Shown: in pieces, positions 1 to 64,000 of the stretch
Position numbering within the stretch: position 1 is the stretch's first letter
How the letters are laid out: every line of letters begins with the position of its first letter
Source of the DNA: Paratrimastix pyriformis
Taxonomy: Eukaryota > Preaxostyla > Paratrimastigidae
Assembly: GCA_027972325.1 (NCBI GenBank)
Contig: JAPMOS010000104.1
Coordinates: 50,001 to 114,000, forward strand
Length of the DNA: 64,000 nt
Reading direction: 5' to 3'
Notes under the pieces: model-generated
What the model saw: only the letters and a program-made list of their open reading frames with translations
Told to the model about the DNA's origin: nothing
The model's database searches: none
Position numbers and translations under genes: made by a program

Positions 1-504
1 GACAGACCCTCCTCTCCACGGCTCGGTGCCACCTCCACCCCGGTGCGCCGCACCCATCGTTCGGTCTGGAGGCAGCCATCAAGTGTGCGCCCACCATCGT
101 CTGCCATTACACTCGTGTTTTAGACCGTCCAGCTGCAACATCCCTTCCTCCCTCGGGGTTACATGCTCATGCTCATCACCCTGCAAGCTCTCAACATTTA
201 GCCTCGGCGGGAAGAGCGCAGCATGGACAATCGTCGAGTTGAAATGCCCCCCTCTCCCCGAGATGACAGGGATCGGCCCTCCTTCCACGCACGGCCATCT
301 CCTCCTCCGGTCTGTGACGTGTATGCTTATTACTCTGAGTTATGTCAGGTTGTTTTTTTTTCACAACGGGCCACCGAAGGCCATGCTCATAGACCATATC
401 TCTTTTTTGTGCTTCTTCTTCGCGAACGGACGCGAGTTCGCTCTGCTGTGGGTCATTTGCGGCCCTTCCTGTCCGATTGATCAGCCCCTTTGCTCCACAC
501 CCCC
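1..504. other. GC-rich sequence, no gene recognised
   Basis: Open frames exist on both strands but have no recognisable domain. Their composition is what random GC-rich DNA would give. I see no RNA gene or repeat of note. Confidence 0.5.
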
Positions 505-660
505 TATCCCTGGTGGGATAGCCGAGTAATCTCTTCCCCAAACAAACCCAAACCAAGAAAGAGTGAACACTTGCACAGCAAGCACGCAAAACGGCACTGA
601 CATCCAAAAATTTTATCAAAAGAATTTGACATGTCATGTCAGTGCCGGCAGTCGACTCGT
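505..660. repeat. Inverted-terminal-repeat-like end of a second DIRS-related family
   Basis: The block runs in the same order as the ITR of the DIRS element at 12,907: a GAGTAATC-type motif, a CCCAAAC-type motif, then CGCAAAACGGCACTGAC followed by a GACATGTCATGTC palindrome. At 12,907-13,047 the equivalents are a GAGGAATC motif, CCCAAACCCCC, CGCAAAAAACGGCACTGAC and CATGTCAGCTGACA. The match is structural and partial, so I infer a divergent relative and not the same family. The first part of the block recurs in the hairpin at 2,223-2,337, as expected for an ITR and its internal complementary region. Confidence 0.5.
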
Positions 661-2222
661 CCTTTAAGCATAAGCCCATTCGGACGACGACACGCCAGCC
701 ACCGACGCAGAGTACGGTGGGAAGGGAGTCAGTACCGCGCAACGCAGTAAAACAATCCAGCTGGGAGTCACAGCTCCCGAAGGTTTCAAAGAAAACGACG
801 AAGAGAGATTCATGATCAACCATGCGAACCCCAAACATCTCCTCAAGCGGGTCGCGACCCGCCCCGGGGGGTGCACGTCTAGTCAGGGAAAGAGGAGGCT
901 GGAGAAAACCCCGACGCACCGCTGTAACCGGTCAGCAAAAAACAGGTGGGAGACGAGAAGCCACAAATAAAAGGAGGGCGAAACCTGCAAAGGCCCCGAA
1001 GGTACCGAGTCTTCCCGTACCCGGCACCCTCCTTAGGGAGTCCTTCCCTCAACGGGTCGGACTCCCCGCATAAAACAAGAAGATCGGACAAAACAGCGAG
1101 AGGACTCGTTGTCCGGCATGGCGCGGGCCAAAGGCACGCGTCGAGAAAACGCAGAGCACGACGGAGCCGCGACAGGCACCTTGCCTCGCAGATCCCAGGA
1201 GGGTTCTCCGACCCCGTGCTCGCGGCCTCTTCGTCACCAGTCGCCGACCGACGCCGATGAAGAGGTGGAGGCACCCTTGCCGTGTGGGCGTCAAGTTCTG
1301 TAAAAGAACAAGCCCCCCACCAAAAAGCCAAACCCCGAAGGGGAGAGAGAGCACAAAGGTGACGTATCGATCGCCACTTCAGAGTGCTCAACCAATATCC
1401 CTCCCGCGAGAGGGAGGTGTGTGGTGGAGTGATCGGGGGTGGTTCACGGGGACAACGACCACGATGAAATCACATGAGCTGTCGTCAAATCAAAACAGAC
1501 GGCAGTGAAAGAAAAACCCACCCCCATATGAACGAGGAGGAGGTATGGTGTCCACCACGACCACGATAAAGCCACATGGCTGTTGCCAACAAAACGGTGG
1601 TGAAAGACAACACCCCGCACCACGATGAAGTCCCTCGAGCTGTTGTCCATTCATAGCAGACCAGGGGAAAGACAACTCCCACACCGCTATGAAGGTGCAT
1701 GCTGGGTGTCCTACAAGAGCACAACGAGCAGGATGAACCCATAACCCATAAGCTGCAAGCAAAGTACCTGGGGTGAATAACCACACCTCATTCACCCCAC
1801 CATGATTACCCAATCACATCTGACGAGGGTGAATGAGGGTGAATGAAGGGGAACTCCGCGTAAGCCGGGAAGTATCACACACACACACACACACGAATGA
1901 AGGGTGGTGACTTAAGGGCAAAACGGCCCCGATAAGGCCCCCACACTGTTGTCAAAGGGAATCTAACAAGCTTGAAACCCAGCCACACATTGCCTCTCCC
2001 ACGAGGCAGGCCAACTGACTTGTCAATCAGATCGTGTGGATGAAAAGGCAACAGTAACGCCAAGGCAGCACGTAGTAAGACAGCGCCGTGAAGACAAAAT
2101 GCCCACCATCATTCACTGTCTGTGGGTACACGTTGACGTGCAGCTGTCGAGAGTTCGCGGGAAAGCAGAAACAAACAAACCCAGTGCCCCTCATCAGGCA
2201 GGGAGGTGGGTGGGAGACTTGT
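661..2222. other. Non-coding GC-rich stretch with DIRS-end resemblance and a (CA)n tract
   Basis: No convincing gene. The patch at about 886-950 resembles 13,243-13,310, which lies between the ITR and internal complementary region of the DIRS element. That supports reading 505-2,337 as the end region of a related element. A (CA)n microsatellite lies at about 1,876-1,895. It is preceded by a GCCGGGAAGTATCA string that recurs before another (CA)n at 3,389-3,418. Confidence 0.4.
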
Positions 2223-2337
2223 CTTGGTTTGGGTTTGTTTGGGAAGAGATTACTCGGCTATCCCACCATTCTCCTTCACGAGTTCGGAGAACGAGGGACA
2301 GCCTTCGTGGGATAGCCCCAAACAAACCCAAACCAAG
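2223..2337. repeat. Hairpin, probable internal complementary region of the second DIRS-like family
   Basis: The two flanks are inverted copies of each other: a CTTGGTTTGGGTTTGTTTGGG arm faces a CCCAAACAAACCCAAACCAAG arm, and both adjoin a GGCTATCCCA/TGGGATAGCC pair. The right half matches the ITR-like block at 505-660. Downstream, the words ACCAAAGGAATAG and CTTAACTCG parallel the sequence just after the internal complementary region at 13,907-14,021 (CCAAAGGAATC, CCAACTCG). Both elements therefore seem to share one layout. Confidence 0.5.
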
Positions 2338-2715
2338 AAAGAGTGAACACCATACCAAAGGAATAGCTTTCCCCACCTCTTAACTCGACAACAAGCTCCT
2401 CTCGGCCGATGAGCCGACTCTACCCATGCCCATCCGGGTGTTGGGAGTGCGCGTGCCGGAGGGGCAGCACACCAGAAGGAGCATTAAACAGGTGAGACAT
2501 ACCCACTCCACAGTGTCCCCCGCATGTGCCGGGGTCGCCCCCGAAAGGTGCCGAGTGCTGCCGTTGCTTCCGGCAGAGAGGCACAGCCCGCCTGGAAAAG
2601 GCATCAGTCGATGCGAATGCAGGCATGAACAGCCTCACACCGCCCCCAGCAAAACCCCACGAAGATGGTGCTGGTGTGGTGGTTCCGATCTGAAGGTGCT
2701 GGTGTGATGCCGCTG

Positions 2716-3340
2716 CTGGTGTGAGAGTGAACGCCAGGAGGCATGTGAGGCACACAGGCCCGCCCCAGAAGCATCACGCAGCTGTCCTGGTATGCCAGGA
2801 CGCATTCAAGGGCATGATGAGCACACAGGCCCGCCCTGAAAAACACCACTCCAGTGGTGCTGTGTGATGGTGTCGGCGTGATGCTGCTGCTGGTGTGAGA
2901 ATGTACACCAGGGGGCATGTGGGCACACTCAGGCCCGCCCTGAGACGCATCAAGCAGCTGTCCTGGTGTGCCAGGACGCATTCAAGGGCATGATGAGCAC
3001 ACAGGCCCGCCCTGAAAAATCACCGCACTGGTGGTACTGATGATGCTGTTGGTGTGTGAGAGTGCACACCAGGGCTTATGGGGGGCACACTCAGGTCCGC
3101 CCCCAGACGCCTCAAACAGATGTCCTGGTGCCAGGACCCATCCAAGGGCATGATGAGCACACAGGCCCGCCCTGAAAATCACCGCACTGGTGGTACTGAT
3201 GATGCTGTTGGTGTGTGAGAGTGCACACCCAGGTCCGACCCCAGACGCATCAAACGGATGTCCGGGTGTCCCAGGACCCGATGCGCACACAGGTTTCGCC
3301 CCGAGAAAACGTCAAACTGATGGAGCGTGTGGTGGTGATG
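2716..3340. repeat. Tandem repeat array, units of about 158-176 bp
   Basis: Four units start near 2,716, 2,892, 3,048 and 3,210, each opening with TGGTGTG(TG)AGA. Each contains ACCAGG...GGCATG, CAGGCCCGCCC, CCAGGACGCATTCAAGG and GATGAGCACACAGGC in the same order. A further degenerate unit lies at 8,845-9,005, and the mirrored array is in 62,970-63,700. No coding function is apparent. Confidence 0.8.
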
Positions 3341-3388
3341 GGATCATGTCACCCGCGGGCTTCGGCCCGATTCCGGACTCGGCGCAAG

Positions 3389-3475
3389 CCGGGAAGTATC
3401 ACACACACACACACACACGTGGGTTGTCGGGAGCCCCGACCACCTGGACCCATCGAATGTTGTTGTTGTTGTGAT
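3389..3475. repeat. (CA)n tract joined to a short recombinase-gene snippet and a (TTG)n tract
   Basis: A (CA)n run at about 3,399-3,418 is followed by some 43 bases (3,419-3,462) that match the recombinase gene at about 14,524-14,566. A (TTG)n run then leads into sequence also found at 21,005. Three unrelated element segments therefore meet at simple repeats, as expected from template switching or repeat-mediated misjoining. Confidence 0.75.
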
Positions 3476-3783
3476 ACTATTTCGACTGCCAGTAACTGCG
3501 CGCAAAACACAGAAAACTGAAACAGAAGAAAATCCGTTCATCCGGTCGAAACCGGCGGGTAACATGCCGACCTACACCCCTCAGGGGTAGGCGCACAGAC
3601 GGCATGGCGGGAAAGAGAGAGACTGGAATGTCGCCAGGAAACAGAATCGTTCAAACACTTGACAGCAAACAGAAGGAACATCAAAAGAAAGAACGGGGCA
3701 AGGGGGGACAAAAGGATCCAACACTGAGACACGGGACACGAGGAACAATGAAAGGGGGCGAAGGAAGCAAAAGACAAGAACAG
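3476..3783. other. Sequence downstream of gag-like type 1, no separate gene
   Basis: Nearly identical to about 21,020-21,330, where it also follows the minus-strand gag-like ORF. Its open frames have no recognisable domain. It reads as the 3' flank of the gag-like unit. Confidence 0.5.
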
Positions 3784-4585
3784 TTAGAACGAAAAATATT
3801 CCCGAACCCAGCCTGAGGGGGGGGCGGAACCCATCCACCATGACCTACCACCTCGGTAGGACAGGCGCACGGGCCCCTGAATCCACCACCCCCACACACG
3901 TTGCTCCCTTCCCAAAGGCCCACGGTTGGCAACAGGCGAGAGGTCGGAGAGGCTAATCTTCGGAGGCACGGCAGAAGCGGCATGGTCGGGCGTCGAGGTA
4001 GCACGAGCGGGCGCAGCAGGCACAGCAGACAAAGGGGACACACCAGCAGCAACAGAGGCAGCAACAGGGGCAACAACAGGGGCAGCAACAGGGGCAGCAA
4101 CAACAGGGGCAGCAACAGGTGCAGGTGCAGGTGCAGGTGCAGGTGCAGGTGCAGGTGCAGGTGCAGGCGCAGGCGCAGGCGCAAAAGCCGGAGCATGAGA
4201 TGAAGTCGGAGCCGGAACAGGTGCCGGCTTGGCGAATGGGTTCGCCAAGGTGAGAGGTGCTCTTGGGGCAGCGGAAGAGGCAAATGGATTGCTCGAAGAA
4301 GGGGAACGGGCTCTCTCCTTCTTCCCCGCTGGACGATCGCCATCGATGATCGGGTGGCGAGTTCCACCTCCACCTCCAAGTTGCTTTGGACCACGGTATG
4401 TAGTCTCCCCAACAGATAGGAGGACTCGTTCTGGCGGTGTGCGGTGTTTGTCCACAGACGAGCCGCGCGATGATTCTTGTGGCACGTGGCAGTCGAAAGT
4501 TCGCACATTCGATTGCTGGAACAATAAAGCCCCAAGAAGTTGGAAAATAAACTGGCTGATCGCTTCAGGCTGCTTCTTCGGTTTC
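3784..4585 (-). pseudogene. Gag-like ORF type 1, copy a (retroelement fossil, partial)
   Basis: This is the minus-strand copy of the gag-like protein seen whole at its N-terminus at 4,648 and at 22,454. It holds the end of the helical domain, a linker with SNPFASS and LANPFAKPAP motifs, and then a long Ala-Pro run encoded by a GGTGCA-type hexamer repeat. It forms the left half of a head-to-head inverted pair with the plus-strand copy. The assignment to DIRS gag rests on position next to RT units elsewhere in the window, not on a recognised capsid fold. It is broken. Confidence 0.55.
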
Positions 4586-5709
4586 CCCCCGGTTGAAGTC
4601 TCGGCGTTACACGTTCCCTTTGCTCCGCGTTCCGCCCGTTTCTGGCCATGGAGATCGCAACTGAGCATGACGAGCTCAGTAAGGACGATTCCAACTTTAT
4701 TATGGATCACGCCGAGATCCTTAGTCGTGACGACCCTATGGTAGAGTATCTTCAAGATGAGTTGGGTCGGCATCTGTGGTCCCCCTCTTCAGCTCCATTG
4801 GACAAGCTCTCTCCTTGGATGCGTTTGGAGCTTATGAAGCTCTTCAGTTCATTGGTCGTCAATGAGCACCGGGCCCCACGCTATGAGATCATCGAACGCA
4901 CGGTGCACATGCTGCTGGAGGACAATCCGAAGAAGCAGCCTGAAGCGATCAGCCAATTTATTTTCCAACTTCTTGGGGCTTTATTGTTCCAGCAATCGAA
5001 TGTGCGAACTTTCGACTGCCACGTGCCACAAGAATCATCGCGCGGCTCGTCTGTGGACAAACACCGCACACCGCCAGAACGAGTCCTCCTATCTGTTGGG
5101 GAGACTACGTACCGTGGTCCAAAGCAACTTGGAGGTGGAGGTGGAACTCGCCACCCGATCATCGATGGCGATCGTCCAGCGGGGAAGAAGGAGAGAGCCC
5201 GTTCCCCTTCTTCCAGCAATCCGTTTGCCTCTTCCGCTGTCCCAAGAGCACCTCTCACCTTGGCGAATCCATTTGCCAAGCCGGCACCTGTTCCGGCTCC
5301 GACTGCGGCTCATGCTCCGGCAACAGCAACAGCACCTGCACCTGCACCTGCACCTGCACCTGCACCTGCCCCTGCAACTGCACCTGCACATGCCCCTGCC
5401 CCTGCCCCTACCCATGCCCCTGCCCCTGTTCTGGTTCCTGTTGCTGCCGCTGTTGCCCCGGTTGTTGTCCCTGTTGCTGCTGGTGTGTCTCCATTGTCTG
5501 CTGTGCCTGCTGCGCCCGCTCGTGCTACCTCGACGCCCGACCATGCCGCTTCTGCCGTGCCTCCGAAGATCAGCCACTCCGACCTCTCGCCTGTTGCCAA
5601 CCGTGGGCATTTGGGAAGGGAGCTACGAGAATGGGGATGGTGGATCAGGGGCCCAGTACGCCTGTCCTACCGAGGTGGTAGGTCATGGTGGATGGGTTCC
5701 GCCGCCCCC
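3817..5709. repeat. Head-to-head inverted repeat of the gag-like unit
   Basis: The arms are 3,817-4,583 and 4,927-5,709, about 770 bp each, with a ~340-bp spacer that belongs only to the right-hand copy. The left arm carries a longer GGTGCA-derived Ala-Pro run than the right arm. The pair could fold into a large cruciform or foldback, and such structures are prone to misassembly. Confidence 0.8.
4648..5700 (+). pseudogene. Gag-like ORF type 1, copy b (retroelement fossil)
   Basis: Starts MEIATEHDELSKDD. Roughly residues 1-125 look alpha-helical, with DPMVEYLQDELG, LDKLSPWMRLELMKLF and PEAISQFIFQLLGALLFQQ segments. A charged linker and a long Ala-Pro low-complexity region follow, then a conserved segment with the word SDLSPVANRG. 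Beyond about 5,710 the frame runs into the GGTCGG minisatellite and stops being meaningful protein. Upstream, CCCCCCGGTTGAAG at about 4,586 also precedes the copy ending at 22,454, so it may mark the leader. A structural, nucleocapsid-like role is inferred from neighbouring RT units. Confidence 0.5.
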
Positions 5710-5719
5710 ACAGGCTGGG

Positions 5720-6530
5720 TCCGCGGCGTGGTCGGCCAGGCTCAGCTGCGAGGTCGGCCAGGGTCGGCAGCGAGGTCGGCCAGGGTCGGTACCGTGGTCG
5801 GCAGCGAGGTCGGCAGCGAGGTCGGCAGCGGAGGTCGGCCGAGGTCGGTACCGTGGTCGGCAGCGAGGTCGGCAGCGAGGTCGGCCGAGGTCAGCATCGG
5901 AGGTTGGTACCGAGGTCGGCCAGGGTTGGTACCGAGGTCGGCCAGGGTCGGCAGCGAGGTCGGCCAGGGTCGGCAGCGAGGTCGGCCAGGGTCGGCAGCG
6001 AGGTCGGCCAGGGTCGGTTCCGACCTCGGTACCGACCCTGTGAGGTCGGAAATGTGTGATGTTGAGGTCAGCAGCCGAGGTCGGCCGAGGTCGGCCAGGG
6101 TCGGCAGCCGAGGTCGACCCGAGGTCGGCCAGGATCGGTACCGAGGTCGGAACCGAGGTCGGCCGAGGTCAGCAGCGAGGTCGGCAAGGGTCGGTACCGA
6201 GGTCGGCCAGGCTCGGTACCGACCTCGGACTACCGAGTCACCGACCTCGGTACCGACCCTGTGAGGTCGGAAATGTGTGACGTTGAGGTCAGCAGCCGAG
6301 GTCGGCCGAGGTCGGCCGAGGTCGGCCAAGGTCAGCGGCCGAGGTCGGCCAAGGTCAACAGCCGAGGTCAGCCGAGGTCGGTGCCGAGGTCGGCAACGCT
6401 CGGCCGACCTCGGCACCGACCTCGGCCGACCTCGGCACCGACCTCGGCCGACCTCGGCTGCTGACCTCAACGTCACACATTTCCGACCTCACAGGGTCGG
6501 TACCGAGGTCGGTGACTCGGTAGTGCAAAA
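5720..6530. repeat. GGTCGG-rich minisatellite array, copy 1
   Basis: Built from variants of AGGTCGGCCAGGGTCGGCAGCG and GGTACCGAGGTCGG. Three ACCGACCCTGTGAGGTCGGAAATGTGTGA-like segments divide it, and the last part reads in the opposite sense (CCGACCTCGGC), so the array is partly self-complementary. The long open frames on both strands are by-products of the repeat. Copy 2 at 6,806-7,615 is nearly identical. Confidence 0.9.
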
Positions 6531-6538
6531 TTGTCCCG

Positions 6539-6649
6539 CCGTGGTCCACAGACGAGCCGCGCGATGATTCTTGTGGCACGTGGCAGTCGAAAGTTCGCAC
6601 ATTCGATTGCTGGAACAATAAAGCCCCAAGAAGTTGGAAAATAAACTCC
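6539..6649 (-). pseudogene. Fragment of gag-like ORF type 1
   Basis: About 110 bases match 4,448-4,553 in the same orientation (RTFDCHVPQESSRGSS and the preceding QLLGALLFQQ region on the minus strand). It sits between the two GGTCGG arrays and ends abruptly at a pyrimidine tract. A retroelement fossil with no independent function apparent. Confidence 0.7.
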
Positions 6650-6727
6650 CCCTCCCTCCCCTCCCTCTCCCCTCCTCCCCCTCCCTCCCCTCCCCTCCCT
6701 CCTCCCCGCCCCCCCCCCCCCCCCCCG
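6647..6727. repeat. Pyrimidine (C/T) tract
   Basis: About 80 bases of almost pure C and T ending in a long C run. Such tracts can form unusual structures and are unreliable in assembly. The following 6,728-6,805 is unique sequence with no feature I recognise. Confidence 0.85.
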
Positions 6728-6805
6728 GCAACCCGTCCCTTCCTTTCACGAAATACGCGATGATAATGCTCTTGTTTGCCCCGATTTACCTCTGTGTGCG
6801 TCTGT

Positions 6806-7615
6806 GTGGTCGGCCAGGGTCCGCGGCGTGGTCGGCCAGGCTCAGCTGCGAGGTCGGCCAGGGTCGGCAGCGAGGTCGGCCAGGGTCGGTACCGTGGTCG
6901 GCAGCGAGGTCGGCAGCGAGGTCGGCAGCGGAGGTCGGCCGAGGTCGGTACCGTGGTCGGCAGCGAGGTCGGCAGCGAGGTCGGCCGAGGTCAGCATCGG
7001 AGGTTGGTACCGAGGTCGGCCAGGGTTGGTACCGAGGTCGGCCAGGGTCGGCAGCGAGGTCGGCCAGGGTCGGCAGCGAGGTCGGCCAGGGTCGGCAGCG
7101 AGGTCGGCCAGGGTCGGTTCCGACCTCGGTACCGACCCTGTGAGGTCGGAAATGTGTGATGTTGAGGTCAGCAGCCGAGGTCGGCCGAGGTCGGCCAGGG
7201 TCGGCAGCCGAGGTCGACCCGAGGTCGGCCAGGATCGGTACCGAGGTCGGAACCGAGGTCGGCCGAGGTCAGCAGCGAGGTCGGCAAGGGTCGGTACCGA
7301 GGTCGGCCAGGCTCGGTACCGACCTCGGACTACCGAGTCACCGACCTCGGTACCGACCCTGTGAGGTCGGAAATGTGTGACGTTGAGGTCAGCAGCCGAG
7401 GTCGGCCGAGGTCGGCCGAGGTCGGCCAAGGTCAGCGGCCGAGGTCGGCCAAGGTCAACAGCCGAGGTCAGCCGAGGTCGGTGCCGAGGTCGGCAACGCT
7501 CGGCCGACCTCGGCACCGACCTCGGCCGACCTCGGCCGACCTCGGCTGCTGACCTCAACGTCACACATTTCCGACCTCACAGGGTCGGTACCGAGGTCGG
7601 TGACTCGGTAGTGCA
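6806..7615. repeat. GGTCGG-rich minisatellite array, copy 2
   Basis: Nearly identical to 5,720-6,530, including the internal divider segments and the inverted final part. It ends at the same word (GGTGACTCGGTAGTGCAAAA) as copy 1. A block duplication of about 810 bp is the simplest reading. Confidence 0.9.
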
Positions 7616-7629
7616 AAAATTGTCCCGCC

Positions 7630-8726
7630 GTGAAGGGGCAGGCAGATCACGAAGGTGAGGCTATGGCAATTGATGGAGAGGTCCCGGGGGAGATGGTTTC
7701 GGGCGAGAACATGGGACAGTTTTGGGAAACGTTCTCGACAGAGGTAGCTGAGATGTGTGACCGATATGAGGAAGGGAAAAGCACGACAGTAAAGGAGGGG
7801 CGGACGCATATGAGTACGCTGAGGAACCAATGGACGACTCCCCACACTATATCTTCGTTGCTGAGACAGGCGGGAAGCCTAACGGTGATGGCGTTTTCGC
7901 ACCCAGGGAATGCGGATCTCAGTTTCCCAGAGTATAGAACGCCGAGTAAGGAAGACTGGTTCCTGGGAGGTTCGGTGGATGGGTACGGGCTATTTAAGGA
8001 GAATCGGGACTTGTTGATTTATGCGAATCCGGAATATAACCCCCAGGAGGAGATGGATCGGTTTTTCCGAGCAATTGGAGAGTGGGCGGAGAGTCCGATT
8101 GGTAGAGGAGGGAAAAGAGCGTTTAGATGCATTGTTATTGTGCCGTACGGGGAAGGGAAAGCGAACAGAATCCAGCCGGGGTGAGCCGAAGCACGGTGTG
8201 AGCTTGGCGATCAAGGGGACATTCAGATGCGTGAGCTTTTCATCATCCAGGAGGGTGGGTTTGCTTTTGGGAGCCGAGTTTCTGGCGCACTGGGAGGAAA
8301 GTGGTGGGGAAGGCGCGGTTTGATGTGGGGATTCTGATGTTTGAGAATGGGCGGGCTAGGGAGAGATTCCCGATGGATCCAGCCCCGTTGTGGGCTTTGG
8401 AGGCGATGTTGAGGAAGGAGGCCGGGAGTCGCATGGTGCAGGTAAACTATGAGGGCCGCCCGAGAGATGGGGAAACGCTTTACAACTGGAGGGGGATATC
8501 GGAGGCGGTGGTGACGAAGGTGATGAGGAGGTTGAGAGCGAAGTGCGGCTTTAAGATGGAATACGCGAATGCATGTAGACTGGCAGCGGAAATGGGAATT
8601 GTGGATGAAGACACTCAAAAGGAGGTGGGAAGTGAGCTGGCAGGAATCAGGAAAACGATGCTCATAGCGATTCAGCAAAGGAAGAAGTGCGAAAAATTCG
8701 AGGCAGGAATGAAAGAAGAGCTGTAG
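7630..8726 (+). pseudogene. Unrecognised coding remnant, possibly retroelement-derived with a methylase-like patch
   Basis: Two protein-like stretches follow each other, 7,630-8,184 and 8,301-8,726, with better amino-acid composition than their surroundings. The first contains DLLIYANPEYN followed by a helical segment and a hydrophobic FRCIVIVPYGEG strand. The second contains KARFDVGILMF, then a C-terminal helical part rich in charged residues. An NPxY-type motif followed by hydrophobic strands is reminiscent of phage-type adenine methylases, but I cannot confirm the family. The region looks broken. An unrelated host or mobile gene is equally possible. Confidence 0.35.
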
Positions 8727-8830
8727 TCCGGAAGTCGGCGGAGACCGCCCCTGGGGGGACGGTAGCCGACCCATGAACTCCTGGGGTGCTCTTTCTGCAG
8801 GACTTGTCCTGCGGGAAGGCGGCCCGGGGG

Positions 8831-10802
8831 GTGCTGTGATAATGCTACTGGCGTGAGAGTGCATCCAGGGGGCATGCTGGGCGCACTCAGGCCCGCCCCA
8901 GACGATGGTCTGCCAGGACAGATCCAAGGACATGATGAGCACACAAGCCCGCCCCAGAAAAGCACCAACTCTTGGTGCTGCCGTGTAGCAGTGCACCATA
9001 GGCCAGCAAGGCCGCCCTCAAGGACACCCCCACAGTGTGGGTGTGCCCGTGAACACGCACTGGCTGATGAGTGCAAAGACACACTCGCGGCACCGCCCTT
9101 CATTGTGGCCGCGGAGGCATGAGTGGGTAAACATACCCCTGTGGATATATACACCCATTGGCATAGGGCATTCGGATATACAACGGATCGCCCTCATGAG
9201 AAAGCCAGCGGTGCAAGTCTGCCAAGGTCCCAGTATTGGGGTGACGGTCATAGGCAAGCACAGACCCACCCTCAGGTGTGGGTGTGACAGCGCACATGAT
9301 ATCAGACGAGCACCCACTGAGGAAAGAAGTGAAAACTATTAAGCTTGCTGGCGGTCAGTGAACTATCTCCATTCTCTACACCTAGCAGTGCCGAAGTCCC
9401 AAAGTTGTTTCTGACCTGACCGCCAGCTTTGCTGGTGCCTCGATCCCAGTGTGTGAGACCCGTGGGTGCATAAGTATGAGCGCCTGTTCCTGACGCCGAA
9501 GAGCATGTCTTCTCCCGGGGTATGGTCTCGCAGTCTGTTGTTGTTTCTGACCCAGTGAGAGTGGTCTGTGTGAGCATCCGTGCCCGGTGTGGGCGCAGAC
9601 AAGCACCTGTTCGCCAAACCAAATGCTCTTGGTAATGAGTGTCCGTGTGAGGTGTACTACGGGCAGCTCCCCAGTGGAGCAGAAATTCGATGGAATAATG
9701 CCACCTCGCTGTGGGCACCGCGGTCAAGTGCACAGTAGCCCTCAGTCTCGTTTATGAATGGACAGAGTGACCCCAAGCAGGAGTGATCGTGATGGGTCCA
9801 AGACAGGGGTGCTCGCCCTCCCGGGACGGAGCCCCCCCATCATGTCCCTTGGAGCAGGGGATGGGATGAGACGGAGTGATGGGCAGGGACAGGAAGGTGC
9901 ACATGGGTGCTGCGACTGGTGTGTCACACAATGAGGAAGGAGAGAGAACATTCCGACGGACTTTCCCTCTGCTGCTGCCAAGGCAGTCGGCCCCCCTGTC
10001 GCGCCTGAAAGTTGACGGGGTATTTCTCGGCCGGTACGGCTGTTTGTGGGGTGCCCGGGGAGACTGGATAGCCAATGTGAGCTCGACCCAAGGTGGTCAG
10101 CCCGTGGATCCACCATGTGCAGGGTCGCGAGGTTGTAACGCTCCCTCCGTGCGCGATGGTCAAAGGAAGTGAACCCCTTCCGCATGAACGGTACAATGCG
10201 GGAAAGTGCATCCCCCGGGACTTGACAACCTGGTAGTAATTGCCCCAACTGTTAGCTGATGTGAAGCTGAAGAATGCTGCCGGACCGTTGGGGGACTCGG
10301 GGGGGGGGGGGGGGTGAGGAGCCCCTTGTTCAAGAAACCCATGAGGGCATGCTTCCCCGTCCGGCGGAGGCATCATGCGTTCCCAAATCAATGCTGAGGA
10401 ACTGTGCTGAATCAGGGGACCTTCACTCATGGCCTCCAGGGCGAGTGAGTCTGTCCCCGATGGGGCGCCTGCCGGAAAACACCCGAGTGAGATCATTTCG
10501 TGCGAGGATGGTGGCGCAGACGAGTCCCGTGCCTCCGGGTCTCCCACGACGGGGGCTGTGTAGTAGTACTCCGGCTGTTGGGCGATGACCGGTGATACCA
10601 ATTTTGAGCTCGCCCCAACTCGATGTGACGAGGGCGGGCGTCCCATGACGCTCATGCTCGCAATCGGCGCGCATGACGCACGAGCACATTGTCAATGAGA
10701 GAGTTCAAGCCGTGTGCCATGTCCAAAAAGGAAGATAACCGCATTCAGCGTAACCTGGTGGGTGCCTGGGGGAAGCTCCCGCCCCGCGACTTGCCACCTG
10801 GT
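8831..10802. other. Inner part of the left inverted-repeat arm, no gene recognised
   Basis: Many frames are open on both strands but none has a recognisable domain, and their counterparts in the right arm (61,302-63,190) are just as featureless. A segment near 10,218-10,290 recurs in degenerate form at about 10,790-10,860, suggesting older tandem duplication. A run of G residues lies near 10,301-10,313. Confidence 0.5.
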
Positions 10803-11285
10803 AATGAGCCTGAACTGTCAGCGGATGTGGAGCTGAAAAAATGTTGTCGGAGGTGCTGACTTGCAGAGGCTCCTCTCCACAGTATCTGAGTGGTCTGTCA
10901 CCAAGACCACGCGTCCCAGTCCGAGCAAGCAAGTCCCGCGCGCCTTGAGCAACCCATCACGCAGTTCAAACCCGGATGGGAACCCGGCGGGTTGTGCCAG
11001 AGCGATCGGACGAGAAGCCTTCCGAGTCTGTGAGGGTGGTCAACGTGTTCTCCTCAGACTCGAGTGCGCGTTGTCCCGCGAAAGTGACCAATATATCCGG
11101 GCCAAGGGAATGCGCCACCCGGAAGATCATCCAGAGTTTCATTCTCCTTCAGAGGCGTAATGCCCGAGGCGCAATGACCGAGAGATGCAATGCAGAGCCA
11201 GGTGCAGTGCCAGAGAGGCGCAATGCCCGAGGTGCGGAACTTCCCACCCCTGGTCAGTCACACGCCGAAGGGTGGTGCGTGCTGC

Positions 11286-11452
11286 CCGCGGCGCGTCATG
11301 TCCGCGGTGCGTCATGCCCGCGGTGCGTCATGCCCGCGGTGCGTCATGCCCGCGGTGCGTCATGTCCGCGGTGCGTCATGTCCGCGGTGCGTCATGTCCG
11401 CGGTGCGTCATGCCCGCGGTGCGCCATGTCCGCGGTGCGCCATGCCCGACGG
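11286..11452. repeat. 15-bp minisatellite
   Basis: About ten to eleven copies of CGCGGTGCGTCATGC with C/T variation at one position (GCC versus GTC). As the unit is five codons, all forward frames stay open and give repetitive peptides. This is not evidence of a gene. Confidence 0.9.
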
Positions 11453-12429
11453 TCCCCTGGCAAATCCGTGTGGGTCCGGGGCGCGCGTTTCGGGCTGAAC
11501 ACAGTGACCGAAGGCAAAACTGAGTGGTGAGTGGCGATGCCCCGCCTCTTGTGCAGACCACGTCCGAGTTCCACAGTGGTTCAAAAATGTACCCCTTGCG
11601 AGAATTTCCAGTTGAATGACCTGAAGGCGACCGACGGTACTTGTCGTCCGCTCATGGCCGATGAGTGCCCAAGGTGCGCCCGAACGGGTGCGGGAGAGAA
11701 CTTCGAGCTGTCGGAGAATGAGCATTCCGAATTTATGAGTGAAGTGCGGACTGACCAAACTTCCTTCAAGTGGCCCGGCCGTTTATTGAGGGCCCTCGAA
11801 CCCGACTCGCAGGAGTTTTCTTTCAGTCATCTTCAAGCCGAGAGCATTCCAGAATGAGCGAGACCCAAGACCCAGACTTTGCAAAATAGTCCGCCGAAAA
11901 GAGGGGACCCGCATGTTTCCAAGAAAAAGGGGGAGTTGGGCGAAAGAAGCGCAACTAAAGAAGAATGAGCATTTCGAGCGTCCGAGAATGAGTGCAGTGC
12001 TTGGCAAACCCGCTTTGAAAGACCGCACTAAAATAACAGTGTCCAGCTCACACAAGACGAAGCGTTTGGTTGAAAGGGTGAAGGACTGCCAGAGAATGAG
12101 ACTCAAAATGAGGTCCAAATGAGGGGCGAACGCAAAATCCAAACAGACTTGCGCTACGCCAGAACGTGTCGTCTTTGTGGTAAACCAATCAAAGACCTCA
12201 AAGAGACGCCTCATCGGAGCCCTCGCAATGAGTATTTCTCGCATGCAGCGCTGGAGTGAAGCGCCCGTGAAAACGAGCAGCCGTTCGAAGAAATCGAATA
12301 CAAAACTGCAGCCACAGTACTGCATTTCACCAGACGTGTCCTCGGGTGTGAAATCAGGACCCAAGTTCAAACCAGCACGTTCAAAGCTGCAAGCAGTCTG
12401 TATAAAAAACGGTACCGTATGTTTCAGAT

Positions 12430-12560
12430 CTTAGTACCGACCTAGGTACACGAAAAACCCCTCCGAGGTACTAACAAATGCAACAATAGGGTGGTACTAA
12501 CATGTAACACGCGGTACTAATACCTGCAACAATGGGAGGGTACTAACACGTGTAACAGCG
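12430..12560. repeat. Degenerate GGTACTAAC repeats
   Basis: Four to five spaced copies of (A/G)GGTACTAACA or close variants, alternating with TGCAACAATGGG-like words (near 12,468, 12,492, 12,513 and 12,537). Short, imperfect and without known role. Confidence 0.6.
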
Positions 12561-12906
12561 GGAAGGTCAGAACATCCGGGACCTGACGGGGACTGTGGGG
12601 GAAAATAAGAAAAAAACATATATATATTGTTTTTTCACCTCTTGGAAGCTCGGGACAACTGATTGAAGCCTACAAGATCCAAACACGCGATTATTTTGAA
12701 CAATAGACTCTGCCAACGTTGCCGGGTACTGTCGATTCCGAGCAGATATTTATGTCTTGGCCGCGGTGGGACACGGAAAATAATTATTGCTTGGAGAACC
12801 TTTATTTTCTCATTCCTTGATATATGTTCTCATTGAATCTGCATTTTCAAAGGTCAATTCGGATTATTCCTACCTTGTGCGCAGATCGTTGCGCAGGCAC
12901 GAACAA

Positions 12907-13047
12907 CGAGGAATCATCGAGACTCTTCTTCTTCCCAAACCCCCAGGAAAATAGACATCACGTCAGGCAACGCAAAAAACGGCACTGACCACAAATAGAA
13001 AGAAATTCCATGTCAGCTGACACGGATAGTGTACCCTGCCCTTGCGT
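12907..13047. repeat. Left inverted terminal repeat of the DIRS element
   Basis: Matches the reverse complement of 58,695-58,861 over the stretch from CCCAAACCCCCAG through GACATCACGTCAGGCAACGC and CATGTCAGCTGACACGGATA. The outermost ~30 bases differ between ends, and each outer version is found in the internal complementary region. The CATGTCAGCTGACA core is itself near-palindromic. Confidence 0.85.
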
Positions 13048-13279
13048 AAGCACGTCAAAGGGGCCGGGCACCACTCCGGAAGGTGTGGTCAGGCCCAGAC
13101 GCATCCCAAAGAAAGAATGTAGAGAAGAAAGACGAGAGAGACAAAACAAAAGAGGCTTTCAAAGATTGATCAAACATCGGCACAATAAAATTCAACTTCT
13201 CCTCCCCATGAGCCGCCGAAGCTCACCCCGGTAAGCATGTGTCTGCGGAGGGAAAGAGGAGGGTGGAGAAACCTCCGGC

Positions 13280-13740
13280 TTACCAGGTCACGCAAAAAAT
13301 CAGGAAAAAATACAGAGGGGGCGAAGCCTCAGAAAAAGACCCCCGGGGACGAAGTGCCTTCCATTCACTTCTTCCCCCCTCCGCAGCAGACTCCTCAGCG
13401 GAGCTCTTGCCACGGGCAGAAGAGGCGGCCGAAAAGAACTTGCGGCCGCCACGGCCACGGCCACGGCCACGGCCACGAGTAGCACCCCGAGACCATCCTC
13501 GGGTCGCGCCTCGAACAGCAGAGCCTCCGCGTCCGCGCGACGAGACCCAATGTCCACTGCGGCCGCGGTGGGTGTTGGAAACGACCACCCTCGACCCATC
13601 TTCCAGAGTGAAGAGGCGCGTAGCGGCCTTGGGGTGATCGTAGCCCTGCTTGGTCAGACGCCGGTTGGCGTTGTAGACCGAGAGTTCCTTGCCCGGGTCC
13701 AGCGCGAGGGCTGTGTGCGGGCGAGTGTGGTGGTGTTGTG
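13280..13740 (-). CDS. RGG-rich reading frame between DIRS internal complementary region and ITR
   Basis: The minus-strand frame reads LALDPGKELSVYNANRRLTK and FTLEDGSRVVVSNTHRGRSG, then a run of RG/RGG repeats (TRGRGRGRGRGGRK) and a Ser-Ala-rich tail. RGG boxes commonly bind nucleic acid, so an RNA-binding role within the retroelement is possible. I do not recognise the family. A CCACGG hexamer repeat encodes the RG run. A plus-strand relative of this interval may lie near 840-1,400. Confidence 0.35.
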
Positions 13741-13906
13741 ACAGAGGGGGGGAAAGGTAACATGACCTGTCTCCCTCTTCCCCACCCCTTGCTCCTCAAA
13801 ATGGCAGGAAGAGCAAAGGTGGTGTCGGCAGGCTCAGGAGGTGGTGAGGCAGTGGGGCTGTAAGCCATGTGGTGCTCCACGCCACCAGGGAGGCGGGTGG
13901 GAGTAT

Positions 13907-14021
13907 TTCTGGGGGTTTGGGAAGAAGAAGAGTCTCGATGATTCCTCGCTTCAGCCTCGGAGCCTCGGCGAACGAGTAATCAATCTCGACGACCTTCATC
14001 TTCCCAAACCCCCAGGAAAAT
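13907..14021. repeat. Internal complementary region of the DIRS element
   Basis: The left half (CTGGGGGTTTGGGAAGAAG to GATTCCTCG) is the reverse complement of the outer left end at 12,907. The right half (GAACGAGTAATCAATCTCG to CCCAAACCCCCAG) is the reverse complement of the outer right end before 58,861. The two halves meet at GAGG/CTTCAGCCTCGG, so this sequence spells the joined ends of a circular intermediate, as known for DIRS. It lies just downstream of the recombinase gene, the usual place. Confidence 0.85.
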
Positions 14022-14083
14022 AGACAGCATGCCAAAGGAATCACACTGCCTCCCAACTCGTGCCTGCCAAAGGGGGGAACTCC

Positions 14084-15252
14084 CTAGGGGTCCCCCTTGT
14101 CAGGTTCAGCGGCCCCCGACATTTCATGAGGTTTGCCACTGAACCGACCCGCCAACAGTGCCTCGTCGAAGCGATCCGTGACTCCTTCCACTGTGCGACC
14201 ATAGTGCATTTGGTAGGTGCTGGACCTGGAGCTCCAACGATACCTGGTCAGAATCTGTGGCAGTGGAATGCCCAGTGCAGCGGCTTTCGACGGGGCTGCT
14301 GAGCGAATTGAATGGGCACCCCACTGCAGGGGAATGCCTGCCACCGTCATCGTCGAACGCACGCAGTTCCGGATCCAGTCTGCCGAGATGGCTTTGCCCA
14401 CCCTGCACTTCACTGAATTATCCCGTGGAAAGACAAAGAAGGTGTCCGACACTGCCTGACCCGCAACCGCTGGTTCCGTCGGCCGCTTGGTCAGCCACTG
14501 TTTCATGGCGCAGTGTAGGCACAGTGGGTTGTCGGGAGCCCCGACCACCTGGACCCATCGAATCTTGGTGTTGTGTGTCTCCTTCGGGCACACCTTCAGC
14601 CGAACTGAGTGCTCGCACCCCGGCTGGCCGAACTCAAAGCGTGAGTCGGAAAAAGAGATCGAGGTTGTGTCCATGACCCTCAACCCCGCGATCTCCAACA
14701 AGCTGGCGACTTTACCAATGAGCCGATTTTGGTCAAGGGTCGCATTGTCAGCCCATTCCCCCTCGAGCAATTTCAAGAGGTCTGCTAGGTCCCAGATCGG
14801 ACCGAGGTCTTTGCCCCCAGCCGGTTTGTCCTTCCCGATGCCGGTGACGACTTGTTTCACCAGTTTGCCTTCCGGTGATAGAGGGTGGCCACTCATGGTG
14901 AAGTACATGGACAGTGCTGAGCGACGTGCCCCTGCCGAGCCCGAGCTGAGGTCCCTCTCCATGGCCTCATCGGCAATGAACGAGGCGACCTGGACCTCAT
15001 TCTGGTCGGTCGCCTCCGTGATCGGAGCCAGGTCTTTGAGCGCGCATAGCGGCGAATGATGTGTGAGTATTTCTTCGAGGTTTTCTCTGCCAATGACCTC
15101 TGAATGAAATAACCTGCCGCTGCCGACAGCTCCGGATGCTTAGGGGCCCAAGCAGGAGCCTCATCTGAGAGCTTTTTCCGGGCTGTGGGTGTGGGTGTCG
15201 CGCGTCCTGGGGCAGGACCTTTCTTGCCCGGGCGGAACAGAGTTCCGTCCAC
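14084..15252 (-). pseudogene. DIRS tyrosine recombinase (fossil)
   Basis: The main part (14,084-14,962) carries the catalytic-core signature GAHSIRSAAPSKAAALGIPL, with the RYRWSS segment and a downstream Tyr-rich TYQMHYGR region. This matches the R...HxxR...Y pattern of DIRS-type recombinases. Upstream (to about 15,252) an AEKTSKKYSHIIRRY segment resembles the N-terminal SAM-like DNA-binding domain. The enzyme would join a circular DNA intermediate into the genome. It is the only copy in the window that retains the C-terminal catalytic part; units C and D carry only N-terminal pieces. It is broken. Confidence 0.8.
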
Positions 15253-15435
15253 GGGTGTCCCCGCGGCGTTCTGGGCATCACAGGCCCCGCTCGTGGGTGC
15301 TTCCGACCGACCCGGGGGTTTGTCACACAGGACTCCGGGTGGTGCGTCATGGGAGTGGGGTGGTGGTGCTCTTTGAGCGCAGAGACGCTGCCAGCTCGGC
15401 TAAGGTCATGTCCTCTCCCGAGTCTGCGTCGACGT

Positions 15436-17470
15436 CTACAGCTCCCTGTCCCACTGTGGGATCAGGGGCTCGTTGCTCCCCCACCAGGCCTCCGGGTCGT
15501 CGAAGATCCGGGCTGGACCCATGGGGTGCAGCTGTCGGTCCTGGAACTTCTGGACGAGGGTGAGATCCGGATTGGTGAGTGTCTGCCAACCCCACTCGAG
15601 GTGTGCCCTGGCTTGCCGGACTGGGTCCCCGACACCTGTGTCACACAACACTCCCAGTGTGGGGGCCCAATTCCCTTGAGGTTGCGTGTCGTGCCTGCCA
15701 GGAATGTGTTCTCCTGCCGTGGTAGGGTCAGGGGTGGTGCCACTGCCATGTGCAGCATCACTGGCCACCACGGTGCCGATGTCCACACCGGGGTGAGGAG
15801 AAGGGCCTCCCCCGCTGCTCCCTCAACCGTTCCAAGACTCTGAGGATGAGCGAGAACGGTGGGTTTATCCACGGCACTTCTGAGGCTAGGTTCTGCCGGA
15901 AGAAGTCCACTCCCGCCGCTCCCGGTTCCTTGACCAAGGACCAGAACCGTGGGCACAGGTGGTTTCGCGCCGATGCAAAGGCGTCCACCGTCGGTTTCGT
16001 CCTGAGTTTCACCACCGCCCTGAAGAGGGCTGGGTGGAGCTGGTAATCTTCGGCGTCGACCCACCGCGAGAGCCTGTCCGCTCTCACGTTGTCGGTGCCG
16101 TGAATGTGCTCTGTGGTGAGGGTGATCCGGTGTGTCTGGCAGAACTCCCAGAGTGTTCTCAACCGGGTGTTGAGCTGCTGGCTCTGTGACTTGAGTCTGC
16201 CGACTGACCACACGACAGACGAATTGTCCGAGAACCAAAGTACGGACTTGCCCGTGACCTGTTCCCGGAACAGGTGGAGTGACCTGATGCCCGCTTCCAA
16301 TTCGAGCGGGTTTATCGAACTGATGTCCTGCAGGTCCGTCACTCTCCACAACTCGTGTGCTGGGATGCCCTGCTCGATGCTCTGTGCCGGAGTCCTCAGC
16401 ACTGCCCCCCAGCCCATCTCGGCTGCATCCGTGGTCAGGATCAGCTCTGCTGGTGGGGTCCGAAGTGGGGTGCTGGTGGGGTACTGTGCATGTTCCCACC
16501 ACTCCAAGTCCCTGTGTGACTCCTCCGAAAGGGTCACCAGTGCGTGCCATCCCCCCGCGCCTTGATCGCCGTGGACAGGTCGATGTTCAGGTTGCGCAGG
16601 TACAAGCAGGCCGGGCGAATCGTCTCCTGCATGACGACATGAACCCGATCACCGCTGCCAATGATTTGGCTTTGATGGTGGTGCACTGTTGGGTGTTGTG
16701 CGCCATCTCTCTCACCTTCTGTGCCTTCTCGGGTGGGAGTGAGAGTGTCATCGCTCGAGTGTCGAGGACAAACCCCAGGAACTCCAGCATTTGAACTGGT
16801 TCCACTTGGGTTTTGTCCCAGCTGATCTCGAACCCGAGTGAGAGAAGGTGACGAAGGAGTGCCAGTGTATGCAGCTTGGTCTCCTGTGGTGACCTGCCCA
16901 ACACCAGGAGGTCGTCGATGTAGTGGACTACCAAGATGCCGTGTCTCCGGGCTTCCTTGATTGCCACTCTCATGGTCTTTGTAAAGATTCTGGGAGCCAC
17001 ATTCAGGCCGAATGGGAGGGCTTGGAAGCGATATTCCGTGCCCTCCCATTCGACTCCCAGGTATTTCCGGTGAGGTGGAAAGATCGGGATGTGAAAGTAT
17101 GCATGTTTCAAGTCGATCTTGGTGGCCCACATCATGGGCTCCACCACGGCCCTCACCGTCTTCCACCCCTCCATTTTGAAGGAGGGGCAGAAGATGAAGT
17201 GATTCAAGGCGGTGAGGTCCAGGATCAACCTCCATTTCCCGCCGGGCTTGGGCCGCCCAAAAATGGGAGATCTCATCCCTTTGTCCGACCCCCTGGATCG
17301 TTTTCAGTGCCGATATCCCAAGGTACTCCTGGACCACCGCCTCCAAGCCCAGTTTCTCCTCCCCACCAAGTGGTAAGGGTCCCGGGACCACGTCCCCGGG
17401 TTGGGTGGGGGTCCCTTGAACGGGATGTGAAACCCTTCCGATACCACCTGTGTGTGTGTGTGTGTGTGTC
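15436..17470 (-). pseudogene. DIRS reverse transcriptase / RNase H / methylase region, unit A (fossil)
   Basis: RT motifs are plain on the minus strand: LILDLTALN, KIDLKHAYFHIPI, FQALPFGLNVAPRIF, VHYIDDLLVLG (catalytic DD) and EFLGFVLDT. RNase H follows, with LILTTDAAEMGWGAVL, SINPLELEAGIRSL and VLWFSDNSSVVW, then HIHGTDNVRADRLSR. The end shows TVDAFASARNHLCPRF and WINPPFSLILRVL, typical of the DIRS Dam-like methylase domain. Unit A directly precedes the recombinase gene in reading order, so it best represents the original element order. It is broken. Confidence 0.85.
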
Positions 17471-17529
17471 ATGTTTGCAACCACTCCTCCCGGTGCCGAG
17501 CCAGCCTGTCTGTCCAGTGGTGCGGGCAA

Positions 17530-18300
17530 CTAGGCTGGGTGCTGGTGCCAGGAGAGGTAGAAAAGAACGGGGGAGGGACCAAGGAATAGGGTGGATCGAG
17601 GATAACCAGGGAAAGACTGAACAACGGGACAAAGATTGAACCGAGCTGAACCCCCTTGGGACTTTCTGGGGTGGGCAGCGTCCCCATGTACCATCTGGTA
17701 CTGGTGGTGGGGGTGTGTGGGTTCCCCATTGGGTCCCGCCTCCCGGGACGTGGCCCTCCTCCGGCTCCCCTCAACCCCAGATCCGTGGGGCAGAGCGAGG
17801 CCAAGACGGGGCGGCGGGGTGCAGGGACAAGCGCAGGGCAGCATGGGCAGGGGGTGCATGGGCAGCAGCATGGGGGCCAACATGGGCAGGGGCCACACGG
17901 GCCAGGTAGGTTTGCCCGGCATTGGATCTGGCCACAGTGGGGTTGCAGATATGGGCGCCACCCCAGGGGGGCTGGGGGCGGCACCCCCGAACCCGACCGG
18001 AGGGGTGGTGGGGACAGCGAGGCGCGCCTCCGCCACTGAGGTGCTGAGCTTCACCGCCAACCTGCGGAGGGGTGGAGCTGGTAATTTCCGGGACCCACCG
18101 CGAGACCTCCCCGCTGTCACCGTTGGGGAGCCGTGAATGTGCTCTGACTGAGGATCAGGTCCGTCTGGCAGTTCCCAGAGTGTCGCCCGGGTGTCGGCGG
18201 CTGGCTCTGTGACGAGTCTGCCGACTGACCCGACACGTTCCGAGACCACCTTGCCGTGACCTGCCCCGACTGAGGTGACGATGCGCTTCCAATTCTGGGG
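17530..18300 (-). other. Chimeric zone resembling an averaged mix of gag-like and RNase H sequence
   Basis: From about 17,640 to 18,000 the sequence alternates words shared with gag-like type 2 (as near 25,340-25,700) and words shared with gag type 3 (56,300-56,560). From about 18,040 to 18,300 it mixes gag type 3 (56,640-56,900) with the RNase H region (23,590-23,900). Single bases and short words from two sources are interleaved and not joined at a breakpoint. A natural recombinant would not look like this, so I suspect a consensus error. Confidence 0.65.
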
Positions 18301-19440
18301 TTTATTGAACTGATCTCCTGCAGGTCCGTCACTCTCCACAACTCGTGTGCTGGGCCTGCTCGATGCTCGTGCCGGAGTCCTCAGCACCCAGCCCATCTCG
18401 GCTGCATCCGTGGTCAGGATCAGCTCTGCTGGTGGGGTCCGAAGTGGGGTGCTGGTGGGGTACTGTGCATGTTCCCACCACTCCAAGTCCCTGTGTGACT
18501 CCTCCGAAAGGGTCACCAGTGCGTGCCATCCCCCTGCGCCTTGATCGCCGTGGACAGGTCGATGTTCAGGTTGCGCAGGTACAAGCAGGCCGGGCGAATC
18601 GTCTCCCTGCATGACATAAACCCGATCACCGCTGCCAATGATTTGGCTTTGATGGTGGTGCACTGTTGGGTGTTGCGCCATCTCTCTCACCTTCTGTGCC
18701 TTCTCGGGTGGGGTGAGAGTGTCATCGCTCGAGTGTCGAGGACAAACCCAGGAACTCCAGCATTTGAACTGGTTCCACTTGGGTTTTGTCCCAGCTGATC
18801 TCGAACCCGAGTGAGAGAAGGTGACGAAGGAGTGCCAGTGTATGCAGCTTGGTCTCCTGTGGTGACCTGCCCAACCAGGAGGTCGTCGATGTAGTGGACT
18901 ACCAAGATGCCGTGTCTCCGGGCTTCCTTGATTGCCACTCTCATGGTCTTTGTAAAGATTCTGGGAGCCACATTCAGGCCGAATGGGAGGGCTTGGAAGC
19001 GATATTCCGTGCCCTCCCATTCGACTCCCAGGTATTTCCGGTGAGGTGGAAAGATCGGGATGTGAAAGTATGCATGTTTCAAGTCGATCTTGGTGGCCCA
19101 CATCATGGGCTCCACCACGGCCCTCACCGTCTTCCACCCCTCCATTTTGAAGGAGGGGCAGAAGATGAAGTGATTCAAGGCGGTGAGGTCAGGATCAACC
19201 TCCATTTCCCGCCGGGCTTGGGCCGCCCAAAATGGGAGATCTCATCCCTTGTCCGACCCCCTGGATCGTTTTCAGTGCCGATATCCCAAGGTACTCCTGG
19301 ACCACCGCCTCCAAGCCCAGTTTCTCCTCCCCACCAAGTGGTAAGGGTCCCGGGACCACGTCCCCGGGTTGGGTGGGGGTCCCTTGAACGGGATGTGAAA
19401 CCCTTCCGATACCACCTGTGTGTGTGTGTGTGTGTGTCAT
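18300..19440 (-). pseudogene. DIRS reverse transcriptase region, unit B (fossil)
   Basis: Contains the same RT motifs as unit A (KIDLKHAYFHIPI, FQALPFGLNVAPRIF, VHYIDDLLV) and the start of RNase H, nearly identical at base level apart from many tiny differences. It is preceded in reading order by the shared leader with a (TG)n tract near 19,415-19,437. It looks more damaged than the other RT units and merges into the blended zone at its left side. Confidence 0.8.
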
Positions 19441-19684
19441 ACATGTTTGCAACATAGAGATGCAAAACTCCCGATTCCGGCCGAAGCCGGGGGGTAACAT
19501 GACCCCAGTCCTCCCATGTCCCCGCAATTCTGCGGGCAACTAGGGCTAGGGGCGGGGCTATGGTGACAGGGAGAGGTAGAAAAGAACGGGGGAGGGGACC
19601 AAGGAATAGGGTGGATCGAGGAGATAAATCAGGGAAAGACTGAACAACGGGACAAAAGATTGAACCGAAAGGAACACAATTCCC

Positions 19685-20859
19685 TTACATTGGGACTTCT
19701 TGGGCGTTGGGCATCCGCGTCCCCATGTACCATCTGGTACTGGTGCGGAACACGAACATCGGGGCGTGTTGTTGGCGGATCCACCATCCAAAGTCCCGCC
19801 TCCGCGGCCCGTCCGGTCCCGCGGGCACTCGAGCCGCCCCGCTCCCCTTCAACCCCAGATCCGTGGGGCAGAGCGAGGCTCCCTTCGGCGTGGCAAGAAG
19901 CCCTTGCGCTGGGGCAGGGACAAGCGCAGGGGCAGCATGGGCAGGGGCAGCATGGGCAGGGGCAGCATGGGCAGGGGCAACATGGGCAGGGGCAACATGG
20001 GCAGGGGCAGGGGCAGGGGCAGGGGCATGGGCATGGGCCACAGTGGGAGTCGCAGTGGGGGCTGGTGCAGATGCAGTGGGGGCTGGTGCAGATGCAGTGG
20101 GGGCTGCTGCAGATGCAGTGGGGCTGGGGCGGCACCCTGGCGAACGGATTCCCGACCGGCGCGGGCTGCTGGTGGGCAACAGCAGGGCGCACAGCAAAAG
20201 GATTGCTGTCAGCCTTCTCCTCAACCCTGTCCTTCTTCTTTGCTGGCGAAGGTTCAGGGGGATGGCGGACGTGGCCGACTCGTACCACCTCCAAGCTGAA
20301 GCGGGGCAGCTGAGGGGTCGATGCAATGTGCGGTCACTTTTCCGGGAGGCTGTTTGACAGTGCTCGGTGACTTTGGACACAGGGCCGGATTGCGGCGAAG
20401 CAGTGGACGGGTTCACCGAAGCCACAGGTCGGGCGGGAACGGGGTCGCCATCGATACTCGCGATACAGTAACGGGCTTGCTGGAAGACTCCAAATTGAAA
20501 ATGGTGGCACCACAAATGAATTGAATCAATTGCGCAAGCTTTTGGCAGCACAGAGATTGATCGCCCCCCGCCGACCGTAGAATGCTCAAACTGATGCGCT
20601 GAAGCAACTTGGTCGACGGGATGCGCTTCTCAGAGGCCACCAAATACCCAAAAAGTTTGCCAAACTCAGGGATCATGGTAGAAGTGAAGGAAAGACGGCT
20701 CAGCTGGTCCATGCTCCGGAAGATAGCTCGATGATCGTCGAGCTCGTCAATAAAGCACAGAAATGGATCTTCTTCATCAAGAATAGAAGCATGTTTTTCA
20801 ATAAAAGCAATGGTTGCGTCGTCCAGATCATCATTCACCGCAGTGATTTCGCAGGCCAT
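19685..20859 (-). pseudogene. Gag-like ORF type 2, copy 1 (retroelement fossil)
   Basis: Begins MACEITAVNDDLDDATIAF. An acidic, helical N-terminal part (about 120 residues; FLCFIDELDDHRAIF, LSRLSFTSTMIPEFGKLF, CQKLAQLIQFICGATIF) is followed by a linker with SNPFAVRPAV and GNPFARV. A long Ala-Pro-His low-complexity region comes next, then a SLCPTDLGLKGSG segment. The order, the NPFA words and the low-complexity run mirror gag-like type 1, so the two are probably diverged homologues. It is placed just upstream of RT unit B, as expected for ORF1 of a DIRS element. Broken. Confidence 0.55.
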
Positions 20860-21335
20860 AGCCCTGCGTAAATCGTGTTGAACTGAGAATAGTGCCGGGG
20901 GAGTCACCACCTGTGCCACTTCCCGAGGTGGTCTGAGGGCCAACCACTCCTCCCGGTGCCGAGCCAGTGCTGAGCGACGTGCCCCTGCCGAGCCCGAGCT
21001 GATGTTGTTGTTGTTGTTGTGATACTATTTCGACTGCCAGTAACTGCGCGCAAAACACAGAAAACTGAAACAGAAGAAAATCCGTTCATCCGGTCGAAAC
21101 CGGCGGGTAACATGCCGACCTACACCCCCTCAGGGGTAGGCGCACAGACGGCATGGCGGGAAAGAGAGAGACTGGAATGTCGCCAGGAAACAGAATCGTT
21201 CAAACACTTGACAGCAAACAGAAGGAACATCAAAAGAAAGAACGGGGCAAGGGGGGGGGACAAAAGGATCCAACACTGAGACACGGGACACGAGGAACAA
21301 TGAAAGGGGGCGAAGGAAGCAAAAGACAAGAACAG

Positions 21336-22454
21336 TTAGAACGAAAAATATTCCCGAACCCAGCCTGAGGGGGGGGCGGAACCCATCCACCATGACCTAC
21401 CACCTCGGTAGGACAGGCGCACGGGCCCCTGAATCCACCACCCCCACACACGTTGCTCCCTTCCCAAAGGCCCACGGTTGGCAACAGGCGAGAGGTCGGA
21501 GAGGCTAATCTTCGGAGGCACGGCAGAAGCGGCATGGTCGGGCGTCGAGGTAGCACGAGCGGGCGCAGCAGGCACAGCAGACAAAGGGGACACACCAGCA
21601 GCAACAGAGGCAGCAACAGGGGCAACAACAGGGGCAGCAACAGGGGCAGCAACAACAGGGGCAGCAACAGGTGCAGGTGCAGGTGCAGGTGCAGGTGCAG
21701 GTGCAGGTGCAGGTGCAGGTGCAGGTGCAGGTGCAGGTGCAGGTGCAGGTGCAGGTGCAGGTGCAGGCGCAGGCGCAAAAGCCGGAGCATGAGATGAAGT
21801 CGGAGCCGGAACAGGTGCCGGCTTGGCGAATGGGTTCGCCAAGGTGAGAGGTGCTCTTGGGGCAGCGGAAGAGGCAAATGGATTGCTCGAAGAAGGGGAA
21901 CGGGCTCTCTCCTTCTTCCCCGCTGGACGATCGCCATCGATGATCGGGTGGCGAGTTCCACCTCCACCTCCAAGTTGCTTTGGACCACGGTATGTAGTCT
22001 CCCCAACAGATAGGAGGACTCGTTCTGGCGGTGTGCGGTGTTTGTCCACAGACGAGCCGCGCGATGATTCTTGTGGCACGTGGCAGTCGAAAGTTCGCAC
22101 ATTCGATTGCTGGAACAATAAAGCCCCAAGAAGTTGGAAAATAAACTGGCTGATCGCTTCAGGCTGCTTCTTCGGATTGTCCTCCAGCAGCATGTGCACC
22201 GTGCGTTCGATGATCTCATAGCGTGGAGCACGGTGCTCATTGACGACCAATGAACTGAAGAGCTTCATAAGCTCCAAACGCATCCAAGGAGAGAGCTTGT
22301 CCAATGGAGCTGAAGAGGGGGACCACAGATGCCGACCCAACTCATCTTGAAGATACTCTACCATAGGGTCGTCACGACTTTGGATCTCGGCGTGATCCAT
22401 AATAAAGTTGGAATCGTCCTTACTGAGCTCGTCATGCTCAGTGGCGATCTCCAT
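21336..22454 (-). pseudogene. Gag-like ORF type 1, copy c (retroelement fossil)
   Basis: Starts MEIATEHDELSKDD, as at 4,648, and stays recognisable to the end (WVREYFSF). This is the best preserved type 1 copy, with an even longer Ala-Pro run from the GGTGCA hexamer (about 21,667-21,770). Its leader abuts a recombinase-gene piece at about 22,515, where a run of G joins CCCGAGCTGAGG. Its downstream flank (21,005-21,335) matches 3,460-3,783. Confidence 0.55.
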
Positions 22455-22519
22455 GGCCAGAAACGGGCAGAACGCGGAGCAAAGGGAACGTGCAACGCCG
22501 AGACTTCAACCGGGGGGGG

Positions 22520-23000
22520 CCCGAGCTGAGGTCCCTCTCCATGGCTTCATCCGCGATGAACGAGGCGACCTGGACCTCATTCTGGTCGGTCGCCTCCGTG
22601 ATCGGAGCCAGGTCTTTGAGCGCGCACCACTCTTCATAGCGGCGAATGATGTGTGAGTATTTCTTCGAGGTTTTCTCTGCCAATGACCTCTGAATGAAAT
22701 AACCTGCCGCTGCCGACAGCTCCGGATGCTTAGGGGCCCAAGCAGGAGCCTCATCTGAGAGCTTTTTCCGGGCTGTGGGTGTGGGTGTCGCGCGTCCTGG
22801 GGCAGGACCTTTCTTGCCCGGGCGGAACAGAGTTCCGTCCACGGGTGTCCCCGCGGCGTTCTGGGCATCACAGGCCCCGCTCGTGGGTGCTTCCGACCGA
22901 CCCGGGGGGTTTGTCACACAGGACTCCGGGTGGTGCGTCATGGGAGTGGGGGTGGTGGTGCTCTTTGAGCGCAGAGACGCTGCCAGCTCGGCTAAGGTCA
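22520..23000 (-). pseudogene. N-terminal piece of DIRS tyrosine recombinase, unit C (fossil)
   Basis: Carries the KKLSDEAPAWAPKHPELSAA and AEKTSKKYSHIIRRYEEW segments, the SAM-like N-terminal domain, matching 14,930-15,400. It leads directly into gag-like type 1 in reading order and has no catalytic core. Confidence 0.75.
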
Positions 23001-23053
23001 TGTCCTCTCCCGAGTCTGCGTCGACGTCTACAGCTCCCTGTCCCACTGTGGGA

Positions 23054-25060
23054 TCAGGGGCTCGTTGCTCCCCCACCAGGCCTCCGGGTCGTCGAAGATC
23101 CGGGCTGGACCCATGGGGTGCAGCTGTCGGTCCTGGAACTTCTGGACGAGGGTGAGATCCGGATTGGTGAGTGTCTGCCAACCCCACTCGAGGTGTGCCC
23201 TGGCTTGCCGGACTGGGTCCCCGACACCTGTGTCACACAACACTCCCAGTGTGGGGGCCCAATTCCCTTGAGGTTGCGTGTCGTGCCTGCCAGGAATGTG
23301 TTCTCCTGCCGTGGTAGGGTCAGGGGTGGTGCCACTGCCATGTGCAGCATCACTGGCCACCACGGTGCCGATGTCCACACCGGGGTGAGGAGAAGAGCCT
23401 CCCCCCGCTGCTCCCTCAACCGTTCCAAGACTCTGAGGATGAGCGAGAACGGTGGGTTTATCCACGGCACTTCTGAGGCTAGGTTCTGCCGGAAGAAGTC
23501 CACTCCCGCCGCTCCCGGTTCCTTGACCAAGGACCAGAACCGTGGGCACAGGTGGTTTCGCGCCGATGCAAAGGCGTCCACCGTCGGCTTCGTCCTGAGC
23601 TTCACCACCGCCCTGAAGAGGGCTGGGTGGAGCTGGTAATCTTCGGCGTCGACCCACCGCGAGAGCCTGTCCGCTCTCACGTTGTCGGTGCCGTGAGAAT
23701 GTGCTCTGTGGTGAGGGTGATCTGGTGTGTCTGGCAGAACTCCCAGAGTGTTCTCAACCGGGTGTTGAGCTGCTGGCTCTGTGACTTGAGTCTGCCGACT
23801 GACCACACGACAGACGAATTGTCCGAGAACCAAAGTACGGACTTGCCCGTGACCTGTTCCCGGAACAGGTGGAGTGACCTGATGCCCGCTTCCAATTCGA
23901 GCGGGTTTATTGAACTGATCTCCTGCAGGTCCGTCACTCTCCACAACTCGTGTGCTGGGATGCCCTGCTCGATGCTCTGTGCCGGAGTCCTCAGCACTGC
24001 CCCCCAGCCCATCTCGGCTGCATCCGTGGTCAGGATCAGCTCTGCTGGTGGGGTCCGAAGTGGGGTGCTGGTGGGGTACTGTGCATGTTCCCACCACTCC
24101 AAGTCCCTGTGTGACTCCTCCGAAAGGGTCACCAGTGCGTGCCATCCCCCCTGCGCCTTGATCGCCGTGGACAGGTCGATGTTCAGGTTGCGCAGGTACA
24201 AGCAGGCCGGGCGAATCGTCTCCCTGCATGACGACATAAACCCGATCACCGCTGCCAATGATTTGGCTTTGATGGTGGTGCACTGTTGGGTGTTGTGCGC
24301 CATCTCTCTCACCTTCTGTGCCTTCTCGGGTGGGAGTGAGAGTGTCATCGCTCGAGTGTCGAGGACAAACCCCAGGAACTCCAGCATTTGAACTGGTTCC
24401 ACTTGGGTTTTGTCCCAGCTGATCTCGAACCCGAGTGAGAGAAGGTGACGAAGGAGTGCCAGTGTATGCAGCTTGGTCTCCTGTGGTGACCTGCCCAACA
24501 CCAGGAGGTCGTCGATGTAGTGGACTACCAAGATGCCGTGTCTCCGGGCTTCCTTGATTGCCACTCTCATGGTCTTTGTAAAGATTCTGGGAGCCACATT
24601 CAGGCCGAATGGGAGGGCTTGGAAGCGATATTCCGTGCCCTCCCATTCGACTCCCAGGTATTTCCGGTGAGGTGGAAAGATCGGGATGTGAAAGTATGCA
24701 TGTTTCAAGTCGATCTTGGTGGCCCACATCATGGGCTCCACCACGGCCCTCACCGTCTTCCACCCCTCCATTTTGAAGGAGGGGCAGAAGATGAAGTGAT
24801 TCAAGGCGGTGAGGTCCAGGATCAACCTCCATTTCCCGCCGGGCTTGGGCCGCCCAAAAATGGGAGATCTCATCCCTTTGTCCGACCCCCCCTGGATCGT
24901 TTTCAGTGCCGATATCCCAAGGTACTCCTGGACCACCGCCTCCAAGCCCAGTTTCTCCTCCCCCACCAAGTGGTAAGGGTCCCGGGACCACGTCCCCGGG
25001 TTGGGTGGGGGTCCCTTGAACGGGATGTGAAACCCTTCCGATACCACCTGTGTGTGTGTG
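23054..25060 (-). pseudogene. DIRS reverse transcriptase / RNase H / methylase region, unit C (fossil)
   Basis: Nearly identical to unit D and very close to unit A. All RT motifs (DLTALNHF, FQALPFGLNVAPRIF, VHYIDDLLVLG), RNase H motifs and the WINPPFSLILRVL methylase motif are present. The leader at 25,050-25,170 includes a (TG)n tract and a GTTACCCCCCGGCTTCGGCC segment. It is broken by a few events. High identity to the other units suggests recent duplication or assembly redundancy. Confidence 0.85.
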
Positions 25061-25323
25061 TGTGTGTGTCATACATGTTTGCAACATAGAGATGCAAAAC
25101 TCCCGATTCCGGCCGAAGCCGGGGGGTAACATGACCCCCAGTCCCTCCCATGTCCCCCGCAATTCTGCGGGCAACTAGGGCTAGGGGCGGGGGCTATGGT
25201 GACAGGGAGAGGTAGAAAAGAACGGGGGGGGAGGGGACCAAGGAATAGGGTGGATCGAGGAGATAAATCAGGGAAAGACTGAACAACGGGACAAAAGATT
25301 GAACCGAAAGGAACACAATTCCC

Positions 25324-26457
25324 TTACATTGGGACTTCTTGGGCGTTGGGCATCCGCGTCCCCATGTACCATCTGGTACTGGTGCGGAACACGAACATCG
25401 GGGCGTGTTGTTGGCGGATCCACCATCCAAAGTCCCGCCTCCGCGGCCCGTCCGGTCCCGCGGGCACTCGAGCCGCCCCGCTCCCCTTCAACCCCAGATC
25501 CGTGGGGCAGAGCGAGGCTCCCTTCGGCGTGGCAAGAAGCCCTTGCGCTGGGGCAGGGACAAGCGCAGGGGCAGCATGGGCAGGGGCAGCATGGGCAGGG
25601 GCAGCATGGGCAGGGGCAACATGGGCAGGGGCAACATGGGCAGGGGCAGGGGCAGGGGCAGGGGCATGGGCATGGGCCACAGTGGGAGTCGCAGTGGGGG
25701 CTGCTGCAGATGCAGTGGGGGCTGGGGGCGGCACCCTGGCGAACGGATTCCCGACCGGCGCGGGCTGCTGGTGGGCAACAGCAGGGCGCACAGCAAAAGG
25801 ATTGCTGTCAGCCTTCTCCTCAACCCTGTCCTTCTTCTTTGCTGGCGAAGGTTCAGGGGATGGCGGACGTGGCCGACTCGTACCACCTCCAAGCTGAAGC
25901 GGGGCAGCTGAGGGGTCGATGCAATGTGCGGTCACTTTTCCGGGAGGCTGTTTGACAGTGCTCGGTGACTTTGGACACAGGCCGGATTGCGGCGAAGCAG
26001 TGGACGGGTTCACCGAAGCCACAGGTCGGGCGGGAACGGGGGTCGCCATCGATACTCGCGATACAGTAACGGGCTTGCTGGAAGACTCCAAATTGAAAAT
26101 GGTGGCACCACAAATGAATTGAATCAATTGCGCAAGCTTTTGGCAGCACAGAGATTGATCGCCCCCCGCCGACCGTAGAATGCTCAAACTGATGCGCTGA
26201 AGCAACTTGGTCGACGGGATGCGCTTCTCAGAGGCCACCAAATACCCAAAAAGTTTGCCAAACTCAGGGATCATGGTAGAAGTGAAGGAAAGACGGCTCA
26301 GCTGGTCCATGCTCCGGAAGATAGCTCGATGATCGTCGAGCTCGTCAATAAAGCACAGAAATGGATCTTCTTCATCAAGAATAGAAGCATGTTTTTCAAT
26401 AAAAGCAATGGTTGCGTCGTCCAGATCATCATTCACCGCAGTGATTTCGCAGGCCAT
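25324..26457 (-). pseudogene. Gag-like ORF type 2, copy 2 (retroelement fossil)
   Basis: Same protein as 19,685-20,859, with a shorter Ala-Pro-His repeat. It starts MACEITAVNDD and keeps the NPFA linker words. It is preceded in reading order by ALFSVQHDLRRA and by the recombinase N-terminal piece of unit D. Confidence 0.55.
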
Positions 26458-26559
26458 AGCCCTGCGTAAATCGTGTTGAACTGAGAATAGTGCCGGGGGA
26501 GTCACCACCTGTGCCACTTCCCGAGGTGGTCTGAGGGCCAACCACTCCTCCCGGTGCCG

Positions 26560-26990
26560 AGCCAGTGCTGAGCGACGTGCCCCTGCCGAGCCCGAGCTGA
26601 GGTCCCTCTCCATGGCTTCATCCGCGATGAACGAGGCGACCTGGACCTCATTCTGGTCGGTCGCCTCCGTGATCGGAGCCAGGTCTTTGAGCGCGCACCA
26701 CTCTTCATAGCGGCGAATGATGTGTGAGTATTTCTTCGAGGTTTTCTCTGCCAATGACCTCTGAATGAAATAACCTGCCGCTGCCGACAGCTCCGGATGC
26801 TTAGGGGCCCAAGCAGGAGCCTCATCTGAGAGCTTTTTCCGGGCTGTGGGTGTGGGTGTCGCGCGTCCTGGGGCAGGACCTTTCTTGCCCGGGCGGAACA
26901 GAGTTCCGTCCACGGGTGTCCCCGCGGCGTTCTGGGCATCACAGGCCCCGCTCGTGGGTGCTTCCGACCGACCCGGGGTTTGTCACACAG
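26560..26990 (-). pseudogene. N-terminal piece of DIRS tyrosine recombinase, unit D (fossil)
   Basis: Near-identical to 22,545-22,960 and to the upstream part of the recombinase at 14,084-15,252 (KYSHIIRRYEEWCALKDL). The catalytic core is absent here, as the sequence passes into gag-like type 2. Confidence 0.75.
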
Positions 26991-27095
26991 GACTCCGGGT
27001 GGTGCGTCATGGGAGTGGGGTGGTGGTGCTCTTTGAGCGCAGAGACGCTGCCAGCTCGGCTAAGGTCATGTCCTCTCCCGAGTCTGCGTCGACGT

Positions 27096-28890
27096 TCACA
27101 GCTCCCTGTCCCACTGTGGGATCAGGGCTCGTTGCTCCCCACCAGGCCTCCGGGTCGTCGAAGATCCGGGCTGGACCCATGGGGTGCAGCTGTCGGTCCT
27201 GGAACTTCTGGACGAGGGTGAGATCCGGATTGGTGAGTGTCTGCCAACCCCACTCGAGGTGTGCCCTGGCTTGCCGGACTGGGTCCCCGACACCTGTGTC
27301 ACACAACACTCCCAGTGTGGGGCCCAATTCCCTTGAGGTTGCGTGTCGTGCCTGCCAGGAATGTGTTCTCCTGCCGTGGTAGGGTCAGGGGTGGTGCCAC
27401 TGCCATGTGCAGCATCACTGGCCACCACGGTGCCGATGTCCACACCGGGGTGAGGAGAAGAGCCTCCCCGCTGCTCCCTCAACCGTTCCAAGACTCTGAG
27501 GATGAGCGAGAACGGTGGGTTTATCCACGGCACTTCTGAGGCTAGGTTCTGCCGGAAGAAGTCCACTCCCGCCGCTCCCGGTTCCTTGACCAAGGACCAG
27601 AACCGTGGGCACAGGTGGTTTCGCGCCGATGCAAAGGCGTCCACCGTCGGCTTCGTCCTGAGCTTCACCACCGCCCTGAAGAGGGCTGGGTGGAGCTGGT
27701 AATCTTCGGCGTCGACCCACCGCGAGAGCCTGTCCGCTCTCACGTTGTCGGTGCCGTGAGAATGTGCTCTGTGGTGAGGGTGATCTGGTGTGTCTGGCAG
27801 AACTCCCAGAGTGTTCTCAACCGGGTGTTGAGCTGCTGGCTCTGTGACTTGAGTCTGCCGACTGACCACACGACAGACGAATTGTCCGAGAACCAAAGTA
27901 CGGACTTGCCCGTGACCTGTTCCCGGAACAGGTGGAGTGACCTGATGCCCGCTTCCAATTCGAGCGGGTTTATTGAACTGATCTCCTGCAGGTCCGTCAC
28001 TCTCCACAACTCGTGTGCTGGGATGCCCTGCTCGATGCTCTGTGCCGGAGTCCTCAGCACTGCCCCCCAGCCCATCTCGGCTGCATCCGTGGTCAGGATC
28101 AGCTCTGCTGGTGGGGTCCGAAGTGGGGTGCTGGTGGGGTACTGTGCATGTTCCCACCACTCCAAGTCCCTGTGTGACTCCTCCGAAAGGGTCACCAGTG
28201 CGTGCCATCCCCCCTGCGCCTTGATCGCCGTGGACAGGTCGATGTTCAGGTTGCGCAGGTACAAGCAGGCCGGGCGAATCGTCTCCCTGCATGACGACAT
28301 AAACCCGATCACCGCTGCCAATGATTTGGCTTTGATGGTGGTGCACTGTTGGGTGTTGTGCGCCATCTCTCTCACCTTCTGTGCCTTCTCGGGTGGGAGT
28401 GAGAGTGTCATCGCTCGAGTGTCGAGGACAAACCCCAGGAACTCCAGCATTTGAACTGGTTCCACTTGGGTTTTGTCCCAGCTGATCTCGAACCCGAGTG
28501 AGAGAAGGTGACGAAGGAGTGCCAGTGTATGCAGCTTGGTCTCCTGTGGTGACCTGCCCAACACCAGGAGGTCGTCGATGTAGTGGACTACCAAGATGCC
28601 GTGTCTCCGGGCTTCCTTGATTGCCACTCTCATGGTCTTTGTAAAGATTCTGGGAGCCACATTCAGGCCGAATGGGAGGGCTTGGAAGCGATATTCCGTG
28701 CCCTCCCATTCGACTCCCAGGTATTTCCGGTGAGGTGGAAAGATCGGGATGTGAAAGTATGCATGTTTCAAGTCGATCTTGGTGGCCCACATCATGGGCT
28801 CCACCACGGCCCTCACCGTCTTCCACCCCTCCATTTTGAAGGAGGGGCAGAAGATGAAGTGATTCAAGGCGGTGAGGTCCAGGATCAACC
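27096..28890 (-). pseudogene. DIRS RT/RNase H region, unit D, part left of the Maverick (fossil)
   Basis: RT from DLTALNHFIF through VHYIDDLLVLG, RNase H and the methylase motif are visible. The Maverick at 28,891-54,471 sits inside this unit, and the sequence resumes at 54,472. The uninterrupted equivalents in units A, B, C and E show the pre-insertion sequence at the target. Confidence 0.85.
28886..28890. repeat. Target site duplication CAACC (left copy; right copy 54,472-54,476)
   Basis: The empty site in other DIRS units reads GGATCAACCTCCATTTCC. Left of the element the sequence is GGATCAACC, and right of it CAACCTCCATTTCC. CAACC is therefore present on both sides, a 5-bp duplication consistent with an rve-family integrase (5-6 bp is usual for this group). 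The adjacent C/G runs make the exact boundary uncertain by a base or two. Confidence 0.85.
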
Positions 28891-29351
28891 CCCCCCCGCT
28901 AGTTGCACAGCCTTGTGTTCATATCGTATCATGTCGGCTCGCGCCTCCACTCTACTCTTATCTTTCCCTATTATGATCTTCTTAATATGGTTGGGATGTT
29001 CCGGCTCATCATGCACGGCGCAGCCGTGGTATGATGAAGTCGGGACATCTTATTATGGATACCCTATATGATCTATTATTTCAGTAACTCTTCAGTAACT
29101 TATTAACTATTAATATTTATGATTGTATTTTAATAGATATTAATAAGTTATGTTGATATAAGATCATATAAGTAGTTATATTTAAGGAGTTACTAAAGGA
29201 GTTATTAAAGAGTTACTCAAAAGTTCGTGTCATAGAGGTAATGAGCTTTATGATGGGTTTACGTCAGGAGATTTAACACAAGAAAGTTACCCAAAGGGTG
29301 TAAATAGGGAAGATTATTGGGGAAAATAGGGGTATTTCCTGGTAATAAGTT
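28891..29351. repeat. Left terminal inverted repeat of the Maverick
   Basis: 461 bp, opening with CCCCCCCGCTAGTTGCACAG. It matches the reverse complement of 54,011-54,471 without a difference that I could find. It contains several AGTTACT(C/G/A)AA and AGTTATTAA words. The outer 160 bp are mixed in composition and the inner part is AT-rich. Confidence 0.95.
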
Positions 29352-31653
29352 TGATGCCCCTGATATCAATTATCCATTATGCACGTTATGGACCAATACT
29401 ACGTCAAATACATGTTTCGTTCTTGTCAATATCACATATAATAGTGAGACAAAGCAAACTCTAGCCATTTGGAAACGTGTTTCTTCGAGTTCATATGCCG
29501 AATCAGTTGACCCGACTGAAAAATCGGTAGTTATCCGTGATGACAGTTGTTCTGTGCACTCAAATGAGTTATTCCTTACTGGATATGTCGATAGAGTGAG
29601 CGGCAAAACTCTTCCTCTGAAAGTCACACCACATCAGTATGGTGGAAATTATACAGGAAAAGTAGAAGCGTCATTAATTACAGGCGATGATATTTCCACC
29701 AATTCGGCGATCAATGTTGCAACACTAAAATTAAATAGTTTCGGAACAACAACAGGTTATTTGTATCGTGCGACCGACGGAACTATTGGGTTAGCTGCTG
29801 CACCAACAGGTGAGGGTGGCACTACACCATATATTTATTCAACAGATGCATATGAAAACTCTGTCGCAGTTCGTGATATGGTTGGGTCACTACATGCATA
29901 CAATCTTTGGCTTCCTGGTATTGCCGATCCAACAATCTCAAAACTAGTCAAGATCAATCCTGGAACTGGTGAAATGAAAACTGCCTTAATCAATTATAAT
30001 GACATCGATTCAACTGTCGACTTCTCTTTCCATAATGTCCGCATCCATTCTATCTCTGATACTGGTATGCTTGGATGTGATGCAAATGGGAATATTCAAC
30101 GAGTGAACGATGGTGTATTCTCGCAAATTTATTCAATCACTGGTCCCCTAAAATTCCCAAATGCCATCTCCACTGATGGTATCTCCCAATATGGATCTTC
30201 AGGTATCATCACCTGTTATAATACAATGAAGTTCCTCAATGGTCTCAGAACACCAGTTCTTAATGCATCATATCTTGCCACAGATTCTAACGGTGCTATC
30301 ATTGCAACATCATTACCAACGTCCATGTCATTGACATCTTTAACACTTCCATCATTACTGTCAAAGTCATATCTCGCAACCGATGCATCAGGAAATATAA
30401 TTGCTGGTTCACCTCCAGCCGTCCAAAACTATTCACCACCAATCGCACTAGCCGCAGATAGTATTATATTTTCAAATACTGATAATACCGTGTCTACAAT
30501 AAAATCATCCGGCAGTATTCAGTATGTTTGTGATTCAGATGCAGACGATACAACACCTGTTCATAAATTCACAAATAGGACAAACGATCTAGTATCAATG
30601 TATAATACAAAAACCACATTTGCCTATCCAATCGAATGTCCTACAATATGTGCCAATGATGCGAATTCGCTCAAAATTTCAATGTTCTCATACGGTAACA
30701 CGAATTGGGGCATTTATCAATCAAGCTATAAAGATTATATAGGAACAGATGGAGCTGCATGCACAAATCCTACAACCAGCACATCGAACGCTCTCCGTAT
30801 TCGTGTATACAATGACCCAAATACTGGACTAATATTCGAAAACTCAAACAATGTCTGCAACTTTGCATCAAATGCCCAGACAGGTGCTTTCTATACTCGT
30901 GGCTTACTATCTGCTTCCGGAAATGTGGCAACATCTAAGATCGTTCCAATTGCTGCGACAGGTTTGAAAATTGCAATAACACAGAATAGTGACAATTGGG
31001 GAATCTATCAAGCTATCTCTGGCACAAACAATGATTTCGCTGGAACTGGTTCTGCATGTGCCGGGTATGATATGAATAATGGATTTCGTTTTCGTGTATA
31101 TGATAGTGGTTCGACAGGTCTTATTTTTGAGAACTCAAACAATGTCTGCAACTTCTCTGCAAATGCCAATACTGGTTCCTTCTGGACTCGTGGATTGCTC
31201 ACTGCTGGTGGTAACTTAGCAAGCCCGAAGATTAGCTCGCTTGCATCTTCTGCAAATCTTGGACTCAAAATTGGATTTAATGGAACGGCTGACAATTCTT
31301 GGGGTGCTTATCTGTCTGCATCAACTTCTTTCGATGGAACAACTGCATGTGTCGGATATGACTTCTCTGGCCAGGCACTTCGTCTTAGGTCTTATAATAA
31401 TGCAAACTGTGGCATACTATTCGAAAACAGCGACAATGTCACTAACTTCTCTATCAATTCTAATAGCGGAGCAATGTTCGTTCGTGGTAAAGCTTCTTTT
31501 CCTGAAGGCATACGTCTTCCTCAAAATGTGAATGGCTATCTCGTGAGTGACTTAAATGGTTTTGTCACGACAACAAGCAGCATATGGCGATCTGAAAATG
31601 TTGCTGGTAAAGCAATACAATTGCGTCAATCACTTCAACAGGCAACCTTATAA
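29317..31653 (+). CDS. Fibre-like repetitive protein of the Maverick
   Basis: A 778-codon frame opening inside the TIR. From about residue 445 to 735 it has three tandem repeats of roughly 95 residues, each with a N(S/N)WGIY- or WGAY-like start and an (I/L)FENSNNVCNF motif, followed by a (F/Y)(W/Y)TRGLL-type end. The rest is Ser/Thr/Asn-rich beta-type sequence with spaced SYLATD words. Such composition, with an S74 chaperone domain encoded next door, points to a phage-like tail-fibre or host-attachment protein. The start is uncertain because there is no ATG near the frame's beginning. The fibre locus looks broken. Confidence 0.6.
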   Translation: MGKIGVFPGNKFDAPDINYPLCTLWTNTTSNTCFVLVNITYNSETKQTLAIWKRVSSSSYAESVDPTEKSVVIRDDSCSVHSNELFLTGYVDRVSGKTLPLKVTPHQYGGNYTGKVEASLITGDDISTNSAINVATLKLNSFGTTTGYLYRATDGTIGLAAAPTGEGGTTPYIYSTDAYENSVAVRDMVGSLHAYNLWLPGIADPTISKLVKINPGTGEMKTALINYNDIDSTVDFSFHNVRIHSISDTGMLGCDANGNIQRVNDGVFSQIYSITGPLKFPNAISTDGISQYGSSGIITCYNTMKFLNGLRTPVLNASYLATDSNGAIIATSLPTSMSLTSLTLPSLLSKSYLATDASGNIIAGSPPAVQNYSPPIALAADSIIFSNTDNTVSTIKSSGSIQYVCDSDADDTTPVHKFTNRTNDLVSMYNTKTTFAYPIECPTICANDANSLKISMFSYGNTNWGIYQSSYKDYIGTDGAACTNPTTSTSNALRIRVYNDPNTGLIFENSNNVCNFASNAQTGAFYTRGLLSASGNVATSKIVPIAATGLKIAITQNSDNWGIYQAISGTNNDFAGTGSACAGYDMNNGFRFRVYDSGSTGLIFENSNNVCNFSANANTGSFWTRGLLTAGGNLASPKISSLASSANLGLKIGFNGTADNSWGAYLSASTSFDGTTACVGYDFSGQALRLRSYNNANCGILFENSDNVTNFSINSNSGAMFVRGKASFPEGIRLPQNVNGYLVSDLNGFVTTTSSIWRSENVAGKAIQLRQSLQQATL

Positions 31654-31730
31654 ATATTTCAGGTGACAATGACGAAAGCTATTACAACGCAAATAACACA
31701 AATTATGGTGTAACCATATCTTCAAGTGGT

Positions 31731-32381
31731 GTGAATGCAATGAATTTTGGAAAAACACGGATCACTTCACCATTGATTCTAGCAACAAATAGTGCAACAG
31801 GAACAAACATACCAGTATATATCGACAGCAATGGAAAATTAAATTCTGTATCTTCTTCAATCAGATATAAGGAAAATATCACCAACATGGAAGACACATC
31901 ATACATTTATCAATTGCGACCAGTCAATTATGTATATAAAACAGACACTGAAAAAATGAAACGTTACGGACTAATTGCAGAAGAGGTTGAACTCGTTTCA
32001 AAAGATTTGGTCTACTACCGCGATGGACAAATTGAAGGAATTACACAAGACAAACTACCATTTATGATGCTCAATGAAATGAAAATAATGAAACAACAAG
32101 TCACCGATCTTGTAACTGAAAACACGTCATTGAAAGAACAGTTAGCCAGTCTTACAGCTGATATGATATCCATCAAGGCACAAATTGCATCTCTAATACA
32201 ACCATCAGTCAAATTCTCATCTACAGTGCCAACATCAACAACAAATAATAGTTTAACATTTTATGAAGGTGTTGTAGACGAGAGCATACATCTCATGGCA
32301 CGTTGGAAGAAGGATAACGTCTTAAAGGAACTTGATATGAACACAGATAATCAAAAACCAGTAATATCAAATGGTATCTGA
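31731..32381 (+). CDS. S74-type intramolecular chaperone domain protein of the fibre locus
   Basis: Residues ~40-120 match the Peptidase_S74 endosialidase chaperone pattern: SSIRYKENI, a YQLRPVNYVYKTD core, GLIAEEVE, and later LPFMMLNEMKIMKQQV leading into a coiled coil. In phage and giant-virus fibres this domain trimerises the fibre and then cleaves itself off. It follows the repetitive fibre ORF on the same strand, consistent with one attachment-structure locus. The C-terminal ~70 residues have no known match. Confidence 0.75.
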   Translation: MNAMNFGKTRITSPLILATNSATGTNIPVYIDSNGKLNSVSSSIRYKENITNMEDTSYIYQLRPVNYVYKTDTEKMKRYGLIAEEVELVSKDLVYYRDGQIEGITQDKLPFMMLNEMKIMKQQVTDLVTENTSLKEQLASLTADMISIKAQIASLIQPSVKFSSTVPTSTTNNSLTFYEGVVDESIHLMARWKKDNVLKELDMNTDNQKPVISNGI

Positions 32382-33299
32382 CCTTGCACTATCATTGATA
32401 CAAGGGCATTGGTCTTACCACTTCCTGATCCTCCAACCATACACATCCGAAATAATCCTTGTGGTGCAAATGGATTCAGGATCTTTTCATTGTGCTGATC
32501 ATCACCAAAAAATTCTTTCACATTTATAACATCCATTGTTTCTATATAAAGAGGCAAGATATTTATTTTCTTCTGTAAATATATAACAATGTCTTTATTA
32601 CCTTTTGGTTATTCATCAAGTTATACTACATCATCTCAACGTGGTCCTCGTGGTCCTCCTGGCCTATTACATGTCACAGATGGATTACAGTTGGAAACGT
32701 CTACTTCTACACTTTCTCTTACATTCGATCCAAATTCAATTACAAAGTATGTGTCAATGACTCGAAGATCTATATCTACAGTAAACATGTGGATGACCCT
32801 AATGATGTATATGTGAAGTTGATAGAATATCTTGAAGATGTTCAAGCCAACGCGAGAGAGCAACTTGAAGAGCCTGATTTAGAGATGGTATATTATGGAA
32901 ATAAGCTTGATGACGTGATCCCAGTTGAAGAGCTCCCATACGAATCCAGTGATATTTGATGATTTCATGAATGAACCCAAACAGAAACAGGCTATAATGA
33001 CAGAATACTTTACATCAGGCCGACATAAACAAGCATCAGTGATATATTTGGCACAATACTTCTATAATATTCCAACACAAATCAGAGCTAACACAGGGTA
33101 TTTCCTCATATTTAAGATGACAAAAAGAGATATTAATTGTTTGAACTTATTAATTTGTGAGCCAAAAGAACGAATACAAGCATTATATAATGTAGCGACG
33201 GCCCAGAAATTTAACTTTTTGATGATTGACTTGGTCACTACGTTTGAAAAGTTGAAATATCGTCAAAATTTTGATGGCATATTAGAAATGGACCAATAA
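32351..33299. pseudogene. Genome-packaging ATPase locus (FtsK/HerA-type), broken
   Basis: Pieces of the A32-like packaging ATPase of Mavericks are recognisable. There is a P-loop MVGGSGSGKTNAL, a VIFDDFMNE Walker B-type segment, and a SVIYLAQYFYNIPTQIRANT segment typical of the family's C-terminal half. The enzyme pumps DNA into the capsid. A small frame at 32,589-32,816 with a collagen-like RGPRGPPG stretch lies within the same interval. The locus is clearly damaged, so this copy could not make the enzyme. Confidence 0.75.
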
Positions 33300-33353
33300 T
33301 TATAGTCATGGAACAAAAATTCAGTGAGATCAAAAAATAATATCTTGTGTAAA

Positions 33354-33360
33354 TATATAG
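33354..33360 (+). promoter_or_regulatory. TATATAG promoter-like box (representative)
   Basis: Exact TATATAG boxes lie 0-11 bases before the ATG of many element genes. Plus-strand examples are 33,354-33,360, 34,646-34,652, 35,570-35,576 and 36,684-36,690. Minus-strand ones (seen as CTATATA) are 39,083-39,089, 40,934-40,940, 42,446-42,452 and 43,355-43,361. Weaker versions precede 35,983, 38,173 and 46,304. The shared position suggests a common promoter read by element-encoded transcription factors. Confidence 0.7.
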
Positions 33361-34626
33361 ATGAGTGATTTACGAAAACCAATCTTTAAAAAGTTATCAA
33401 AGAAGGAACTGCTTCAGTTGATGAATCAGACAAAGAATGCCAAACAAAAAGCACAACGTCATGCAATCACACAACAAATTGATGATGCAAAAGAAGATAT
33501 GAAAACGAAACGGAAAGAGGAAATTGAAAACAAACGTCAATTGCAAAAGGCAAAGACATATCTAAATTTGACTGATAATGACTTGCTTAACGTAGATGCA
33601 GTGAATTATGATGAATTGATTGAGCTTGCAAAACAAAACCCAGTCATATTCAATGATATTATTAAGAACAAGCAGTTTGCGGCTATATCAAAAGCGATGG
33701 ACAAATATACGAAGGATATTGAGAGAGATGGTCGAATTATAAAAGAGCAGGATAGAATTATCGAAAAAACAATTGAAGAAGAGGCCATTAAAGGTCCGAT
33801 TGCAGTTGCTACCATACCTGCACCAGTGACACCTGAACAAATAGACAAGAGAAGGGAATATATTCATACGAAATTGAAAGATACTCAGAAAGAGAAACAC
33901 GATCTTATTGCGAATCAAGATCATGTGTTAAAGGAATTTGTTCTCGCACATTATGGCGATGTATTCAAGGCTGATGGGACGCCGGACTACGGTAAGACAT
34001 ATAAACGGAATGGTGAATTACAAGAACAAGGGTATTTGCCTCCGTCATATAACTTTACCGTCAAGAATATATCCAGCATATTCGCTGATCGTATATCGGC
34101 GTCGATTCGCGCAAAGCAGGCAGCGATCGAAGTATCGAAAGCTATTAAAGAACCCCCTAACATGGAGGAACATAAAGAACCGAAAGAAAAAATTCCACCT
34201 CCGCCACCACCTCCGCCACCACCTCCGCCACCACCTCCGCCACCACCTCCGACCCCTGGTAAAAAAAGAGGGAAGAATCAAAAGTATAAACAGAAAGGAA
34301 AAGGTAGCGAAATCTTCCGCTTCTCTCCAGAATTACAACGTCGATTACATGTTCTCATTGGTGAATCAGGAGCAGGAAATACATCACCTGAACTCATGAA
34401 AGAAGTAAAAGTCATATTGAAGAATTACAATAAGAAAGGAATGTTACAAGGTCCGAAAGAAGTGAAAGACAGACTAAAAGTAGCCGTTCTAAAATATAAG
34501 AAGGGAGACCAATCAAAACAGTTGAAAGGACAGATCTATGATTATATTGATTATTTATTGAAACATAAAGTGATCACGAAATGGAAATACAATCGGTATG
34601 TGAAAGCCTTTAATTTGATTCATTAA
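33361..34626 (+). CDS. Coiled-coil protein with polyproline run, function unknown
   Basis: 421 codons. Residues ~1-190 are highly charged and helical (KAQRHAITQQIDDAKEDM, KDIERDGRIIKEQDRI). A run of about 18 prolines lies near residues 281-298 (CCACCTCCG codon repeat), and the C-terminal ~110 residues are Lys-rich and helical. The last part (KGQIYDYIDYLLKHK) looks like a folded small domain. A TATATAG box ends directly before the ATG. Its place in the structural cluster before penton and capsid suggests a virion or scaffold role, which is inference. Confidence 0.7.
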   Translation: MSDLRKPIFKKLSKKELLQLMNQTKNAKQKAQRHAITQQIDDAKEDMKTKRKEEIENKRQLQKAKTYLNLTDNDLLNVDAVNYDELIELAKQNPVIFNDIIKNKQFAAISKAMDKYTKDIERDGRIIKEQDRIIEKTIEEEAIKGPIAVATIPAPVTPEQIDKRREYIHTKLKDTQKEKHDLIANQDHVLKEFVLAHYGDVFKADGTPDYGKTYKRNGELQEQGYLPPSYNFTVKNISSIFADRISASIRAKQAAIEVSKAIKEPPNMEEHKEPKEKIPPPPPPPPPPPPPPPPPPPTPGKKRGKNQKYKQKGKGSEIFRFSPELQRRLHVLIGESGAGNTSPELMKEVKVILKNYNKKGMLQGPKEVKDRLKVAVLKYKKGDQSKQLKGQIYDYIDYLLKHKVITKWKYNRYVKAFNLIH

Positions 34627-34658
34627 ATTAATATCTGATATATAATATATAGAAAACA

Positions 34659-35531
34659 ATGGCAGTCGCAATTCCATTATATATAAATTCAGAACGTCGA
34701 ACAAGAGGGTCAAATAGTGATTTCATGATTCAGTATAACATGAATCCGATTACTTTCAATGAGGACAAACGGTATTCAATCAAGCTAGTTCACGCCACAA
34801 TATGGAATACAATCAAAAACATCACCCAATCGAAACACAATAATAAGTTTCAAATCAATGATGGTTTTGAATGGTTTACTTTCACATTTCCAGATGGATG
34901 TTACAACTTGAATGATATGAATGCAGCGTTATATAATCATTTCAGTGAGAGCAATCAGTTAGAAATCGATAATACGACAGGCAATACGGTGAGCCCGATC
35001 ACATTTTCAGGAGTGGAGGCCACAGCGAAATGCACATTAATCTTACGATTAGGATGGGAGGTTTCATTCGCAGATACGGATGAAGTGAATAATTTGGCAG
35101 GTGTGTTGGGTTTTGAGAAGCATGTATATAGTGCCAAAATTGAATCAACCAAACTATTTATTTCGATAGATGCTCCGAATAAGATTGATATTACGAATTA
35201 TGATGACATTTTAATACATTGTTCACTAGTTGGGTATTCATATTATAACGGTCAGGATTCAGATATATTACATGCATTCCAGTTCGATGTGCCACCCAAT
35301 TCACAGTGTAATGTGGAACCAAAGAATCCAATAGCATGCACATTGAATACGACCAGAATTAGTGAGATATCAGTCAGGATCACAGATCAAAATAATAATG
35401 TCATTAACGATTTTGACGATCCAATTATAATGCTTTTCCAGATAGAAGAGGTCAATGAGGGGACAAACATATTGGCCAATTTAAAACAGATCATACAGGA
35501 AGCAGTATCAGAGGCATTAAAGAAGGCATAG
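34659..35531 (+). CDS. Minor capsid (penton-like) protein
   Basis: 290 codons. It opens with IPLYINSERRTRGSNSDF, then a YNLNDMNAALYNHF segment, GVLGFEKHVY, and DDILIHCSLVGYSYYNGQDSDIL near residues 185-207. This matches the single-jelly-roll minor capsid protein of Mavericks and virophages, which occupies the fivefold vertices. It is three genes upstream of the major capsid gene on the same strand, the usual cluster. A TATATAG box sits six bases before the ATG. Confidence 0.8.
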   Translation: MAVAIPLYINSERRTRGSNSDFMIQYNMNPITFNEDKRYSIKLVHATIWNTIKNITQSKHNNKFQINDGFEWFTFTFPDGCYNLNDMNAALYNHFSESNQLEIDNTTGNTVSPITFSGVEATAKCTLILRLGWEVSFADTDEVNNLAGVLGFEKHVYSAKIESTKLFISIDAPNKIDITNYDDILIHCSLVGYSYYNGQDSDILHAFQFDVPPNSQCNVEPKNPIACTLNTTRISEISVRITDQNNNVINDFDDPIIMLFQIEEVNEGTNILANLKQIIQEAVSEALKKA

Positions 35532-35587
35532 AAATCGGAAATCATTAGGAAAATATTTTAATATCTAATTATATAGTATATTAGAAT

Positions 35588-35950
35588 ATGAGTGATACTT
35601 CTGAAGATGATAATATATCTACCACACCACCAGTTGCAGTGGATTCTGATGAGTCCATTGATATTGATCAAATGGCGACGGAAATACTCAAGGCAAAGAA
35701 GAATGCCAAAAGACGAGACAGACGTAAAGTGATCAGACAAACAAAACCAAAACCGCCACATGCGATACCACAAGATGATAATGTTGATGAATTATGTGAT
35801 CAAATTGACGACTTAGAGAAGAAAATTATAGCAGACCCAAATGACATAGGAAGCAGACAGAAATATAAGAGTATTGCCAGATATATGTTATCACAACATT
35901 ATATCCAAGAGCCGATCTATGAAAAGATGATACAAATAGCAAAAGTATAA
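35588..35950 (+). CDS. Small charged protein, function unknown
   Basis: 120 codons. The first ~30 residues are acidic and Ser/Asp-rich (TSEDDNISTT, DSDESIDID), the middle is strongly basic (KNAKRRDRRKVIRQTKPK), and the end is helical. It lies in the capsid cluster with its own TATATAG box 11 bases before the ATG. The acidic-basic layout would suit a scaffold or DNA-binding core protein, but no family is recognised. Confidence 0.65.
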   Translation: MSDTSEDDNISTTPPVAVDSDESIDIDQMATEILKAKKNAKRRDRRKVIRQTKPKPPHAIPQDDNVDELCDQIDDLEKKIIADPNDIGSRQKYKSIARYMLSQHYIQEPIYEKMIQIAKV

Positions 35951-35982
35951 AATAATATCTCCCGTAGTAATATAGATACAAA

Positions 35983-36633
35983 ATGTTTAGAAGCCGCCAA
36001 GGAACATACTATAAACCGTTAACCTACACTGAACTCATGAGAAGTTCGCAATTCATGAGACATCAGGTGCCGTTATATGTGTATACATCATTAATGAAAG
36101 GGAATATTCGAGGAACAGATCAAATATACATACGTGGAGATGGTATTATGGATTATGTAAGGAAGTTTTGGAATTGGTTTGCACCGAGATCAGGGAAAAT
36201 CATAGAGAGTGCCAAAGAACTCTTACCTGGAGCGATAGACCTTGGAAAGAAAGCCTATGATGCATATAAGACGAAGGATGCGGAAAAGAAAGAAATATTA
36301 CCCGCACAGACAGTGGAATTCACATCGAAAACATTACAAGAAGTCGGAAAGTTGATTCGTCATGACAGAGATATTCGTAAACAACAGAAAGATCTTGCCA
36401 ATATTCGTCGTCAAGAGATAGCGAAAGAACAGATGGATTTATCAAGAGAAAAGACAGCTGAGAAACTTGATAACATGGAACGAGTTAGAGATGCCGTCAC
36501 CAAACAAGAAGTAGAACAAGCATCAGACGGTAAGGCATCATTGAAGGTTGGGACAGGATCGGGAATAGCACGAATGATAAGACAAAGGTATAACCGGAAA
36601 CGGAAGGCGGGAGGTGGATTTAGAGAATTTTAA
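35983..36633 (+). CDS. pVI-like minor virion protein candidate
   Basis: 216 codons. After an N-terminal segment, IRGDG at residues 50-54 fits the adenain consensus (M/I/L)XGX-G. Directly after it comes an amphipathic, Trp-rich helix (IMDYVRKFWNWFAPRSGK). The C-terminal half is a long charged coiled coil (KQQKDLANIRRQEIAKEQMD) ending in a basic Arg/Lys tail. In adenoviruses protein VI has a protease site just before an amphipathic membrane-active helix, so I infer a similar role. The neighbour genes are penton, major capsid and the protease itself. No sequence homology is claimed. Confidence 0.5.
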   Translation: MFRSRQGTYYKPLTYTELMRSSQFMRHQVPLYVYTSLMKGNIRGTDQIYIRGDGIMDYVRKFWNWFAPRSGKIIESAKELLPGAIDLGKKAYDAYKTKDAEKKEILPAQTVEFTSKTLQEVGKLIRHDRDIRKQQKDLANIRRQEIAKEQMDLSREKTAEKLDNMERVRDAVTKQEVEQASDGKASLKVGTGSGIARMIRQRYNRKRKAGGGFREF

Positions 36634-36694
36634 GAACAAAATATTTAGTTGGGTGTAGAATTAATTATTTTGTCCGGCATATATATATAGAATA

Positions 36695-38134
36695 ATGGAA
36701 ACAAAAGTCATAAATGATCTTATTACACCAGAGCCTTTAGATTATGGTTACATAATGTCTCGTGAAGTGAAATCAGATAATAGCACAATTCGAAACACTG
36801 TTCTTGAGATTTCATGCAATGGTGATAATGAACGACAACGATTACGAGATGGTTCATCCACGGCCGCTGAATACAAATATACTCCATCAGAAGATGGGTC
36901 ACGACCTGATTGGGGTTCGTTAGAATGTGGCATGACCCTCGAGATATCAGCTACTGCGAACTTTAATCCGGAACATATAAATTTTACTAATGGAGGTCCA
37001 ATCCGTATCTTTGACAAACTGATTCTTGGTATTAATGGACTGGAGACGACAATCGATAAATATGGTCTTGGTGCTTCGATGTTAAACACATTATCTACTT
37101 CAAAAGAAGTCTTAGTTGACGGACAAGGGATGACTGGGTTCTATCCCGTTGCAACTACTGCAGGTGCATTCGGCGATCGTGCTGATTACAACGCTCAAGA
37201 GCGATTCAAAGTGTTTATGATGAACAATGATACTGTTGATGGTAATCCTGCTACATCTCATAATCATACAGTATATGTCAGATTTCCCTTACCAGTCCCT
37301 CAACTGAATTCAACTGATGTATATCGCCCAAATACTGAGGTGACATTCAAATTCTTCAGAGCGAAAACACATGAATTATTTACTACAGCAGCTACCTTTA
37401 CTGCGGATGAGATCCCAACAGTGAATGTTGCTGATATGAAATTATATGTGAAACTCATTACACCAAACCCAGAACTAGGAATGATCCTCGACCAGCAATA
37501 CCTAAAATCGAATGTATACCAATATGAACGATTTAACTGCAATACTGTGACAGTGGCCATACCAACAGGCAATTTCACATATCCGATATATGATGGTGCC
37601 AGCCGTCCAGCAAAAATATTCATTGGATTCCAGAAACCCACGGTGAATGATGTACTGGCGAACACAACCGCTCACCCTGATCCCTCATTATTTGAGCCAT
37701 CCAAGATCACAAAGATATATTTAGAAGTAAATGGTTCAAAGAATATTCCATATCTCAACCAGCGCGAACTTGGATTCCAGGCAGAGAATTTTGGTCAGGC
37801 ATATACTGATCTCATGCGATGCACTAAGTTCTATGACAATAAGTCTGTATCGTCAATCGTATCTCGATCTCTGTTCAAAAACGGCTATACAATTTTCGCA
37901 TTTGACCTTCATGAAAATATTAAAGATTTACCAGAGCTCAATGTAACTAAAACGGCAATAAAATTAAAAGTTTCAAGAGCAAATGTTATTAATGCTGATA
38001 TTGCTGCTCATGATGCTGTCCCTATGATTCCTGCGGATCTGACCTTAAATATGGTCTTCTTAATTGTTTGGGAATGTGCAGCCGTTGCCACTGGTGCGAC
38101 TCGTATATATGAGGAAGTCTTTGGTAAGAATTAA
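36695..38134 (+). CDS. Major capsid protein, double jelly-roll
   Basis: 479 codons, the expected size for Maverick/Polinton capsid proteins. Features include an N-terminal TPEPLDYGYIMSREVKS, beta-rich segments such as GPIRIFDKLILGINGLET and VYVRFPLPVPQLNS, and NTEVTFKFFRAKTHELF. A C-terminal MVFLIVWECAAV strand ends the protein. It would form the hexon-like trimers of the icosahedral shell. It sits between the minor virion genes and the protease, and a TATATAG box lies four bases before the ATG. No damage is evident in this gene. Confidence 0.85.
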   Translation: METKVINDLITPEPLDYGYIMSREVKSDNSTIRNTVLEISCNGDNERQRLRDGSSTAAEYKYTPSEDGSRPDWGSLECGMTLEISATANFNPEHINFTNGGPIRIFDKLILGINGLETTIDKYGLGASMLNTLSTSKEVLVDGQGMTGFYPVATTAGAFGDRADYNAQERFKVFMMNNDTVDGNPATSHNHTVYVRFPLPVPQLNSTDVYRPNTEVTFKFFRAKTHELFTTAATFTADEIPTVNVADMKLYVKLITPNPELGMILDQQYLKSNVYQYERFNCNTVTVAIPTGNFTYPIYDGASRPAKIFIGFQKPTVNDVLANTTAHPDPSLFEPSKITKIYLEVNGSKNIPYLNQRELGFQAENFGQAYTDLMRCTKFYDNKSVSSIVSRSLFKNGYTIFAFDLHENIKDLPELNVTKTAIKLKVSRANVINADIAAHDAVPMIPADLTLNMVFLIVWECAAVATGATRIYEEVFGKN

Positions 38135-38172
38135 ATGATTATATTTATTTTCTCTTCCAAGAATATATAAGA

Positions 38173-38334
38173 ATGCCACAAAGAAAATCCAAAACAACTC
38201 ATCGTAAAACAACTCATCGCAAATCTCGAGGTGGTGCCGTATCAAAACGTGTGATTGCCTCAATTGTGAAACGTGTGTTACATCCAGGTGGTGGAATGTT
38301 CCTTCCTGGGACTATGCGAACTACAATGCGCTAA
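38173..38334 (+). CDS. 53-residue basic protein, possible core or mu-like precursor
   Basis: Begins MPQRKSKTTHRKTTHRKSRG, a Lys/Arg/His-rich DNA-binding-like region with a repeated KTTHRK word. It continues AVSKRVIASIVKRVL and ends with a Gly-Pro-rich HPGGGMFLPGTMRTTMR. Size, charge and position between the major capsid and the protease resemble the small condensing proteins of adenovirus-like virions. It is preceded by AATATATAAGA, a weak form of the element's promoter box. No family match can be claimed. Confidence 0.6.
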   Translation: MPQRKSKTTHRKTTHRKSRGGAVSKRVIASIVKRVLHPGGGMFLPGTMRTTMR

Positions 38335-38358
38335 ATAAATATATGATTGTATTATATA

Positions 38359-38844
38359 ATGAACTATAATCATATATTGAAGATTCATCCTTTACTTGAT
38401 ATTGAAATCACACAAGTTCTAAGTGCGTATACACCATTTCTTGGATGTTTCTCGCGTGATGAACTCAAAAAGCTTCCACCATTAAAGAAGGGTGAAAGTA
38501 TTGTAATCAATATGAACAAATCAAATGAAAGAGGATCACATTGGGTATGTGCATTTAATGGTGATGAATACTGTGAATACTTTGATAGCTTCGGATTACT
38601 TCCTCCTCCTGAAGTCCGAGATTATTTATATCGTTCTCGTAAGACATGTATCTATTCCACATTTCAAATCCAAAATATCTTTTCTGTCACTTGTGGATAC
38701 TTCTGTATGGTTTACATTCTATCTCGTGCTCGTGATCGTGCACCTATTGATGTCATTATGATGTTCAAAGTAAGTGCAGAACCAAACGAACAGAAGATGA
38801 ATGACCGGATATGTATTAAAATACTAAAAAAACTGTTAAGATGA
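38359..38844 (+). CDS. Adenain-type cysteine protease (maturation protease)
   Basis: From the ATG at 38,359 the protein is 161 residues, normal for this C5-like family. His61 lies in GSHWVCAF, Asp76 in YFDSFG and Cys112 in TCGYFCMVY, giving the His-Asp/Glu-Cys order of adenain and Maverick proteases. Its expected substrates are virion precursors, for instance the protein at 35,983 with its IRGD-G site. An earlier non-ATG start is possible but not needed. Confidence 0.88.
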   Translation: MNYNHILKIHPLLDIEITQVLSAYTPFLGCFSRDELKKLPPLKKGESIVINMNKSNERGSHWVCAFNGDEYCEYFDSFGLLPPPEVRDYLYRSRKTCIYSTFQIQNIFSVTCGYFCMVYILSRARDRAPIDVIMMFKVSAEPNEQKMNDRICIKILKKLLR

Positions 38845-38872
38845 GATATTTAATTAATGATAAATCAAATAT

Positions 38873-39076
38873 CTAATCGATGTGAAGTGGCCCCAACTCA
38901 ATGCTCCCAAATGAATCATTGATATAAACAATTTTTATCGGATCACCTGATCTTACACTTTTCTTTTGACATATCGTTGCTTCAAAGTATTTATTCTCAT
39001 GTGATAGAACAAGTGAAAGTAATGCATCTAATACGGTGCGATTGATGATCACTACATTGTCTTGGTCCGTTTGCAT
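38873..39076 (-). CDS. Small protein of unknown function
   Basis: 67 codons, beginning MQTDQDNVVIINRTVLDALLS. A helical N-terminal part is followed by a beta-type C-terminal part (IKIVYINDSFGSIELG). A TATATAG box on the minus strand (39,083-39,089) supports it as a real gene. It is convergent with the protease gene and upstream in orientation of the polymerase. Not recognised. Confidence 0.6.
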   Translation of the reverse strand: MQTDQDNVVIINRTVLDALLSLVLSHENKYFEATICQKKSVRSGDPIKIVYINDSFGSIELGPLHID

Positions 39077-39120
39077 TGATTTCTATATAGTATTATAACA
39101 TTTTCTTTTTAAATACTTTT

Positions 39121-40932
39121 TTAATTGAAATCGAATAAGGTGACATTATGGATTTCAGCAGATTTGACTCCTTCAAATTTCAAGTCACCGATCTGATTAC
39201 CAATTTCTTCATAATTGCCTTCTTCAGTTATGGCAAATCCATCTGTATGTAACCAGACAACTGATGATAAATTGGTCTTTTGTAAGATCTGTAACATCTT
39301 ATGGCGTCCGTAATGTAATAGGAATGGCATGATACGAGCATAGTCAGTCGTGAAAGAACGGTTAATCTTATGGAATCGGACATAATGGCTATCACGAACA
39401 GGTTTCATGGTGTCAATGAATGATGAATCATCTAAATGGGTTTCGTTTTCTTTATCAAGAACCATATTATATGAATTATGTTGCGATAAGGCACCCCATA
39501 AACTATTTAAGATTTGTTTCGCTAAATGATTGCCACCGACTTTAAACGGATAGAGGTAATCAACAAATTCTTTGAACATTTTGGATCCTTGAAAGACTTT
39601 ATCACGGGAATAATATAAAAAGTTGGGTTGACCATCTTCTATGATTGTTGTCTTTAATCCCAGTTTACGGGCATCAAGGATATCAATCAAACAATAATAG
39701 TTCTCTGAATTGAACTTGAATGTGATGGCGTTTGTTGGGTTTCCATTATCTTCAATCTCACAGTGATATATACCAAATTGTAATCGTTCAGTTGAACTAT
39801 TGAACTGATCATTAGTGAGAGTCATGAATTCACCTCTCCGAATCGGAAAGATCGGATTGGGTTTCCTCATAATGGATGGATACATCGAAACAAAGTCATA
39901 TTTATAAACTTGTCCTGTGTATCCACCTTTTTTACAATACATTAACGCACTATATGATGCACCATTGATGAAACGTGCTTCGTCTTCTTGAATGGGTTCC
40001 GGACAGATGAGTTTCGTGAAATGATAAAACAATTTGAGTGCAGTCATAGGAATCGTTTGATTAAATGGATTCACTAAGCCTTCTGTCTTTTCCTTAAGTT
40101 CCGTAGCCTCACGAACAAACCGATCATAATATTCTTTCAGATCTTCATCATTCTCGATATATTTTCCCTTAATCATAATATGTGTCTTGTTCATTTCAGA
40201 TTTAAACTCTGTCATGGTGAAGTTCTTATATTGTTCTCCATCATACCCCCGATATCCATCTTCAATATCTCGGGTAATCATGATTTTACGATCTGAGAAG
40301 GAACTACGTGTATAATGTTTATTATCAACAAATAATGTATAATGATTATTTGAAAGCACTAAGTGAAGTTCATTCTTTGAATCATATTGTGATTGATATG
40401 TTGCATCTCCATTGACGGTGATACGAATATTCAGTTTCTTTTCAATCATTGGCATCTTGTCAAGTGGGACCATATCTTCACGAGGGACTTTCAGAAAACG
40501 TTTAAATGTTGATGGATAGTGCCAAGGTAACTCAGGAAGCACTTGTTTTAGTAAGTTATATAGACAATCATTATGTGAATCTGCTCCACCTCGATTGGGT
40601 GCTTGACTTGATTGGAACGAATATACTATGAATTTCTTGAAATGGTCAACGTTATCACCGATTCCATCATAACTCCCCGCTGATGGGAGTGCCACTGGTT
40701 GTCCATATTCAGTCATTTTCCCTGAAACCCATCCACCGGGATATAAAAATGAGATCATCATCCATCCATGATATCCTTGATCGACGAATGCATGTGACAT
40801 CTTTTGACAATACTTCTTTATGATCGCCACTTCTGTTCCAGGAATGTTGGCTGTAAACTTATATGACCAAACCGCATGATTGCGATAGATCAGTTTTAAC
40901 TTCTTCCGTTCGAATAACTTGATGGTATTCAT
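39121..40932 (-). CDS. polB: Protein-primed family B DNA polymerase
   Basis: 603 codons. Motif A reads YKYDFVSMYPSIM (around residue 344), motif B KQILNSLWGALSQ (around 471), and motif C VVWLHTDGFAI (around 560; the catalytic Asp is in HTDG). The N-terminal part includes SHNDCLYNLLKQVLP. It would replicate the element's linear DNA from a terminal protein. TATATAG precedes the ATG by one base (40,934-40,940). I saw no clear exonuclease motifs in the N-terminal half, so this part may be diverged. Confidence 0.9.
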   Translation of the reverse strand: MNTIKLFERKKLKLIYRNHAVWSYKFTANIPGTEVAIIKKYCQKMSHAFVDQGYHGWMMISFLYPGGWVSGKMTEYGQPVALPSAGSYDGIGDNVDHFKKFIVYSFQSSQAPNRGGADSHNDCLYNLLKQVLPELPWHYPSTFKRFLKVPREDMVPLDKMPMIEKKLNIRITVNGDATYQSQYDSKNELHLVLSNNHYTLFVDNKHYTRSSFSDRKIMITRDIEDGYRGYDGEQYKNFTMTEFKSEMNKTHIMIKGKYIENDEDLKEYYDRFVREATELKEKTEGLVNPFNQTIPMTALKLFYHFTKLICPEPIQEDEARFINGASYSALMYCKKGGYTGQVYKYDFVSMYPSIMRKPNPIFPIRRGEFMTLTNDQFNSSTERLQFGIYHCEIEDNGNPTNAITFKFNSENYYCLIDILDARKLGLKTTIIEDGQPNFLYYSRDKVFQGSKMFKEFVDYLYPFKVGGNHLAKQILNSLWGALSQHNSYNMVLDKENETHLDDSSFIDTMKPVRDSHYVRFHKINRSFTTDYARIMPFLLHYGRHKMLQILQKTNLSSVVWLHTDGFAITEEGNYEEIGNQIGDLKFEGVKSAEIHNVTLFDFN

Positions 40933-40940
40933 TCTATATA

Positions 40941-41410
40941 ATATACTATATACTTTTTTTCTTTAAGTAGTTTTTTTGATTATTTCCATTAATTTCCGTT
41001 TCTGAAGTGGTAAAACACTTAGTTAGAAGTATTCTGATGGGTTTCCATCAAAAAATCATGTATGTAAATTTTGACATAAGTTTGACATGTTGACATGTTT
41101 TGACAGGCGCTCATTCATTAATGACCGGCAACCTTAGATTTCATTCCAGCCTTGTTACATATGTTACATAGTTCATGAAACGTTATAAACATTTATAAAT
41201 ATTTATAAATTCTGAAAAGTTATTCCAAAAATGAGATTTTCCTATAGTAATTTCCCTGAAAAATGCCAAATGGTGAGATAGCTCATTAACTATGCGGAAT
41301 TGAGCTAAGAACCAACATTACACACATGATCTACACATAAAAACCATTCAGAATATGTTATCATAATGATCACAAGTTCATATAATATTGTAATTCAATG
41401 CTATATGAGC
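40941..41410. promoter_or_regulatory. AT-rich intergenic region with TTGACAT iteron-like repeats
   Basis: No gene. Four TTGACA(T/G) words occur at 41,071, 41,082, 41,090 and 41,100, about one helical turn apart. Further right are TTACATATGTTACATA (palindromic) and repeated CATTTATAAATATTTATAAAT-like words at 41,190-41,210. The clustering is suggestive of a protein-binding or origin-like site, but no function is shown. Confidence 0.4.
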
Positions 41411-41632
41411 TTATTGCTGTTCAAATTCAAAAATTGTCTTATTTTTCTGATGTTTCTGTGATTTCTCGTGATGAACTAGATTAGATCTCATCACATCCGT
41501 GTTACAATATTCACAATGAATACGTTCTTTGAGATATGCAAGGTGTTTCTGTTTGAAGGCTGCATCTTCATGGTATCGTCGTTTGAAATAGGAAACTTGA
41601 TTACCAATATCATCGGCTATTAAATGTTCCAT
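41411..41632 (-). CDS. Small C2H2 zinc-finger protein
   Basis: 73 codons. IHCEYCNTDVMRSNLVHHEKSQKH fits a U1-type C2H2 finger (CxxC, then HxxxxxH-like spacing) near residues 38-60. The rest is charged and helical. Such small fingers are common in Mavericks and giant viruses and may bind DNA or RNA. Confidence 0.65.
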   Translation of the reverse strand: MEHLIADDIGNQVSYFKRRYHEDAAFKQKHLAYLKERIHCEYCNTDVMRSNLVHHEKSQKHQKNKTIFEFEQQ

Positions 41633-41673
41633 TGTATATTATAATATTATATATTATTTTTCTTTAAATTAAT

Positions 41674-42444
41674 TTAATTTTCCTCGAAAAACTTATTTAA
41701 TTCAAGGTTCTCTCTGATGTCCAACGTATGAAGATCATTTCTTATGGACAATAACCGATTATCAATATCGTTCAGTATTGTTAATATTCTACCAAATACC
41801 GTTTTTAGGACTAACCGATCTTGCTTTGAATTCACGATATCATTATCAGTGAGGAGATAAGGGATACGAATTCGATTATTATGGAGTGCAGCCGCGACAT
41901 GTCGTATGAATGTTATTCCTAAATCATATTTCCTAACTAGACTCGCATCGTCCTTCACATAAGACAATTTTAACGAATCGGAAAACTTGTTAAAAAGGGA
42001 ACTCCATTGAATAATAATTTCCCCATTCGTATCGTCGAGCTGACTCTTATTAAGTCTTTCAAGATGAATCTTCGTATAGTCTTTGAGCTGAGAATAACCT
42101 TCGTAATTTATCGTTTTTAGAAATGTCAATGACTGTGCGGCATCGTCAACCATTGTCTGATATTGCTTATCAAAATCCTGAATTTTTGACTTGACCTTTT
42201 GCAAAGACCTCATAATTGTCTTGAAACAATATGGAGTCGCATTACAGTAATTTTCGTCCGACATAATTGTTTTCAATTTGGATATAGAGCGTATTGGTTC
42301 AAGTCTGGTCATTACGTCATGAATCGTCTTATGGTATTCTCGTAGCGATTCCAGTTCTAACTCTTCGTTTCGTATGAATATTTTGAGTTCAGTTTCACAC
42401 GATTCTTTTAAACTGTCAGTCATTTTTTCATATAATGATTTCAT
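41674..42444 (-). CDS. Helical protein of unknown function
   Basis: 256 codons, predicted all-helical with heptad-like stretches (IFIRNEELELESLREYHKTI, VKSKIQDFDKQYQTMVDDA). A TATATAG box (42,446-42,452) lies one base before the ATG. It is the middle gene of a minus-strand run with the zinc finger and the 288-codon gene upstream. Not recognised. Confidence 0.65.
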   Translation of the reverse strand: MKSLYEKMTDSLKESCETELKIFIRNEELELESLREYHKTIHDVMTRLEPIRSISKLKTIMSDENYCNATPYCFKTIMRSLQKVKSKIQDFDKQYQTMVDDAAQSLTFLKTINYEGYSQLKDYTKIHLERLNKSQLDDTNGEIIIQWSSLFNKFSDSLKLSYVKDDASLVRKYDLGITFIRHVAAALHNNRIRIPYLLTDNDIVNSKQDRLVLKTVFGRILTILNDIDNRLLSIRNDLHTLDIRENLELNKFFEEN

Positions 42445-42486
42445 TCTATATATTATAAATCTATATAATTTATTTTTAAATTGTTT

Positions 42487-43353
42487 TTAATTCATATGAT
42501 ATTTTACGTAATCGTGATTCGATCTACAATAGTGCTGTAAAAATATCTCACGATTTTCATGCCTGAATATCGGATGTATGTGCAGCTCCCCCCGATGACG
42601 TTTATGTCTGTGATCTGGATAACGAAAGCTCTTACGTGTCGCAAAATTATCAGCATCCATATCAAAATCAACATCTTTGAATTTATTAAAATTCAATGTG
42701 TTTGACGAGAACATTTGATGAAAATATGAATGGAAGAGATTTAGATGACCGATATAATCTCTTCTTGAGAATAAATATTGATCATTTATCGTGGACACAT
42801 TAGGATCATCTTCCTTACATCGTAATACTTTATGTCTCGTAATTTGAATCACATCATTGTCTGTTTTTATAGTAGCAAAACGTATTGTAGTTATCAGACA
42901 GATTGATGCAGGAATGAGCTCATTTGAGATCAATGTTATGAGGTTTGATAGATAAACGATCCTGGAAATAATTTCATTAACAGGAGAAGCATCTATATTT
43001 GAAACGACAAAACGTTGAAAGTTTCTATGAAGATCTATGAGATGATCCTTTCTCCATAGAAACATCATGGCTTCATTCGCTAAGTAATCGTATATTAGAT
43101 CCATCATATCATTATGACATATGATATCACAAACGTGTTTCGTCTTCCCGATTAATGTTGACGAATCGGGGTAAAAACTGGGAGTTGTTCTCTTAAACCA
43201 TTCATCGTAGAAGTTATATATTTTGTCCATTTCATCGATTTCATTTTGATAGACTGTCATGAGTTGGTCTTTCAGACGATAATACCTCTGACATAATCCT
43301 TGGAACAATTCCAATGCAATCTGTTTTGATTCAGATAATGGTTTGAAATTCAT
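42487..43353 (-). CDS. Protein of unknown function
   Basis: 288 codons, beginning MNFKPLSESKQIALELFQGL. Mostly helical, with an Arg/His-rich patch near residue 250 (FRYPDHRHKRHRGELHIH) and a hydrophobic segment (LISNELIPASICLITTIRF). TATATAG (43,355-43,361) lies one base before the ATG. It is divergent from the integrase gene. Not recognised. Confidence 0.65.
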   Translation of the reverse strand: MNFKPLSESKQIALELFQGLCQRYYRLKDQLMTVYQNEIDEMDKIYNFYDEWFKRTTPSFYPDSSTLIGKTKHVCDIICHNDMMDLIYDYLANEAMMFLWRKDHLIDLHRNFQRFVVSNIDASPVNEIISRIVYLSNLITLISNELIPASICLITTIRFATIKTDNDVIQITRHKVLRCKEDDPNVSTINDQYLFSRRDYIGHLNLFHSYFHQMFSSNTLNFNKFKDVDFDMDADNFATRKSFRYPDHRHKRHRGELHIHPIFRHENREIFLQHYCRSNHDYVKYHMN

Positions 43354-43415
43354 TCTATATATTATAAATCTATATATTATCTTTCTAAATAACTAATTTC
43401 TTGTGTAATTAATAT

Positions 43416-44519
43416 ATGGATTGGTCAAAATTACTAGGTCCAAAACAAACTAAAAATACTGTTCTCAATCAATTACTATCTATTCCACAACGTGATTCTA
43501 AAAAGACTGCTTCTCGATTCTATCTTGTTGATCCTCATATTATTAACCAAGCTGATCTCCTGTATCTGCCACATGATCATGATTTTAAATATCTCTTACT
43601 TGTTGTCGATATCGGAAGTCGTCAATGTGATGCTGAACCTCTGAAATCTAAAGATGCAACAGCTGTTCGTGATGCCTTTATTAAAATATATAAACGGAAA
43701 ATACTTGATATCCCTCTCAAAATTGAAGTCGATGATGGTAGTGAATTCAAAGGTCCTTGTCTGAAATTCTTTAAAGATCATAAGGTTTTGGTTCGTGTCG
43801 GAAAGGTTAATCGACATCGTATGCAGGGTATCGTCGAAAGATATAATCAGATGATTGCTTATGCATTATTCAAACGAATGTCGGCACAGGAGTTATTAAC
43901 AGGAAAAACATCTCGTGAATGGATCAAAGTATTGCCTTCATTAATAGAATTTATTAATCAACGTGCTGAGAAACGTGTTCGTAAGTTAAGACAACTCTAT
44001 CGTCCTGGAGAATTAAATGATCCCATTCAGCAACAACCAAATTTCGAATACATCTATCCACTTGGTTCTTCTGTCCGTGTTGAACTGGATGAACCTATTG
44101 ATATTGTCACTCGAAAACGGTTACCTGGTCGATTTCGTTCAACTGATATACGTTTTGATCCTCAAGTCAGAACAATCGTTGATCTTGTCATTCGTCCTGA
44201 TAGCCCTGTCTTATATCTGCTCAATGATCCAGAAAACAAGGCAGAATATGAAAATGTAGGATATTCACGTAATCAGTTACAACTTGTCAAGAATAATGAA
44301 TCATATCATCATGGAAAAGATCTTCAAATCCCAAAAGAAAATGATCAATATATCATCGACAAGATCATCTCCAAACATATTATCAAGAAAAAGATTTTTT
44401 ACAAAGTCTCTTGGGTGGGTTACCCTGATGAAAAAGACTTCACTTTAGAACCTAAAGCTCAATTAATCAAGGATGTGCCTCAATTAATAGAACAGTTTGA
44501 AAAACAACATAAAAAATAA
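43416..44519 (+). CDS. Retroviral-type (rve) integrase with chromodomain
   Basis: 367 codons. The catalytic triad is visible as Asp65 (LLVVDIGS), Asp106 (IEVDDGSEF) and Glu141 (GIVERYN), with the two latter about 35 residues apart. The last ~60 residues (YIIDKIISKHIIKKKIFYKVSWVGYPDEKDFTLE) form a chromodomain, which may target integration to modified histones. The enzyme explains the 5-bp duplication flanking the element. No damage is evident in this gene. Confidence 0.9.
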   Translation: MDWSKLLGPKQTKNTVLNQLLSIPQRDSKKTASRFYLVDPHIINQADLLYLPHDHDFKYLLLVVDIGSRQCDAEPLKSKDATAVRDAFIKIYKRKILDIPLKIEVDDGSEFKGPCLKFFKDHKVLVRVGKVNRHRMQGIVERYNQMIAYALFKRMSAQELLTGKTSREWIKVLPSLIEFINQRAEKRVRKLRQLYRPGELNDPIQQQPNFEYIYPLGSSVRVELDEPIDIVTRKRLPGRFRSTDIRFDPQVRTIVDLVIRPDSPVLYLLNDPENKAEYENVGYSRNQLQLVKNNESYHHGKDLQIPKENDQYIIDKIISKHIIKKKIFYKVSWVGYPDEKDFTLEPKAQLIKDVPQLIEQFEKQHKK

Positions 44520-44525
44520 GATCAT

Positions 44526-46304
44526 TTACTGCTTCTTGTGATGTGATTTTTTCTTATTATTTAAGAGCTTCACCAGATGGGATTCATCATCCGATTCCTT
44601 CTTGCCTTCAATCTCTTCTGATCCTATGATATCTTTAAAATCTGGCTCTGGTTCTGGCTCCTTCACTTTAATAATTCTTTTCTTTACTAACTTCTTGGGC
44701 TCTTCTTTCGGTTGTTCTTTCGGCTCATCAATGAATATTCCTGCATCAAGATCATCATGGTTTTCTGTTTTCTTTTCTATTTTCTTCACTTTCACATTAA
44801 TCGATTGTTGATTCATCAACCTGTTGTATGTCTCACATCCACTGAAATCATCTGCCTCGCTAATAAACCGTTTCTTAATATAGAACTCAAAGATCTTCTC
44901 TGCTGATGCTGTCACTCTTACTTGATTACCTGTGCCACGATGAACAATATCCATATCACGAAGTTTTGTTGATGTATCACGTATTGATGGAATTGTAATC
45001 TTCTTTCCAAAATACCGACTTGTCTTATCTGAAGATTTGTTATTCAACCACTCTGTAAGTCCATCACATACACTTTTTAATGATTCATCGATTCCAGCAT
45101 CTTTGCTGAGGTATCGCTCCTTGATGTATTGGTAAATGTAAGCCAGATTGTCACAAACCATTTCTGTTCTTGTCTTAGTGGCTGGATACATACGAGAACC
45201 ATATTGATTATAGGCTTGCATCTCTGGTGTTTTCATTTCCTGTTTACAGTATGCATAGAAACATTTCTCGACTTCCTTTTCTCGGAGAATGTCTGTGAAC
45301 CGATTGAAGAAGGTCATATTTCCATTTAATTCATCTGAGACATCGAGACAAACCCATCGACGATCATCTTCTTTCAATTGGAACATATAATCATTCACAG
45401 CAATGATGAAATTGAGATAGTTTGTTATATCAACTGGTGTCTGATTCTTCTTATGTAATGCAATCTTATCATCTGTTGCAAATTTCTTGATTTGATCATA
45501 GAACATGGAAAAGCCCTCAGGACTCTGATGTAATTCTTCTAAGATAATTAAGGTCTTGTTTTCAAATTCACCATTGAACTCTCCCGTCAGTGATGATGTC
45601 TTGCTCGACCGATAACATGTGTTTCCTATAATGCGATCTAAAAAGTCAAGAATCACACCTTTACCTGACCCTTGTTTGGACTTTAAGAAGAGTAATGAAC
45701 GGTTCTTATTACCATTCAGTAAATTGATGATCCATTTCCGTGTATATGCATATACAGGTTCATCACCTGAACACCAAATACGTTTAATGAATTCCCAGAT
45801 TTCGGTCACCTTATTTTTGGTCTCTTCTGAGAATTCATCATACTGTGTATGCATGTTCACATATCTGAAGCCACAGAATGTATTGATATATCTGAATTTC
45901 ACTGCTTCATCATCCTCTGATGATAATTCGAAAGTTAATGGCTGATTGGGAATAAAAGCAATATGATTCAACACATTCATCTCTTCCATGAACCATTTGA
46001 AGGGTTTGAATTTCTTTGCTTCTTTCCTGTTGTCTTCACATAGCACCATGAATTCATCTGATGTTTTGATATAATTCTGTTTGATCTCTGATTGATCCTT
46101 CTCAACAACTTTCACTCCAGTTGCTGTTATATTGTAGAAGTAGATCCCTTCTGTATCGTAACACTTCGCAAAGTAGGTCATAATGTAACGTTTCATTTCA
46201 TCGACCTTGTGGTCATTGGCTAATTGGACGAGAGTGTTACGATCAAATGGCTTGATGGTGTTTCCAAATAGCATTTCATTTTCGATGTTGATTTGAGATT
46301 CCAT
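44526..46304 (-). CDS. SF3 (D5-like) helicase
   Basis: 592 codons. Walker A KSKQGSGKG is near residues 206-214, a Walker B-like LIILEELHQ near 250, and a motif C-like NFIIAVND near 296, the order of superfamily 3 helicases. The N-terminal ~190 residues could hold a primase-like or D5_N-type region but show no clear motif. The C-terminal ~100 residues are Lys/Glu-rich and low in complexity. It would unwind element DNA for the PolB. Its stop is seven bases past the convergent integrase stop. Confidence 0.88.
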   Translation of the reverse strand: MESQINIENEMLFGNTIKPFDRNTLVQLANDHKVDEMKRYIMTYFAKCYDTEGIYFYNITATGVKVVEKDQSEIKQNYIKTSDEFMVLCEDNRKEAKKFKPFKWFMEEMNVLNHIAFIPNQPLTFELSSEDDEAVKFRYINTFCGFRYVNMHTQYDEFSEETKNKVTEIWEFIKRIWCSGDEPVYAYTRKWIINLLNGNKNRSLLFLKSKQGSGKGVILDFLDRIIGNTCYRSSKTSSLTGEFNGEFENKTLIILEELHQSPEGFSMFYDQIKKFATDDKIALHKKNQTPVDITNYLNFIIAVNDYMFQLKEDDRRWVCLDVSDELNGNMTFFNRFTDILREKEVEKCFYAYCKQEMKTPEMQAYNQYGSRMYPATKTRTEMVCDNLAYIYQYIKERYLSKDAGIDESLKSVCDGLTEWLNNKSSDKTSRYFGKKITIPSIRDTSTKLRDMDIVHRGTGNQVRVTASAEKIFEFYIKKRFISEADDFSGCETYNRLMNQQSINVKVKKIEKKTENHDDLDAGIFIDEPKEQPKEEPKKLVKKRIIKVKEPEPEPDFKDIIGSEEIEGKKESDDESHLVKLLNNKKKSHHKKQ

Positions 46305-46405
46305 TCTATTAATATATATACTATAATATTTTTCTTTATATTGTTTTTACTATATTTATTTATTCACGCCTGTAATTATTTTCGCATTCATTTATATAGA
46401 AAACA

Positions 46406-47260
46406 TGTCTAAATCCATAAAGATAATTACTGAAGATCCTGTTAATGTTCCTGATCCTCCGAAAATGCTTCAAGAAATTCATTTAGATGCTCCATCGCCA
46501 ATACTTACTCATGTTAAAAATTACATTTGCCGATAAATACGAAGAGTATATCAATGCTGATCTCGCCAATACTTATCCCATCTTTAATCAGCCTGTCATT
46601 CTCCGGTCTTCTCGACATTATATCAAATACATCTCTCCTATTCTTCGAGGTGAAGAACTTACTTTCACTGATGATTGCGACACTATGCAGGAAATGGGAG
46701 CTCTTCTCAATGAAATTCATTATTATGGTATTGAACTAACCTCTTATCAAATTCAACAATTGGCCGACTCTTCTGGCTTATCCAAATTAATTAATCAAGT
46801 CAAGATATATATTGGCTCTCACGATGCCAAATGTTTCAATCGATCTTATGTCTCCCGTCTCAAACAATTTGAATCAGTATGGAACATTTACATCGGTGTC
46901 CTCTCTGAGAAGTATAAAGATGATAACTTCAAAAAAATATCATTTACTGTCATCATGGACACCATCCGTAATAGCAACTTCTTGAGCTTAATCAATATGA
47001 ATGTTATCTATCACAATATCATCTTTGAATTCTTAACATATCTTAAAGAAGTGGTTATCGACCACAAGGAATCTTCCCTCTCTGATATATCACTTAACCT
47101 TTCAATGTCTTTGCTTGATAATGGTCTCCTGTCCTCTGTCACTGGTGTTGCAACAACTGTCACTAATCTCATTCAGAACTCGGCGAAACTTGACAAATCT
47201 ACTCTCTTACAACAATTAGGATCAATCACCGAAGTTTCTAAATTACTCACTCAGAAATAA
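46406..47260 (+). CDS. Helical protein of unknown function
   Basis: The main frame (46,487-47,260, 257 codons) reads ITFADKYEEYINADLANTYP, a charged helical centre, and a Ser/Leu-rich end (SLSMSLLDNGLLSSVTGVA). A short ATG frame at 46,406 precedes it, so the true start is uncertain. The gene may be one of the damaged ones. It is divergent from the helicase. Not recognised. Confidence 0.55.
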
Positions 47261-47299
47261 TATCCCTATGAATTAATTTCTTAAGTTATTAATATAAGA

Positions 47300-47779
47300 A
47301 TGCCAATAATTTCTATGCGTAATGGAGCTCAAGCGGAAGTAATCATAATGCAAGGAACTTACAAAGACACACCACAAAATCGTAAGTTACATCGTGTCGG
47401 TCAACATTATGATAAGAAGGTATTTAAGATCATTAAAGGACCCACTCCTACGGGGAGATCATATCGAAAGAAACGCGGTAAAGGTCTCTCTGATTATGAT
47501 CTATCTGATGTCATTCTCAATTCACAACCCATGACTCGTATCGATGATGAAGGTAATAGCTATGTTCAATTAGTCAGACAAGACGGGTCAGTTGATGAAA
47601 TCCCCGAAGATCGATATAATCGGTTCATCAAATCAAAAGTTGACGACGCAATAAAACCTAAGAAAAGAACGTATTATAAGCGTCCAATTAAAGATACCAT
47701 GATGCAAGATGGTGATGGTGTGGGTGCCGAAATTGTTGGGGCACTTGGTGAACTCCCGAATACTCTGAAAAAGTTCTGA
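47300..47779 (+). CDS. Basic protein of unknown function
   Basis: 159 codons. The N-terminal part is basic and beta-like (NRKLHRVGQHYDKKVFKI), then SYRKKRGKGLSDYDLSDV, and an ending with a Gly/Asp-rich QDGDGVGAEIVGAL segment. About 100 further bases to 47,886 read as protein-like sequence (HIGLTKGWRNPLTGQY). No family recognised. Position beside the helical gene suggests co-expression. Confidence 0.55.
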   Translation: MPIISMRNGAQAEVIIMQGTYKDTPQNRKLHRVGQHYDKKVFKIIKGPTPTGRSYRKKRGKGLSDYDLSDVILNSQPMTRIDDEGNSYVQLVRQDGSVDEIPEDRYNRFIKSKVDDAIKPKKRTYYKRPIKDTMMQDGDGVGAEIVGALGELPNTLKKF

Positions 47780-48085
47780 AAGATCTCCAACCTGATCGTC
47801 CTCATATTGGTTTAACTAAAGGGTGGCGAAATCCCTTGACTGGCCAGTATATGGTCGGTAATAAAGTCGAGAATAACCATTACTAAAAGAATGATAAATA
47901 ATTTATGGCTAATGATAAATTATTTGTCTGTCTTAATTTTGTTGTTCGTTAATCATGATATCCAATTGTTCTTTCAATGCTTGTTGATGGAATTTCGTTC
48001 TGATATGACCTGTTTTACCACCATGTTGATATTGTCGATGACATACCTCACATGTATCAATATGAGCTTGCCTTTTAATTGTTTC

Positions 48086-48448
48086 TCACGAAGGGCTGAA
48101 TTTTTGATAGGCAAGTTTACAATACTTTGTATGTCCTATTCGTATCTTTGCTCCAGCTATATTATCGTTCAGTGGAGGGTTTTGTTCGAGTTGATAATCA
48201 CCTTCCAATTTGAACAAGTCTCTTCGTGTGACGGGTTCTTCTGGGTGAAATATTACATCAATCTTCATCCGATCCCATCCAACTCTTCTCACATATTGAT
48301 AGAACTTACTATCAGCCTTCACTGATGTGTATTTATGTAACGAAAATCGTTTCTCCAATGTTTGGATTGTAGATCCTATGTAATATTGAGTTGGATCTTC
48401 AATATCATAGATCTTATAGATGATTCCTGTAGTATATGTTGCTTCCAT
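48086..48448 (-). CDS. GIY-YIG endonuclease
   Basis: 120 codons. The GIIYKIYD segment (residues 8-15) and YYIGS (22-26) are the two halves of the GIY-YIG motif, and the Arg in EKRFSLHKY matches the catalytic Arg position. Mavirus and many giant viruses carry such a nuclease, sometimes as a homing enzyme or in repair. A C2H2-like stretch (CEVCHRQYQHGGKTGH) is encoded on the same strand just downstream at about 47,935-48,075. The locus is probably among the damaged ones. Confidence 0.8.
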   Translation of the reverse strand: MEATYTTGIIYKIYDIEDPTQYYIGSTIQTLEKRFSLHKYTSVKADSKFYQYVRRVGWDRMKIDVIFHPEEPVTRRDLFKLEGDYQLEQNPPLNDNIAGAKIRIGHTKYCKLAYQKFSPS

Positions 48449-48479
48449 GTTTATAGTATATAATAATATAGTTATATTT

Positions 48480-49305
48480 CTTTAAATAGATTTCTCCATT
48501 AATTTATTAAATAATTCTTGTTGTTCACGATTTTTTTCTTTGGATTTCATCTGAGGAAAATATAAAAGGAACTCATCCAACTTTAGATGCTTTAGTATGT
48601 TATGTATTAGAAAGTTATAATTCAGGAAGTTTTGCGTGTCTGCTTCTTACATTGATTATATCTCGATTGGATCTTATTAAACATCTGTCGTATTTCTTGG
48701 ATCTGATCTGCCGTAAATTCAGGCAGCTTTCGACTTGACACTCGTGAAAGAATATAGAATATGTTCTCATTATAGACTGTCAGATTCAATTGTTTCAATA
48801 TCTTCCTCATCACTTTGTATGTGATATCCGATGATGCCATCTTCCGAACTTCGATCTCTTTCTGGATTTCTTGAATCACATCATCTGGGACATCACGTTC
48901 TGTCTTTCCTTGATAACTATTCAATATCTCATCCAAATGATGCATCCTCTTATACATCACTCGCGACTTATACATTGTCCCATCACATGAAGACACCGAT
49001 GATTCGAATTCTATTGGCTCAGCAAGACCACATGTTGGACACACATTATATCCATCCGATACGATCTTCTCTGTCCCACATTCACAGAGATTGTTCGGAT
49101 CTTTGGGCTTATGAAAGAGGTGCTTCAATGGAACAATCTTTTCGGGTGTTGGTTTATTCTGCATCATCTTGTCTAACTCATCAAATAGAGCATCATCTGA
49201 CAGTTCAGAAGATGACGATACTTCCGGGCTAATAGCCTCATTCAGTTTTTTCAAATATCTATGATACTTTGTTTTCTTAACCATAAATGTTGTCATAATA
49301 TACAT
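48480..49305 (-). pseudogene. VLTF3-like late transcription factor, probably broken
   Basis: The main frame (48,622-49,305) has a zinc-ribbon CECGTEKIVSDGYNVCPTCG near residues 74-93. It then has the family hallmark YKRMHHLDEILNSYQGK, followed by helical segments ending in LPEFTADQIQEIRQMF. This matches the poxvirus A2/VLTF3 family found across nucleocytoplasmic viruses and Mavericks. It would drive late genes, possibly from the TATATAG boxes (inference). Family-like sequence continues toward 48,480. It looks broken. Confidence 0.75.
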
Positions 49306-49369
49306 AGATATATGGAATTTATTTTTATATAAATTAATTTAAAGAATTATATGTTATAATACTATATAT

Positions 49370-49669
49370 ATGTATTATAAACCAACTATTACTGTCAGTG
49401 GTGAATGTGAAAATCTTCATAAAAATATGTCGGTATTTGACATCTTACAACAATGCCATGCCAAGTTATCAATTAATAATCATGATGTGACTCTAGATAT
49501 GGGACTTATGAAACTGATGTCTCAACTAATTCAGGACAAAAATAAACAACAAATTCGTGAAAAACAACAAGAAGAGGCCAATCGGATTAATAGGTTAGAA
49601 GAATTACTAGGAATGAATAAAAAATCAACAAACGAAAATCAAATCGACGATAATTATAACTACGTATAA
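49370..49669 (+). CDS. Small coiled-coil protein, unknown function
   Basis: 99 codons, starting MYYKPTITVSGECENLHKN. The second half is a Gln/Lys/Glu-rich coiled coil (QDKNKQQIREKQQEEANR). Divergent from the VLTF3-like gene across a short AT-rich gap. Not recognised. Confidence 0.55.
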   Translation: MYYKPTITVSGECENLHKNMSVFDILQQCHAKLSINNHDVTLDMGLMKLMSQLIQDKNKQQIREKQQEEANRINRLEELLGMNKKSTNENQIDDNYNYV

Positions 49670-49737
49670 ATATATTGGTTTTTCTTTATTTGTAAACTAT
49701 TTAAAGAAAAACATGTTACTATATTATAGATAGAAGA

Positions 49738-50252
49738 ATGAACAAAGATTTAGAAGCAATGTGCGATCATTTTGATGATTTGATTAATGTCGCCACACAT
49801 TTTGATATTGTCCTCATGAATCTACAAATTGATGACAACTTTTTGAGAAGACACAAATCATAGATATATGCGAGGATCAATTTGATAGACTCAATTCTAT
49901 CGTGGATGAAATTCGTGATATGAATTGTAATAACAAAGATCATTTAGATTTCATATCCAATAAATATGGAAAGTTACGACTAGACGCTCTTACTACATTA
50001 TTCAATTCAATAAAATCATATTTCCTTCATCTCAATCGGACCACTATAGAAGACTATTATATGGGTAATCATACAGATGCAGGTGATATATACTTGTTTG
50101 GCTTCATAGGAAGTAATCAATATACATTATTAGAATGTGAAAAGCTATACGAACAATCAAAAAAATATAAGGGAGAAGGTAATTCGGAATTAAAACTCGT
50201 TCCTTTCGATTTTAATGATCCATTCAAAAGTGCAAATCGCGAAAAATATTAA
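49738..50252 (+). CDS. Orphan gene, unknown function, probably broken
   Basis: Protein-like sequence starts at the ATG at 49,738 (MNKDLEAMCDHFDDLINVA) and is most evident in the 116-codon frame at 49,902-50,252 (DFISNKYGKLRLDALTTLF, GDIYLFGFIGSNQYTLL). Acidic and helical overall. No family recognised. It looks damaged. Confidence 0.45.
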
Positions 50253-50457
50253 AACAGTGGTGAAAACACTCAACAAAATAACTTTGCCTCATAAAGATGA
50301 CTCTTCATCTGATGATGATAAAGGAACTATTTATGGTGATGCTATTAAATCATTCAATAAAGGTGTTCAAAAGATGATAAAACGGAAAAACACGATGACA
50401 TCGGGGGATCTGCGATCCTTCGCAGCATCCTCACGGTGCTGGCGAGCAAAGCTCTAA
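50215..50457 (+). CDS. Short basic/acidic frame with an embedded GC-rich segment
   Basis: 80 codons, with Lys-rich helix, DSSSDDDKGT and MIKRKNTMTS. From about 50,402 to 50,472 the base composition jumps to GC-rich (CTGCGATCCTTCGCAG foldback, GGTGCTGGCGAGCAAAGC) before returning to AT-rich. The natural frame of this gene is therefore doubtful at its end. Function unknown. Confidence 0.4.
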   Translation: MIHSKVQIAKNIKTVVKTLNKITLPHKDDSSSDDDKGTIYGDAIKSFNKGVQKMIKRKNTMTSGDLRSFAASSRCWRAKL

Positions 50458-50579
50458 GCGCCGCGAGAATGACACTTCTTCTGATGAAGATACCGATAGT
50501 TAATTAATATAATATACTTTTCTTTAATTTTAAAGTTATTTAAAGAAAAAATGTATAGTATCTGTATAAGAGCAATAGT

Positions 50580-50885
50580 ATGAGATATATCAACAAGAAT
50601 GATTCCAACCAAATCATATATTTAGCTTGTCATTCCGACGGTATCATTAGATTTTTACATAGAAAATCAAGTCGAGAATTCTTAATAGAGTGTGCTAATG
50701 TGTTTAATTTACTGATTTCTGTATATAGTAATATACAAGCGGAACTTAATAGTATGAGACAGGGATTTAATTCTCCTGAAGATCTAAATAAGTTTAAATC
50801 CATATCAGATTTATATACGTCATATGTAGATGCTCTAGAAAAGATGCATAAATATGATCTTATCCTCTTCGACGATTACAAATAG
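50580..50885 (+). CDS. Small helical protein, unknown function
   Basis: 101 codons, beginning MRYINKNDSNQIIYLACHSD. Helical, with AELNSMRQGFNSPEDLNKFK in the middle. It is AT-rich like the rest of the element and stops 24 bases before the GC-rich ORF. Not recognised. Confidence 0.5.
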   Translation: MRYINKNDSNQIIYLACHSDGIIRFLHRKSSREFLIECANVFNLLISVYSNIQAELNSMRQGFNSPEDLNKFKSISDLYTSYVDALEKMHKYDLILFDDYK

Positions 50886-50908
50886 TTCATTGTAATAATC
50901 TACAATAT

Positions 50909-52090
50909 ATGATTGAGACAGCGCAAGCCATCTTCCGTGTGCGCAAGTACCGGATGCATGAAGGCCTCATCGTCTACCAACATCGTAAGTGTGAAGCCAA
51001 AAGCCAGTCACTGGCTCAAATCCTCTCGCTCGGCAACACCGTCGAACGCGCATTCTTCGATGGCCGCTGCGATTGGACGATTCCACAACAAGTGCTCGCA
51101 ATGCTGGATGCGCGCAGCAATGAGCTGATGAACGGGTCGCTTCCCTTCGTCGTTCAAGCCCTCAAGCAACACAACTACAACCTCAACTTCGCCGAGCTGA
51201 GCGCACCCGAACTCGATCCCGTCGAACTGTGGAAACCCGATATGAGCAACAAGATCATTTGCCTGATGGGATGGACACAGGATGCAGATGGCCACTGGAC
51301 TCGCGCGCCGGAGCACTGGACACCAACGGCTGAGGAGATGACTCAACTTGGCGTGAGAAACAACACAGCTTACCTGCTCACTGTCCGCGATCCGCTGTTT
51401 GAAGAGAAGAAGGCCTGGTACGAAATGATTCGAGACCTTGGGATGGATGCCGAATCGGGCTCCAACGTTCAACCGCGCGACGTCATCATCTATCATCATC
51501 GTGCAACGCTTAGCGCGTACCACAAACTCATCAAGGCGCAAGGCGAGACGCACGGAACGGCAAACATCGTGCGTGGCGTGGCCCTTCTCCGTAACGTTCA
51601 CGACAAGTGCACCGGCGCTGAAACGATTGCCACGTTGCCCGCAGAGGTTCCGAGACCGGACATCAACGCACAAATCAAGAAGGTCTCAGCCGTCATCGCC
51701 GAACAAGGTCGTACAGAGAAAGCAGTTGCGCGATCGGGTCTTCAGACGCGTGGCGCAGCATCCGTCGTCCCGCAAATCGATCGCAGCATCGTCCTTCGAA
51801 TCGCGAAGGAGGTAATGGACACTGCGCAGCGCCATGGTACAACATTGGAGTTCAGCTCCGACGAGGCGGCACGCTCAACATCAGCAGATGAGGTGATCAG
51901 AATCCTGGAGGCTCACAAAGAAGAGCTGAAGACGACTCATGTAGTCTCACGCTTCGACGTAACGAAAGCGCACGAGATGGTATACAACCTCATGCTTAAT
52001 GCCGGCCATCAGATCGCGAAGTGGACATCAGCACGGAAGCAAGTCGATGGACAACGATATCGCGTCTACACGCTCAACCTCGATTCGTAA
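50909..52090 (+). CDS. GC-rich orphan ORF, candidate cargo gene
   Basis: 393 codons, with many G/C-ending codons, in sharp contrast to the AT-rich genes around it. It begins MIETAQAIFRVRKYRMHEGL. Notable segments are RCDWTIPQQVLAMLDARSNE, KIICLMGWTQDADGHWTRAPEHW (Trp-rich), RDVIIYHHRATLSAYHKL, and a helical C-terminal half with TTLEFSSDEAARSTSADEV. I recognise no family. The composition change begins at its start and lasts to about 52,790, through an array of GTGGCCAC palindromes. This suggests acquisition from a GC-rich genome, perhaps the host's, as a module. An intact frame of this length with biased codons suggests recent coding function. Confidence 0.65.
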   Translation: MIETAQAIFRVRKYRMHEGLIVYQHRKCEAKSQSLAQILSLGNTVERAFFDGRCDWTIPQQVLAMLDARSNELMNGSLPFVVQALKQHNYNLNFAELSAPELDPVELWKPDMSNKIICLMGWTQDADGHWTRAPEHWTPTAEEMTQLGVRNNTAYLLTVRDPLFEEKKAWYEMIRDLGMDAESGSNVQPRDVIIYHHRATLSAYHKLIKAQGETHGTANIVRGVALLRNVHDKCTGAETIATLPAEVPRPDINAQIKKVSAVIAEQGRTEKAVARSGLQTRGAASVVPQIDRSIVLRIAKEVMDTAQRHGTTLEFSSDEAARSTSADEVIRILEAHKEELKTTHVVSRFDVTKAHEMVYNLMLNAGHQIAKWTSARKQVDGQRYRVYTLNLDS

Positions 52091-52142
52091 CCGCCGCCGG
52101 TGTCACACGTTCCCCGTAACGTCCGGACCCCCTCTATCTCAA

Positions 52143-52787
52143 GTGGCCACCTACATATTCCCAAGACTTCCATCGCCGCGCTCCCGCGTAGGTGGCCACC
52201 TTCCCCGTAACGTCCGGACCCCCTCTATCTCCTACGAGTGGCCACGTAGGAAGTCTTGGGAAATTGAACGTGGCCACTATCGCTAGACCCCCCTCCGGAG
52301 ACCCTTCCGCCTTTTTAGCCTCTCCGAACCCCCCTTAGTCGCTCTTGCAGCAGGTACGCTGGTGGCCACCTACAACATGCGCGGGGTCTGAGTTTAACGT
52401 CCGAGGGGGGTCTACTGACTACCAAAAGATGGCTCGCCATACTATCTATTATTTCTTAAGTCTTCCCGGAACTTCCAACGTGGCCACTTTCGCTAGACCC
52501 CCTTACTCGCTCTTGCGGCCCCTCCTCGGCGTGTGTGCCATTTTCGACCTTGCCGACGGGGGAAGCGGCAAGGGTTCTGGAGATAACGATAGTAAAGGGG
52601 CGATCAACGCGAAATGGGAAGTGGCCACCTACACCGAACACGAAGTGGCCACCTACACGAGAACCAAGGTGGCCACCTACTCGGGAAGCGTCGGCGAAGG
52701 CCGATCAACGCGAAATGGGAAGTGGCCACCTACACCAAAACGAATAGTATATAGTAGTAGGTCGAGCCATCTTTTGTAGGTGGCCAC
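52143..52787. repeat. Array of eleven GTGGCCAC palindromes
   Basis: Exact GTGGCCAC starts at 52,143, 52,192, 52,238, 52,270, 52,362, 52,480, 52,621, 52,645, 52,669, 52,722 and 52,780. Several extend toward GTAGGTGGCCACCTAC. Two longer words are repeated: CCCCGTAACGTCCGGACCCC (near 52,112 and 52,203) and GATCAACGCGAAATGGGAAG (near 52,602 and 52,703). CCAAGACTTCC and GGAAGTCTTGG face each other at 52,160-52,260. Spacing is irregular. The interval has no convincing gene and may bind a regulator dimer. Confidence 0.85.
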
Positions 52788-52913
52788 CTAGTGATATCAA
52801 CCGCAAAGTTACTGATATCAAAATCGAGAAACTGGGAAGACCCCCGATTTTTTGAAGTCGCGCAAAACTCGCAAATTTTATATAAACGCGGACTTCCCAA
52901 TATTTTATATACG

Positions 52914-52982
52914 GCCCACCCACCCACCCACCCACCCACCCACCCACCCACCCACCCACCCACCCACCCACCCACCCCACCC
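52914..52982. repeat. (CCCA)n microsatellite
   Basis: About 17 tandem CCCA units. The complementary GGGT strand could form G-quadruplexes. It lies in AT-rich sequence just past the GC-rich cargo block. Confidence 0.95.
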
Positions 52983-53169
52983 AGGTTTTAAAAACAGCTA
53001 AATTTAACCCAGATAATAAAAGTTTGGAAATCTCCGAAGAATACAATCGATATCACAATGAATATGATAAATTAAATCATTTTATGACTTTGCGAAACGT
53101 GGTTTATATATAAACCCATATAATGATTGATAAGTAATCAATAGTATTAGGTATTTAATATTATTGATC

Positions 53170-53595
53170 ATTTCTTTTAATTCATTGCAGAAAGAGCCGC
53201 TTGATGAACTGCACTCTTTAAATGTCTCGCACGATGGGCAATTCCATATGTCGTTCCACATACTGAACATGTTTCCTTCACACTCTTCATTGCATTCATC
53301 TGATTGCGATGTTCCTGATTGTAAACTTTTGACGTTCTTTTCTTTTCTTGATCATTTCTGGATCCTCTTGTTTCACGACTCCTTTTAATGCTTCTTGTTT
53401 GGCTTTTTCCTTTTCTTCATAATGCTCCAGTAATGCTTGTTTATATTCACTTCCCAACTTAGTGCCATACATCATCTCTTGATCAACAAGTTTACGATGC
53501 TGTTCTGATTCGATATGTCCATCACGTTCTCCACGATGATAGAGTGCACCACAGAGATAACAGCATTCGATTGAGCTTTTGTTTGTCGTTTCATT
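53170..53595 (-). pseudogene. Zinc-finger protein gene, probably broken
   Basis: The minus strand encodes a C2H2-like motif near its start (IECCYLCGALYHRGERDGHI), a Lys/Glu-rich helical centre (HYEEKEKAKQEALKGV), and a second finger near its end (CSVCGTTYGIAHRARHLK). The layout resembles the small finger protein at 41,411. It is the last gene before the right TIR. Not all of it lies in one frame, so I treat it as damaged. Confidence 0.5.
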
Positions 53596-54010
53596 CTAGT
53601 ATATTATAATATAATAATATTTCTTTATATTCTTTTTCTTGAAACTCACTCAGTTTATCATGAGCTGAATGTATGAGACGATAATTAATAGATGATGATC
53701 TAAAGTGATGATAAAAAAGATAAAGAAAGAGAGTTACTGAAGGATATAGTAAAATGAAATGTCATATCTTTTCCCCCTAATTTTCCCACTCTCCCCCGAA
53801 ATTTCTCCTGTTGACGACCTTTATGTTTATCATTCTTTCGTATTTTTCCATGTGATTTCCATCTAGGATTCATTCGTTACTCATCGAGTTATTAAGGAGT
53901 TACTTTATGTAGTTACTGAAAATTCTCATCATAGTTGATTTTCATTCTTCTGATCTAAATCATCTATGAAATATCACTAAAAATAGTTACTCAAAAGGGA
54001 ATAAACGACC
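53596..54010. other. AT-rich gap before the right TIR, no gene
   Basis: No frame with protein-like content. Several GAGTTACT and GTTACTGAA words occur (53,732, 53,900-53,925 and 53,980), as in the TIRs. Confidence 0.6.
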
Positions 54011-54471
54011 AACTTATTACCAGGAAATACCCCTATTTTCCCCAATAATCTTCCCTATTTACACCCTTTGGGTAACTTTCTTGTGTTAAATCTCCTGACG
54101 TAAACCCATCATAAAGCTCATTACCTCTATGACACGAACTTTTGAGTAACTCTTTAATAACTCCTTTAGTAACTCCTTAAATATAACTACTTATATGATC
54201 TTATATCAACATAACTTATTAATATCTATTAAAATACAATCATAAATATTAATAGTTAATAAGTTACTGAAGAGTTACTGAAATAATAGATCATATAGGG
54301 TATCCATAATAAGATGTCCCGACTTCATCATACCACGGCTGCGCCGTGCATGATGAGCCGGAACATCCCAACCATATTAAGAAGATCATAATAGGGAAAG
54401 ATAAGAGTAGAGTGGAGGCGCGAGCCGACATGATACGATATGAACACAAGGCTGTGCAACTAGCGGGGGGG
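54011..54471. repeat. Right terminal inverted repeat of the Maverick
   Basis: Reverse complement of 28,891-29,351, ending TGCAACTAGC and seven G residues. The inner boundary is where GGTAATAAGTT ends and the two sides diverge. Confidence 0.95.
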
Positions 54472-54811
54472 CAACCTCCATTTCCCGCCGGGCTTGGGCC
54501 GCCCAAAAATGGGAGATCTCATCCCTTTGTCCGACCCCCCCTGGATCGTTTTCAGTGCCGATATCCCAAGGTACTCCTGGACCACCGCCTCCAAGCCCAG
54601 TTTCTCCTCCCCCACCAAGTGGTAAGGGTCCCGGGACCACGTCCCCGGGTTGGGTGGGGGTCCCTTGAACGGGATGTGAAACCCTTCCGATACCACCTGT
54701 GTGTGTGTGTGTGTGTGTCATACATGTTTGCAACATAGAGATGCAAAACTCCCGATTCCGGCCGAAGCCGGGGGGTAACATGACCCCCAGTCCCTCCCAT
54801 GTCCCCCGCAA
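54472..54811 (-). pseudogene. DIRS unit D, part right of the Maverick (fossil)
   Basis: Continues the RT leader found in unit C (24,825-25,165): AARREMEV on one frame, the HTHTHTHT (TG)n tract at about 54,697-54,717, and the GGCTTCGGCCGG segment. At about 54,812 it joins abruptly to RNase H sequence of unit E, a mosaic junction within the DIRS region. Confidence 0.8.
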
Positions 54812-54814
54812 TTC

Positions 54815-56055
54815 TCATCGAGTCTGCCGACTGACCACACGACAGACGAATTGTCCGAGAACCAAAGTACGGACTTGCCCGTGACCTGTTCCCGGAACAG
54901 GTGGAGTGACCTGATGCCCGCTTCCAATTCGAGCGGGTTTATTGAACTGATCTCCTGCAGGTCCGTCACTCTCCACAACTCGTGTGCTGGGATGCCCTGC
55001 TCGATGCTCTGTGCCGGAGTCCTCAGCACTGCCCCCCAGCCCATCTCGGCTGCATCCGTGGTCAGGATCAGCTCTGCTGGTGGGGTCCGAAGTGGGGTGC
55101 TGGTGGGGTACTGTGCATGTTCCCACCACTCCAAGTCCCTGTGTGACTCCTCCGAAAGGGTCACCAGTGCGTGCCATCCCCCCTGCGCCTTGATCGCCGT
55201 GGACAGGTCGATGTTCAGGTTGCGCAGGTACAAGCAGGCCGGGCGAATCGTCTCCCTGCATGACGACATAAACCCGATCACCGCTGCCAATGATTTGGCT
55301 TTGATGGTGGTGCACTGTTGGGTGTTGTGCGCCATCTCTCACCTTCTGTGCCTTCTCGGGTGGGAGTGAGAGTGTCATCGCTCGAGTGTCGAGGACAAAC
55401 CCAGGAACTCCAGCATTTGAACTGGTTCCACTTGGGTTTTGTCCCAGCTGATCTCGAACCCGAGTGAGAGAAGGTGACGAAGGAGTGCCAGTGTATGCAG
55501 CTTGGTCTCCTGTGGTGACCTGCCCAACACCAGGAGGTCGTCGATGTAGTGGACTACCAAGATGCCGTGTCTTCGGGCTTCCTTGATTGCCACTCTCATG
55601 GTCTTTGTAAAGATTCTGGGAGCCACATTCAGGCCGAATGGGAGGGCTTGGAAGCGATATTCCGTGCCCTCCCATTCGACTCCCAGGTATTTCCGGTGAG
55701 GTGGAAAGATCGGGATGTGAAAGTATGCATGTTTCAAGTCGATCTTGGTGGCCCACATCATGGGCTCCACCACGGCCCTCACCGTCTTCCACCCCTCCAT
55801 TTTGAAGGAGGGGCAGAAGATGAAGTGATTCAAGGCGGTGAGGTCCAGGATCAACCTCCATTTCCCGCCGGGCTTGGGCCGCCCAAAAATGGGAGATCTC
55901 ATCCCTTTGTCCGACCCCCTGGATCGTTTTCAGTGCCGATATCCCAAGGTACTCCTGGACCACCGCCTCCAAGCCCAGTTTCTCCTCCCCACCAAGTGGT
56001 AAGGGTCCCGGGACCACGCCCCGGGTTGGGTGGGGGTCCCTTGAACGGGATGTGA
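54815..56055 (-). pseudogene. DIRS reverse transcriptase region, unit E (fossil)
   Basis: RT motifs KIDLKHAYFHIPI, FQALPFGLNVAPRIF and VHYIDDLLVLG, plus early RNase H (LILTTDAAEMGWGAVL, VLWFSDNSSVVW). It lies directly downstream of gag-like type 3 in reading order and keeps the natural start-of-element order. It is broken and lacks the later RNase H and methylase parts. Confidence 0.85.
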
Positions 56056-56059
56056 AACC

Positions 56060-58656
56060 CTTCCGATACCACCTGTGCCACTTCCCGAGGTGGTCTGAGG
56101 GCCAACCACTCCTCCCGGTGCCGAGCCAGCCTGCCTGCCAGTGGTCCCCGAGGTGGGTGCTGTGCCAGCAGCCGCAGTTTGGCCTGCTCCCGGTCCCATT
56201 GAGGGTCCAGTCCGAGAAGGAAGGGGTCCCTCCCCCCAGGGGTTAGGACTGTCCCTCCCCGAGCTGAGCCCCTTGGGCCGTGTTATGGGGTGAGGCGGAG
56301 TTTCCCCTGAGGGGTGGGGGTGAGTGGGTTCCCGAGTTGGGTGCCTGCCCTCCCGGGACTTGGCACCCTCCTCCGGTCCCGTGACGGGGTTGTGGGGGAG
56401 AGCGGGAACAAGACGGGGCGGAGGGGTGAGGGAGTGCATGAAGGGTGGTGCAGGTGTGCTGGACAGACTGCTGCCGCCCTCCCTTGCTCTGGTCCCACTC
56501 CCGGGCCAGGTAGGTCTTGCCCTGCCATTTGATCTGGCCGTTTTGGGGTTACTTTTATCGGCGCCACCCCCAGGGGCGCCTGGTCGCCCCCCACCCCCGC
56601 ACCCGTACCGGAGGGGTGGTGGGGACGCGAGTCGCTGCCTCCGCCACTGAGGTGCATGAGCTTCACCGCCAACGCTAGCGGAACGTGTGAGTGGGTGTTT
56701 CCGGGACCCTGCCTCGCAGACCTCCCCGCGTGTCCCCGCATTGGGGAGTGTGACCGCCTCTGACTGTGTATCGGTCCGTCTCGGGTTCACAAACCCCTCG
56801 CCCAAGGTCGGCGGATCCTTCTCGCCGGTCTCTGTGTAGCCCCCCACGTTCGGGACCTCCTTGGGTGACGCTCGCCCCGCTGAGGTGACGACGCTAACCT
56901 GGGGTGTGAGTTGCTGTTCCGAGTCCCCAACCTCGCAGACCTCCATGAGGGTTTCAGGTTTGCCCGACGAGATCGCCTCCGCATGTCCTTCCGTCAGCAC
57001 CGTGTGCTGCCCCTCTTCGGGGGTCTCTCCGGTGAGTGCCTGCCTCACCTGGGGTAATGTCCTCGCGCGGAGGGTTCCGGTGGGTAGTGTTCCCATGCCG
57101 CGAGTCTCCCTGGGTGATGTTCCCTCCATCGACCCGTCAGAGCCTGGACTGGACCCCCAGGCCCGCCCCGACTGCCCCACGGGCTTTGTTGCCTTGTCCT
57201 GCTCTGAGTGTGAGAGTGACTGTGCGGTAGGGCTCATGCAGACTGCCTCTCCGAGTGCTGGCGATGACGCCTGCGAGGGTGTGATCACCGGTGCTGATCC
57301 GTCCGGTGCCGGTGGAACTGGTGCAGAAGTTGTTTCCAGTTTAGCCACGGTTGTGCCGAGTGGAACACCACAAGGACTGGCTTCCCGGACCAAAGACTGA
57401 TGAGTATCGAGTATTTCAGCATTGTGCGGTGCGAGTTGGTGAGCAGCAGACCCTTCACCTTTTTCTTCTTGTTGATTGTAACGTGTCTCTTGGCAAGACA
57501 ACGCCACGGAGCGAGGAAAAGGAGGGGCTGCACCCGAATTGAATGCCAATGAGCCTTCTGTGACCCCAGTTGGTTGTGGGCTCTGTGATGATAAGGCCAA
57601 CGAGGTTGGTCGAAAAGCGTGCGCCAACGGAGGACCCGAGGGCAGACAAAATTCTGGGGACAGAAAGTGGGTTTTCTTGCGCCGTCTTGACTTTGGAATA
57701 ACCCAGAGGTAGTCCGTGCTGTTTGACTTGGTGTTTTTGGGAGTGCCCGTGTCCACACCCAGTGTGGCAGAGGAGGCCATGGGCAGACCCGGGTTTAGTG
57801 GCTTTTTCCTGGCCTCGGTGGCGGCTTTGTTCTTCAAAGCCTCCAGCTCGCTGGCCTCGATGATGCAGGCCTCGGGCATCTTCGTCCCGTCCTCCAGCCG
57901 GCACAGTGGGCGCCACTCGCTCCGGCGGAGGTCGCTAAGGGTCCTCGTCGTTTCCTTGAGGGCATCCAGAGCCAGGATGCCAAGGTTTCGAGCGGCCTCG
58001 AATGAGAGCTCAGACGGCGATGATGCCGTCGAAAGGTTGGCGAGTGCCACCAGAGTCTGTAGAGGGCGCATAGCGGAGAACACCCCTGCTGTAGCCCGAG
58101 CCAGCGCACTGTCCCGTTGAGTCGCCGCCTTCCGCAGGTCTGGATCAATGAGGCGCAAGGCACTCACTGGTGGTGCAACTGCAGGATCGGCCTTGCCTTG
58201 GTCTCGAAAGTTGGGAAACGCGCGGCCGACGTGAACAACGCGAGCGAATTCCTCTTGTGTCGGTGCTTCGTGTTGAAGACGATTGAATTGCAGCCCCAGC
58301 ATCTGCAAAGTCTGTGCTTCTCTTTCTGGTAAGGTTGGAGGAGTCACCACCTTTTTTGTAGGGGCCTCCTTCGCAAAGATGTCCGGTAACTTGGCCGTTG
58401 GTTTGAAATAGATCTGTTGGAGAGTATCGAAGTAGTATTGTCCGACTTCCTCTTGATCTTGATCGCTTTCACCTTCTTTTTCTTCAGGATTTGTTGCACC
58501 CAACAGAGAGCTGTCACCCTCCGCTCCAGTGTCGCCTTCAGGGTCAGGAGGTTGGGTTTGGGGGCCAGGGTTGGCCGGGTGTTCAGGGTCAAGGGCGGGC
58601 CCCTGTTGCTGCTGGGTCTGTTGTTGTGGTGTTGCTTGTTGATCTGCTTGATCCAT
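56060..58656 (-). CDS. DIRS gag-like ORF1, type 3 (retroelement part)
   Basis: Starts MDQADQQATPQQQTQQQQGP, a Gln-rich leader, then an acidic stretch. A helical region follows at about residues 90-270 (YYFDTLQQIYFKPTAKLPDI, EAQTLQMLGLQFNRLQHEA, FARVVHVGRAFPNF, SALARATAGVFSAMRPLQTL), typical of DIRS/Ngaro-type ORF1 products. The remainder is Pro/Ser/Thr/Gly-rich and poorly conserved. Its place between the right ITR and RT unit E fits ORF1. Types 1 and 2 elsewhere are shorter and share no obvious identity with it. The tail merges into the RT leader. Confidence 0.65.
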
Positions 58657-58694
58657 TCTTTGCCCAATAGGGATGCGTCTTGAAGCGTGCGAAA

Positions 58695-58861
58695 CGCAAA
58701 GGGCAGGGTACACTATCCGTGTCAGCTGACATGGAATTTCTTTCTATTTGTGGTCAGTGCCGCTTTTTGCGTTGCCTGACGTGATGTCTATTTTACTGGG
58801 GGTTTGGGAAGATGAAGGTCGTCGAGATTGATTACTCGTTCGCCGAGGCTCCGAGGCTGAA
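58695..58861. repeat. Right inverted terminal repeat of the DIRS element
   Basis: Reverse complement of 12,907-13,047 for the inner part. The outer end reads GGTCGTCGAGATTGATTACTCG then CGCCGAGGCTCCGAGGCTGA, which is the version found in the right half of the internal complementary region. The boundary near 58,861 is set by where the match to 13,950-14,021 stops. Confidence 0.85.
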
Positions 58862-59347
58862 TACCGACTCTCCGGTGCCATCTGTGTTGAGTTGCACAAG
58901 GTACTTAACCGGTTGGGACTCACCTTCGGAAAAATCCTGTTTTCGATGACCTGCGGTCAAAGTGCTGATATCGAGAAGACCTACCAGTTCCTGACTTCAA
59001 GAGCCTTGATGATTCTTGTGTGTCTGGATTCCGAGGCTGCATTCGGCGTCGACCGTGCCGTCGATGGCCACATGAGGCTGGATGAGCTTGCCCTCTGGGA
59101 ACGCACTTTCCCCTTCTACGTCAAGGAGGTTTTTCATGACCGTTCCATGTTGGAACTCACTGACTACTACGGAGAACAGTTCCCCAAGGTATTCCAGGCT
59201 TGCGAACGTGAATACCTCGCTCTCTCCGAAGACGAACGGAAGACCTATGACTGGTCGATTCAGTGCCACAAGTTCCGCACCAACACCTGCTACCGCGAGA
59301 TTCCGGCCCATTGGGACTGTCTCTTCAAGTTCACTGGGAACGCATAA
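58862..59347 (+). CDS. Host-like gene family, copy 1, 5' end cut off by the DIRS element
   Basis: The open frame begins at the DIRS end and reads LSGAICVELHKVLNRLGLTF, then IEKTYQFLTSRALMILVCLD, MRLDELALWERTFPFYVKEV, LTDYYGEQFPKVFQACEREY and EDERKTYDWSIQCHKFRTN. It ends FKFTGNA. The same protein recurs at 60,330-61,040, where sequence upstream of the shared part exists (NPGLIVPVHFLKPLTEYHFS). Copy 1 therefore appears to have lost its 5' part at the element boundary. No start codon of its own is evident. I recognise no domain. It could be a small host multigene family. Confidence 0.55.
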   Translation, partial: YRLSGAICVELHKVLNRLGLTFGKILFSMTCGQSADIEKTYQFLTSRALMILVCLDSEAAFGVDRAVDGHMRLDELALWERTFPFYVKEVFHDRSMLELTDYYGEQFPKVFQACEREYLALSEDERKTYDWSIQCHKFRTNTCYREIPAHWDCLFKFTGNA

Positions 59348-59362
59348 ACAACCCGAGACTTT

Positions 59363-60265
59363 TTGTCTCTATCTCTCTCCGCCACCTTCTTCCCGCTTTC
59401 CATGTGTCCCTGTTTTTTTGAAAAGAGTGGCTATTACCCCCTGGAGCCTAGTCGCATCGAGAAGACCGTTGATCTATTGTTCGACCATAACTTTTATCTT
59501 GTGCGGAACCCGTCAGCGTGGGTCCGTTCACCGAGAAGAGCGTGTGCCAGCCGTAGTTCGTCCTACAAGGGGAACAAACAGAGAGATGGCGTGAGAAATA
59601 GTGCTTTCCTTGTGTCTGATTTTGAACTTCCTGGTTTTGAAAAGAGTGGCTGTTACCCCTGGAGTATCCCGCATGGAAACCGCCAAATGCAGAGGAAGCA
59701 CGCAAGTCATGCCATGCTTAGCAGACGGACTCGGTCTCGCCAGGTGATCATTCTCGTCGAGGACGTTCCCGAGTCCCTTCCTGAGCCCCTTCCTGAGTCC
59801 CTTCCTGAGCCCCTTCCTGAGCCCCTTCCTGAGTCCCTTCCTGAGCCCCTTCCTGAGCCCCTTCCTGAGCCCCTTCCTGAGCCCCTTCCTGAGCCCTTCC
59901 AGAGCCCCTTCCAGAGCCCCTTCCTGAGCCCCTTCCTGAGCCCCTTCCTGAGCCCCTTCCTGAGCCCCTTCCTGAGCCCCTTCCTGAGCCCCTTCCTGAG
60001 CCCCTTCCTGAGCCCCTTCCTGAGCCCCTTCCTGAGCCCCTTCCTGAGCCCCTTCCTGAGCCCCTTCCTGAGCCCCCTTCCTGAGCCCCTTCCTGAGCCC
60101 CCTTCCCGGCATGATGCCACGACAAGCCCCCGGCTACGAAGTCCGCTGCTCCCCGCTCCTCAATCGGTCTGTTTACTGTTTTCCCTGATGTGTTGTGGGT
60201 TTCTCATGCCTCCTCCAGGACCTACGACTTCTTTCAACCGGAGGACAAGACCGAGGTGCACCTAA
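59363..60265 (+). CDS. Pro-Glu-Leu repeat reading frame, unknown function
   Basis: 300 codons. The word FEKSG(Y/C)YP occurs twice (from near 59,420 and 59,638), from a ~35-bp direct repeat. After [10 protein letters not shown] the frame enters the 12-bp minisatellite, first as PEPLPESL repeats and then, after a register change, as SPFLSPFL. The homologous place in copy 2 reads EPEPVPESVPFPENV followed by an acidic tail. The minisatellite may therefore be an expanded version of that linker in copy 1. The predicted start is weak, and the frame may be part of the preceding gene with an intron. Confidence 0.35.
59757..60107. repeat. 12-bp coding minisatellite
   Basis: About 29 units of CCCCTTCCTGAG with a few variants (GTCCCTTCCTGA, CCCTTCCAGAG). 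Since the unit is a multiple of three, all frames stay open on both strands and give repeats such as PEPL, SPFL and KGLR. Register shifts occur where a unit has gained or lost one base. Confidence 0.95.
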
Positions 60266-60329
60266 GCCGACAGGCTTTTACGAACGGATCTTCCCAAGCT
60301 GCTGGCAAGTTGGTTCCCGAACACGAATC

Positions 60330-61040
60330 ATCTGAATCCCGGCCTCATCGTCCCCGTTCACTTTTTGAAGCCGTTGACTGAGTACCATTTCTCCGCTCCC
60401 ATCTGTGTTGAGTTGCACAAGGTACTCACCCGGATGGTTCTCGCTTTCGGTGGCGTCCTTTTTCCTTGACCAGCGGACGCTGTTCTGATACGTCGCAGAC
60501 CTACAGGGCCTGTCAGCAAGAGCCTTGCTCATTACCCTGCTCCTTGATTCCGAGGCTGCATTCGACATCGACCACCCCATCGAGGGCCCGATGAGGCTCG
60601 ATGAGATCGTCCTCTGGGAACGCTCTTACCCCTTCTACCTCAGGGTTCTTCGTGACCGTTCCCTGTTGGAGCGCACTGACTACTACGGAGAACAGTTCCC
60701 CAAGGTATTCCTGGCCTGCGAACGTGAATACCTCTCTCTCCGCGGACGAACGGAAGACCTATGACTGGTCGATTCAGTGCCACAAGTTCCGCACCAGCAC
60801 CTGCTCGCGCGAGCTTCCTACCCTTTGGGACTTCCTCTTAACTGGGCCCTTCCTCTGCCCCTTCCTGTCCTTGTGGCTGAGCCCGAACCCGTGCCGGAAT
60901 CCGTGCCCTTCCCGAGAACGTGCCGGTAGCCGATGATGACGAAGATGAATGGTTTGCCGGCGATAAATTCGGATGACGACACTGGCAACAACGACTACAA
61001 CGCCAACCCCCAAGGCGAAGACGAAGACGAAGACGAGTAA
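60330..61040 (+). pseudogene. Host-like gene family, copy 2, frame-disrupted
   Basis: Shares PICVELHKVLTRM, MRLDEIVLWERSYPFY, RTDYYGEQFPKVFLACEREY and DERKTYDWSIQCHKFRTSTC with copy 1, at roughly 70-80% identity by eye. Relative to copy 1 the reading frame shifts near 60,470-60,500 and again near 60,745, so it is probably a pseudogene unless these are sequence errors. Unlike copy 1 it keeps upstream coding sequence and a C-terminal end: a PEP/PES linker and an acidic tail (ANPQGEDEDEDE) that stops at 61,040. Function unknown. Confidence 0.5.
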
Positions 61041-61301
61041 TGAATCTGGTTCTCTTTTTGATCCGAAATTAGAGGCTCGACGTTTTCTCTCGAAAAAAGG
61101 AGGAGGAAGTGCGTCAGGGTGAAGCAAGGTGAAAGTGAAGCAAGGAGGATTTGGGAGGGTCTGTTCATGAAAACCCGCGGGCCCTCACTACAGACAGGCC
61201 GAGTGGGGAGGGTCTGTCCACGAAAACCCGGAGGCCAGAGCGTCGGGCTTTTTTCTATAGAAATCTCAATGTCTATAGCGTCCACAGAAACCCTGGAACA
61301 A
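61041..61301. other. Short intergenic stretch with a 26-bp direct repeat
   Basis: GGGAGGGTCTGT(T/C)CA(T/C)GAAAACCCG occurs near 61,155 and 61,206. No gene. Confidence 0.6.
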
Positions 61302-64000
61302 CCAGGTGGCAAGTCGCGGGGCGGGAGCTTCCCCCAGGCACCCACCAGGTTACGCTGAATGCGGTTATCTTCCTTTTTGGACATGGCACACGGCTTGAAC
61401 TCTCTCATTGACAATGTGCTCGTGCGTCATGCGCGCCAATTGCAAGCATGAGCGTCACATCGAGTTGGGGCGAGCTCAAAATTGGTATCACCGGTCATCG
61501 CCCAACAGCCGGAGTACTACTTACTACACAGCCCCCGTCGTGGGAGACCCGGAGGCACGGGACTCGTCTGCGCCACCATCCTCGCACGAAATGATCTCAC
61601 TCGGGTGTTTTTCGGCAGGCGCCCCATCGGGGACAGACTCACTCGCCCTGGAGGCCATGAGTGAAGGTCCCCTGATTCAGCACAGTTCCTCAGCATGATT
61701 GGGAACGCATGATGCCTCCGCCCCCCCCGAGTCCCCCAACGGTCCGGCAGCATTCTTCAGCTTCACATCAGCTAACAGTTGGGGCAATTACTCCCAGGTT
61801 GTCAAGTCCCGGGGGATGCACTTTCCCGCATTGTACCGTTCATGCGGAAGGGGTTCACTTCCTTTGACCATCGCGCACGGAGGGAGCGTCACAACCTCGC
61901 GACCCTGCACATGGTGACCACCTTGGGTCGAGCTCACATTGGCCATCCAGTCTCCCCGGGCACCCCACAAACAGCCGTACCGGCCGAGAAATACCCCGTC
62001 AACTTTCAGGCGCGACAGGGGGGCCGACTGCCTTGGCAGCAGCAGAGGGAAAGTCCGTCGGAATGTTCTCTCTCCTTCCTCATTGTGTGACACACCAGTC
62101 GCAGCACCCATGTGCACCTTCCTGTCCCTGCCCATCACTCCGTCTCATCCCATCCCCTGCTCCAAGGGACATGATGGGGGGGCTCCGTCCCGGGAGGGCG
62201 AGCACCCCTGTCTTGGACCCATCACGATCACTCCTGCTTGGGGTCACGCTGTCCATTCATATACGAGACTGAGGGCTACTGTGCACTTGACCGCGGTGCC
62301 CACAGCGAGGAGCATTATTCCATCGAATTTCTGCTCCACTGGGGAGCTGTCCGAAGTACACCTCACACGGACACTCATTACCAAGAGCATTTGGTTTGGC
62401 GAACAGGTGCTTGTCTGCGCCCACACCGGGCACGGATGCTCACACAGACCACTCTCACTGGGTCAGAAACAACAACAGACTGCGAGACCATACCCCGGGA
62501 GAAGACATGCTCTTCGGCGTCAGGAACAGGCGCTCATACTTATACACCCACGGGTCTCACACACTGGGATCGAGGCACCAGCAAAGCTGGCGGTCAGGTC
62601 AGAAACAACTTTGGGACTTCGGCACTGCTAGGTGTAGAGAATGGAGATAGTTCACTGACCGCCAGCAAGCTTAATAGTTTTCACTTCTTTCCTCAGTGGG
62701 TGCTCGTCTGATATCATGTGCGCTGTCACACCCACACCTGAGGGTGGGTCTGTGCTTGCCTATGACCGTCACCCCAATACTGGGACCTTGGCAGACTTGC
62801 ACCGCTGGCTTTCTCATGAGGGCGATCCGTTGTATATCCGAATGCCCTATGCCAATGGGTGTATATATCCACAGGGGTATGTTTACCCACTCATGCCTCC
62901 GCGGCCACAATGAAGGGCGGTGCCGCGAGTGTGTCTTTGCACTCATCAGCCAGTGCGTGTTCACGGGCACACCCACACTGTTACCCGGTGGGGTGTCCTT
63001 GAGGGCGGCCTTGCTGGCCTATGGTGCACTGCTGCACGGCAGCACCAAGAGTTGGTGCTTTTCTGGGGCGGGCTTGTGTGCTCATCATGTCCTTGGATAT
63101 GTCCTGGCAGTCCATCGTCTGGGGCGGGCCTGAGTGCGCCCAGCATGCCCCCTGGATGCACTCTCACGCCAGTAGCATTATCACAGCACCATCACCACCA
63201 CACGCTCCATCAGTTTGACGTTTTCTCGGGGCGAAACCTGTGTGCGCATCGGGTCCTGGTACACCAGGACATCCGTTTGATGCGTCTGGGGCGGACCTGG
63301 GTGTGCACTCTCACACACCAACAGCATCATCAGTACCACCAGTGCAGTGATTTTTCAGGGCGGGCCTGTGTGCTCATCATGCCCTTGAATGCGTCCTGGC
63401 ACACCAGGACAGCTGCTTGATGCGTCTCAGGGCGGGCCTGAGTGTGCCCACATGCCCCCCTGGTGTACATTCTCACACCAGCAGCAGCATCACGCCGACA
63501 CCATCACACAGCACCACTGGAGTGGTGTTTTTTCAGGGCGGGCCTGTGTGCTCATCATGCCCTTGAATGCGTCCTGGCATACCAGGACAGCTGCGTGATG
63601 CTTCTGGGGGCGGGCCTGTGTGCCCCACATGCCTCCTGGCGTTCACTCTCACACCAGCAGCGACATCACACCAGCACCTTCAGATCGGAACCACCACACC
63701 AGCACCATCATCGTGGGGTTTTGCTGGGGGCGGTGTGAGGCTGTTCATGCCTGCATTCGCATCGACTGATGCCTTTTCCAGGCGGGCTGTGCCTCTCTGC
63801 CGGAAGCAACGGCAGCACTCGGCACCTTTCGGGGGCGACCCCGGCACATGCGGGGGGACACTGTGGAGTGGGTATGTCTCACCTGTTTAATGCTCCTTCT
63901 GGTGTGCTGCCCCTCCGGCACGCGCACTCCCAACACCCGGATGGGCATGGGTAGAGTCGGCTCATCGGCCGAGAGGAGCTTGTTGTCGAGTTAAGAGGTG
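61302..64000. repeat. Right arm of the large inverted repeat
   Basis: Reverse complement of 8,830-10,802 followed by 2,376-3,342, with scattered small differences. It is continuous across the point where the left arm has its insertion (about 63,190-63,215 here), so it shows the uninterrupted state. It includes the mirrored ~160-176-bp tandem repeats at about 62,970-63,700. It reaches the window edge and should lead into the hairpin equivalent of 2,223-2,337. No gene is recognised in it. Confidence 0.8.

Follow-up and report, generated by a model that had tools for sequence, protein, structure and literature searches.

We asked why one short palindrome, GTGGCCAC, should recur eleven times within 645 bp of the Paratrimastix pyriformis genome. 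The array lies in a stretch of 64,000 nucleotides (the window, in whose positions all coordinates below are given unless another copy is named), next to a GC-rich open reading frame. A first reading, made from the sequence alone, had placed both in a Maverick, called the frame an orphan gene, and offered an operator array, an origin or segregation site, or a methylation-sensing region as possible functions.

Eleven palindromes form an organised array

All eleven exact copies of GTGGCCAC claimed for 52143-52787 were present where they had been placed (starts at 52143, 52192, 52238, 52270, 52362, 52480, 52621, 52645, 52669, 52722 and 52780). The window holds twelve copies in total, the twelfth at 14885; outside the block there was none in the Maverick part (23,485 bp) and one in the host part (38,419 bp). 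The view that such a cluster is not due to chance was borne out by shuffle controls, both over the whole window and locally. One hundred dinucleotide shuffles of the whole window gave a mean of 1.32 copies and at most 6, and 300 shuffles of 52091-53000 alone a mean of 0.01 and at most 1. Longer repeated flanking words were likewise found, as direct repeats of 41, 35 and 26 nt. The proposed extension of the sites toward the 16-mer GTAGGTGGCCACCTAC held in part: partial flanks exist, mostly on one side (CTAC directly 3' of the palindrome at 6/11 sites, GTAG directly 5' at two, 52192 and 52780), and the full 16-mer occurs at none of the eleven. In the 56 Mb genome there are 103 copies of the longer word GTGGCCACCTAC versus 14 of its reversed control, and by our reading most of the 100 places listed sit in clustered arrays.

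The array belongs to a second element nested in the Maverick

The Maverick extends from 28891 to 54471. In 1-kb windows its GC content is 0.30-0.39, that of the block at 51-53 kb 0.56 and that of the host mostly 0.55-0.67. Repeated reverse-transcriptase-like frames (YIDD, read by eye) lie around it at 14000-28700 and 54500-59000. A Maverick origin of the array was rejected: neither GTGGCCAC nor the two words found in its place in other copies, GTGTSACAC and GTGTGCAC (see below), occurs in the 23,485 bp of Maverick DNA, and the block is absent from an uninterrupted copy. That copy, a related Maverick on C447 (L020), aligns to the window at 50115-50855 and again from 53000 on; between these flanks it has only 51 bp, which in the window lie inverted at 50856-50906. 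In the C447 copy a Maverick frame of 160 codons reads through the site; in the window this frame is cut. From the alignment on both flanks and the cut frame, the insert is therefore 50911-52999 (2,089 bp). The interrupted frame and the inverted 51 bp can be seen at 50560-50910 and 53000-53130. The features of the region are as follows.

28891-29351, no strand: left terminal inverted repeat of the AT-rich host Maverick (461 bp, 100% identical, inverted, to 54011-54471)
50856-50906, no strand: 51-bp Maverick segment in the opposite orientation to its counterpart in the uninterrupted C447 copy
50909-52090, plus strand: open reading frame of 393 codons, C-terminal piece of a PolB/UL9-like origin-binding fusion, its start codon completed across the junction
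50911-52999, plus strand: relic insert from a GC-rich virus-like element, cut short on the left within a coding frame and ending on the right at the shared element terminus
51599-52087, plus strand: last 163 residues of the frame, predicted helices followed by a winged-helix-like end (AlphaFold2 mean pLDDT 82.3, 18-row alignment)
52072-52999, no strand: terminal inverted repeat of the GC-rich element, common to both kinds of element end from 52072 and including the last codons of the frame
52100-52108, no strand: GTGTCACAC, variant first site, in 16/16 aligned arrays of both types
52143-52787, no strand: array of eleven GTGGCCAC palindromes (word search, shuffles)
52871-52914, no strand: AT-rich stretch (GC 0.32) between array and C-rich tail
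52915-52983, no strand: (CCCA)n tail, adjoining the terminus in the copies read
52984-52999, no strand: terminal sequence GGTTTTAAAAACAGCT; CAGCT stands here in 12/21 termini
54011-54471, no strand: right terminal inverted repeat of the Maverick, partner of 28891-29351

Homologous copies elsewhere in the genome begin or extend upstream of 50911. Thus the array is not a part of the Maverick in which it had been placed but of a second element inserted into an AT-rich Maverick gene, and the window keeps only a truncated end of that element. A host satellite misjoined into the Maverick had been named as one outcome that would overturn the first interpretation; the interval indeed does not derive from the Maverick, yet what was inserted is a virus-like element and not host satellite.

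The parent element resembles polinton-like viruses

A fuller relative spans about 22 kb. It has genes for a packaging ATPase and a fibre-like protein, together with one for a giant fusion of a family-B DNA polymerase with a UL9-like origin-binding helicase (OBP). Both ends were read in one element, on C215 (4184-26437), whose terminal inverted repeats (TIRs) are 95.4% identical over 831 bp. This size and the TIRs fall within the definition of a polinton-like virus (PLV; about 14-40 kb with terminal inverted repeats). The ATPase is of the A32 type (PF04665, E 2.8e-11), and another protein carries an S74 chaperone domain, as in fibres. For a 418-aa protein UniRef labels a homologue Major capsid protein, with no Pfam match and a structure model of pLDDT 31. 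The fusion gene is broken in this copy, and no integrase or recombinase was recognised among the C215 frames scanned. The element is thus like PLVs in size, TIRs and ATPase, and the 418-aa protein is a candidate capsid protein by its UniRef label.

The arrays are terminal. One array lies directly behind the OBP gene at one end and another behind a different gene at the other end, as on C447, where an OBP-side array at 62706 and an other-end array at 85013 face each other about 23 kb apart. They fill the TIRs of about 0.9 kb: the two C215 TIRs contain 9 and 8 words, and in 69,495 bp of non-TIR DNA (12 pieces) GTGGCCAC, GTGTSACAC and GTGTGCAC were counted 3, 0 and 3 times. These data show that the array in the window is part of a TIR of about 0.9 kb, belonging to a GC-rich element of about 22 kb and PLV type that is endogenous in Paratrimastix.

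Among 21 termini with flanking DNA (two of which share one junction), 15 have a flank GC of 0.38 or less, and six flanks match the Maverick of the window by protein or DNA, one of them weakly. The GC-rich element therefore often sits in AT-rich, Maverick-like DNA. Ahead of the terminus, the window and other clade-I ends have a simple C-rich repeat, (CCCA)n or CCCCCAT-like, whose opposite strand could form G-quadruplexes. At three places, L030 (C179, about 860-930), L029 (C254) and L060 (C364), a pair of element ends is arranged head to head around the palindrome AAAAACAGCTGTTTTT; at L030 one side has GTGGCCAC and the other GTGTGCAC.

The adjacent frame is the tail of a polymerase/origin-binding helicase fusion

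The supposed orphan gene at 50909 turned out to be the C-terminus of the fusion protein. The last base of its ATG (50909-50911) is the first base of the insert, and databases carry the relic as a hypothetical protein (P0001). It has 56 matches in the genome, fragments included; the longest open frame around these is 1,966 codons among close copies, and a distant copy has one of 2,192. Longer relatives, which also carry DNA_pol_B, match Herpes_ori_bp (PF02399) at E 6.3e-19, 1.3e-17 and 4.4e-19. A profile built from four long proteins found structures of herpes replication origin-binding protein as its best match (E 1.2e-13), followed by family-B DNA polymerases. For one distant family member there is also a match to the protein-primed/organellar model PF03175, so RNA-primed use of an origin is not certain.

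Residue 376 of the frame is Arg (52034-52036) and residue 380 Asp (52046-52048), as checked in the codons. In the AlphaFold model they fall in a strand of a hairpin and in its turn, respectively. Structure searches with the OBP tail gave no confident fold match.

The palindrome differs between copies

Four types were distinguished, each with an exemplar: A (C75, GTGGCCAC), B (C289, GTGTSACAC), C (C254, GTGTGCAC) and D (C477, GTGGCCAC). We aligned 16 arrays, six of A type, nine of B type and the right end of C215. Eight homologous sites carry GTGGCCAC in A copies and GTGTSACAC in B copies (single copies lack a site), and three further sites exist in A arrays only. Between the window and C289 (B), 53/78 site columns and 585/664 other columns agree; between the window and the other-end array of C41, both of A type, the figures are 106/106 and 722/738. 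Against a strict pairing of word and protein, every one of the 16 aligned arrays, those of A type among them, has GTGTCACAC as its first site. The right end of C215 is a mosaic of three A-type and five B-type sites, though its OBP is of the Gln type described below.

Among more distant members of clade I, GTGGCCAC was counted 14 times in C477, 8 times in C179p and 6 times in each of two further C179 places, and GTGTGCAC 7 times within 620 bp in C254, 6 times in C179m and 4 times in C364. Shuffling any of 14 array regions yielded at most two of any word. None of the three words was seen in C138. Some arrays have been enlarged by tandem duplication, with 23 copies of GTGGCCAC in C246 (L016, 8258-9470) and 14 in C477 (L031).

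Palindrome and protein tail change together

The suggestion that the array travels with homologues of the frame proved right for the close clade, where all 21 places with tail and downstream DNA have it, and not for the distant one (0/8). Tails were scanned together with up to 900 bp of downstream DNA, second fetches of the same place being left out. In clade I, all eight places with Arg376 and Asp380 have 6-12 copies of GTGGCCAC (GTGG half-sites), and all 13 with Gln376 have GTGTSACAC or GTGTGCAC (GTGT half-sites), many of the 21 places being near-identical copies. Some scan counts need qualification: C276 shows one site because its array is rearranged (the others were found separately), one GTGGCCAC counted for C179m belongs to a facing terminus, and four A places also show the common GTGTCACAC. 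The GTGT-type word of C179m had been anticipated from its tail before inspection, the prediction being written down only afterwards.

Fourteen fixed residues distinguish four A from eight B sequences, and 13 of these lie in the last 76 of 393. When one A sequence was compared with six B sequences, codons 1-316 gave a pN of 0.006-0.028 and a pS of 0.05-0.46, versus 0.10-0.11 and 0.50-0.53 in codons 317-393. Upstream parts thus seem to have been exchanged between the types while tail and array stayed distinct. Since pS is also higher in the tail, the A and B tails differ as a block, beyond the putative specificity residues.

A tree of residues 1-316 grouped C254/C179m and C179p/C477 at 96/94. 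It placed A beside B at 92/88, short of the value that the tool takes as firm support, and C111 drew a long-branch warning. On this tree the word and the residues would require at least two joint switches. Six of 393 columns separate the word classes (264, 327, 352, 376, 380 and 382; 264 lies outside the wing), three of them uniform in the GTGG class (264, 376 and 380); the control pairing of A+C versus B+D gave four separating columns, two of them uniform. Two switches are few as support for a residue-word code.

The distant clade lacks these arrays

The OBPs of clade II are 35-47% identical and have Arg376 and Gly380 in 8/8 cases. Within 900 bp downstream none of the three words was found (8/8), and in the first 720 bp no 8-mer occurs three or more times in any of the eight regions. 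The array is thus a trait of clade I, or the clade-II sites are located elsewhere. We rejected the idea that every divergent OBP has its own array downstream, as the clade-II repeats lie further downstream, apparently in the next gene. Behind the most distant OBP, on C111 (L038, about 1060-1320), there is a different tandem repeat with GACGAGTTGCGATGGTGCGAG, which may be the array of that lineage.

A proposed terminal origin read by the fusion protein

We propose that the array is probably a cluster of OBP binding sites and a terminal replication origin of the nested element, binding and replication being inferred. The palindromes would be bound by the winged C-terminal domain of the element's own fusion protein, with Arg or Gln at residue 376 reading base pair four of each GTGN half-site. 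A protein that combines polymerase and origin-binding helicase would need a duplex site for loading, and at both ends the TIR could supply it with dyad clusters, AT-rich DNA and a C-rich tail. The protein would load on the cluster at each end, open the neighbouring AT-rich DNA and start synthesis there, so that each terminus would be the replication origin of its own lineage and would serve lineages with another word poorly. As in iteron origins, the repeated sites adjoin the initiator gene and AT-rich DNA; the predicted specificity of the initiator also appears to co-vary with the repeat, as expected of such origins, with exceptions at single sites. An organised array of palindromes resembling protein sites, with an origin among the options, had been part of the sequence-only reading and fits these data; its assignment of the array to the Maverick and its orphan gene were wrong. 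We give about even weight to a further claim, that co-resident elements are split into origin-recognition groups in which the 376/380 pair (Arg/Asp versus Gln/other) and base four of the half-site switched jointly on at least two occasions.

The main alternative to an origin, which we consider unlikely but well worth weighing, is that the arrays, bound by the OBP or by a putative integrase, serve in end recognition, packaging, integration or terminus resolution and not in the start of replication. The arrays are terminal and present at both ends, a conserved C-rich tail and the terminus come after them, and some termini are joined head to head, all of which would suit this role. However, no integrase was recognised among the frames scanned, and the partner that co-varies with the sites is a helicase of origin-binding type fused to a polymerase. 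Both roles could hold. It is less probable still that the co-variation is silent on binding because the OBP tail and the neighbouring array were exchanged as one block by gene conversion. The two adjoin each other, A and B look homogenised in the upstream codons (pS down to 0.05, versus about 0.5 in the tail), and the right end of C215 is a patchwork. Several findings speak against such hitchhiking: sites diverge more than their flanks (53/78 versus 585/664 columns agree), A ends away from the OBP still carry A sites (106/106 columns between the window and C41), and GTGGCCAC is again accompanied by Arg and Asp in the lineage of C179p and C477, where the tail groups apart from A.

Repeated dyads and a TATATAA-like sequence near the terminus might instead point to transcriptional control, with the array an operator or enhancer for some other regulator. 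This is very improbable, as both neighbouring genes end, and do not start, at the array, and no other DNA-binding protein was seen to co-vary in a comparison that covered the OBP only. A host satellite or an assembly misjoin, which would account for the GC difference between block and Maverick, can practically be discounted: the same terminus recurs next to many different flanks (21) and stands at either end of a coding element.

Comparison with known systems

In herpesviruses the C-terminal domain of UL9 reads short repeated boxes at oriS, box 1 being GTTCGCAC (PMC12543377). The Paratrimastix element shares with this system a Herpes_ori_bp-type helicase and short repeated boxes at a putative origin, for which a C-terminal domain is the proposed reader; unlike in UL9/oriS, the helicase is fused to a DNA polymerase and the boxes are 8-9 bp dyads in terminal repeats (PMC12543377). 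The RVKNL DNA-recognition motif of alphaherpesvirus UL9 is absent from all five proteins checked. Geminivirus Rep with its iterons would follow a similar working principle to that of fusion and array, although geminiviruses are circular ssDNA with a rolling-circle initiator and the Paratrimastix element is linear-type dsDNA with a polymerase/helicase fusion (PMC12548392).

With PLVs the element has in common that they are endogenous protist elements of about 20-25 kb with an A32-type ATPase, TIRs and a multi-domain replicase (PMC12721341, PMC12220804). The replicase is an SF1 helicase-pPolB fusion in OmPLV (PMC12721341) and a primase-SF2 helicase fusion in a cryptophyte PLV (PMC12220804), whereas here PolB is joined to a UL9-like SF2 helicase. 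Two Paratrimastix fusions measure 1,890 aa (P0005) and 2,153 aa (P0008), versus the 1,486 and 1,718 aa called the longest of the phylum (PMC12721341). GC-rich mobile elements nested inside PLVs have been reported (PMC12220804). The sections of these two PLV papers available to us make no mention of terminal site arrays (PMC12721341, PMC12220804). Mriyaviruses, small relatives of giant viruses, resemble the element in having a UL9-related SF2 helicase, together with a primase, but encode an HUH endonuclease and no DNA polymerase, whereas the Paratrimastix element has the PolB fusion (PMC11253617). Among the literature matches listed, titles and abstract openings held nothing on virus-like elements of Paratrimastix or on polinton-like origin arrays.

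Significance

The case provides an example of a polymerase/UL9-like fusion in a polinton-like element, and it accounts for an annotated 'gene' as the relic of one virus-like element within another. It is hard to study how origin specificity changes without loss of replication, because the change must affect an initiator and every one of its sites at once. A single genome here contains natural variants of initiator and sites as well as a mosaic end, which allows the question to be tested with natural domains and arrays. If the proposed reading is true, these dsDNA elements would hold a readable initiator-origin code, with one mosaic terminus standing between two codes.
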